Source of the DNA: a virus
Virus record (IMG/VR): IMGVR_UViG_3300044675_002010
Location: 1-32,665 of that record
Length of the DNA stretch: 32,665 bases
Strand: one strand, 5' to 3'
Shown: one piece after another, positions 1-32,665 of the stretch
Layout: each line of letters starts with the position of its first letter
Numbering within the stretch: the first letter of the stretch is position 1
Made by a program: the position numbers and the translations under genes
Notes under the pieces: generated by a model
What the model was told of the DNA's origin: nothing
The model's input: only the letters and a program-made list of their open reading frames with translations
Databases searched by the model: none

Positions 1-45
1 GGGGTATAGGGGGTTGGGGGGTGGTGTTTTATTGCAAGACCCCCC
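1..45. other. G-rich tract with possible hairpin
   Basis: The window opens with guanine runs at 1-4, 9-13 and 16-21. The run at 16-22 can pair with the cytosine run at 39-45 to give a 7 bp stem with a loop of about 16 bases. It could be a terminator remnant of an upstream gene, a quadruplex-forming stretch, or something near a contig or genome end. I see no convincing gene in 1-93. Confidence 0.25.
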
Positions 46-93
46 GAGAATTTCTCCAAAAAATTATTTGTTTCCTGAAAACTCAAGAAACAG

Positions 94-123
94 TTGCACA
101 ACATGTATGAAATGTGCTAAGAT
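94..123 (+). promoter_or_regulatory. sigma70-like promoter, extended -10
   Basis: TTGCAC at 94-99 is followed after 18 bases by TAAGAT at 118-123, preceded by TGC to make an extended -10 (TGCTAAGAT). It sits about 70 bases upstream of the tail fibre start and would drive the tail spike genes. This is pattern recognition only; no transcription data are available. Confidence 0.45.
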
Positions 124-124
124 A

Positions 125-154
125 ATGCTACGCGAGCAAGCTCGCTTGCGATGA
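125..154 (+). other. leader mini-ORF A (degenerate)
   Basis: ATG at 125 reads MLREQARLR and stops at 152-154. The DNA closely resembles the mini-ORF at 3544 (MLRDKLALNVITCH) except for one extra G around 136. Removing that base would give a peptide starting MLRDKLACDEHS that runs to a stop at 192-194, just before the fibre start at 196. The current stop overlaps an ATG at 151 that is in frame with the fibre gene. The segment also folds: GCGAGC pairs with GCTCGC. It is probably a leader or a decayed copy of the repeated element; translation is unproven. Confidence 0.3.
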
Positions 155-195
155 ACACAGTGGAAGGGGCACATTGCTCCATAAGAAGGAGTAAA

Positions 196-1920
196 ATGAA
201 ACTGAATTTGTCAAACATTACGAGTGGATATGGCGCTGTTGCTGCCCTGAATGCCAATTTCGATGCCATTGAACAGGCGGTGGAGAACACGTTGAGTCGT
301 GATGGCACCACGCCAAATGAGATGGAAGCCAATCTGGACATGAATGGCAACAACATCCTCAACGCAGACACAATTAACACGGCTTCGTTGGTGATTAACG
401 GCACTCCTGTGCAGCCTTCCACAGGTGTTACAGTGGCCAGCGCCTTCCAAAGCCATTCTTTTGTGGCTACGGCTGCCCAAACCTCCTTTTCCGTGGCTCC
501 CTTCACCCCCTATTCCGCTTCTGTTGTGGTGGAAGTAAACGGAATTGTGCTTCCTCCGGCCGATGTTTCCGTGTCAGGCACGAATGTTGTCATTCCTGCA
601 TGCACTGTGGGCGATGAGGTGGTGATTCGTCGTTTTACGGATGCTCCGTCCCCATTTCCTGATGCTGAAGATATTTCATTTAATCAAGCAGGAACTATTC
701 AGACACGTTCTGTGCAGGCCAAGCTGCGAGACGTGGTTCACGCCGCCGACTTCGGCATTGTGTCGGATGGAGTCACGCTTCAGACCACGGCGATCAACAC
801 CGTGACCTCGGCCCTCGGCGCGGCTGGCTTTCGTGGCACTCTGGTGATCCCGCACAACACCCGGTTCGACCCACCTTCGGTTTTTTCGGCGTGCCCGACT
901 GGCGTCATGCTGGACATCACCGACTCGGTGAATTGGGGCCAGCCCCCAGGCTATCGAAACCGTTTCCGTATGCTTTACAGCGGCGATACAGTGAGCGACG
1001 ACACGCAGCAGATCGTTGCGTCGAACCATCACCCGGCGATCATGCTGCTCAACATGGGCACGGCGGCCAGCGTTGCAGCTTCCAGCCGTTATGGGACGAT
1101 CCTGCACGGCGTGGGCAAAGACGTGGACGGCGACCCGATCATCGGGTGGTTTCAGCAGTTTGCCAAGGCGCCGAGTTCAAACCGCTGGCGCGTGTCGTGG
1201 CGGCTGAATACGCCCTACGACGTAGCGATCGCCAACCCGACCAACTGGACTGCCAGCCAAGTTGTGCCCGCCGGCGCCTATCGCATCAGCGACGGCGGGA
1301 AGGTCTACAAGACAACTGCGGGCGGGACTTGTGGAAGCACCGCGCCGACAGGTACGGGCGGCAGCATCAGCGACGGCGGCGTCACCTGGGCCTATGTGCA
1401 GGCGGCTATCGGTATCGACAGCACCCGCATGGACTTGGACGAGAACGCCAACTCGGGGTTCTACGGGCCGGCATCCGTACGCATGACGTTCAACGGGGGC
1501 GGGCGCGAGCATTACCTGGAAGTCGACCCCGCCTCCAACGATGTGACTTGGCGCGACGTGTCGCGCAGCGCTGACATTTGGAGCAGCACGACCACGGGCG
1601 GCCTTCGCACGGGTCGCATCCAGTCGCTCAACCGCGTTGACACCACGGTGAGCGCCACAGGCGCCATCACCTTGCTGGCCCCGTTGCACACCCTAACCGC
1701 CAGCGGCGGCCCGTGGGACATCACCGACCTCACGCTGCCCGCTGGGCAGACCAGCGGCACAGTAACGCTGTGGTTCCTGACCAGCAACCTCACGCTCAAG
1801 AACAACGCGAACATCGTGACGCGCACGGGCGCTGACATTGCGAGCGCCGCCAACATGATGCTGACGCTGTACAAGGACACGGCGGTCAGCGGTTCTTGGA
1901 TCGTGATGAACAAGAACTGA
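196..1920 (+). CDS. tail fibre / tail spike with N-terminal anchor
   Basis: A receptor-binding tail protein of 574 residues. The start at 196 is chosen because AAGAAGGAG lies just upstream; an in-frame ATG at 151 would add 15 residues. The N-terminal ~170 residues look like a virion-anchoring and linker region: low-complexity, with NxNFDAIEQAVE and MDMNGNNI-type segments typical of podovirus fibres. The next segment, around residues 172-200, resembles the start of a pectate-lyase-like spike domain (KLRDVVHAADFG). Near residues 365-405 there is a glycine-rich module containing two SDGG motifs, of a type common in phage tail proteins. The C-terminus is beta-rich. Base composition rises sharply from about position 710 to the end, suggesting the receptor-binding part was acquired separately from the anchor. 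It is the first of two tandem spike genes. Confidence 0.75.
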   Translation: MKLNLSNITSGYGAVAALNANFDAIEQAVENTLSRDGTTPNEMEANLDMNGNNILNADTINTASLVINGTPVQPSTGVTVASAFQSHSFVATAAQTSFSVAPFTPYSASVVVEVNGIVLPPADVSVSGTNVVIPACTVGDEVVIRRFTDAPSPFPDAEDISFNQAGTIQTRSVQAKLRDVVHAADFGIVSDGVTLQTTAINTVTSALGAAGFRGTLVIPHNTRFDPPSVFSACPTGVMLDITDSVNWGQPPGYRNRFRMLYSGDTVSDDTQQIVASNHHPAIMLLNMGTAASVAASSRYGTILHGVGKDVDGDPIIGWFQQFAKAPSSNRWRVSWRLNTPYDVAIANPTNWTASQVVPAGAYRISDGGKVYKTTAGGTCGSTAPTGTGGSISDGGVTWAYVQAAIGIDSTRMDLDENANSGFYGPASVRMTFNGGGREHYLEVDPASNDVTWRDVSRSADIWSSTTTGGLRTGRIQSLNRVDTTVSATGAITLLAPLHTLTASGGPWDITDLTLPAGQTSGTVTLWFLTSNLTLKNNANIVTRTGADIASAANMMLTLYKDTAVSGSWIVMNKN

Positions 1921-1923
1921 TAC

Positions 1924-1968
1924 ATGGCCGATAAGCTCGCCCTTGGCAAGATTAAACTAAAGGATTAA
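1924..1968 (+). other. leader mini-ORF B
   Basis: ATG at 1924 encodes MADKLALGKIKLKD and stops at 1966-1968. Its last codons AAGGATTAA double as the ribosome binding site of the tail spike that starts two bases later at 1970. The core GATAAGCTCGCCCT matches GACAAACTCGCCCT in the mini-ORF at 3544, and both encode exactly 14 residues with DKLAL. It could translationally couple the first fibre to the second spike, or mark a recombination junction. Confidence 0.4.
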
Positions 1969-1969
1969 G

Positions 1970-3544
1970 ATGAGTAAAGCATCAAACAATAAAGTAAAAC
2001 TCAATGACATGGTGAGTGTCAAAGACTTTGGGGCAAAGGGGGATGGTGTTGCTGATGACACAGCTGGAATCTGGAACGCAATTATTTCTTTGCGAGCCAA
2101 CCCTGTTTCAATTTTAGACACCATTGGAGGAAGCACAATCACTGCTTATTCATCTGGGATTATTTACTTTCCTCCTGGTATTTACAAAATATCGCCAGAT
2201 ACCCTGAAGATTTATCAGGATGTTGGTTTAACGTTAAAGGGCGCTGGAAGTCGTCGCACAAACAACGCTGTGCGCGCATCAACGACTTTGCTTATCAGCG
2301 GAACTTCGTCTGGCTTTGGTTTGCAGGCATATCGTAGTGGTGGGCGCGGTTTAACAATTGAAGACATGGATGTTTGTTATGAAACGTCTTCATTTACTGG
2401 AAGTGTGCTAGATGTAGTCGACGCCCCAGGTGTCACGGCAAATCGAGCATTTTTTGGAACATATGGACTCACTGCTGGAACTCGTTTGCAAACTGCTGCC
2501 AGTTGTCTAAGAAGCACTTATGATGAGTTCATGCACTTTACAGATTGTGTTTTTGATGGTGCAGTGAAAGGATGGTGGTCAGACGATACGCGCACTGAAC
2601 TAGGAAACACATTTGGCGGCTCGTTGACAAAGTTTGACTCGTGCGTATTCTATGATTTCAGTGAAAATCATGTATATCACGGAGGTAGTCGCACAAGATC
2701 AGGTGTAGAATTTTTGAATTGTGCATTCAATCCAATTTCCGTATCTCCTAGCAGCACTTGCTTAAATGTTGATAACGTAGACGGAATTACTGTCAAAACC
2801 TGTGGGTTTGCGGCATCTGTATCTTCTGCGCCTGCTGTGCAATGGTTGCGAATTACAAATAGTACAGGTTCTATACGTGATAATTTTATTGACGATTTAG
2901 CTCCGGTTGGACAAATTTCCGGGCAATTAGAAGTTTCAGGGAATCGCATTTATTCAACTAATGGGTTTACTGTTACTGGAGGCGTTATCTCTGGCAGGAG
3001 TAATGAATTCAGTCAAGGTACAAACGGCTGGACATTCTCGCCAACTTCAGCTTTGAGTTTTGATCTCGGGCCTGATTTATTTAAGTCAGGTGTTACTCGT
3101 TCTTATGATGTACCTGCTGATTCATCAAATCTTGCAGGACGTATTAACTACGATAGCGCAAGCGATGCATCAACATCAAAGTTCAGAAATACCTCAGCAA
3201 GAGTACGAATTTTATCGGTTGATGGAAAACAATTTTCTGTTTCATCCACTCCATACACGGTCTCAATTCTTGACACAGGAAGAACCATTCTTGCAACTGG
3301 CGCGTCGGCTCAGACGTTTACGCTTCCGACACCGACTCCTGGAACGACTCTTACAATTACTAAATTGTCTTCAGTCAATCTCAACGTAAACTGTGCTGGC
3401 GGCACCAATTATTATGGTGTTGGAACAACTGTATACACCGGGGCTGCTCTGACTGGAGCCACTTATGGAACGCTTGTCCTTGAGGCATACGCAACTGTTG
3501 GATGGATCGTAAAGTCACAAGTTAATTCTTGGACGTTTACTTGA
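1970..3544 (+). CDS. tail spike, pectate-lyase-like beta-helix
   Basis: A 524-residue probable tail spike. Residues ~8-35 carry the hallmark VSVKDFGAKGDGVADDTAG of phage spikes with a parallel beta-helix (pectate lyase superfamily); many such proteins bind or cut surface polysaccharide. No virion-anchor domain precedes this motif, so it probably attaches through the neighbouring fibre (196-1920), whose own KLxDxV...DFG segment follows a ~170-residue anchor. The middle is rich in short beta-strand repeats and the C-terminal ~110 residues (LATGASAQTFTLPTP onward) look like a trimerisation or receptor-binding cap. AAAGGATTAA gives a strong start signal. The stop overlaps the ATG of the next mini-ORF (TGATG). 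Specificity cannot be told from sequence. Confidence 0.8.
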   Translation: MSKASNNKVKLNDMVSVKDFGAKGDGVADDTAGIWNAIISLRANPVSILDTIGGSTITAYSSGIIYFPPGIYKISPDTLKIYQDVGLTLKGAGSRRTNNAVRASTTLLISGTSSGFGLQAYRSGGRGLTIEDMDVCYETSSFTGSVLDVVDAPGVTANRAFFGTYGLTAGTRLQTAASCLRSTYDEFMHFTDCVFDGAVKGWWSDDTRTELGNTFGGSLTKFDSCVFYDFSENHVYHGGSRTRSGVEFLNCAFNPISVSPSSTCLNVDNVDGITVKTCGFAASVSSAPAVQWLRITNSTGSIRDNFIDDLAPVGQISGQLEVSGNRIYSTNGFTVTGGVISGRSNEFSQGTNGWTFSPTSALSFDLGPDLFKSGVTRSYDVPADSSNLAGRINYDSASDASTSKFRNTSARVRILSVDGKQFSVSSTPYTVSILDTGRTILATGASAQTFTLPTPTPGTTLTITKLSSVNLNVNCAGGTNYYGVGTTVYTGAALTGATYGTLVLEAYATVGWIVKSQVNSWTFT

Positions 3545-3588
3545 TGTTACGCGACAAACTCGCCCTAAACGTCATCACTTGCCACTAG
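3544..3588 (+). other. leader mini-ORF C
   Basis: An ATG overlapping the spike stop (TGATG) reads MLRDKLALNVITCH and ends at a TAG at 3586-3588. It is the best-preserved copy of the DKLA element and has no fibre gene after it, so it may be the leader of a lost third spike or the downstream boundary of the spike cassette. Confidence 0.35.
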
Positions 3589-3615
3589 GACTTGCGGGCT
3601 TTAGCCTCCCCCTAG
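3585..3615 (+). other. nested hairpin after the spike genes
   Basis: CTAGG at 3585-3589 pairs with CCTAG at 3611-3615, enclosing GGC/GCC at 3597-3606 with a TTTA loop. No T-run follows, so this is not a typical rho-independent terminator. It may shield the 3' end of the spike transcript or act with the motif just downstream. Confidence 0.35.
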
Positions 3616-3620
3616 GGACG

Positions 3621-3637
3621 TACGACAACTATACTAA
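3621..3637 (+). promoter_or_regulatory. possible phage-RNAP (T7-like) promoter
   Basis: TACGACAACTATACTAA resembles the core of the T7 promoter (TACGACTCACTATAGGG) with one base fewer in the middle. TATACT alone would also serve as a -10, but no good -35 lies upstream. It lies in the only clear non-coding gap ahead of the packaging and capsid genes, where a promoter would be expected. No phage RNA polymerase gene is in the window, so the call is tentative. Confidence 0.25.
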
Positions 3638-3649
3638 CAAGGAAAATAC

Positions 3650-3847
3650 ATGGACGACAGAGCATTCGGAAAAATTGAAGCGCAAGTAGAGGCTTTGGAG
3701 AAACAAGTTGACGCTCTTACTTCAAAGGTGGATGCTCTGCTCGAACTTGCAAATAAAAGTAAAGGGGGCTTTTGGATGGGCATGACTATTGCCTCGATTC
3801 TAGGCGCTGTTGTTGCCTGGGCTATTGACCATTTGATTATTAAATGA
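3650..3847 (+). CDS. coiled-coil plus one TM protein, possible holin
   Basis: A 65-residue protein. Residues ~5-33 form an amphipathic coiled coil (EAQVEALEKQVDALTSKVDAL) and ~41-60 form one membrane span (WMGMTIASILGAVVAWAI), ending in a short tail. This layout resembles XhlA-type haemolysin/holin accessory proteins. AAGGAAAAT gives a good ribosome binding site. It is the first gene after the possible promoter and lies directly before the small terminase; some phages keep a lysis gene beside packaging genes. The usual holin candidate (24704-25072) lies 21 kb downstream next to the endolysin, so this one may be an antiholin or a membrane accessory. Function is inferred from topology only. Confidence 0.6.
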   Translation: MDDRAFGKIEAQVEALEKQVDALTSKVDALLELANKSKGGFWMGMTIASILGAVVAWAIDHLIIK

Positions 3848-3848
3848 T

Positions 3849-4328
3849 ATGATACACGATAAACCTTTACGAGATAGTCAAGGAAAGATGTTGACTATTG
3901 GATTGTTCAAAGAAACTGCACAACCAGGAAATAAAATGCCTGCTCCATTCTCCTTGGCTGAATGGAAGAATGTGTATATTGAGATGAGTGATCCAACAGA
4001 ATACTTACCTGCTATGGCCCTTACAGGTGATTGGCAACACTGGCAAGCAATTCGCAATCACCACAAGCTAAAGCACATCTTTGATTTCTGGGCACAAGAG
4101 CTGGAAATGAAACTAAAGAGTGAAGCTGTGCGAACAATGATTTCTCAGTCAATGCAACCAGGCGGTACTGCTGCTGCAAAATGGCTTGCAGAAAAAGGCT
4201 ATTTGCAAGATGTGACAAACAAGAAGGCAGTTGGTAGGCCAAAGACTGAAGAGAAGATGGCAGACATTCCAACAAATGTTGCAAACAAGTTGGAGAATGT
4301 GTTGCACCTTGTTGCTAATAGGAAATAA
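3849..4328 (+). CDS. terminase small subunit
   Basis: A 159-residue protein that probably recognises phage DNA and regulates the large terminase. It shows the family pattern I recognise: LFKET near the N-terminus, EMSDPTEY..A..L.GDWQHWQAI in the middle, and KWLAEKGY followed by a basic GRPKTEEK segment. It lies two genes before the large subunit with only an HNH gene between. The start at 3849 has no Shine-Dalgarno sequence and may be coupled to the preceding stop; ATG at 3936 has AGGA at the right distance, but using it would remove the LFKET segment, so 3849 is preferred. Confidence 0.7.
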   Translation: MIHDKPLRDSQGKMLTIGLFKETAQPGNKMPAPFSLAEWKNVYIEMSDPTEYLPAMALTGDWQHWQAIRNHHKLKHIFDFWAQELEMKLKSEAVRTMISQSMQPGGTAAAKWLAEKGYLQDVTNKKAVGRPKTEEKMADIPTNVANKLENVLHLVANRK

Positions 4329-4330
4329 CT

Positions 4331-4600
4331 ATGCCATACAAACGTGACTATCAAAAAGAAAACGAGTATAAAAGCAAGCCAGATCAAATCAAGAAACGTG
4401 TAATGCGGAATGCAGCACGTCGTAAACTTGAGCGAGAAGGGCTTGTTTCTAAGGGTGATGGCACTCATGTCGATCACAAAAAGCCACTGAGCAAAGGTGG
4501 TAGCAATGCACGTTCTAACCTACGTGTACGTTCTGCAAGTGCAAATTCTTCGTATAAACGAAAATCAGACGGAAGTATGAAGTACAAAAGTCAAAAATAA
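4331..4600 (+). CDS. HNH endonuclease beside terminase
   Basis: An 89-residue basic protein. The HNH core is VDHKKPLSKGGSNARSNLRV around residues 49-68: DH supplies the metal and general base residues, the later N lies in GGSN/SNL, and NLR is typical of the family. Zinc-binding cysteines are absent. HNH proteins next to terminase genes assist specific genome cleavage during packaging in several phages; here it sits 2 bases after the small and 9 bases before the large subunit. A free-standing homing nuclease is the alternative, but the small size and placement favour a packaging role. Confidence 0.75.
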   Translation: MPYKRDYQKENEYKSKPDQIKKRVMRNAARRKLEREGLVSKGDGTHVDHKKPLSKGGSNARSNLRVRSASANSSYKRKSDGSMKYKSQK

Positions 4601-4609
4601 AGGGATAAA

Positions 4610-6145
4610 ATGGCAAAGCTGACCGAGCTTGACTTAAAACATCTAAGAGAAGAAGCAGAAAGTTCTTTGCTTTCTTTTATTAAAATTGTTAGTCCACACC
4701 GAGTATTAGGTGCTGTTCACGAAGAATTATGTTCTTGGTGGCAAAGGCATGATGCAAAAGATAATCAATTAGTGTTGCTTCCACGCGATCACCAGAAGAG
4801 TGCAATGATTGCATATCGTGTTGCGTGGTGGATTACCAAACACCCTGAAACTACAATTTTATATATTTCAGCCACAGCAAATCTTGCCGAAAAGCAGCTA
4901 AAGGCTATTAAAGATATTCTCACTTCCGACATTTATAAAACTCTTTGGCCTAACATGGTTAATGAGGATATTGGGAAAAGAGAACGTTGGTCAATGGACG
5001 AGATTTCTGTTGACCATCCCCGACGAAAAGCAGAAGGTACGCGGGATGCAACAGTCAAGGCGGCAGGTATAACGACTAATACAACAGGGCTACATTGTAA
5101 CGTAGCAGTGCTGGATGACGTTGTTGTTCCTGATAATGCGTACACCGACACTGGTAGGCAAGCAGTGCGGGCAGCTTACTCACAACTTGCTTCGATTCAG
5201 ACCACAGGCGCTAAAGAATGGGTGGTTGGTACTCGTTACCATCCTGCCGATCTCTATAAAGACCTGATGGACATGGTAGAAGTTACTTGGGATGACGACA
5301 CAGACGAAGAGATTGAAACGCCTGTGTACGAAACTTTTGAGAGAGTTGTTGAGAAGAATGGGGAGTTTCTATGGCCTAAACAACGTAGGCCAGATGGTAA
5401 GGTATTCGGGTTTGACGACCGGGAGCTTGCTCGTAAAAAAGCGAAATATCTCGATAAGGGACAATTTTACGCACAATACTATAACAACCCAAACAACTCA
5501 GAAGATAATCTGATTGATAAAGGGAGGTTTCAGTATTATGACAGGGATAAAATTTCTTGTGTTTCTGGTTCTTGGTTTGTTGGGAATGAAAACATTTCGG
5601 TTTATGCAGCTATGGACTTCGCATTTAGTCTTAGTGATAAGTCAGATTATACGGTAATTATTGTCATCGGTGTTGACGAAAACAATAACTACTATATCCT
5701 TGACATAGACAGATTCAAGACAAATTCCATTTCTTTTATGTATGACAAAGCAGAGAGGTCATATAGGAAGTGGAGATTCAAGAAAATGCGTTGTGAAGTT
5801 GTAGCAGCACAAAAGATGATTGTGCAACAGTTCAAAGAATATATGCGAGGGCAAGACATTTCTTTCACCATTGATGAGTTTAATCCTCCAAAGACAATGA
5901 AGAAAGAAGAACGTATTGCTTCTGTTCTTGAACCACGTTACAATAACAACCAAATTTGGCATTATAAAGGTGGGCATTGCCAAACACTAGAAGAAGAACT
6001 TGTATTAAATAAGCCAGAGCATGATGATGTCAAAGATGCTCTAGCGTCATGTATTGAAATTTGCAAACCATCTGTCTCTAATAAAAATTGGAAACGTTCA
6101 AGCAACGTCATTTTCAATTCTAGATGGGGTGGGGTTTCTAGGTAA
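4610..6145 (+). CDS. terL: terminase large subunit
   Basis: A 511-residue ATP-driven packaging motor and nuclease. The N-terminal ATPase has a Walker A-like loop LLPRDHQKS (56-64) and Walker B VAVLDD (165-170) followed by an acidic/valine stretch. The C-terminal RNase H-like nuclease is marked by AAMDFAFSLSDKSDYTV with Asp336 and Asp346, and a late HDDVKDA segment (around 471-477) that supplies a third acidic cluster. Length is normal for the family. AAAGGGATAAA precedes the start. It follows the small subunit and HNH gene and precedes the portal, the usual packaging order. Confidence 0.93.
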   Translation: MAKLTELDLKHLREEAESSLLSFIKIVSPHRVLGAVHEELCSWWQRHDAKDNQLVLLPRDHQKSAMIAYRVAWWITKHPETTILYISATANLAEKQLKAIKDILTSDIYKTLWPNMVNEDIGKRERWSMDEISVDHPRRKAEGTRDATVKAAGITTNTTGLHCNVAVLDDVVVPDNAYTDTGRQAVRAAYSQLASIQTTGAKEWVVGTRYHPADLYKDLMDMVEVTWDDDTDEEIETPVYETFERVVEKNGEFLWPKQRRPDGKVFGFDDRELARKKAKYLDKGQFYAQYYNNPNNSEDNLIDKGRFQYYDRDKISCVSGSWFVGNENISVYAAMDFAFSLSDKSDYTVIIVIGVDENNNYYILDIDRFKTNSISFMYDKAERSYRKWRFKKMRCEVVAAQKMIVQQFKEYMRGQDISFTIDEFNPPKTMKKEERIASVLEPRYNNNQIWHYKGGHCQTLEEELVLNKPEHDDVKDALASCIEICKPSVSNKNWKRSSNVIFNSRWGGVSR

Positions 6146-6154
6146 AGGATTAAA

Positions 6155-7918
6155 ATGAATGAAAGTCTGCAAGTAGAATCATTGGAACCTGATGCACTGG
6201 CAAATAAAATTGCTGATATGTGGGTTCGATGGGATGATAACCGAGCACAGTGGAAAGCAGATTGCCTAGAGCTTCGGCAATATCTATTTGCAACTGACAC
6301 TCGTAAAACATCCAATTCCAAAAATAGCTGGAACAACAGTACAGTTACACCTAAACTAACACAAGTGCGGGACAATCTCCATGCAAACTACATGGCTGCA
6401 TTGTTTCCTTCTGAAGATTGGTTTTACTGGGAAAGCACTGAGAAAACACCAGATGCTTTGCGTAAACGTGAAAGTATTGTTGCATACATGAAGCAGAAGT
6501 TGAAGGCCAGTAACTTTCAACTTCTTACTTCACAACTCGTTTATGATTATATTGACTTTGGTAATGTCTTTGTCACTTATGATTTTGTAAACGATATGGT
6601 TAAAAGCGAGAATGGATATACACAAAAGTATATTGGGCCAAAAGCCTATCGTGTAAATCCATACGATGTCGTGTTTAATCCTGTCTCAACAGACTTTAAT
6701 AGCACGCCTCTTTTGCGGCGTATGCTAAAAAGTATTGGTGATTTGCAATATGATATTGACACAAAGCCAGCACTCGGGTACAATAAATCTGTAGTAAATA
6801 AAATTCTTGACTTTAGGCAAAGGATGGTTGCCGATGCTGAGTTTAAGAAAACAATTAGTTTGGAAATTGATGGCTTTGGAACTATTGACGAGTATATTAA
6901 CTCTGATATGGTTGAGTTGATTGAGTTTTGGGGTGACTTGTATGACATTACAACTCGCAAACTAGAACGTAATTTGCAAATCACTGTTGTTGATCGTCGT
7001 TGGATTTTGGCTAAACGAACAAACCCTTTGTGGACAGGTGCAAAGCCTTTCTATCATTGTGGATGGCGACTCAAGCCAGACCATCTTTGGGCACAAGGGC
7101 CATTGGATCAACTGGTAGGTTTGCAATATCGAATTGACCATTTGGAAAATTTGAAAGCTGACGTATTTGATCAAATTAGTTACCCAGTTATCAAGGTGAC
7201 TGGTAACACTGTTGAACAATTCGAGTATGAACCGGGTGCAATTGTTTTCTGTGGTGATGAAGGAAACGTTGAGTTTATGCGTCCTGACGCAACTGCATTG
7301 CAAGCTGATTTGCAAATTGAACAGTTGATGAATCGAATGGAAGAACTTGCTGGCGCTCCTAAACAAGCGATGGGTATTCGTACTCCTGGCGAGAAAACAA
7401 AGTATGAAGTTCAGAGCTTGGACAATGCAGCGGGCCGTATTTTCCAGAGTAAAACTCAATGGTTTGAAAAGAATATCCTTGAACCTCTGTTGAATGGTAT
7501 GCTTGCAGAGGCAGTTAGAAATTTCCAAGGTGTTGAGCAAATTAGAACTGTTGATCCTGACTTTAACGCTGAAATCTTTATTGAAGTGACAAAGGAGGAT
7601 TTAATTGCTAACGGAAAGCTATATCCTGTTGGCGCTCGTCATTTTGCAGAGCAGGCTAAGTTTGTTCAAGAACTGGCTCAGACAGTTCAAACTGTTCAAG
7701 CAATTCCGACAGTAGCCGCACATATTAGTGGTAAAGCAATTGCTAAGGCTCTTGAAGAGAATCTAGGATGGATGCGATATGGCATTGTTAAAGACAATGT
7801 AGCCATTATGGAACAACAAGAAACACAGCAACTTATTAACCAAGCACAAGAGGAAATGGCAGCACAAGCGGCTGTCAGTATGAGTGACCAAATGCCACCA
7901 GAAGCGCAAGGATTTTAA
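6155..7918 (+). CDS. portal (head-tail connector) protein
   Basis: A 587-residue portal, the dodecameric ring through which DNA enters and leaves the capsid. It is recognised by its length, its place between large terminase and scaffold, and podovirus-portal features: an N-terminal helical segment with W-rich DWFYWEST, the PYDVVFNP region around residues 169-176, GVQ-like GLQYRIDHLENLKADVFDQ stalk helices near 325-345, EYEPGAIV, and a glutamine-rich C-terminal helix (EQQETQQLINQAQEEMAAQ) that may form the barrel. AAAGGATTAA provides the start signal. Confidence 0.88.
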   Translation: MNESLQVESLEPDALANKIADMWVRWDDNRAQWKADCLELRQYLFATDTRKTSNSKNSWNNSTVTPKLTQVRDNLHANYMAALFPSEDWFYWESTEKTPDALRKRESIVAYMKQKLKASNFQLLTSQLVYDYIDFGNVFVTYDFVNDMVKSENGYTQKYIGPKAYRVNPYDVVFNPVSTDFNSTPLLRRMLKSIGDLQYDIDTKPALGYNKSVVNKILDFRQRMVADAEFKKTISLEIDGFGTIDEYINSDMVELIEFWGDLYDITTRKLERNLQITVVDRRWILAKRTNPLWTGAKPFYHCGWRLKPDHLWAQGPLDQLVGLQYRIDHLENLKADVFDQISYPVIKVTGNTVEQFEYEPGAIVFCGDEGNVEFMRPDATALQADLQIEQLMNRMEELAGAPKQAMGIRTPGEKTKYEVQSLDNAAGRIFQSKTQWFEKNILEPLLNGMLAEAVRNFQGVEQIRTVDPDFNAEIFIEVTKEDLIANGKLYPVGARHFAEQAKFVQELAQTVQTVQAIPTVAAHISGKAIAKALEENLGWMRYGIVKDNVAIMEQQETQQLINQAQEEMAAQAAVSMSDQMPPEAQGF

Positions 7919-8164
7919 TTGAACACCCTTCTCTATAAAAACAAACCTTCTGATTGTGAGGATTTTAACCAGCTGTGGAAAAACGCTGGTTACACTCTAC
8001 GTCCTCTCTACAAAACTTTAATCCAACTTCGTGAAGAGTTGAACAAGATCAAAACAGAAGATTTTGATTGTCCAAATCATTATGCGAAGTTGGCTTATCA
8101 AGGCGGTCAGGCGAAAGCGTATGACCTTATTCTATCGTTACTGCCTGACACGGCAAAGGATTAA
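7919..8164 (+). CDS. small protein between portal and scaffold
   Basis: An 81-residue protein of unknown function. It starts with TTG directly after the portal stop; AAGGATTTTAA provides a ribosome binding site. It is mostly helical with three aromatic-rich segments (FNQLWKNAGYTLRPLYKTL) and ends KD-stop, the last codons of which form the ribosome binding site of the scaffold gene. No membrane span or known motif is visible. Its place suggests a head-assembly role, but nothing in the sequence proves this. Confidence 0.6.
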   Translation: MNTLLYKNKPSDCEDFNQLWKNAGYTLRPLYKTLIQLREELNKIKTEDFDCPNHYAKLAYQGGQAKAYDLILSLLPDTAKD

Positions 8165-8167
8165 ACA

Positions 8168-8890
8168 GTGACCACTGAAACTATTTTTAAGGAAGGCCAA
8201 GACCAAGGCCAGCAAACCCCTCCAACGACACAAGGTAGTGGGGAAATCGTAGGTGCCCTCGTAGGTGATGGGCAAAAATACAAAACTGTTGATGAACTGG
8301 CAAAAGCCTATCTTCACGCAGATACTTTTATTCAACAATTGAAAGAAGAGAATCAAAAGTATCGTGAGCAAGCTATGGCAGCTAAGAGCATTGATGAGGT
8401 TTTGGAACGTATTGAACAATCGCAGCGAGTTCAACAGACTACCCCTGTTGAGCCTGAAAAAGTTGACATTTCTGCGCTTGTTGAACAAACGTTAACGCAA
8501 CGTGAAGCAAAGAAAATTCAAGAAGCAAATCTTCTTGAAGCAGATCGGCTGATGAAAGAACGGCATGGAGAACGTGCTATTGAACTGTTTAAGAGTAAGG
8601 CCAATACTCAAGAACTTCAAAAGCTGTATATGGACTTGGCTGCACGTAGCCCGCAAGATTTTGTAGCTTTGTTTGGTGAGTCTCAACCGATTGGTAATGC
8701 AATGCAGAGTGGCGCAAGTGTCAACTCTGTAAACATTCAATCTCATGGTACAAACCGAGAAAACATTGAAGGCACTAAAGAATGGTTTAGTAAGCTGCGG
8801 CGTGAAAAGCCACAACAATTCTATTCATCTGCAATGCAAGTTCGTTTTAGCAAAGCTGCAACAGAAAACCCCAAACTTTATTTCGGTTAA
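8168..8890 (+). CDS. capsid scaffold protein
   Basis: A 240-residue protein starting with GTG after AAAGGATTAA. The N-terminus is glutamine-, threonine- and glycine-rich and disordered; residues ~55-85 and ~105-160 are charged and predicted coiled coil (QQLKEENQKYREQAM; EAKKIQEANLLEADRLMKERHG). The C-terminal end is basic (FSKLRREKPQQFY), as in scaffold proteins that contact the capsid shell. It immediately precedes the major capsid gene, the standard position for a podovirus scaffold. No protease domain is visible. Confidence 0.8.
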   Translation: MTTETIFKEGQDQGQQTPPTTQGSGEIVGALVGDGQKYKTVDELAKAYLHADTFIQQLKEENQKYREQAMAAKSIDEVLERIEQSQRVQQTTPVEPEKVDISALVEQTLTQREAKKIQEANLLEADRLMKERHGERAIELFKSKANTQELQKLYMDLAARSPQDFVALFGESQPIGNAMQSGASVNSVNIQSHGTNRENIEGTKEWFSKLRREKPQQFYSSAMQVRFSKAATENPKLYFG

Positions 8891-8902
8891 GGAGAAAATT
8901 AA

Positions 8903-9868
8903 ATGGCAAGTTTTGATTATAGCAAGGTCAATGACCATCTGGTACGCACTGAACAGTGGAGTTCTTACCTCAAGGAAGTTCTGCAAGAAGACTTGATGGC
9001 TAAGGGCTATGTGCGTCAACTGGATGGCTTCACGGATGGCAACCAACTGACGATTCCCTCTGTCGGTGAAATGCCGATGCGTAACGTGGCAGAAGATTCT
9101 CCTGCCGTGTACGATGCTGCTGACACTGGTGAATTCACTTTCACGATTGACCACTACGTTGAGTCTGCATTCTTCATGACAGATCGCGCAAAGCAGGATA
9201 GCTACTACGCTTCGCAACTGCTGGCTATGATTCCTGAGAAGATGCGTCGTGCTTTGGACGAAGATTACGAAAGCAAGGTGTGGAGCCTGGGCAACACCCA
9301 AACGTTGAACGATGCTAACAGCATCAATGGCGCTGCTCACCGCTTTGTTGCTTCTGGCGACTCTAACACCAACCTGTCTCTGGAAGACTTTGCCAAGGCT
9401 AAGTTTGCTTTGGACAAGGCTTCTGCAATGGGTGCTCGTATCGCTGTGATTGACCCCTCGCAAGAGTTTGTGTTCAACAAGCTGATTGGCGCTCAAGGCT
9501 TCATTAACAACCCGCAATTTGAAGGTGTTGTGGTGTCTGGCCTGACTGGCAATGCTCCGAAGTTCATTCGTAACTTCATGGGCTTTGACGTGTACGTGTC
9601 GAACTTCCTTGGAACCCCGACCGACTCGGCTATTAACGCTGATGCTCGCGGTTCTGTTTCCACTCCGACTGCTCCTGTCTCCAACCTGTTTATGACTGTT
9701 GGTGGCGATCGCACTCCGTTTGTTGGCGCATATCGTCAACTGCCGCGTGTTGAGTTTGAACGGAACAAGGATTTGCGTCGTGACGAGTATGTGATGAACG
9801 CTCGCTTTGGCCTCAAGCTGTATCGCCCTGAGTGCCTCGTGTCTATCATCACCAAGAGCACCATCTAA
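8903..9868 (+). CDS. major capsid protein
   Basis: A 321-residue probable HK97-fold coat protein. Support comes from its position (after scaffold, before decoration and tail tube genes), its length, a very strong ribosome binding site (AAGGAG), and segments typical of podovirus coat proteins: EVLQEDLMAKGYVRQL, LTIPSVGEMPMRN, FTFTIDHYVESAFFMTDRAKQD, and a C-terminal R-rich segment EFERNKDLRRDEYVMNARFGLKLYRPE. Codon use shifts to CTG, GGC, AAG and ACC relative to neighbours, consistent with very high expression. A strong terminator lies just after the gene. A long antisense open frame (8825-10174) is a by-product of this codon bias. Confidence 0.92.
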   Translation: MASFDYSKVNDHLVRTEQWSSYLKEVLQEDLMAKGYVRQLDGFTDGNQLTIPSVGEMPMRNVAEDSPAVYDAADTGEFTFTIDHYVESAFFMTDRAKQDSYYASQLLAMIPEKMRRALDEDYESKVWSLGNTQTLNDANSINGAAHRFVASGDSNTNLSLEDFAKAKFALDKASAMGARIAVIDPSQEFVFNKLIGAQGFINNPQFEGVVVSGLTGNAPKFIRNFMGFDVYVSNFLGTPTDSAINADARGSVSTPTAPVSNLFMTVGGDRTPFVGAYRQLPRVEFERNKDLRRDEYVMNARFGLKLYRPECLVSIITKSTI

Positions 9869-9873
9869 TTGAC

Positions 9874-9893
9874 GGGGGATTTGTCCCCCTTTT
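9874..9893 (+). terminator. rho-independent terminator after capsid gene
   Basis: GGGGGA (9874-9879), a TTTG loop and TCCCCC (9884-9889), followed by TTTT. It would lower read-through into the downstream genes and so keep coat protein in excess. Confidence 0.85.
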
Positions 9894-9910
9894 AAGCAAA
9901 GGAATTTAAT

Positions 9911-10381
9911 ATGACTCGTAAATCTGTATGGACGAATGCTGACGGTTTGAAAGTTGGCTTTGGCCCTCAATTGGCTGACTTCTCTAGTCAAGGTGTGCAT
10001 CGTCAAACTGGCAATGAAGTGGTTGTGTCGTTTGTGCTTGATGGCGAAAAGTTTAGCGGCGGCACTTATCAGTTTGACTCGCAAGAAGTTGTTCCTGTTG
10101 GCGCTGTGCCTCTGTACGCTCATGTACGGGTGTCTGAAGCGTTTGTTTTGGGCGGTACTACCCCAACCATTCAAATTGGTGATGCTGGCTCTGCAACGCG
10201 ATTTGGCTCTCTCTCTGAGGCTAATGCTGAAGCACTCGGTACTTACACCACTTCGGTGACTGCTACGCCTCTCACGGCTGCTGGTACGATTGCAGTGACG
10301 CTTGGCGGAACAACCCCGACTGTTACTGCTGCTGGTCGTGCAACTGTGACTTTGGCTTACCGCGTTAACCCTGCGCTGTAA
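9911..10381 (+). CDS. putative head decoration protein
   Basis: A 156-residue protein rich in valine, threonine, glycine and alanine. It contains LGGTTPT twice (VLGGTTPTIQIGD at about 77-89 and VTLGGTTPTVTAAGRATV near 129-146), an internal duplication of a beta-type segment. It lies between two terminators directly after the capsid gene, so it is a transcription unit of its own or a read-through product. Position, composition and size fit a capsid decoration or stabilising protein. There is no signal peptide or membrane span. The function is inferred from context. Confidence 0.65.
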   Translation: MTRKSVWTNADGLKVGFGPQLADFSSQGVHRQTGNEVVVSFVLDGEKFSGGTYQFDSQEVVPVGAVPLYAHVRVSEAFVLGGTTPTIQIGDAGSATRFGSLSEANAEALGTYTTSVTATPLTAAGTIAVTLGGTTPTVTAAGRATVTLAYRVNPAL

Positions 10382-10390
10382 TTAAATTAA

Positions 10391-10416
10391 GGGGAGGCAG
10401 TTGCTTCCCCTTTTTT
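10391..10416 (+). terminator. rho-independent terminator
   Basis: GGGGAGGCA (10391-10399) pairs with TGCTTCCCC (10402-10410, one G-T pair) and is followed by six T residues. It is the second terminator within 550 bases and separates the decoration gene from the head-fibre gene. Confidence 0.88.
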
Positions 10417-10429
10417 CATTGGAGAATAC

Positions 10430-11080
10430 ATGCCTACTATTGCACATAAAGATATTCCATCTACTCAAGCACATGAGCCAAAAGGTATTGCATCGGCAGT
10501 AAATAAGACGCTTTATGTTGCTAATGGTAGCGGTAGTGGAACATGGAGTAAGATTGGCCCCCAAAGTTTGTCAAATATCAGCACGAATGGAGTTGCTGGT
10601 CAATTTGTAGCTGTTGATGGCGCTGGTAATTTTGTCCTTGCATCTGCTCCTTCTGGAAGCATTTATTTTTATAATGTTTCCACCCCATACACTTTGACAT
10701 ATCCCTCTGCGTTTACAAAAGCTGCTCCTACTACGATTGGCAGTGGAACATCTACGCTTATCACTGAAGGAACAAATGCTCGCCTGACATACACAGGAAC
10801 TTCTGCAACATCGTTGGATGTAGCGTATGTTATTAGTTTTGACCAAACATCCGGATCAGCAAGAGATATTCAAGCAGCAATTTATAAAAATGGTTCAGTA
10901 GTGCCTGGAAGCCACGCTATTGTTACTGCCAGTTCTGGCGAAAAACATCAATTGGTTTGTCATGCCGATGTAGCTGTTGTGCTGAATGATTATATTGAAA
11001 TCTATCTTAAAAATGATGGAGCTTCTGGCGATGTTCGTATCTATGCTTTCACGATGCAAGTAACTACGGCTGGTGCTTAA
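10430..11080 (+). CDS. head fibre protein
   Basis: A 216-residue protein with the N-terminal pattern HEPKGIASA...LYVANGSGSGTWSKI, seen in head fibre proteins of small podoviruses including phi29 gp8.5, where it anchors the fibre to the capsid. The C-terminal ~130 residues (YNVSTPYTLTYPS to FTMQVTTAGA) form a beta-rich globular domain with alternating hydrophobic residues that may bind host surfaces or glycans. Its position after the coat and decoration genes fits a capsid-bound fibre. GGAGAATAC precedes the start. It may help adsorption or bind mucus-like glycans; that is inference. Confidence 0.75.
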   Translation: MPTIAHKDIPSTQAHEPKGIASAVNKTLYVANGSGSGTWSKIGPQSLSNISTNGVAGQFVAVDGAGNFVLASAPSGSIYFYNVSTPYTLTYPSAFTKAAPTTIGSGTSTLITEGTNARLTYTGTSATSLDVAYVISFDQTSGSARDIQAAIYKNGSVVPGSHAIVTASSGEKHQLVCHADVAVVLNDYIEIYLKNDGASGDVRIYAFTMQVTTAGA

Positions 11081-11082
11081 TT

Positions 11083-11787
11083 ATGAAGCTATCACTTCTT
11101 GATATTACACAAAAGATTTTGAGTTCACTTGACAGTGATCCTGTTAATAGTATTGACGACACTGTTGAATCAATTCAAGTGGCAGAGCTTATTAAAGAGG
11201 CATACTACTCTTTGATGGCAGAACGTGATTGGCCTTTCCTCCATGAGTTGTCTCAGTTGGAAGGATTGGCAGACACGGCAAATCCAACAAAGATGCGTAT
11301 CCCTGAAACTGTTAATAAGATTAAATGGGTTAAGTATAACAAGAAAGAAATCCAGTGGCTTCCTGCTCCAGAGTTTCATAAAATTATTATGAACAGGACA
11401 GAAGAAGCTGGCGTTGTGGATGCAAATGGCTATGTCATTAATGCAGACCCTCAGTATTGGACTTCTTACGATGATGATTACGTGATCTTTGATGGAATCA
11501 ACCTTGCAACAGAGACAACCCTACACGCTTCCAATAGCTCTATTTACGCCGTAAAGGCCCCTACATGGACTCATTCGGACACGTTTGTACCTGACCTACC
11601 AGACAAGTTTTTTCCGACGCTCCTGGCCGAAGCTAAGTCACAAGCATTTGTTGAACTGAAGCAAACAAGCAATGCACGAGAAGAACAACGTGCTCGTCGT
11701 GGTCGTGTCACTATGCAGAACGAAGCATGGAGAAACGAATTTGGTGAATACAAATATAACACGAAGGTAAACTATGGAAGGCGCTAA
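11083..11787 (+). CDS. tail tubular protein A-like (gatekeeper)
   Basis: A 234-residue adaptor that in T7-like phages joins the portal to the tail nozzle. Recognisable features are a helical N-terminus with LIKEAYYSLMAERDWPFL, the W-containing hairpin IKWVKYNKKEIQWLPAPEF, and a C-terminal helix with FPTLLAEAKSQAFVELKQTSNAREEQRARRGRV. Length matches T7 gp11-like proteins. It precedes the nozzle gene (12206-14512) by two small genes. There is no clear ribosome binding site; the start lies 2 bases after the head fibre stop, so coupling is likely. Confidence 0.8.
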   Translation: MKLSLLDITQKILSSLDSDPVNSIDDTVESIQVAELIKEAYYSLMAERDWPFLHELSQLEGLADTANPTKMRIPETVNKIKWVKYNKKEIQWLPAPEFHKIIMNRTEEAGVVDANGYVINADPQYWTSYDDDYVIFDGINLATETTLHASNSSIYAVKAPTWTHSDTFVPDLPDKFFPTLLAEAKSQAFVELKQTSNAREEQRARRGRVTMQNEAWRNEFGEYKYNTKVNYGRR

Positions 11788-11788
11788 A

Positions 11789-11953
11789 ATGGACAAGAAA
11801 AAGATGAAAGCCATGCAAGAATTCATGAAGAATGCTGAAGGCAAGATTGAAGAAATGGAAGTCACTTATAAATGGGAAATGCCTGAGTCTGATTGTAAAA
11901 ACATGAAAGATTGTAATTCTCACAATAAGAAATCAATGGAATACAAGGAATAA
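11789..11953 (+). CDS. small lysine/methionine-rich protein
   Basis: A 54-residue protein, MDKKKMKAMQEFMKNAEG onward, with many Lys, Glu and Met residues and two cysteines (ESDCKNMKDC). GGAAGG lies about 7 bases before this ATG; an in-frame ATG at 11774 inside the previous gene would add five residues. It starts one base after the tail tubular A stop and is followed by another small gene with a good ribosome binding site, so it sits in a compact operon. I do not recognise the family. It is probably a single charged helix. Confidence 0.55.
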   Translation: MDKKKMKAMQEFMKNAEGKIEEMEVTYKWEMPESDCKNMKDCNSHNKKSMEYKE

Positions 11954-11955
11954 AA

Positions 11956-12204
11956 ATGAACACTGGAATTGACTATATTCTAGAGAAAAAAGCTATTAAG
12001 AAAGCAGAGCAAAAAGTTAAAGATGCAGAAGTTGAGGCGTCACGAGAAAATAACTATATTGTTCTTGAAAAGAATGCTGTTGGTTTATATTCGTGTAAGT
12101 ATGCTCTTGGCGGGAGTCTTCCTCCTGAGCTAAAAACAAAGTTTACTTCTCGAAATAAAATTCTTGCAATTTGCAATCAACGAGGAATTAAGGTAAAGGA
12201 ATAA
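11956..12204 (+). CDS. small helical protein between tail tube genes
   Basis: An 82-residue protein. Residues 8-32 are a charged helix (EKKAIKKAEQKVKDAEVEAS) and the rest is compact, with YIVLEKNAVGLYSCKYALGGSLPPELKTKFTS. AAGGAATAAAA precedes the start, and the stop is followed one base later by the nozzle gene. No family recognised. Its position suggests a role in tail assembly or a chaperone, but the sequence shows no motif to confirm it. Confidence 0.6.
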   Translation: MNTGIDYILEKKAIKKAEQKVKDAEVEASRENNYIVLEKNAVGLYSCKYALGGSLPPELKTKFTSRNKILAICNQRGIKVKE

Positions 12205-12205
12205 T

Positions 12206-14512
12206 ATGGCAGCACAGCCCTCACAAGAAGATTTTTTCTCGTTTGTTGGTGGTCTAAACACTGAGGGCGGGTATTTCCTTACTCCAAAGAATTCTTGGAA
12301 AGAAGGGGATAATGTTGTCCCTCAAAAAGATGGTTCTATTCAGCGTAGAAATGCAATCAACTTAGAACAAAACTATGTATACTCTGCCACTGGCATTGTA
12401 GACACTACAATTGATTCCTACGCTTTTTCTACACATATTTGGCAAGATGTTGGCGGCAATGGAAATAAAAACATTCTAGTTTGTCAGTTTGGACAATATG
12501 TTTATTTTTACGATGCTTCAACAACTACAACTTCTACAACTAAATATAGTTTTGAAATTTATCTTCCAGACTATCAAGCATTTGCCAATAGCAGCTTGAT
12601 TGGCGCTGCTGTAATTTCTTGTGCAGATTGCTATGGCAAACTAATCATCACTTCTCAAGACACAGACCCAATTGCAATTTTGTATGAGTCTGACACAGAG
12701 TTTGTTGTCAAACGTCTTGATTTGAAGATGCGTGATTTTGATGGTATTCCAAGTCCTATTTCTTCCGATCAAGAAAAGACACAAGCTGAATGGGAAAACA
12801 TTAACTTCTGGCCTGAAGCTCTTTACAATCTTTATAATCAAGGTTGGAAAGATGATAAACTTGCAGTTTATGTCACTAATACAGCCGGTAAATATCCTGC
12901 TAATAGTAAGCAATGGATTCGTGGTAAAAATACTACCGATGATTTTGACACAACAGTGTTGGCAAAAATTGACTTTGGAACTTCTCTAGCTCCAAAGGGA
13001 CGAGTTATTCTAAGTGCTTTTAATCAAGATAGAGCAAAATCTTTATTGACACTTGATATTAGAGGAACTGCACCAAGTAGTCCTTCAATAGTTTCTCGTT
13101 TTGCAGAAGGTTATTCAAACTATTATCAGAAAATCTTTTTTGATAATGTACCCTCCGTTGATGGATTAGCAATTACCACTGACGGGTATAGACCTGCTCA
13201 TTGTGCTTTCTATGCTGGTCGTGTTTGGTATGCTGGTCTTCCTTCTGGTGAAAAACTTGGCTGGATTATGTATAGCCAAATTGTTACTGATATTTCGAAA
13301 GTTGAGAATTGTTATCAGCAAAATGACCCAACTTCTGAAGTTATTTCTGATCTATTGGAAACTGATGGCGGTATTATTCAAATTCCAGAAGCAGGAAACA
13401 TTGTTGGTATGCAACCCCTTGGAAAAGGACTTGTTGTATTTGCAACAAATGGTGTATGGATGATCTCTGGTGCTGATGCTGGATTTACCCCTGTTAATTA
13501 CACTGTTGATAAAGTTTCTAATAATGGTTGTTTTGCACCACAATCTATTGTTAAGGCAAATGAATTTCTTTATTACTGGGGAATCTCTGGAATCTATCGT
13601 TTGAAGTATTCTCCATCAGAAGGTGTTGGAGTAGAATCTTTAACTGATACTACTATTAGAACTTATTTAATTGATATTCCAACATTCTGTAAAAAGTATG
13701 TTGAAGGTAAGTATAACGACAGTGAAAAAATTGTATATTGGCTATACTCAGATATTGTAGAAAGTAAGTTTAGGAAAAATAAACTTCTATGTTACGATAG
13801 TTATATTGGATGTTTTTATACACAAACTATTGATAATAGCCTAGACCCAACTGTAGTTTCTATTGGCGTGACAAAAGAAAATACAAATATCACAACTACA
13901 GATGTTATTGATGATTCTGCAAATCTTGTTGTAGATGACTCTGCAAATCAAGTTGTTGCTGATGTGCTTGAAGAAAGTGCAGGGGTACAGAAGATTAAGT
14001 TTGTGACTCTTGTGACAACAGGTGGCAACAAAAAGCTAACGTTTGGTGAGTATTCTTCTACACGAACAACGTTCAATGATTGGGTTTCTTACAACAATGT
14101 TGGTGTTGATGTTGCATCTTACGTTTTAACAGGGTATAATCTTGCCTCATCGGGGCCAACGAAAGCTAAGACAGGAAACTACATTGTAGCATTCTTGAAG
14201 CGCACAGAAGAGACATTTGATGCAGCCGTTGTTCCTACGCCACCATCTTCATGTTTGTTGCAAACACGATGGGATTTTACAGACAATGTAATTGCAGGAA
14301 AATGGAGTGACAACATTCAACTTTATCGTATTAACAGAGTGTTTTTTGGAACACCTTCTACAGATTATGAAAATGGTTATCCATTAGTTATAACTAAGAA
14401 TAAGATTCGAGGCAGAGGAAAGAGTATTCAAATGAAGTATTCTTCTGAAGCTGGAAAAGATATGAAACTTGTTGGATGGTCTGCTACTTTTACGAGTAAT
14501 TCTAATGTATAA
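12206..14512 (+). CDS. tail tubular protein B-like (nozzle)
   Basis: A 768-residue nozzle protein, the size and place of T7 gp12-like proteins. The N-terminus (FSFVGGLNTEGGYFLTPKNSWKEGDNVVPQKDGSI) is a classic start for this family: a protein that lists the GGLNT motif and RRNA-type turn. Later parts are beta-rich with propeller-like repeats (WYAGLPSGEKLGWIMYSQI; GLVVFATNGVWMISGADAGFTPVNYTVDKVSNNGCFAPQSIV; FLYYWGISGIYRLKYSP). Near residues 569-584 there is a tandem repeat DDSANLVV/DDSANQVV. Together with the gatekeeper it forms the tail tube that carries spikes and ejects DNA. AAAGGAATAAT precedes the start. Confidence 0.85.
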   Translation: MAAQPSQEDFFSFVGGLNTEGGYFLTPKNSWKEGDNVVPQKDGSIQRRNAINLEQNYVYSATGIVDTTIDSYAFSTHIWQDVGGNGNKNILVCQFGQYVYFYDASTTTTSTTKYSFEIYLPDYQAFANSSLIGAAVISCADCYGKLIITSQDTDPIAILYESDTEFVVKRLDLKMRDFDGIPSPISSDQEKTQAEWENINFWPEALYNLYNQGWKDDKLAVYVTNTAGKYPANSKQWIRGKNTTDDFDTTVLAKIDFGTSLAPKGRVILSAFNQDRAKSLLTLDIRGTAPSSPSIVSRFAEGYSNYYQKIFFDNVPSVDGLAITTDGYRPAHCAFYAGRVWYAGLPSGEKLGWIMYSQIVTDISKVENCYQQNDPTSEVISDLLETDGGIIQIPEAGNIVGMQPLGKGLVVFATNGVWMISGADAGFTPVNYTVDKVSNNGCFAPQSIVKANEFLYYWGISGIYRLKYSPSEGVGVESLTDTTIRTYLIDIPTFCKKYVEGKYNDSEKIVYWLYSDIVESKFRKNKLLCYDSYIGCFYTQTIDNSLDPTVVSIGVTKENTNITTTDVIDDSANLVVDDSANQVVADVLEESAGVQKIKFVTLVTTGGNKKLTFGEYSSTRTTFNDWVSYNNVGVDVASYVLTGYNLASSGPTKAKTGNYIVAFLKRTEETFDAAVVPTPPSSCLLQTRWDFTDNVIAGKWSDNIQLYRINRVFFGTPSTDYENGYPLVITKNKIRGRGKSIQMKYSSEAGKDMKLVGWSATFTSNSNV
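13910..13957 (+). repeat. 24-base tandem duplication in nozzle gene
   Basis: Two adjacent 24-base units (13910-13933 and 13934-13957), identical at about 20 of 24 positions, encode DDSANLVV and DDSANQVV. It is in frame and looks like a recent duplication of a surface loop. Confidence 0.8.
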
Positions 14513-14969
14513 ATTTCAATATGATGTTCCAATGGATATATTTTTAGATAAAGCTAAAGATATTCTTTATCGTCATTGGGAAGAATTAGCATTAAATAAA
14601 GATAAAATTCAACTATCTCCTGACAAAGAAAAATCTTGTAAATTGCAAGATATTGGCGTATTAAAAAACATTGTCATTTATAATGAAAATGAGGAAATAG
14701 TTGGATATTCTGTTTTGTTAATTCAACCTGCATTACATTATAGTTGTGATACTTTTGCTCATGTAGATATCATTTATGTAGATAAGCAATATAGGTCATC
14801 GTCACTTGGCGCAAGACTCCTTCTTGCTACAGAAAATATAGCAAAAGAAAATGGAGCAAGTGTAATTTTACACCATGCAAAGCCAAATGTCCCAATGATT
14901 ATTAAGCCATTGGAAAAGTTAGATTATAAACTATACGAGTTTATATACGGAAAATACTTAGGAGAATAA
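14505..14969 (+). CDS. GNAT-family N-acetyltransferase
   Basis: A 154-residue predicted acetyl-CoA-dependent acetyltransferase. The start at 14505 overlaps the nozzle stop by 8 bases. The GNAT core is VDIIYVDKQYRSSSLGARLLLATENIAKENGAS: a beta strand, then a Q/R-x-x-G-x-G/A-type acetyl-CoA loop (here YRSSSLGARL) and helix, followed by a strand ILHHAKPN and the C-terminal arm. The first half (HWEELALNKDKIQLSPDKE; IVGYSVLLIQPALHYS) matches the N-terminal arm and strand pair of the fold. Such genes sit in the structural operon of some phages, often just before internal virion proteins. The substrate is unknown; it could modify a virion or host protein. Confidence 0.8.
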   Translation: MYKFQYDVPMDIFLDKAKDILYRHWEELALNKDKIQLSPDKEKSCKLQDIGVLKNIVIYNENEEIVGYSVLLIQPALHYSCDTFAHVDIIYVDKQYRSSSLGARLLLATENIAKENGASVILHHAKPNVPMIIKPLEKLDYKLYEFIYGKYLGE

Positions 14970-14970
14970 T

Positions 14971-15387
14971 ATGGGTTATGTAGCAGCCGCTGCGGCGCTT
15001 TATTCTGCCGATCAACAAGCAAAAGCAGGGCGACAACAACAACGTGCTTTTGAAGCTGAACAGCGAAAGGCAGATATTGAAAATGTCTATAAAGCTAGAC
15101 AGTCTGTTAGGCAAGCCCGTATTGCACAGGCTCAAATGCAGTCCCAGGCTGCAATGACTGGTGGTGTTGGAGGTAGTGCTCTTGCTGGTGGTATGTCCTC
15201 TATTCAAAGTCAGCTTGGTGGCAATTTGAATTATATGGCATCAATTGCAGAAGAAAACACTGCAAGCCAACGTGCTCAAATGAACGCTGCTCGTGCTTCT
15301 ACAAATGCAGCAATTGCAGGTACTATTGGATCATTTGCTGGTTCTCAAGGTGGAAAAGACTTAAAGCAATTCTTGGGGGGTACTTGA
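14971..15387 (+). CDS. internal virion protein (T7 gp14-like)
   Basis: A 138-residue protein, alanine- and glutamine-rich. An N-terminal hydrophobic segment (YVAAAAALYSA) is followed by long helices (QRAFEAEQRKADIENVYKARQSVRQARIAQAQMQSQAAMTGG) and a glycine-rich middle (GGVGGSALAGGMSS). This is the composition of the small ejection proteins that form a pore in the outer membrane in T7-like phages. It directly precedes the two very large ejection-type genes. TAGGAGAATAAT gives a strong start; the stop overlaps the next ATG (TGATG). Exact membership of the gp14 family is inferred from composition and order. Confidence 0.65.
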   Translation: MGYVAAAAALYSADQQAKAGRQQQRAFEAEQRKADIENVYKARQSVRQARIAQAQMQSQAAMTGGVGGSALAGGMSSIQSQLGGNLNYMASIAEENTASQRAQMNAARASTNAAIAGTIGSFAGSQGGKDLKQFLGGT

Positions 15388-18300
15388 TGGAAGAATACTA
15401 TGAAACTGTGCCTGAAGAAACTCAACAAGAGGAAGGTGATTATCCAACCCTTGAAGAGATTCAAAGCGCACCTCCACCTGTAGAGCAGCCTGCTCCTGTT
15501 TTGCAGGCTGTAACTACCCTTGCAACAGGTGTTGAAAGCAAAGGGCCAGTTGATTATGTGAAACACCTAGATGAAGTTTATAGGCAAATTGCTCCAAAGA
15601 TTCAAGAACAAGAAAAACAATTTGCAATGGAAGGTGCAAAACTTGGCGATGTGAACTATGTTGGTTCTATTGTTCAAGATATGTATAAACGACAAGCTGA
15701 AATGAATGCTGAAAAAGCAAATCATATTCAGCGCTTTAGAGATGTTGCATCTGTTGCTTTTGATAATGTAGTGTTTAATAATACTGGTATCATCTACAAT
15801 AATACGCCAGAACAAATTGCAAAGTCTGCTGAGAGAACAATTAACACTGTAACTGTTGCTTCTACAATGGAGCGTTTGCAAAAAGAAAGTACACTGGCTG
15901 GGATGGCTGGGTCTTTTGCGCTTGCATTTACTCCGCTTGGAATTACAACAAATGTTGCACTTGGTAGTGCGGCAGAGAAATATATTGGCGAAGCATCAAG
16001 CAAAGTAAATTACGGAAAAACAATTGATGAGCTTCGCTATTTCTATACGACACTTGGTAGTGAATCAGAAAAAGTTTCTTTTATTCAAACATTCCAAAAA
16101 GAACTAGAAAATACTTGGTCATTGACTAAGTATGACTCTGTAAATATTTTGAATGAAATTGTTACTGAGCCAGAAGGTATTAGCACTGTTGGTAATGTAT
16201 TTTATTCTTCTGCCCCTCTTCTTGGTGCTATTCCTATTGTTGGACAAGTATCAAAATCTGCAAAACTACTTAGCGCTGCTAGTAAACTGAGCAAGACAGC
16301 AAAAGCTGAAAACATTGTTGCAGGTGTTGGAGGTAAAGACTCAATTGTTGAGGCTGCTGCAAGTGCTATGCGGCAAAAGGCTTTTCTTGGTTTGGCAAGT
16401 GAAGTTACTGGCGCACAAGGCGCCATAGACATCACAAACTTGGCAACTAAGGGTACAAGTGCTGTTCTTGGTAAAATGCTTCCTGATGCCATTACAACCG
16501 CTTCTGGCAAGGTTCAAGAAGCAATCCTAGAGTCTGTTGAGAAAGCAAATCAAAAACTGCGTTCTACAATTGGTTTGCAAAATGTTCGTGAGTCAGAAAT
16601 TGAAGATTTGATTAAAAGTCAAATGGTCAAGTATGACAAGAACATTGATAAGACATTGCACATGGTTCACATTGGACGCACAGAAAACGATCCATTTGGT
16701 GTTCTAACAACTGTTTTACGTGGCACGCAGGATGGTACTGTGTTCCTCACAAAAGAGGCTGTAGACGAGTATATTAAGGTTGCAGACCCATCTGGCAAGT
16801 TGGGATTGAAAGCTGTTAAAGACACTGCAAATAACACTCATGCTTTAACAGAAGAGTCTAAGAGGGCTTTGATTCTTGAGCGTGATGCTGCAATGGCAAA
16901 GATTGTAGAGATGCAATTGCCAAAGCAAGAAGTTCCTGTTGCAAAACCTGTTGATGGTCAAAAGCCTGTTGAAGTCTCTGGAAAACTTCCAAAAGAATTG
17001 GCTGGCGCAAAACCAAACTATGCAATTGGGCCTAGTAAGTTTGCATTGCAGTTTGATAGTGACATTGACAAAGCTGCTTTTATTGTATCTCAAACAAACA
17101 AGTCTAAGCGTGATGCAGACTACTTGCAATGGTTGAAAAATACAACAAAATGGTCTGATGGAGAAATTGCTGCACATGGCAAAAATGTTCGTGACTCTAT
17201 TAAAGGCCAAGCAAAAACATCTGAACCCGGCGTATTAAAAATTGCTCGTGTTGAAGCTGCCCCTGCAAAGGCAGTGGAGCCAACAGTTAAAGCTGCTGTT
17301 GAAACTACAAAACCTGCTATTGAGATTGCTGAAGGTTCAAAAGTTGATCCAATTTATCATACTCACAAGGGTGTGTTTTATGTTGGTAAACGTGGGATTG
17401 TTGTCGATTTAGAAGTTAAAAATAAAGAAACTATTGCAAGCCTTGACTCTAAAGAAAAATTTGACAATGCAGTAAAAGTTTGGGAAAAATGGTTGCCAAC
17501 AGATGAAAATGGCAAGCCATTAACAAAACAAGCAATTAAAGTTGTCAATGATATTCTTACAAAAGCAAAAGCAAATTTTGATAGTAATGGTAAATTCATT
17601 GGAAAACATAAGTACGCAACAGATATTGTTATTGGCAATTCTTTGCATAAAGGTGAAAGGTTTTTTAATACTGCGGAAGAAGCAAAGAATTTTGCAAATA
17701 CTTATGGACAACGAAAAACTGTTTCAAAAGCTACAGGCACCACCTTTGAAAGCACTAAAGCAGAGCAACAAGTAGTTGCTGATGCTATCCGTGGTAAATC
17801 TGTTCCAGAGCTTGCCAAATGGGCTCTTGAAAACTCTAAGTCAGAACTTGATAAGTTCGTCATGGCAAAAGTGTTTTCTCGTATTGAAGCAATGGAAAAG
17901 GATGGTGTAAAATTTACATTTGAATTGCTTGAAAGTGATAGTAGAAAACTTTCAATGTCAAATGCAAGAGGGATGGTTTCATCAAACGTTGTTCCTCTTG
18001 GACAACAAAAAGAAATTACACTTTCTTTGAATGGCCCTGTTAAACTTGAAAATCAGTTGAATTTCCCATCTGGGATGGATTTTGAAATTATTAAGCATGA
18101 ACTAATTCATGCTGCAACACAAGCTCATTACGGAACATCTGATAAAACAATTAAAGAACTTAAAGACCTTTTTAACACTGTTATTAAGGAATTTAATGTT
18201 CGTGCAAAAGAAGGTAAGCTAGAAGGTATTAGTCTTGAAACTTATAAGAGGCTTAATAATTTCTTAGAAAACCCTCAAGAGTTGTTGGCATGGGGATTGA

Positions 18301-21300
18301 CAAATGCCAAGGCACAAGAGTTTTTGCTTTCAATTAAAGTTGGTGAAAAAACTCTTTGGAGTAAACTTGTTACAATCGTAAGAAATGCTCTTGGTATTTC
18401 TAAGGATTATGAATCTGCATTTGATAGACTTCTTCGTGTTTCAGAGGATATTCTTGAAGTTCCTCCTGAACAAGTTAGAAAGTTTGTTGAGGCAGAAGGT
18501 TTGTCTCTTGGGAAAGCTGATGCTTCTTTGGTTGAAAAAGCTGGTGGATTTGGAACTAATCAACCTGCATGGGCAACTCGGATTGCAAAGAGTATAGATT
18601 CAGAGGTTATCTTTACAACTGATACAGTTGGTCTTGTAAAGGGTCAGAGTGTATCTGGAAAAGATATTTATCTTGGAATTTTTAAGAATGGTCAATACAC
18701 TCGTGTTGACATTGAAAAGTATACTGGTTCTGGTTTTTCTGCCGAAGAACTTAGCACGCTTCAAAAAGCAAAAGAAAATTACATCTCAAAAAATGTAGTT
18801 ACTCGTATGCAAGAGGGAGCAAGTGAAGAAGAAACTCTTAATAAACTCCAAGCCACTGTCGATCTTTCCAATGCACGATTGAAAGCTGCTTCTGATATTG
18901 AAAATGGCTTGTCTGCTGGTTGGCTTGTTGAAGAAAAAATTAAAGCAAATCTTAATGCCTCTTCATTAGGAAAATTCAAAGAAGAAGACATTCAAAGCAT
19001 GATGCGTTTTGCTTTTGGTGACAAAGCACTTGGAGCTTCTAAAGAAGTTTATGAAGCGCATTTGCTTGGTGTCATGGCGGAGTCACGTATTCGTGGCGTG
19101 CTGGTTGACATGGTTGAAAAGCCTATTCGTGCCTTGAATACAAAGGACAGGATTGCATTGAATAATGCTCTTGTGGCCGGAGACAAGGAAGGAAAGGTAT
19201 TTGATGCTGTAGAACTTCGTGGAATGGATTTGGTTTCTGATGAAAGTCAGAAAGCCTATTATGCTGTTCGTGCTGCTCGTGACATGACTTGGCGTTTGCG
19301 TAATCAAGCGGCTTCCAAGAGCATGACATTGAAGGGCTGGAAGGAAATGTGGCATCCTGCCATTGCAAAGTACAAGGATGAGCTACAAGGCTTCAAATTG
19401 TTTGGCAAGGAGGCAGATACATCAGCTATTGGAAAACGAGCCCTAGACCCCAATACGGGCGAAACTATGGTGATTTCTGCTAACAGATTGGAAGAGTTGA
19501 ACAATCGTGGATTTAAGATTGTTGAATTTGACACGCCTGTTCCTATGGCCGGTGTAAATCGCACCCATGTTATTGTGCAGGCTGGCGGACTTGAACTTAA
19601 AACTATCACAGAAGTGATTCCATACCGCACAGGTGAAATGAGCCGTATTTATGATGACGAATACTTTGTTCGTTTGAAAGGTAGCAAAGAACTTGACGGT
19701 TTGAAAGAAGATGTAAATATCACTCATCGCACAGCAAAGAGTGCTCGTGAAGCTAATGCTTATGCAAAGGCTTATAACGAGATGGTTGCTTTGTATAAAG
19801 AAGGAAAACTTGATACACAAGCCGCTGCTAAGATGCAAGCCTATGGATGGAAACCTGAAGATTTAATTGCTTCAATTGCTCAAAATCCAAAGGTTGAAGC
19901 TGTTGTAAATTACACACGAACTGACAATGACTATCTTGAGGCATTGACAAGTTATGGACGTAGTTTCACAAGTAAACGTGGCGAGCATATTCCTGATGTG
20001 TTTGGCAATACAACAAATGTTGCTGATCCTCTTGACGCTTTGGCTTCTGAGATTGGAAATACTGCGTACATGGCAAGTCACACTGAATGGTTTGATGTAA
20101 GCATTCAGCGTTGGTTTGAAACTGCAAAACCTTTCTTGTCTCCTGAAATGCAGAAGATGACTGCTGACAAAGCATTTGCAAGATATGTCACAACGAAGGG
20201 ATCATATGTAGGCCAAGGCAAAACTGAATTGTTCGTTAGGCGTGTTGCAGATCAAATTGCAGAAGCTATGAAAGTTAATGACAAAGAGAGCCGGCAAATG
20301 CTTGGCTTGATGCGTTCATTGACTGAATCTTTTGAAGCTAAAACTGGAAAGTTTGAAAACGTTGGCTCATTTATGCGTCAAACTAATTGGGAGTCTTTTG
20401 CAAAAACATTTGCCTTCCATTGTGTGTTTGCGTTCAATCCTGTACAACTTTTTGTACAAGGTGCCAACACTGTCAATGCAATTGCAATTAGTCCTTTACA
20501 TGGACTGAAAGCTGCAAAAACTTATACATTCTTGCGTGCTGCACTTACTTCTGACAATCCTGATGTCTGGGCAAAAATTGCTAAGACAAATAAATGGGCA
20601 AGCGTTGGGATGGAGAGTGAAGAAGACTTTATTCGGCTTGTAAAAGCAGTAGATAGGTCTGGCCTTATAGAAAACTTGCAAACAAGTAGCTTGTATAACA
20701 TGCAACTTGGCAAGCATAATTTGACAAAAGGTTTTCTTTCTGGTGATCTTGGAAGAGCAAGTAGTTTCTTCTTCCGTGAGGGTGAAGAGGCTTCTCGTTT
20801 GGTGGCTTTTGACATCTCTCGTCGTGAATGGATTAAAGCAAATCCAGGCAAAGTTTGGGACACGGACGAAGCATTAAAAGAAATTCTAGTGCGTCAAGAC
20901 ATGCTTACTGGTACAATGACAAATGCAAATACCGCATCTTGGCAGAAAGGACTGATTTCAATTCCTGCTCAGTTCTTGCAATTCCCAGTTAAGTTTGGTT
21001 TGAACATAGTAAATAGTTTGTTTGGTGGAAAAAGAACTTTTACACAGAAAGAAGCTCTTAGTTTGATAATTGGTAACTTGACTCTGTTTGGAACTGCTGG
21101 ATTGCTTGGCACAAGCCTTGCACAATCTGTGTTTGGTGACAGCATTGGAGAGTTGTCAGAGGATCAACGTCTGGCTCTTTCTCAAGGTGTTATTGCAAGC
21201 GCAGTTAGTGCAGTGACAAGTGCTTTTGATGAAGAAGGTGAAGGCGCACAACTGGCAATTGGTGATCGTATCAATCCGTTGAAATTCTATGTTGACTTTG

Positions 21301-21932
21301 TTAAAGGACTTGGAAATCTTGAAGAGGCAAAAGCTCTTGAGATGATTGGCGGGCCTTTCTTTGGGATGATACAACGTGTAAGATTGGCAGGATCACAGAT
21401 CAAAGACCTTTACGTTGTCAATCCAGACCTCTCTCCTGAAAAAGCATCTGAAGCAATTAAAGCACTAGTCAAGATAACTTCTGTTGGAAACAATTATTTC
21501 CAAGGTGTTAGGGCTGAAAATCTCTATAATCAGCACGTTTCTAAAGGTGTTGGTCAATACCGATTCAATGATAAAGAACTTTTTTATCAGAAGTATTTTG
21601 GTATTAAACCTGCTGCTGCTGTTGACTTTCAATCAATTACAGAGTCTAATATAGACTATGCAAAAAGAATGAAGAAGGAAGCAGAAAGAATCACTGATTT
21701 GAGAATTAAAGCGCTTGAAGCCTATAGAGCTGGTGATACAACCACTGGTGAAAAATATGGCAACATGGTAAATATATTGCTTTCAAGTATGCCTATCAAT
21801 GACAGAGCAGAAGTTGAATCAAAAACCAGGACAATAGATGCTTCCACTAAACTAGACGAAATGCTTGTTGAGCATATGCTTGAAAGAAGCGGAACGTCTA
21901 ATAAGTCAACAATGGTTATTAAACAACCGTAA
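15387..21932 (+). CDS. giant internal virion / polyvalent protein with zincin domain
   Basis: A 2181-residue protein, the largest in the window. The N-terminus is acidic (EETQQEEGDYPTLEE) and then helical, with a hydrophobic stretch near 165-195. Residues ~545-600 resemble a module seen in large phage proteins (FDSDIDKAAFIVSQTNKSKRDADYLQWL). A zinc metallopeptidase motif HELIH is at 904-908 with a likely third ligand Glu965 in ENPQELLAWGLTN; this pattern occurs in polyvalent phage proteins. The C-terminal ~500 residues carry FAFNPVQLFVQGANTVNA, ASWQKGLISIPAQFLQFPVKF and a hydrophobic segment near 1890-1915. No lytic transglycosylase motif was found. Order and size match ejected core proteins (gp16-like). 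Start ATG 15387 overlaps the previous stop; GGGGGG is its weak ribosome binding site. Confidence 0.75.
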   Translation: MEEYYETVPEETQQEEGDYPTLEEIQSAPPPVEQPAPVLQAVTTLATGVESKGPVDYVKHLDEVYRQIAPKIQEQEKQFAMEGAKLGDVNYVGSIVQDMYKRQAEMNAEKANHIQRFRDVASVAFDNVVFNNTGIIYNNTPEQIAKSAERTINTVTVASTMERLQKESTLAGMAGSFALAFTPLGITTNVALGSAAEKYIGEASSKVNYGKTIDELRYFYTTLGSESEKVSFIQTFQKELENTWSLTKYDSVNILNEIVTEPEGISTVGNVFYSSAPLLGAIPIVGQVSKSAKLLSAASKLSKTAKAENIVAGVGGKDSIVEAAASAMRQKAFLGLASEVTGAQGAIDITNLATKGTSAVLGKMLPDAITTASGKVQEAILESVEKANQKLRSTIGLQNVRESEIEDLIKSQMVKYDKNIDKTLHMVHIGRTENDPFGVLTTVLRGTQDGTVFLTKEAVDEYIKVADPSGKLGLKAVKDTANNTHALTEESKRALILERDAAMAKIVEMQLPKQEVPVAKPVDGQKPVEVSGKLPKELAGAKPNYAIGPSKFALQFDSDIDKAAFIVSQTNKSKRDADYLQWLKNTTKWSDGEIAAHGKNVRDSIKGQAKTSEPGVLKIARVEAAPAKAVEPTVKAAVETTKPAIEIAEGSKVDPIYHTHKGVFYVGKRGIVVDLEVKNKETIASLDSKEKFDNAVKVWEKWLPTDENGKPLTKQAIKVVNDILTKAKANFDSNGKFIGKHKYATDIVIGNSLHKGERFFNTAEEAKNFANTYGQRKTVSKATGTTFESTKAEQQVVADAIRGKSVPELAKWALENSKSELDKFVMAKVFSRIEAMEKDGVKFTFELLESDSRKLSMSNARGMVSSNVVPLGQQKEITLSLNGPVKLENQLNFPSGMDFEIIKHELIHAATQAHYGTSDKTIKELKDLFNTVIKEFNVRAKEGKLEGISLETYKRLNNFLENPQELLAWGLTNAKAQEFLLSIKVGEKTLWSKLVTIVRNALGISKDYESAFDRLLRVSEDILEVPPEQVRKFVEAEGLSLGKADASLVEKAGGFGTNQPAWATRIAKSIDSEVIFTTDTVGLVKGQSVSGKDIYLGIFKNGQYTRVDIEKYTGSGFSAEELSTLQKAKENYISKNVVTRMQEGASEEETLNKLQATVDLSNARLKAASDIENGLSAGWLVEEKIKANLNASSLGKFKEEDIQSMMRFAFGDKALGASKEVYEAHLLGVMAESRIRGVLVDMVEKPIRALNTKDRIALNNALVAGDKEGKVFDAVELRGMDLVSDESQKAYYAVRAARDMTWRLRNQAASKSMTLKGWKEMWHPAIAKYKDELQGFKLFGKEADTSAIGKRALDPNTGETMVISANRLEELNNRGFKIVEFDTPVPMAGVNRTHVIVQAGGLELKTITEVIPYRTGEMSRIYDDEYFVRLKGSKELDGLKEDVNITHRTAKSAREANAYAKAYNEMVALYKEGKLDTQAAAKMQAYGWKPEDLIASIAQNPKVEAVVNYTRTDNDYLEALTSYGRSFTSKRGEHIPDVFGNTTNVADPLDALASEIGNTAYMASHTEWFDVSIQRWFETAKPFLSPEMQKMTADKAFARYVTTKGSYVGQGKTELFVRRVADQIAEAMKVNDKESRQMLGLMRSLTESFEAKTGKFENVGSFMRQTNWESFAKTFAFHCVFAFNPVQLFVQGANTVNAIAISPLHGLKAAKTYTFLRAALTSDNPDVWAKIAKTNKWASVGMESEEDFIRLVKAVDRSGLIENLQTSSLYNMQLGKHNLTKGFLSGDLGRASSFFFREGEEASRLVAFDISRREWIKANPGKVWDTDEALKEILVRQDMLTGTMTNANTASWQKGLISIPAQFLQFPVKFGLNIVNSLFGGKRTFTQKEALSLIIGNLTLFGTAGLLGTSLAQSVFGDSIGELSEDQRLALSQGVIASAVSAVTSAFDEEGEGAQLAIGDRINPLKFYVDFVKGLGNLEEAKALEMIGGPFFGMIQRVRLAGSQIKDLYVVNPDLSPEKASEAIKALVKITSVGNNYFQGVRAENLYNQHVSKGVGQYRFNDKELFYQKYFGIKPAAAVDFQSITESNIDYAKRMKKEAERITDLRIKALEAYRAGDTTTGEKYGNMVNILLSSMPINDRAEVESKTRTIDASTKLDEMLVEHMLERSGTSNKSTMVIKQP

Positions 21933-21946
21933 TAAGGAAACATGCA

Positions 21947-24334
21947 ATGGTAAATAGGGTGGATATTACCCAAGCGTTGACACCCTCTACCCCTGATGTT
22001 ACGGGGGCTGTCAACGCGATTAGGAGTCAAGCCGGCATTGCTCAAACCCTCTTCGGAGGGATTTCTTCTATGCTTGGTGAGAAGAAAGCAGAGGATTTGA
22101 GGAAGCTACAAGAGGAAGCTGAACAAATCACTGCTGGTTCAATTAAGGCAACTGAATTAAGCAAGCAAGCAACAGAAGAATATCTTGTTGCAAAGAGAAA
22201 GCAAGAATCTGCTTTACAAAATTTAAGTGGTTCAGAAAAAACATCCACTGAGCAAGATAAAACTCTTCCTTTTGAAGCAGATATTTTTAGTGCTGCTAAT
22301 AAATTAAAAAATGCTCAAGAACAAGGTGCAATTAACCAAGTTCAATTTCTGGACAGGGTTACAAACCTTGTCAATAAATATGCAGGAAAATATCCTGGCT
22401 CAAAAGAAGAAATTCGTGCAATTGTATCAAAAGGGACTGGCCTTCCTGGTGCTGACTTGTGGGCACAAAATCAATTTGTTGAACGTATGTTTACTCCTCC
22501 AAAAGCTGCTGACACAGATAAGACACTTAGGGAGGCAAAAAAAGCAAAAGACGAAGCGATTGCAAAATATAATGGCGTATTCTTAAATGATGTTATAGAT
22601 GCTGAAACAAGCAACCCAAAACTGTATACACAATGGGCTGCAACTGCAAGTACAATTATGCAATCTGAAGCTGCAAAAGCAGCAAGAGATGCAGCGGCAG
22701 GTAACATCACTTCTGCTGGAAATATTGGTTTTAGAGAGTTTACAGACAAATCTGTAGATGGAGCTTCTCTTAGTAGTGTCGCAAAAACTCGTGAGTTTTT
22801 TACAGCTAACAAAGGGGAAATGTCAAAAAGAATTGACAACCTTTTGCGAATTACAGACCCAACTCCAGAGAACATTGCAGAAATCAATTCTACACTTATT
22901 CAACTTTCAAACATTGTTGAATCTGAATTTAATGATGCAAGGGCAAATGTTCTTCAAAATTACAGTTCTTCTGTTGCACCAGAGGTTAGAGATGACGCAC
23001 TAAAGCGAATTGACCAGACAAAACAATCAATAGTTGATAAGATTAAAACTGGCGATTTAGCACAAAAACGTACAATCTTGGAACTTTTTAACGCTGCAAA
23101 TACAACAACTCGTAATGACAATCTTAAAATGATTGCCGTTGCAGGAGATCAACTCAAATACTTTGCATCTAATCCAACAATCATTAACGCACTCTCAGTG
23201 GATGAATACAATAAAGATGGTACTAAAAGTGCAGAATGGCAAATACTAGAAGCACGTTCTAGCACTCTTGCAGAACAACTTAGAGCTCATAAAAAACGTC
23301 TTCTTTCTATGCCTGTTGATGTACCTGCTCCAAAGCCATTTTTTGTTACCGCAGCGGAAGATGCACAGCAAAATCCAAATGCTACGCCAACAGGCCCAAC
23401 ACCGCAAGAGACAAAAGCCGCTAATGATTTAGTTGCTCTAAATGCTGCAACAATTTTGAAGGCTTCAGCAATTGTAAAAGCTCAAGGTACAATGGGTGGT
23501 CTTGGTGCAGTTTCAACAGAGATTGCAACTGAAATGAATAAAGATGCAAACGTTGTTGGAACTTCTCTTTCAAATGTTGGGTATGGTAGGTCTTTAACTC
23601 TTGTTTCACAAAACGAAGAAGGATATAAGACATTTATAAAAAATCTTAATGAAGAAAGTTTGACCCCTCTTAAACAAGCAGGAAGTCTTATTTATGAAAA
23701 GTCATTGTCTAGTGCTCAAAAAGGTGTTTCTGATATTAGTAAGAAATATGGACTAAAGACACCTTTGCAAATTGGTGTTATTCCAGGAACAAACAAAGTT
23801 GGTATTATTCCTCCACCTAAAGATTATTTTGAAGATGTTAAAACAACATCTCCTTATGGTAGAGGATTTAGTGCTCCTGCTGAAAAAATCCAAACAGTTC
23901 CAGCGCCATTCACTCAATACTTCATTGGTAAAACAGTAAAACCAGAGTATGTTGTTGAAGTGAATAAACTTGCTTCTGCTGCTCAAGAATGGAATAATAC
24001 ATATCTTCCCCGTGTTATGGGGTCAACTATGACACGAAGTATTTATACTGGCGAATCAAAGGAAAAAGTAGCTAATGAAATTGCTAATCTTGTCAGTGGT
24101 AATAAACCTATCACTGGCTTTTTCACTATTCCAGTGCCACAAACAGCACCAGCGGGAACCGCAGCAACAGGAGGTGGAGTAGAGGTTGGTATCCAAGGTG
24201 TCGGTGGTGGAGCTGATCGTCCAGAAAGACTAGATATTGAAACACTCAGGAAAATGGCAAACAGCGACGCACTCCCCTCAGAAACAAGAGCTAAACTCGC
24301 TGCAATTGTAGCTGACATGGAGAAAAATAAATAA
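21947..24334 (+). CDS. large internal virion protein
   Basis: A 795-residue protein after the giant gene, probably a second ejection/core protein (the place of gp15-like proteins). The start at 21947 has AAGGA eight bases upstream; ATG at 21942 is too close to that site. The protein is largely helical: EKKAEDLRKLQEEAEQITAGS and later coiled-coil segments, with linkers rich in Pro/Ala and a glycine-rich tail (GTAATGGGVEVGIQGVGGGADRPER) before a short terminal helix. No enzyme motif is visible. The stop overlaps the endolysin start (TAATG), so both are translated together. Function is inferred from context. Confidence 0.6.
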   Translation: MVNRVDITQALTPSTPDVTGAVNAIRSQAGIAQTLFGGISSMLGEKKAEDLRKLQEEAEQITAGSIKATELSKQATEEYLVAKRKQESALQNLSGSEKTSTEQDKTLPFEADIFSAANKLKNAQEQGAINQVQFLDRVTNLVNKYAGKYPGSKEEIRAIVSKGTGLPGADLWAQNQFVERMFTPPKAADTDKTLREAKKAKDEAIAKYNGVFLNDVIDAETSNPKLYTQWAATASTIMQSEAAKAARDAAAGNITSAGNIGFREFTDKSVDGASLSSVAKTREFFTANKGEMSKRIDNLLRITDPTPENIAEINSTLIQLSNIVESEFNDARANVLQNYSSSVAPEVRDDALKRIDQTKQSIVDKIKTGDLAQKRTILELFNAANTTTRNDNLKMIAVAGDQLKYFASNPTIINALSVDEYNKDGTKSAEWQILEARSSTLAEQLRAHKKRLLSMPVDVPAPKPFFVTAAEDAQQNPNATPTGPTPQETKAANDLVALNAATILKASAIVKAQGTMGGLGAVSTEIATEMNKDANVVGTSLSNVGYGRSLTLVSQNEEGYKTFIKNLNEESLTPLKQAGSLIYEKSLSSAQKGVSDISKKYGLKTPLQIGVIPGTNKVGIIPPPKDYFEDVKTTSPYGRGFSAPAEKIQTVPAPFTQYFIGKTVKPEYVVEVNKLASAAQEWNNTYLPRVMGSTMTRSIYTGESKEKVANEIANLVSGNKPITGFFTIPVPQTAPAGTAATGGGVEVGIQGVGGGADRPERLDIETLRKMANSDALPSETRAKLAAIVADMEKNK

Positions 24335-24702
24335 TGTTCAAATTCAGCCAACGTAGCAAAGAGCGCCTTGTTGGTGTAGACCCCTCACTTGTTAAAGTTA
24401 TGGAAGAGGCGATTAAAGCCTCTCCATACGATTTTTCAATCACTGAAGGGGTACGTACCAAGGAACGCCAAAAAGAGCTGTATGACGCTAAAAAGAGCCT
24501 TACTTTGCAATCTAAGCACCTAATTGGGAAAGCTGTTGACATTGCTGTGTTTGTAGACGGAAAACTCACTTGGGAACACAAGTATTATCTTTCCGTAGCA
24601 ACACACATCAAAGCAGTGGCAGAGAAGCTAGGTGTTAAGATTATCTGGGGAGGTGATTGGCGCAGGTTGGTCGATGGGCCTCATTTTGAACTAAAGGAAT
24701 AG
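24334..24702 (+). CDS. endolysin, M15 peptidase
   Basis: A 122-residue cell-wall peptidase of the VanY/M15 family, which cleaves peptide crosslinks or stems in peptidoglycan (L-alanyl-D-glutamate or D-Ala carboxypeptidase type). The zinc ligands are visible: SKHLIGKAVD gives His62 and Asp69 (SxHxxGxAxD) and DGPHFEL gives His117. ITEGVRT (36-42) and IWGGDW (104-109) are conserved around the active site. There is no signal peptide or wall-binding domain, so it is a single-domain, holin-dependent lysin, as in T5-type endolysins. The holin gene follows two bases after its stop. Confidence 0.9.
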   Translation: MFKFSQRSKERLVGVDPSLVKVMEEAIKASPYDFSITEGVRTKERQKELYDAKKSLTLQSKHLIGKAVDIAVFVDGKLTWEHKYYLSVATHIKAVAEKLGVKIIWGGDWRRLVDGPHFELKE

Positions 24703-24703
24703 T

Positions 24704-25072
24704 ATGTTGATTGAAACTATTATTAGTGCCTTAGTGCCTGTTGGTATTGAGGGAATTAAGCAGGCCGCTGCAAAGTGGTTTGGTGGAGTGAAGGCTACGA
24801 CAGTCGATGAGCAAATTAAACTTGACACTAATGAAATTGAAAAGATTAAGGCCCTTGCAGAACTGGATAAGCCTATCGGCCAGCCGTCTCAGTGGGTGGT
24901 TGACTTGCGGAGTAGTGCTAGATATCTTGGCGCTTTGCTGGTTATCTGTGTTGGTATTGGTAGTTTGTTTATGACCGTAGTACCGGCTGTTCAGGCTGTT
25001 GCTTTGGAAGCTGCCAACATTGCCTTTGGGTTTTTGTTTGGTAGTCGTATTGTTTCTTCTTTTAAGAGGTAA
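24704..25072 (+). CDS. holin-like membrane protein
   Basis: A 122-residue protein right after the endolysin. The N-terminal ~60 residues are amphipathic (LIETIISALVPVGIEGIKQAAAKWFGG, then a charged helix DTNEIEKIKALAELD). PSQWVVDLRSSARYLGALLVICVGIGSLF starts the membrane part, with spans at about 73-92 and 97-115. The layout resembles the GTA-type three-TM holins, in which the PSxWVxDLR segment precedes the spans. AAGGAATAGT gives a good start. It would form the hole that releases the M15 lysin. Confidence 0.75.
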   Translation: MLIETIISALVPVGIEGIKQAAAKWFGGVKATTVDEQIKLDTNEIEKIKALAELDKPIGQPSQWVVDLRSSARYLGALLVICVGIGSLFMTVVPAVQAVALEAANIAFGFLFGSRIVSSFKR

Positions 25073-25074
25073 TT

Positions 25075-25206
25075 ATGCCAGTTAATAAAAGTATGATGAA
25101 GAGTATGAAAGAGCAGTATGGCAAGAAGAAAGGCGAGCAAGTGTACTACGCCACAGAGTCCAAGCAAAAAGCTGCTGCTAAAAAGAAACCTAAAGCAAAG
25201 AAATAA
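25075..25206 (+). CDS. small lysine-rich phage protein
   Basis: A 43-residue protein that starts MPVNKSMMKSMKEQYG and ends in a lysine/alanine tail (AAAKKKPKAKK). The SMKEQYGKKKGEQVYYATE segment is a motif I recognise from small proteins in phage genomes. The start lies 2 bases after the holin stop and the stop is followed by AAGGAATATAA, the ribosome binding site of the next gene. The basic tail could bind nucleic acid, but no function is known to me. Confidence 0.65.
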   Translation: MPVNKSMMKSMKEQYGKKKGEQVYYATESKQKAAAKKKPKAKK

Positions 25207-25215
25207 GGAATATAA

Positions 25216-26580
25216 ATGAGTAATTATCTTTACGCAAAAGACCCAGGTACAGGAAGTTTTGACCCTATTCTTCAAGACAGTGGTTCACTTCGAACCAGTG
25301 TGCATGGAAGCAACGGGACAGAAGCAGGTGTTACAACCTACGGCTACCTGCGCACCACGAACGAGCCTTCTAGCTGGTTCACAGAGCCATTTGACACGCT
25401 TGATACTACAAACCGTTGGACGACCAAACTCGCCACTGGCACTGCGGCTGTTTCTGCTGGTGTGCTGGCAATTAACTCTAGCACTACGGCAGCGGCGTAT
25501 GGTGGCTTGTCCACTCAGCCAACGTTCACGCCGAACGGATTGAACTTTATTGCCCTTGGTTGCACGTTGATCATCCCGACTTGGACTCAGGCAAATACAA
25601 AGCGCTTTTGGGGATGGGGCTCTGTTCCTGCCACGCCTACTGACTCTATTCCTGTGACAAATGGCGCAGGTTTTGAAATTGATGGGTCTGGCAACTTTCT
25701 AGCTGTGGTGTACGAAACAAACGTGCGAACACAAGCGATCAACATTAACTCCAAAAAGGTTGCCAACAATTTCCCGTTCTATACGGCAATCGCCCGCCGC
25801 GCTGATCGCATCGACTTCTATGTCAATGACACCCTGACGCCGGCTGCGACGATCTTGATCCCGACACTGGACATCTCGACGCTGCCCGCGTACCTGATTG
25901 CTGTGAACGGTGCTGTTGCTCCTGCTGCCGCTGCTACGATGAACATCACTGCATTCGGCATTGCAGACACCGGCCAGAACGCTCAGTCGATCAAAGACCC
26001 GACCAACCCGTTCTGGCAAGCAGGCGTTACAAAGCCTTCCACGGCTGTTGCTGCTACTCAATCTGCCCTGGCTGTCGCTCTGCACCCAACTAGTGCTTTG
26101 AACGGGCAGAGTGCTCACGATGCTGTTGTTGCTGGCTCTCCTGTACGTCTGGCTGGTCGTGCCTTGTCGGCCGCTTACGCCACTGTTGCAACTGGAGACA
26201 CGGCTGATCTGATGACCACGCTGCAAGGTGTTCTCACTGTCCGTCCATACACTATTCCCGAACTTGAGTGGAGTTATGCCTCTGCTGCCGGCGGTGTCGT
26301 CAACACGACCGACGTGGTTCTGTCTGCAGCTGCTGGTGCTGGTTTGCGTCGCTATATCAAAAGCATGACCCTGAGCAACAACAGCGCAACGGCGACTGAA
26401 GTGGTTTTGAAGGATGGTGCAACAATCATCTGGCGTGGGCATTTGCCTGCTAATGCGCCAAATCTTCACATTGATTTCGGAACTCCACTGCGTACAACGG
26501 CTAATGCTGCGCTGAACTTCGCGTGTATTACTACAGCCGCAGCTGTGTACGTCAACGCACAAGGATACACTGCACCATGA
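25216..26580 (+). CDS. virion protein of unknown role
   Basis: A 454-residue protein, probably structural. It is Ala/Thr/Ser-rich and beta-type. Residues ~50-250 look like a concanavalin-like sandwich (WFTEPFDTLDTTNRWTTKLATGTAAVSAGVLAI; RRADRIDFYVNDT). The last ~110 residues (PELEWSYASAAGGVVNTTDVVLSAAAGAGLRRYI to YVNAQGYTAP) form a compact beta domain of a type that recurs at the C-terminus of phage surface proteins. The middle of the gene is GC-richer than its neighbours, as in the fibre gene, which suggests exchange. It lies after lysis genes, so it may be a late-added appendage or head-surface protein. Confidence 0.65.
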   Translation: MSNYLYAKDPGTGSFDPILQDSGSLRTSVHGSNGTEAGVTTYGYLRTTNEPSSWFTEPFDTLDTTNRWTTKLATGTAAVSAGVLAINSSTTAAAYGGLSTQPTFTPNGLNFIALGCTLIIPTWTQANTKRFWGWGSVPATPTDSIPVTNGAGFEIDGSGNFLAVVYETNVRTQAININSKKVANNFPFYTAIARRADRIDFYVNDTLTPAATILIPTLDISTLPAYLIAVNGAVAPAAAATMNITAFGIADTGQNAQSIKDPTNPFWQAGVTKPSTAVAATQSALAVALHPTSALNGQSAHDAVVAGSPVRLAGRALSAAYATVATGDTADLMTTLQGVLTVRPYTIPELEWSYASAAGGVVNTTDVVLSAAAGAGLRRYIKSMTLSNNSATATEVVLKDGATIIWRGHLPANAPNLHIDFGTPLRTTANAALNFACITTAAAVYVNAQGYTAP

Positions 26581-26750
26581 TTGATATTCAAAGTAAAGAG
26601 TATGATTCTGCTGCTAAAGGTTGGCATGTTCATGCGGTTGCTGATCTCAAGTCTGGCACTCGTCGCGGTTTGCATTTTGTTGCTCTTTTGAGCAAAGCCA
26701 CAGAGGAAGAATTGCAAGAAGCAATTCGTCTAATGTACGAACCTGAATGA
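26577..26750 (+). CDS. small conserved-looking protein
   Basis: A 57-residue protein, starting at an ATG that overlaps the previous stop (ATGA). It reads MIDIQSKEYDSAAKGWHVHAV and ends with a helix (KATEEELQEAIRLMYEPE). Its stop overlaps the next ATG in the same way, so three genes are coupled in series. No family recognised; the layout strand-strand-helix suggests a small folded domain. Confidence 0.6.
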   Translation: MIDIQSKEYDSAAKGWHVHAVADLKSGTRRGLHFVALLSKATEEELQEAIRLMYEPE

Positions 26751-27025
26751 AAGACTCAAGGCTAAAGAAGGCTGGTGTGGAGGGCTATAACAAGCCCAAG
26801 CGCACACCAAACCACCCTACCAAGTCGCATGTCGTTGTAGCCAAAGAAGGCGATAAAATTAAGACAATTCGATTTGGACAACAGGGTGTCTCTGGCTCTC
26901 CTAGGAAAGAGGGGGAATCAGAGGCTTCTAGGAAACGCAGGGAATCTTTCAAAGCCCGTCATGCAAGCAACATTGCCAAAGGCAAAATGAGTGCTGCGTG
27001 GTGGTCTTCAAAAACAAAGTGGTGA
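26747..27025 (+). CDS. small basic phage protein (DUF6321-like)
   Basis: A 92-residue basic protein that I recognise from many podovirus and myovirus genomes: KDSRLKKAGVEGYNKPKRTPNHPTKSH, then IKTIRFGQQGVSGSP and RRESFKARHASNIAKGKMSAAWWSSKTKW. It contains F/R-rich segments and ends in KxKW. The role is unknown; the charge suggests nucleic acid contact. The ATGA overlap couples it to the gene before it. It is the last plus-strand gene before the bidirectional terminator. Confidence 0.75.
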   Translation: MKDSRLKKAGVEGYNKPKRTPNHPTKSHVVVAKEGDKIKTIRFGQQGVSGSPRKEGESEASRKRRESFKARHASNIAKGKMSAAWWSSKTKW

Positions 27026-27043
27026 ATCTAGTCAAATGGTAAT

Positions 27044-27084
27044 AAAAAAGCCCCCAAGGAGTTGCTTCCAAGGGGGCTTTTTTT
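27044..27084. terminator. bidirectional terminator between convergent blocks
   Basis: GCCCCC (27050-27055) pairs with GGGGGC (27072-27077). The stem is flanked by six A residues on the left and seven T residues on the right, so it terminates transcripts from both directions. It lies exactly where the late (plus) and early (minus) operons meet. Confidence 0.92.
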
Positions 27085-27089
27085 ATGTC

Positions 27090-27278
27090 TTAAATTTTCT
27101 CAATGGACATTCCCAATACTCGTGCGTAGCTCAGGTCTGGATGAGTCGCATGAGGGAAACCCCCCGCCAGTACACGGATATACTTCCGCAAGGCTGCTCG
27201 GGCCTGATTGTAGCTGGCGAACAGTCCATGCAATTGCTTTGGAATGCTCCCCTTCTTCCGCTTGATTCGATACTTCAT
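27090..27278 (-). CDS. small basic protein, last gene of minus operon
   Basis: A 62-residue protein, MKYRIKRKKGSIPKQLHG with FASYNQARAALRKYIRVLAGG. The start at 27278 is chosen because AAAGGATTAA lies directly upstream, the same signal used at other genes here. The YRxxRKxGSxPxxLxGxxASYxQARxALRKY pattern resembles small proteins in phage nucleotide-metabolism operons. It overlaps the 3' part of the preceding gene by 179 bases in another frame. Of the two frames, this one looks more like a real protein. Function unknown. Confidence 0.65.
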   Translation of the reverse strand: MKYRIKRKKGSIPKQLHGLFASYNQARAALRKYIRVLAGGFPHATHPDLSYARVLGMSIEKI

Positions 27279-27450
27279 GCTTAATCCTTTCAGTGTATAG
27301 GGTGGCATCCATCAACTCTTCTTGGAGATGTGTTAGCCAGTCAGTGAGAGATAGGTCTTGTCGTTCAAGTGTAGTGTTGTACTTCTTTATGCCGGCTTCA
27401 CTTCGACTCCTGTACTTAGAGATGACAGACTCAACGTGGCTGTCACGCAT
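27100..27450 (-). CDS. phage protein with possibly overextended C-terminus
   Basis: A 116-residue frame. The first ~55 residues (MRDSHVESVISKYRSRSEAGIKKYNTTLERQDLSLTDWLTHLQEELMDATLYTERIKHE) match a small helical protein common in phages, which resembles all-alpha NTP pyrophosphohydrolase (MazG-like) cores: KYxxRSxxGIKKYxTTL and HLQEELMDATLY with acidic EE...D residues. Family members as I remember them end soon after ERLK; here the frame runs on for 50 residues through the start of the next gene. Either the C-terminus is a real overlap or an indel has removed the natural stop. The start overlaps the previous stop by 8 bases. Confidence 0.65.
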   Translation of the reverse strand: MRDSHVESVISKYRSRSEAGIKKYNTTLERQDLSLTDWLTHLQEELMDATLYTERIKHEVSNQAEEGEHSKAIAWTVRQLQSGPSSLAEVYPCTGGGFPSCDSSRPELRTSIGNVH

Positions 27451-27640
27451 ATTGCAACTCTTCAAAACTCTTCAGCAAAGCTGCACGCTTGCGCCTACGT
27501 TCTTGGCTGTCACAAAACTCCTTCAACTCTGAAGTGAGGCTTCTAAGTTCCTCGTAGTTCAAGTCAAGTTTATTGAAACGATTCTGTGTATCGGTCAACA
27601 CATAGCATCCACCAAGATCATGTTCACTAACTTTAATCAC
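27443..27640 (-). CDS. small protein after NrdA
   Basis: A 65-residue protein starting at GTG 27640, chosen because CGGAGAA sits at the right distance, after the NrdA stop. It begins VIKVSEHDLGGCYVLTDTQNRFNKLDL and ends in a charged helix (LKEFCDSQERRRKRAALLKSFEELQYA). No family recognised; nothing shows a catalytic motif. It is the first gene after the ribonucleotide reductase pair and overlaps the next gene by 8 bases. Confidence 0.65.
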   Translation of the reverse strand: MIKVSEHDLGGCYVLTDTQNRFNKLDLNYEELRSLTSELKEFCDSQERRRKRAALLKSFEELQYA

Positions 27641-27651
27641 GATATTCTCCG

Positions 27652-29298
27652 TTATTGACAAACTTCGCACTCGCCTGTAGAACCCTTAACACCTGCTAGT
27701 GTGTACATATAGTACAAGCCAACAATCTTTTCGTCAAGGAACGCTTTCTTATGCACTGCACTAATCACATCTTCACTTTCATCTGCTGAGAAGAACAGAT
27801 TGACACTCTGCCACTGGTCAATGAACTGACTGCGCTGTGAAGCGTGACGCAACACTGCCATCTGGTCAATTTCAAACGCTGTCTTAAACACCTTCTTCTC
27901 TTCATCAGAAAGCCAAGAGACATGTTGAACACTGCCAAACTTGTCATTCACTTCCTTGATTGCAGCTTCCACATCTTCGCATCGTTCTTTCACAACGTCA
28001 AGCAACACAGGGTCAATTCGATCAACATTCCCTGCTGCTGTTGTTTGTGTAAACGTAAACGCAGGGCATGGGTTGATTCCCTCAGACACACCACCCATCA
28101 ACAATGCAGTGCTCTTTGTTGGTGCAATTGCAATGAGGCTTGCATTGTTTTTACTAGCCTTCTTCGCATTGGTTGACAACTTCTCAAAGATTTCCATGTT
28201 CAGCCAGCCAGCTTCCAGGCTTTCCCACGGAATGCGCTTTTGCATCAGCAACGTGTGGTAGCCACAGACACCAAGGCCCAAGGCTCTATAACGCTCTGTA
28301 AAGCGACGAATCTTCTCGAAGCCAGCTACCCCCCAACTCTTGTCCAGAAACTCATCTACGACGCAATTAAGGAACTCTACAGCCCATGCAACATAACAAT
28401 CTTCAGTGCCTAGCTTCTCGTTAATCTTGTCCCAATGCACAAGGTTCAAACTGGACAACACACAAGAGTAGGTGTGCTGCTCATCACTTGGCAACAAGAT
28501 TTCAGAGCAAAGATTTGATGCCTTATTCGTGCCTTTGTATGCCTTTGGCAACTTCCGATTTGCCTTGTCAACAAACCAGAAATAGCCCTTGCCTGTCACT
28601 GCCTTGGCTTTAAGCGCTTTTTGATAGCGACGAACAGCATCGGTATCTCCTGCATTAAGACGCGCAATAAAAGCATCAGAGATATTCCAGCCAACATTAA
28701 GATCGTCAGGAGAAGCAACAAGGTAGTCACACAACTCATCAAAATCTCCGTGGTCAATCGGTAAATATCCTGCAAAAGCTCCACGCCTATTACTTCCTTG
28801 TGATACAAGTTGCATGTCTGCAACAAAACTCTTGAAGAGAGGCACTACGCCAGAAGCCTTGCCCTTCCCCTTAAATGGGGTTCCACGCTTGCGAACATCC
28901 CCCAGGTAGGCTGATGTACCAAAGCCCATCTTTGTGAGCATAGCAGTTTCATGCTTGGCCCGGTAGAACCCGTCTACGCTGTCTTCAACGTAGCTACCAG
29001 CGCAAGAGATAGGAAAGCCCCGGTCAGTTCCCATGTTTGATAGCACAGGAGTAGAGGGTGAGAGAATACCATCCCATAGCATGTTGAAGAAAACTTCTCT
29101 TGCATTTGGCTTGTCACTGTATTTAGCTGCTGATGTAGCAATTCGTTCAAATTGTTCTCGGATTGTACGTGCTTCATACAAGTATTTTTGCATGAACATG
29201 GCATATCCGCCTGTCGAGTACCAGGGAGGGGTTTCCCCCCTGGCTTGACTTTTCTTTCGTTCTTCGCTGAGTTTTTCATACTCGTCATTCTTTACCAT
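27652..29298 (-). CDS. nrdA: ribonucleotide reductase large subunit (class I NrdA)
   Basis: A 548-residue alpha subunit that reduces ribonucleoside diphosphates, with NrdB supplying the radical. The catalytic residues are clear: Cys99 in GFPISC and Cys279 in TYSCVL (redox pair), and NLCSE at 262-266 with the thiyl radical Cys264, Asn262 and Glu266. LYYMYT near the C-terminus holds the paired tyrosines of the radical path, and CEVC at 544-547 is the C-terminal cysteine pair for re-reduction. The protein starts directly with the substrate domain; the N-terminal ATP cone of cellular NrdA (~100+ residues) is absent, as in many phages, so allosteric activity control by dATP is probably missing. 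The start overlaps the nrdB stop by 7 bases. Confidence 0.95.
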   Translation of the reverse strand: MVKNDEYEKLSEERKKSQARGETPPWYSTGGYAMFMQKYLYEARTIREQFERIATSAAKYSDKPNAREVFFNMLWDGILSPSTPVLSNMGTDRGFPISCAGSYVEDSVDGFYRAKHETAMLTKMGFGTSAYLGDVRKRGTPFKGKGKASGVVPLFKSFVADMQLVSQGSNRRGAFAGYLPIDHGDFDELCDYLVASPDDLNVGWNISDAFIARLNAGDTDAVRRYQKALKAKAVTGKGYFWFVDKANRKLPKAYKGTNKASNLCSEILLPSDEQHTYSCVLSSLNLVHWDKINEKLGTEDCYVAWAVEFLNCVVDEFLDKSWGVAGFEKIRRFTERYRALGLGVCGYHTLLMQKRIPWESLEAGWLNMEIFEKLSTNAKKASKNNASLIAIAPTKSTALLMGGVSEGINPCPAFTFTQTTAAGNVDRIDPVLLDVVKERCEDVEAAIKEVNDKFGSVQHVSWLSDEEKKVFKTAFEIDQMAVLRHASQRSQFIDQWQSVNLFFSADESEDVISAVHKKAFLDEKIVGLYYMYTLAGVKGSTGECEVCQ

Positions 29299-30245
29299 GA
29301 AAATGCTTTCTCGTTCCAGTCTCGTCGGTATTCTTTGCCAATGCCAGCAAAGAAGTCGTTAAATGCAAACCCTGTAATGTCTTTGTAAAACCACTCTGCA
29401 ATCGGATTGTACTTTGGTTTATACAAAGCCTTCAGGCCGAGATTTTTAAGGCACAGGTCAATTCGGTGTTCCACAAAATGTTTCATCTGCGTAGCCGTAA
29501 TACCTGATATTTCACCCACCTCAAACACTTTGTCAATAATGAGTGTTTCGTGTTGATACAGTATTTTTGCAGCATCGTAAATTTTCTCCGATACGTCGCC
29601 ACCAATTTGCTCTTGCAGGGCACGATAACACCAAGCCCCCGCTTCTGCATGTAGGGCTTCATCACGTACCGAGAATGCAATGCCACGACAAACATTGTTC
29701 AGTTTGTTTTTTCCGTTTGCTTGGAAGTGCTTAAGGAATGCGAAAGCACTATACAACACAGCACCTTCGACAAGGCTAAATACAGCCGTTGAATATAGGT
29801 CATCTTCATCACTTAGTGCCTTGTCAATAAACTCCATCCGTTCTTTCAGGTCTGGGTCTTCCACGTAGCTTGTGTAAAAACTGTCAGTGCTTACGTTCAA
29901 AGCCTCGTTCAACTTGGCATAGAACGGAGCATGCACAGCAAGCTCAAACATGGAGAACACAGAAGCCATACGTGTAAACTCTGGCCGAGGGAATGTCTTT
30001 ACAAAGCGGCTTCCCCAATACTCTCCACCAGCACGAAGCTCATACAACGTGAACAATCGAAGCGTTGTAAGAACTCCATGCTTCTCTGCCGGAGTCATGT
30101 CAACAAGAATGCTTTGAACATCCTTCTCAACGTTGATTTCCCCAGGCAACCAGAAAATCTCAAGCTGCCTGTCTGCATACTCAATAGGAACTTTATACTT
30201 TGCTACAATACTTTCTGTTGGAACTTGGATGTCAGCGGAAGTCAC
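29292..30245 (-). CDS. nrdB: ribonucleotide reductase small subunit (class I NrdB)
   Basis: A 317-residue beta subunit that houses the metal cofactor and radical. GTG at 30245 is chosen because GGAGG lies 5 bases upstream; a longer frame to 30350 lies inside the mazG gene. Ligand candidates: Glu69 (TLYELRAGG), Glu101 and His105 (FELAVHAPFY), with Tyr109 at the radical position; in the second half Glu160 (SLVEGAVLYSAF) and Glu196/His199 (RDEALH). The second ExxH is canonical. The first is ExxxH rather than ExxH, which needs checking against phage relatives. The C-terminal tail (DWNEKAFSW) should bind NrdA. Confidence 0.93.
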   Translation of the reverse strand: MTSADIQVPTESIVAKYKVPIEYADRQLEIFWLPGEINVEKDVQSILVDMTPAEKHGVLTTLRLFTLYELRAGGEYWGSRFVKTFPRPEFTRMASVFSMFELAVHAPFYAKLNEALNVSTDSFYTSYVEDPDLKERMEFIDKALSDEDDLYSTAVFSLVEGAVLYSAFAFLKHFQANGKNKLNNVCRGIAFSVRDEALHAEAGAWCYRALQEQIGGDVSEKIYDAAKILYQHETLIIDKVFEVGEISGITATQMKHFVEHRIDLCLKNLGLKALYKPKYNPIAEWFYKDITGFAFNDFFAGIGKEYRRDWNEKAFSW

Positions 30246-30561
30246 CAGAGCCTCCAATCTTTTTACGTGCTGCCCGGTCAGTGAGTTTCTTGATGTTCTC
30301 TTCCATAGCACGTTCAAGAGGGATGCCGTAGTAGTGCGCCAGTGTTGCAATATGCCACATCAAGTCACCAAGCTCATTCTCCAACTTAATCAAGTAATAC
30401 TCATATTCTGAATCACTCTCTTTGTCAGAATCACGTAGAAACTTCTGACGAACACCCATCACCTCGCCTGCTTCTGAAGCAAGCCCTGCAAAGATGGCTT
30501 CAAGGGTGTAGCTTGAAAGGCGAAAGCTCTCAGCCTTCTTTTGGTATTCATTCGGTGTCAT
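30232..30561 (-). CDS. MazG-like NTP pyrophosphohydrolase
   Basis: A 109-residue all-helical pyrophosphohydrolase that probably hydrolyses non-canonical or excess (d)NTPs to the monophosphate and pyrophosphate. It shows the metal-binding pattern: LASEAGEVMGVRQKF (E..xE) and KLENELGDLMWHIATLA (E..xELGD), followed by the conserved NIKKLTDRAARKKIGGSGDFR tail. ATG 30561 has GAGG upstream and overlaps the previous tiny ORF by 14 bases; its stop overlaps nrdB by 14 bases. It sits with nrdA, nrdB and thyX in one operon, which suggests housekeeping of the dNTP pool, or degradation of a stress nucleotide such as (p)ppGpp; the latter is inference. Confidence 0.88.
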   Translation of the reverse strand: MTPNEYQKKAESFRLSSYTLEAIFAGLASEAGEVMGVRQKFLRDSDKESDSEYEYYLIKLENELGDLMWHIATLAHYYGIPLERAMEENIKKLTDRAARKKIGGSGDFR

Positions 30562-30697
30562 CTTCGTCCTCTTCAACGTTCTCGTAGTATTCCAGGGTGT
30601 CACGCAGATTAGTGCGGAAACTTGGGTCTAGTGAATACACATCGTCAGCATTCTCTTCGATGCTACTCAAAATATCTTCAATACATGGAATACTCAT
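30548..30697 (-). CDS. small acidic protein upstream of MazG
   Basis: A 49-residue acidic protein: MSIPCIEDILSSIEENADDV, SLDPSFRTNLRDTLEYYENVEEDEDDTE. The start at 30697 lies 2 bases after the previous stop, with a weak GAAAGA site. The final DNA (GAAGAGGACGAAGATGA) serves as the ribosome binding region and start of mazG. The strong acidity could mimic DNA, but no such role is shown. Too short for ordinary gene callers; accepted because of its tight coupling on both sides. Confidence 0.55.
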   Translation of the reverse strand: MSIPCIEDILSSIEENADDVYSLDPSFRTNLRDTLEYYENVEEDEDDTE

Positions 30698-30699
30698 TC

Positions 30700-30822
30700 T
30701 TATTCTTTCAACAATGCAAATTCAATAATGCCAAGGTAGAGAGAGAAATGAAAGTCTTCTTCTTTACTTCCAAATTCAAACCCGAGATTAAATCCACAAA
30801 CAAATCGCCAAGCAAAAATCAT
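30700..30822 (-). CDS. tiny hydrophobic protein
   Basis: A 40-residue protein, MIFAWRFVCGFNLGFEFGSK followed by EEDFHFSLYLGIIEFALLKE. It begins at an ATG that overlaps the previous stop (ATGA). It is aromatic-rich and mildly hydrophobic but has no convincing membrane span. Family unknown. The coupling to both neighbours is the main support. Confidence 0.5.
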   Translation of the reverse strand: MIFAWRFVCGFNLGFEFGSKEEDFHFSLYLGIIEFALLKE

Positions 30823-30983
30823 CGCCCTGTACTCCTAACAGTTTCAAGAATTTTCATTTGAACATCAACACCGATCAAGTTCCACCAATCAATGTCTTTC
30901 AAAACTATTTCTTCAAACGCTTTGACCGTGTGGAAGATGTGGCTTTCTTCGTAGAACTCGTCCCAATCTTCTTCGTTGTACAT
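30819..30983 (-). CDS. small acidic protein
   Basis: A 54-residue protein, MYNEEDWDEFYEESHIFHTV, KAFEEIVLKDIDWWNLIGV and so on. GAAAGGATTGTAAG just before the ATG is a strong start signal. The N-terminus is strongly acidic and the middle has WW. It overlaps the 3' end of the HNH gene by 79 bases in another frame and its own stop is shared with the next start (ATGA). No family recognised. Confidence 0.55.
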   Translation of the reverse strand: MYNEEDWDEFYEESHIFHTVKAFEEIVLKDIDWWNLIGVDVQMKILETVRSTGR

Positions 30984-31342
30984 CTTACAATCCTTTCTTC
31001 TGCTGTTTTAGCATCGTGGCAATTCTTACACAGAATTTGATACCCGTCAACTTCACACAGCAATCTATCTATAAACACATCCCACGAAACAAAGCCCTTG
31101 GAAGGGTCTACAACAGGCTCAATGTGATCGGCAGCTACCAACTTACCCGGAAACTCTTTCTCGCATCCAGCGCATTTGTAGTGCTTTGCAAGCCTGCCTG
31201 TTGCAGTGTTCACCTTTGTTCGCGTGAAGGCTTTGGACAGGGCTTCATTACGTGGCCCCCATTTGCGTGAGAGGGTGCGAAGCCCTCCCACTACAAACGA
31301 ATGAAACCTAGCCTCAGTCCATTGTCCTCCGTTACGCTTCAT
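30905..31342 (-). CDS. HNH endonuclease
   Basis: A 145-residue HNH nuclease of a kind common in phage genomes. It starts MKRNGGQWTEARFHSF and has GGLRTLSRKWGPRNEALSKA, a zinc knuckle CAGC, the catalytic ADHIEPVVDP, then LCKNCHDAK (second cysteine pair and final His). The family usually starts at MKRNGG, so I use 31342; ATG 31357 would add five residues, and neither has a good ribosome binding site. The start lies 11 bases inside the 3' end of the previous gene. The C-terminal tail is lysine/serine-rich and overlaps the next gene. It could be a homing nuclease or a host-DNA-degrading nuclease. Confidence 0.85.
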   Translation of the reverse strand: MKRNGGQWTEARFHSFVVGGLRTLSRKWGPRNEALSKAFTRTKVNTATGRLAKHYKCAGCEKEFPGKLVAADHIEPVVDPSKGFVSWDVFIDRLLCEVDGYQILCKNCHDAKTAEERIVRCTTKKIGTSSTKKATSSTRSKRLKK

Positions 31343-31547
31343 CTTGTCGAGCTTCATCTTGCCGACGTTGAAGCAGCTCAATTGCGTGGTTGTCCACACG
31401 ATACCCGTAAGTTGAACTCATAAAATCAAAAATCTTCTCAAGAGCATCGGTGGTAGTGATTCCATCTTTGTTAGTCAAAGACAACTTAGTCGTTTCATCA
31501 AACGCTGTGTAAGAAATTTCAAGAGTTGCAGTAAAATCAGTGTACAT
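31332..31547 (-). CDS. small protein between ThyX and HNH
   Basis: A 71-residue protein (MYTDFTATLEISYTAFDETTK, SLTNKDGITTTDALEKIFDFMSSTYGYRVDNHAIELLQRR, ending QDEARQDEA). GGAGAATTAA gives an excellent start immediately after the thyX stop. The first part is beta-type, the second a helix. The duplicated QDEA at the end may be a small repeat. No family recognised. Confidence 0.65.
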   Translation of the reverse strand: MYTDFTATLEISYTAFDETTKLSLTNKDGITTTDALEKIFDFMSSTYGYRVDNHAIELLQRRQDEARQDEA

Positions 31548-32192
31548 TTAATTCTCCATCAAAGCGTTCCAAGACGCATTAAATTCTTTAGGGATGTTAT
31601 CGCTAATCATCTTAGCGATTTCTTGTGTTTCTTTCTGTGAGTGAGGATCAAGACGCAGCTTGCACACCCGAGCAAAAGCTGCCAAGCTGCCAGTCCAAAC
31701 CCACTCAGTCATCATGTTCTGAGGCAAAATCATTCGAGCCTGCTCAGGGCACACATTCTCACGCAACATCACTTTATACAACTCAAAACACATATTCATT
31801 GCGTCAGAGGGGTATAGAGGGCCAGGAAGCTCAACCATCTCTTCTGAACTTCCTTGCTTCACTGTAGGCGCTTTTGCACGCCAATACAGAGGGTAGTAAA
31901 ACTCTGGCTCACTGTCAACATACCGACGACTCACTTCATTCCACACAAGACCTACTTGGTGTTTCCCAAGCTGTCTTGCCACGAAGATAGGAGCCTTGAT
32001 GCGGAATGTCAAACTGGTGTGCCCGAAAGGAGTCCAGTGGTTGTGCTTTGCTAGGTAACGAATGAGTTTATGATTTTGCTCTTGTGTGTAAAGGTCTGCC
32101 AGCTTGTCAAAGCTAACACGTGCCGCATCACAAACTGCATTATCATTCCCCATAAACCTAACAAGTTCAACTTTTTGTCCGATTGTTTTCAT
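31548..32192 (-). CDS. thyX: FAD-dependent thymidylate synthase
   Basis: A 214-residue ThyX that makes dTMP from dUMP using FAD, NADPH and methylenetetrahydrofolate. The family shape is clear: HWTPFGHTSLTFRIKAPIFVARQLGKHQVGLVWNEVSRRYVDSEPEFYYP. The signature RHRxxSxNExSxRY appears as KHQ(VGLVW)NEVSRRY at residues ~77-91: Asn85, Glu86, Ser88 and Arg are kept while the leading R/R become K/Q and one residue is added. FPTD-like details aside, WRAKAPTVKQGS and LPQNMMTEWVWTGS are typical of phage forms. It complements NrdA/NrdB in dNTP supply. There is no strong ribosome binding site; the start lies inside the upstream gene. Confidence 0.93.
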   Translation of the reverse strand: MKTIGQKVELVRFMGNDNAVCDAARVSFDKLADLYTQEQNHKLIRYLAKHNHWTPFGHTSLTFRIKAPIFVARQLGKHQVGLVWNEVSRRYVDSEPEFYYPLYWRAKAPTVKQGSSEEMVELPGPLYPSDAMNMCFELYKVMLRENVCPEQARMILPQNMMTEWVWTGSLAAFARVCKLRLDPHSQKETQEIAKMISDNIPKEFNASWNALMEN

Positions 32193-32349
32193 CTGTTTTT
32201 ACTGGTGAATAGTAATCGCAACGCCCATCTTTATCAACAGGTGTCACAGAGAAGTATGCTTGGAAATAATCACTTGGTGGTGCCTTGTGGCGATAGCAAG
32301 TCATCTTCATAGGGCAATTCCCACCGGGGCACATTGTTATATCTGGCAT
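32167..32349 (-). CDS. small cysteine-containing protein
   Basis: A 60-residue protein, MPDITMCPGGNCPMKMTCYRH followed by KAPPSDYFQAYFSVTPVDKDGRCDYYSP. Four cysteines (CPGGNC, TCYRH, RCDYY) could bind a metal or an iron-sulphur cluster; similar small proteins appear in phage early operons. GAGGAATACT gives a strong start. It overlaps the previous gene by 80 bases and thyX by 26 bases, both in other frames. Confidence 0.7.
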   Translation of the reverse strand: MPDITMCPGGNCPMKMTCYRHKAPPSDYFQAYFSVTPVDKDGRCDYYSPVKTDENNRTKS

Positions 32350-32482
32350 AGTATTCCTCTACTTCCTTATCCCATTCTTCGTTTTCAGTGGATTGTAAAA
32401 CTTCTGCTTTTCGTTTCTTGCCCTCTTTCTCAAGGGCAATTGTTTCACGGCTCAGCTTCTTTTGTTTCTTTTCTTCTTTCAT
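32270..32482 (-). CDS. small charged protein after exonuclease
   Basis: A 70-residue protein, very lysine/glutamate-rich at the start (KEEKKQKKLSRETIALEKEGKKRKAE), ending EEYYARYNNVPRWELPYEDD and a PQGTTK tail. The start overlaps the exonuclease stop (ATGA), which indicates translational coupling. I recognise the ending as part of a recurrent small phage family, but its role is unknown. Confidence 0.65.
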   Translation of the reverse strand: MKEEKKQKKLSRETIALEKEGKKRKAEVLQSTENEEWDKEVEEYYARYNNVPRWELPYEDDLLSPQGTTK

Positions 32483-32665
32483 TCTACATTCTTTGCAAGT
32501 TGTTCGCGCAACACCTTAGTAATACCCCTGCTAGGAGTGCTGATAATCCACGGAAGAAGTGTGATGTACAGCTTCTCAAGAAGGATTACATCTTGGATAT
32601 TGTACTTCTCCATCTTCTGCCATGCAGCCAAGTCACGCTGCATACATTTCACCCACAACTCAAAC
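32479..32665 (-). CDS. 3'-5' exonuclease / RNase H-like protein, C-terminal part
   Basis: A partial gene cut by the window edge; the 61 last residues are visible (FELWVKCMQRDLAAWQKME then KYNIQDVILLEKLYITLLPWI). KYNxQDVxLLExLYxxLLPWI is the end of the exonuclease domain that many phages carry as a stand-alone replication exonuclease: YNxQDV holds the last catalytic aspartate. It likely supplies proofreading or end-processing for phage replication. The stop is shared with the next start (ATGA). Confidence 0.75.
   Translation of the reverse strand, partial: FELWVKCMQRDLAAWQKMEKYNIQDVILLEKLYITLLPWIISTPSRGITKVLREQLAKNVE

Follow-up and report, generated by a model that had tools for sequence, protein, structure and literature searches.

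A GNAT-family protein gene between the tail and ejection-type genes of an uncultivated phage, and the place of its relatives in other virion operons

The GNAT gene and its operon

The window, by which we mean the whole stretch of 32,665 nucleotides that was analysed (positions 1 to 32,665 of IMG/VR virus record IMGVR_UViG_3300044675_002010), contains the virion operon of a short-tailed phage, in which an open reading frame for a GNAT-family protein follows a tail gene and precedes two ejection-type genes (Table 1). The initial annotation had described this frame as an acetyltransferase gene overlapping the nozzle gene and lying ahead of the ejection-protein genes, an arrangement that is borne out by the ORF coordinates and by the matches to PF00583, phrog_1249 and phrog_12003.

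Table 1. Features of the GNAT locus in the window
Feature	Coordinates	Strand	Size	Remarks
Tail/nozzle gene, of the type of tail tubular protein B	12206..14512	+	768 aa	phrog_8094 'tail appendage', E = 1e-151
Start/stop overlap, GNAT ATG inside the end of the tail gene	14505..14512	+	8 nt	Same overlap in L015-L019
GNAT-family acetyltransferase ORF	14505..14969	+	154 aa	ATG start, TAA stop; Pfam and PHROG matches, AlphaFold2 model, PDB fold matches, conservation
Small ejection-type protein (putative)	14971..15387	+	138 aa	phrog_8168, a PHROG of unknown function
Giant internal virion (ejection-type) protein	15384..21932	+	2182 aa	phrog_12003 'internal virion protein', E = 3e-45

The overlap with the tail gene was present in 5/5 of the closest relatives, two of which (L018 and L019) encode identical GNATs, and it may couple the translation of the two genes. 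At the other end, the GNAT stop codon ends one base ahead of the ATG of the next gene. The product of the latter would, from its position, be an ejection-type protein corresponding to T7 gp14 or P22 gp7; its family is also present in L252, a distant podovirus homologue. The giant protein had no match in a Pfam search. In another relative, L006, the gene in the position of the nozzle gene is annotated 'tubular tail B', and 16 ORFs among the best 80 of 584 IMG/VR loci were matched when the nozzle of the window served as query, as many as with that of L006.

When the window was compared with its nearest relative, L015 (87% identity), the dN/dS of the GNAT gene was 0.10, similar to that of the tail gene (0.13), which shows, at the level of sequence, that the ORF is under purifying selection. 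Because of this value and of the matches to PF00583 and phrog_1249, we consider the ORF to be more than a chance open frame. Another long frame, of 449 aa (8825-10174, minus strand), runs antisense to the major capsid gene and is probably a chance or codon-usage effect. The window also carries a gene for an M15-type, endolysin-like peptidase downstream of the ejection block (24334-24702), and genes for the large and small subunits of ribonucleotide reductase at 27652-30350, on the minus strand, opposite to the virion operon.

Family, predicted fold and candidate active site

The product of 14505-14969 was confirmed to be a GNAT-family protein. It matched the Pfam GNAT model PF00583 with an E value of 7.3e-9 (36.4 bits, the curated cut-off being 20.7) and phrog_1249, 'acetyltransferase', with an E value of 4e-12. 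PF11090, the family of T7 gp13, and PF11039 (DUF2824), the family of P22 gp14, had no match in the window record. An AlphaFold2 model built on a 57-row alignment had a pLDDT of 94.8. Compared with the PDB (1000 chains re-aligned), this model gave Z scores of 14.7-16.2 over 130-150 residues for the 50 entries listed, the best match having a Z of 16.2 with 143 aligned residues and an rmsd of 2.5. Nearly all of these 50 listed entries are titled acetyl- or acyltransferases; other titles are borne by 1z4e, called a 'transcriptional regulator', and by 4f6a and 4e0a, which are BH1408 entries.

The fold neighbours include spermidine, aminoglycoside, glucosamine-phosphate and protein acetyltransferases. 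Since they span so many substrates, the fold itself names none. The spermidine acetyltransferases (2b5g and 2b4b, Z about 15) and a weak match to the NCBIfam PaiA model (E = 0.017, far under its cut-off) would agree with a small-molecule enzyme, acting for example on polyamines, that alters the charge of the cell or of the packaged DNA and sits in the virion operon only for the timing of its expression. A related reading is in print for Roseobacter phages CRP-4 and CRP-5, whose GNATs are described as acting on host metabolism (PMC6918029). A CRP-4 GNAT was the rank 19 fold match of the window model, which is a fold match and not proof of the same gene family. We regard a small-molecule substrate as quite improbable, the breadth of the fold neighbours leaving the spermidine entries with little weight and none of the NCBIfam models having scored above its own cut-off with the window GNAT.

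The acetyl-CoA loop of GNAT proteins has the motif Q/R-x-x-G-x-G/A, and their general base is often found nine to ten residues ahead of the loop Arg or Gln, in strand beta 4. At the loop position R97...G102 the window protein reads RSSSLG, so that the first Arg and the last Gly are kept and the inner Gly is a Ser. D88 stands nine residues before R97, in what we take to be the acidic general-base position of beta 4, as in Gcn5 and SSAT. Conservation of these residues was determined in alignment A4, which comprises 57 rows (the window and 56 of the best 80 of 584 loci) picked by eye, apparent near-duplicates and incomplete copies being excluded. H24, A29, G67, Y68, H78, Y79, D88, R97, L105 and K126 were invariant (57/57), it being understood that the patterns used for retrieval impose part of the conservation in the stretches 24-33 and 35-44, but none of that at the other residues. 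G102 was present in 56 of the 57 rows, and the inner-Gly column of the loop was variable across the family.

A smaller alignment, A1, had 11 rows: the window, nine tblastn finds and L013, which came from a pattern search with a single sequence. In it, G67, Y68, H78, Y79, D88, R97 and K126 were again present in every row and G102 in 10/11. When five more distant podovirus rows were added and L013 was omitted (A6, 15 rows), R97 was still found in all 15 and K126 in 14, while D88 and H78 were each found in 11 and G102 in nine. The distant podovirus homologues L252, L254, L255 and L256 have Leu at position 88 and, as judged by eye, Glu one residue before; in these proteins H78 is aligned with a gap and G102 is replaced by Phe or Cys. 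The invariance of the cleft residues in 57/57 rows of A4 favours, as far as can be told from an alignment, a catalytically active enzyme. The fold prediction is of high confidence, and in close relatives the residues proposed for the active site are kept, not broken.

Gene contexts of the relatives

Relatives of the window GNAT were found in 23 phage records, of which 14 were examined. In 12 of these 14 the GNAT gene lay directly before ejection-type genes, or before unnamed genes in that place. These 12 comprised ten Zobellviridae, Pseudomonas phage PfAn1, where annotated internal virion proteins follow the GNAT, and MW202796, where the genes that follow are hypothetical. The Zobellviridae acetyltransferases of phrog_1249, such as those of Vibrio phage 1.253.O and phage KZY1, belong to the same family as the window GNAT (34-41% identity over the aligned part) and occupy the same slot, the order being tail gene, GNAT, small gene, giant gene. 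In 1.209.O the gene upstream of the GNAT is a different one and the downstream pair is retained. In the other two examined records, DC33 and VPv81, the GNAT gene stood before the gene for the head-tail connector (portal). A GNAT gene before a J-type hub gene was seen in none of the 14 examined phage records. A scan of genome contigs gave 3 loci.

Limnohabitans phage DC33 (L001) also carries, at 6354-6980, a gene resembling Asp/Asn beta-hydroxylases (PF05118, E = 6e-14), which stands between the GNAT gene and that of the large terminase subunit. The taxonomy line of its record says Inoviridae, yet a terminase and a head-tail connector are present.

Among uncultivated phages in IMG/VR, 584 relatives were found, and the context proportions given here hold for the best 80 of them. 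The GNAT gene was in the podovirus slot in 17 of these 80 loci, in a siphovirus tail-hub/J context in 57 and before a portal gene in five, one locus (L094) being unclassified. Among the loci of this set with enough room (4 being omitted from tiling), a same-strand upstream neighbour lay within 60 nt in 60/61, and a same-strand ORF of at least 500 aa was found within 3 kb downstream in 55/55. In the siphovirus-type loci of the best 80, the hub gene was the next gene in 57/57. Thus, the GNAT gene precedes a gene for a delivery protein in both main types. A 210-aa tail gene preceded the GNAT in 53 of the 57, the other four being loci that begin only 3-123 nt ahead of the match. Locus L031 (GNAT at 9947-10399) illustrates the order, which is tape measure, distal tail protein, 240-aa protein, 210-aa tail protein, GNAT and a hub of the Phage-tail_3/J type.

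As the majority of these relatives belong to tail operons of siphoviruses, the link is with the virion operon generally and extends beyond ejection proteins. With 57 of the best 80 (of 584) loci in such operons and five before portal genes, the neighbours fix no single substrate.

In a tree of 71 rows, which is provisional because several of its branches are long, the contexts changed 4 times, the minimum possible being 3 and the mean after shuffling 27.5. One podovirus group lay within the siphovirus clade; the clade of the window had the portal clade as its neighbour. Because the changes are so few, the GNAT gene appears, provisionally, to have moved between virion modules, and to have done so rarely.

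Comparison with T7 and P22, and possible function

The slot of the window GNAT, between nozzle and ejection genes, is that of gene 13 in T7 and of gene 14 in P22, the latter lying ahead of the ejection genes 7, 20 and 16. To our knowledge there is no settled mechanism for the gene that stands between the tail and ejection genes of these two phages. A structure prediction for T7 gp13 (28 rows) had a pLDDT of 94.3, and its strands and helices follow one another much as in GNAT proteins. Against the PDB it gave Z scores of 10.9-12.1 for the 50 entries listed, most of them titled acetyltransferases. T7 gp13 is therefore predicted to have a GNAT fold. Among viral proteins, a member of DUF2824 was moderately similar in fold to the T7 gp13 model (E = 8.4e-5, TM 0.53, rmsd 6.5). 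Of the titles listed in literature searches on P22 gp14 with acetyltransferase and on DUF2824, none concerned a GNAT fold of P22 gp14.

The three families could not be connected by their profiles. Comparison of the window, T7 gp13 and P22 gp14 families with hhalign gave probabilities of 0.08-0.25%, in the range of the controls (0.05-0.50%), which were four proteins or families, three of them single sequences, and did not include a positive control. The HMM of the window family found no link to T7 gp13 or P22 gp14. Profile searches of the PDB gave 0 matches for T7 gp13 and, for the P22 gp14 family, designed 'Cake' proteins alone, with E values of 0.027 or worse. Homology is therefore claimed no further than the shared fold.

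T7 gp13 also differs from the window GNAT by its acetyl-CoA loop, which is not conserved in its family (of its 28 rows, 3 have the loop Gly and 4 the loop Ala), and it looks like a version in which the fold was kept and the loop lost. The window protein could likewise be a catalytically dead protein of GNAT fold, a chaperone or scaffold that aids the loading of ejection proteins, as T7 gp13 may be. The Pfam name of the T7 gp13 family, 'probable scaffold protein', and the missing inner Gly in the loop of the window protein agree with this. The invariance of D88, R97, H78, Y79 and K126 in all 57 rows of A4 goes beyond the apparent needs of a scaffold, and makes a dead protein rather unlikely.

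By profile, the T7-group protein closest to the window family was not gp13 but gp7, the 'host range' protein. The profile of phrog_2746, which contains T7 gene 7 (L261 831-1229), matched the window GNAT with an E value of 3.6e-6 over 67 profile positions (2.8e-4 in another search). In the other direction, the HMM of the window family matched the host specificity protein A of ICP3 (5e-6, with Z set to 1000), T7 gp7 itself scoring 1.1; the E value of gp7 in BLASTP with the window GNAT was also 1.1. This similarity is weak, the window-type residues are only partly kept in T7 gp7, and the gene is placed on the upstream side of the portal gene, from which 7.3 and 7.7 separate it. It may be that T7 has two proteins of GNAT fold, gp7 as well as gp13.

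The two profile matches, with phrog_2746 and with the ICP3 protein, raise the prospect of a host-directed GNAT of the T7 gene 7 type, made late, perhaps packaged in small amount, and placed in the virion operon for late expression only. The signature of the family, which stays constant while its neighbours switch from nozzle and ejection genes to tail hub and to portal, is consistent with such an enzyme. Its place amid virion genes in the 79 loci that could be classified (among the best 80 of 584) argues against it, as does the virion proteome of the T7-like phage phiPsa17. The text on the latter names homologues of gp6.7, 7.3, 8, 10, 11/12, 14, 15, 16 and 17, the sole further protein reported as detected being gp9 (PMC4517105). 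The homologues of gp13 and gp7 are thus not among the detected proteins named there. (In the main text of that paper, VO98_195 occurs once, in the gene table.) Packaging of the GNAT had no support in the present results. We hold a host-directed enzyme to be a real possibility, albeit an unlikely one; the proposal made in the initial annotation, that the protein may be injected and modify a host target such as a defence factor or RNA polymerase, is neither supported nor contradicted by our results.

The arrangement itself is real and common, and has been noticed before. In marine podoviruses, the GNAT 'pc40' of SIO1 and the cobaviruses lies beside internal virion proteins and was suggested as a possible counterpart of T7 gp13, with a role in virion morphogenesis (PMC6775973). 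An acetyltransferase between T7-like gp12 and gp14 is listed in PMC10142737, and the products listed after the tail tubular gene of Hafnia phage Ca include both an 'Acetyltransferase' and an internal virion protein of the K1F type (PMC8861465). What the present work usefully adds is the wider spread, into the slots before the siphovirus hub and the portal, together with the fold predicted for T7 gp13. The presence in this slot of a family that looks catalytically intact calls for caution before such GNATs are called host-metabolism genes, as were those of CRP-4 and CRP-5.

In 21 records that had been selected by their matches, the GNAT was of the phrog_1249 type in 15, of the PF11090 type in 4 (T7, ICP3, Pf1 ERZ-2017 and HTVC025P) and of the PF11039 type in 2, and two types were found together in none. 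A phrog_2746 gene was also present in T7 and ICP3 (14 records searched). We do not argue for one GNAT type per phage, because of this selection, because of the phrog_2746 genes of T7 and ICP3, and because of the two products listed for Hafnia phage Ca.

The explanation that we tentatively prefer, giving it somewhat less than an even chance, is that the window GNAT is a working enzyme, made late, whose targets in the producing cell are the phage's own proteins for DNA delivery. Membership of the GNAT family with the predicted fold, the conserved place in the virion operon, the conserved cleft residues and purifying selection are the steps of it established above. The GNAT would be expressed late from the virion operon, bind acetyl-CoA at R97-G102 and use D88, on beta 4, as its general base. 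The acceptor would be an amine, either an N-terminus or a lysine, of a delivery protein encoded in the same operon, the candidates being the small or the giant ejection protein in the window and the tail hub in siphoviruses. The GNAT itself would stay out of the virion or enter it in traces alone. Its functional counterpart would be the accessory gene that separates the tail genes from the ejection genes, gene 13 in T7 and gene 14 in P22.

The initial annotation had suggested acetylation of a virion protein during assembly. The slot shared with T7 gene 13 and P22 gene 14, the predicted fold of T7 gp13 and the absence of gp13 from the virion proteins named for phiPsa17 fit this part of the proposal; the siphovirus tail operons in which most relatives lie do not fit a role specific to ejection proteins. 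A family with an intact-looking active site in this slot offers a direct test of the function of the slot, namely of the acetylation of ejection proteins.

A broader explanation would be that a single GNAT module, common to several tail types, chemically modifies the DNA-delivery machine and has shifted among the slots for ejection, tail hub and portal, with T7 gp13, T7 gp7 and P22 gp14 as further versions, some of them catalytically dead. We consider this unlikely as it stands; if it were true, virion assembly would generally include an overlooked step in which ejection or hub proteins are acetylated. In the papers on phages JG068 and DE10, an acetyltransferase is named between the RNA polymerase and portal genes.

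Follow-up and report, generated by a model that had tools for sequence, protein, structure and literature searches.

The giant gene and its surroundings

The window, meaning the whole 32,665-nucleotide stretch of viral DNA analysed here (IMG/VR virus record IMGVR_UViG_3300044675_002010, positions 1 to 32,665), carries one very long gene within the cluster of features collected in Table 1. This gene, read by the first-pass annotation as a 2181-residue ORF, is indeed a single open frame on the plus strand that comprises 2181 codons and a stop, and its ATG at 15387 overlaps the TGA of the gene upstream. The order tail appendage, acetyltransferase, small protein, giant protein and medium-sized protein is that of ICP2 and other Zobellviridae, and a GNAT acetyltransferase occupies the same slot in several Zobellviridae. 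Residues 1244-1936 of the giant protein matched PHROG 12003 (internal virion protein, E 3e-45), with a weak second match of the protein to PHROG 7672. Scored with a profile built from 11 internal virion proteins of Zobellviridae, residues 1228-2136 reached 305 bits, and tblastn matched this C-terminal core to ICP2 and VP41s3. By sequence homology we therefore assign the gene product as a putative large internal virion (ejection) protein of a Zobellviridae-like podovirus.

Table 1. Features of the giant gene and its neighbours in the window
Feature	Position	Strand	Evidence
GNAT acetyltransferase gene, same cluster	14469..14969	+	Pfam PF00583, E 9e-9
Small protein, 138 aa, 'internal virion protein B' position	14971..15387	+	PHROG 8168, E 3e-16; position
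Giant internal virion (ejection) protein (predicted), 2181 aa	15387..21932	+	Open frame; PHROG 12003, E 3e-45; gene order
Small module, residues about 535-610	16989..17216	+	tblastn to other podovirus internal virion proteins
Pro/Ala/Val/Glu/Lys-rich linker, residues about 609-655	17211..17351	+	Composition
Zincin metallopeptidase domain (predicted), residues about 785-1030	17739..18476	+	Profile; AlphaFold2 models; BFVD structural matches
HELIH, residues 904-908, two predicted zinc ligands and general base	18096..18110	+	Invariance in alignments
Glu965, predicted third zinc ligand, on helix 963-972	18279..18281	+	Invariance; Glu helix of models
Zobellviridae-type C-terminal ejection core, residues about 1228-2136	19068..21794	+	Profile, 305 bits; tblastn to ICP2 and VP41s3
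795-aa protein, medium-sized core protein position	21947..24334	+	Position only

Outside the C-terminal core the giant protein was less readily classified. Pfam and NCBIfam searches with the whole protein and with pieces of it gave no useful match, and single-sequence IMG/VR scans with the whole protein or the zincin domain as query returned no relatives, so that the full architecture had no close homologue there. The small module at about 535-610 aligned by tblastn with a Macromonas BK-30P protein (8e-10) and a Sphaerotilus R1 internal virion protein (1e-8), with weaker matches in Prochlorococcus P-SCSP1 phages, and the linker that follows it is probably flexible. The first-pass annotation had found no lytic transglycosylase motif, and Pfam up to E 10 agreed with this. 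The absence must be read as soft because Pfam also misses LKD16 gp36, whose phiKMV counterpart carries a lysozyme.

For the 795-residue protein downstream, tblastn against the phage collection found nothing; its counterpart in oyster phage T2S2 has a Phage_lysozyme domain at its end. Separate from the core proteins, a gene at 24334-24702 encodes a 122-residue endolysin (PF13539, D-Ala-D-Ala carboxypeptidase type). Farther along, on the minus strand at 27652-32192, lie the large and small subunits of ribonucleotide reductase and thymidylate synthase. A 449-residue open frame antisense to the major capsid gene (8825-10174) is probably due to chance.

A predicted zincin-type domain in the N-terminal half

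HELIH (904-908) is the sole HExxH in the 2181 residues, and Glu965 falls in ENPQELLAWGLTN (961-973). The first-pass annotation had read the two together as a zincin signature. Since an HExxH occurs in 2.3% of composition shuffles of the giant protein, the bare motif is weak evidence. We built a zincin profile without the window and scored it against the six-frame window and 200 shuffles. The window domain reached 182.7 bits (E 2e-55) while the best shuffle reached 7.1 bits, and with the motif helix masked the domain still scored 144.5 bits. These scores argue that the zincin-type domain at about 785-1030 is genuine rather than a product of chance, and the proposed signature lies inside it.

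The same domain was traced into other phage proteins. In tblastn searches of phage genomes, residues 896-1031 aligned with phiKMV-like internal virion proteins and residues 896-1096 with the virion RNA polymerase of the N4-like Vibrio phage PG11; pairwise comparison of the window with LKD16 gp37 gave 30% identity at E 9e-12, and with the PG11 polymerase E 2e-10. A profile scan of IMG/VR returned 80 loci. All 58 members of a diverse alignment (A6) match phrog_2206, which the window domain matches at positions 2081-2249, and the sequence profile also found the solved chains 9sfn (phiKMV-type), 8vb2 (phiM1), 23sg (gp10) and 11fw (virion RNA polymerase). Some family members gave weak sequence matches to SprT-like proteins and SPRTN. 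By homology the window domain is the predicted zincin domain also carried by phiKMV-like ejection proteins and by the virion RNA polymerases of N4-like phages, and the first-pass proposal that ejection-type and zincin domains are combined in one giant protein thus finds homology on both sides.

AlphaFold2 modelled residues 785-1110 (326 aa) with a mean pLDDT of 80 and most core blocks above 90, and residues 818-985 (168 aa) with a pLDDT of 90 and a pTM of 0.85. Both models contain a helix, three strands, the HExxH helix, intervening helices and the Glu helix. The zincin core described by Iyer et al. 2017 (PMC5512222) consists of a helix, three strands, the HExxH helix and the Glu helix, and the modelled domain matches it in element order. 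The first-pass annotation had expected the HELIH helix to be placed near Glu965 in a model; the models support this as far as the order and confidence of the elements go. Searching BFVD by structure gave 13 matches with E no higher than 1e-3, the lowest being 3e-9; an N4-like virion RNA polymerase, polyvalent-type giants and the core protein of a phiKMV-like phage were among them. Foldseek against the PDB returned only noise for the 326-aa and 168-aa models. It failed to recover even the phiM1 chain picked up by the sequence profile, so that the zincin fold receives no independent confirmation from this search.

Conservation, carriers and mosaic make-up

Across the 58 sequences of A6, which share 17-31% identity with the window, the only invariant columns were H904, E905, H908, A909 and E965. 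The Glu965 column was kept in 67/67 sequences of a second alignment. Because the first IMG/VR scan had used the HExxH motif, a second collection was made by the Glu-helix pattern alone. All 43 loci collected in this way carried an HExxH upstream, at a distance of 56-98 residues from the Glu helix in 42 of them and further upstream, behind an insertion, in the remaining one. The motif was likewise kept in five phage proteins found by tblastn rather than by pattern. Relatives that had lost HExxH, which the first-pass annotation raised as the case against a peptidase, did not appear in either set (58/58 and 43/43 keep it). This pattern suggests His904, His908 and Glu965 as zinc ligands and Glu905 as general base. 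It also bears on the idea that the domain is non-catalytic and only a structural or packaging element. The region of the N4 polymerase that holds this domain is needed for encapsidation according to PMC5512222, which makes a structural role possible. If the role were purely structural, however, invariance would not be expected to fall on just the metal ligands, a general base and a single alanine, and we consider a solely structural function improbable.

The homology reaches proteins that have been given a different label. Residues 268-528 of the phiM1 ejection protein are described as endolysin/exotransglycosidase-like (PMC11440229), and many phiKMV-like GenBank records name the domain endolysin or exotransglycosylase. 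If the domain were a peptidoglycan hydrolase that opens the wall during ejection, these labels would be explained, and the window would not be short of a wall-degrading domain in its two large core proteins, where no other was found. However, residues 373-544 of the tetrameric phiM1 ejection protein (8vb2 chain A) align with the A6 profile at E 2e-10 and keep an HEAAH motif. The pattern of conservation is a zincin's, and Pfam finds nothing in LKD16 gp37 at thresholds up to E 10. In the published descriptions of phiM1 and PP16, moreover, a lysozyme-like domain is assigned separately, to the neighbouring core protein. We give the hydrolase reading little credence, and by sequence homology we place the endolysin-labelled stretch of phiM1 and of many phiKMV-like records in the predicted zincin family. 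None of the words 'protease', 'peptidase' and 'metallo' came up when the main text of the phiM1 paper (PMC11440229) was searched for them. In the phiM1 ejectosome, and in many phiKMV-like records, the endolysin-labelled domain is worth treating as a candidate protease, and this side result may matter more than the main finding.

The zincin-bearing IMG/VR proteins are built mostly on scaffolds unrelated to the N4 polymerase, phiKMV gp37 or the Zobellviridae core. LPD38 was present in 34 of those compared, and two of the five examined (L007 and L010) carry a ddrB-ParB domain upstream as well, which is a polyvalent-protein layout. We considered LPD38 as an identity for the C-terminal core of the window protein and rejected it, since the two gave no match. 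Very remotely, a profile comparison linked the Zobellviridae core to the C-termini of a few zincin giants (L034, L070 and L035). In the PG11 virion RNA polymerase (L003, 3467-13816) HExxH occurs twice, at 2187 and at 2424, with HEFAAYALTNEK after the latter, and two such motifs also occur in several IMG/VR giants. A Vreelandella venusta contig (L104, frame from 1485) has a 3456-residue frame with the same zincin and is perhaps part of an N4-like provirus.

Among the Zobellviridae-type proteins examined, the domain was found in the window protein alone. HExxH and the zincin domain are absent from 11/11 named orthologues (1414-1674 aa), and the window protein, about 500-770 residues longer than these, is therefore a mosaic. 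A two-sequence IMG/VR scan gave 8 further Zobellviridae-type proteins without the domain; three are complete and lack HExxH as well, and of the 5 incomplete ones 4 are cut N-terminally, where the zincin domain would be. The N-terminal half thus appears enlarged by roughly 500-770 residues that include the zincin domain. The limits of the inserted part are inexact, since the N-terminal 470 residues are colinear with Zobellviridae N-termini without reaching significance. A zincin module in a lineage whose examined relatives are without it allows domain-plus and domain-minus orthologues to be compared.

Proposed action and comparison with known systems

Our main reading, to which we assign a probability of roughly 55%, is that the window encodes a Zobellviridae-like ejection protein with an intact zincin of the N4/phiKMV type that hydrolyses a peptide bond only after ejection. 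By analogy with its homologues, the giant protein would be packed in the phage head and would leave it with or before the DNA. Zinc would be bound through His904, His908 and Glu965, and hydrolysis would take place in the envelope or the cytoplasm. The first-pass annotation had offered three roles, namely cleavage of cell-envelope proteins, maturation of the virion core and destruction of a host defence protein at entry, and the literature on homologues speaks against the second of these. If the zincin matured the core by self-cleavage in the assembling head, before or during packaging, then P1 DdrB, which has a related domain and is processed before packaging (PMC5512222), would be a precedent. 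The N4 virion RNA polymerase, however, is packaged unprocessed (PMC5512222) and its recombinant full-length form showed no degradation (PMC12633501), which argues against self-maturation before packaging, and the phiM1 ejection protein is modelled inside the virion with this domain (PMC11440229). Early maturation is accordingly a reading we hold unlikely, and action after ejection is favoured on the analogy with N4.

The literature covered on members of the family reports no activity and no substrate. The action we rank first, at somewhat less than even odds, is that the zincin would cut a host protein in trans. The active site is unchanged on unrelated carriers; a shared substrate fits this better than carrier-specific ones, and a host protein is the simplest such substrate. 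Cleavage of its own chain after ejection, which would detach the N-terminal part from the ejection core behind it, is nearly as likely, though we put it forward tentatively. The window zincin sits between N-terminal modules and the C-terminal core, the N4 zincin has the polymerase immediately on one side and an autoinhibitory C-terminal domain on the other (PMC12633501), and Iyer et al. proposed that such domains process polyvalent proteins (PMC5512222). Against it stand the lack of a known cleavage site and the undegraded recombinant N4 polymerase. A broader version of host-directed cleavage, which we regard as doubtful, is that a mobile zincin cassette serves as a common entry protease of short-tailed phages with one conserved host target, hidden under the name 'endolysin'; it would span Autographiviridae, Schitoviridae, a Zobellviridae-like phage and polyvalent-type giants.

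Zincins were predicted in injected phage proteins, including the N4 RNA polymerase, by Iyer et al. 2017 (PMC5512222), and the structure of the N4 C1 domain with its HExxH has been described (PMC12633501). The window protein resembles N4-like virion RNA polymerases (N4 gp50 C1) in its HExxH and downstream Glu, in the order of its elements and in the position of the zincin in the middle of a giant virion protein, but no RNA polymerase module was detected in it and its C-terminal core differs. With phiKMV-type gp37 and phiM1 gp48 (9sfn, 8vb2) it shares a homologous HExxH and Glu domain in a large ejection protein, whereas those proteins have 1230-1337 residues and are not alignable over the remainder. 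The Zobellviridae internal virion proteins (PHROG 12003, ICP2 gp6) agree with it in the C-terminal ~900 residues and the gene neighbourhood and differ in their shorter length and lack of the zincin. The first-pass comparison with T7 gp16 holds for a large core protein at the same genome position with a presumed ejection role, and the gene order agrees; it does not extend to sequence, since the C-terminal core is of Zobellviridae type and neither a T7 gp16 match nor a transglycosylase domain (Pfam up to E 10) was detectable. Polyvalent proteins are injected and combine at least two disparate activities; here one enzymatic domain was detected, and injection is suggested by homology. A zincin in an injected protein is thus a kind already known, and the domain is ordinary for its class. 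As far as our searches show, what is new is that a zincin is combined with a Zobellviridae core, together with the connection to the endolysin-labelled ejection domain.
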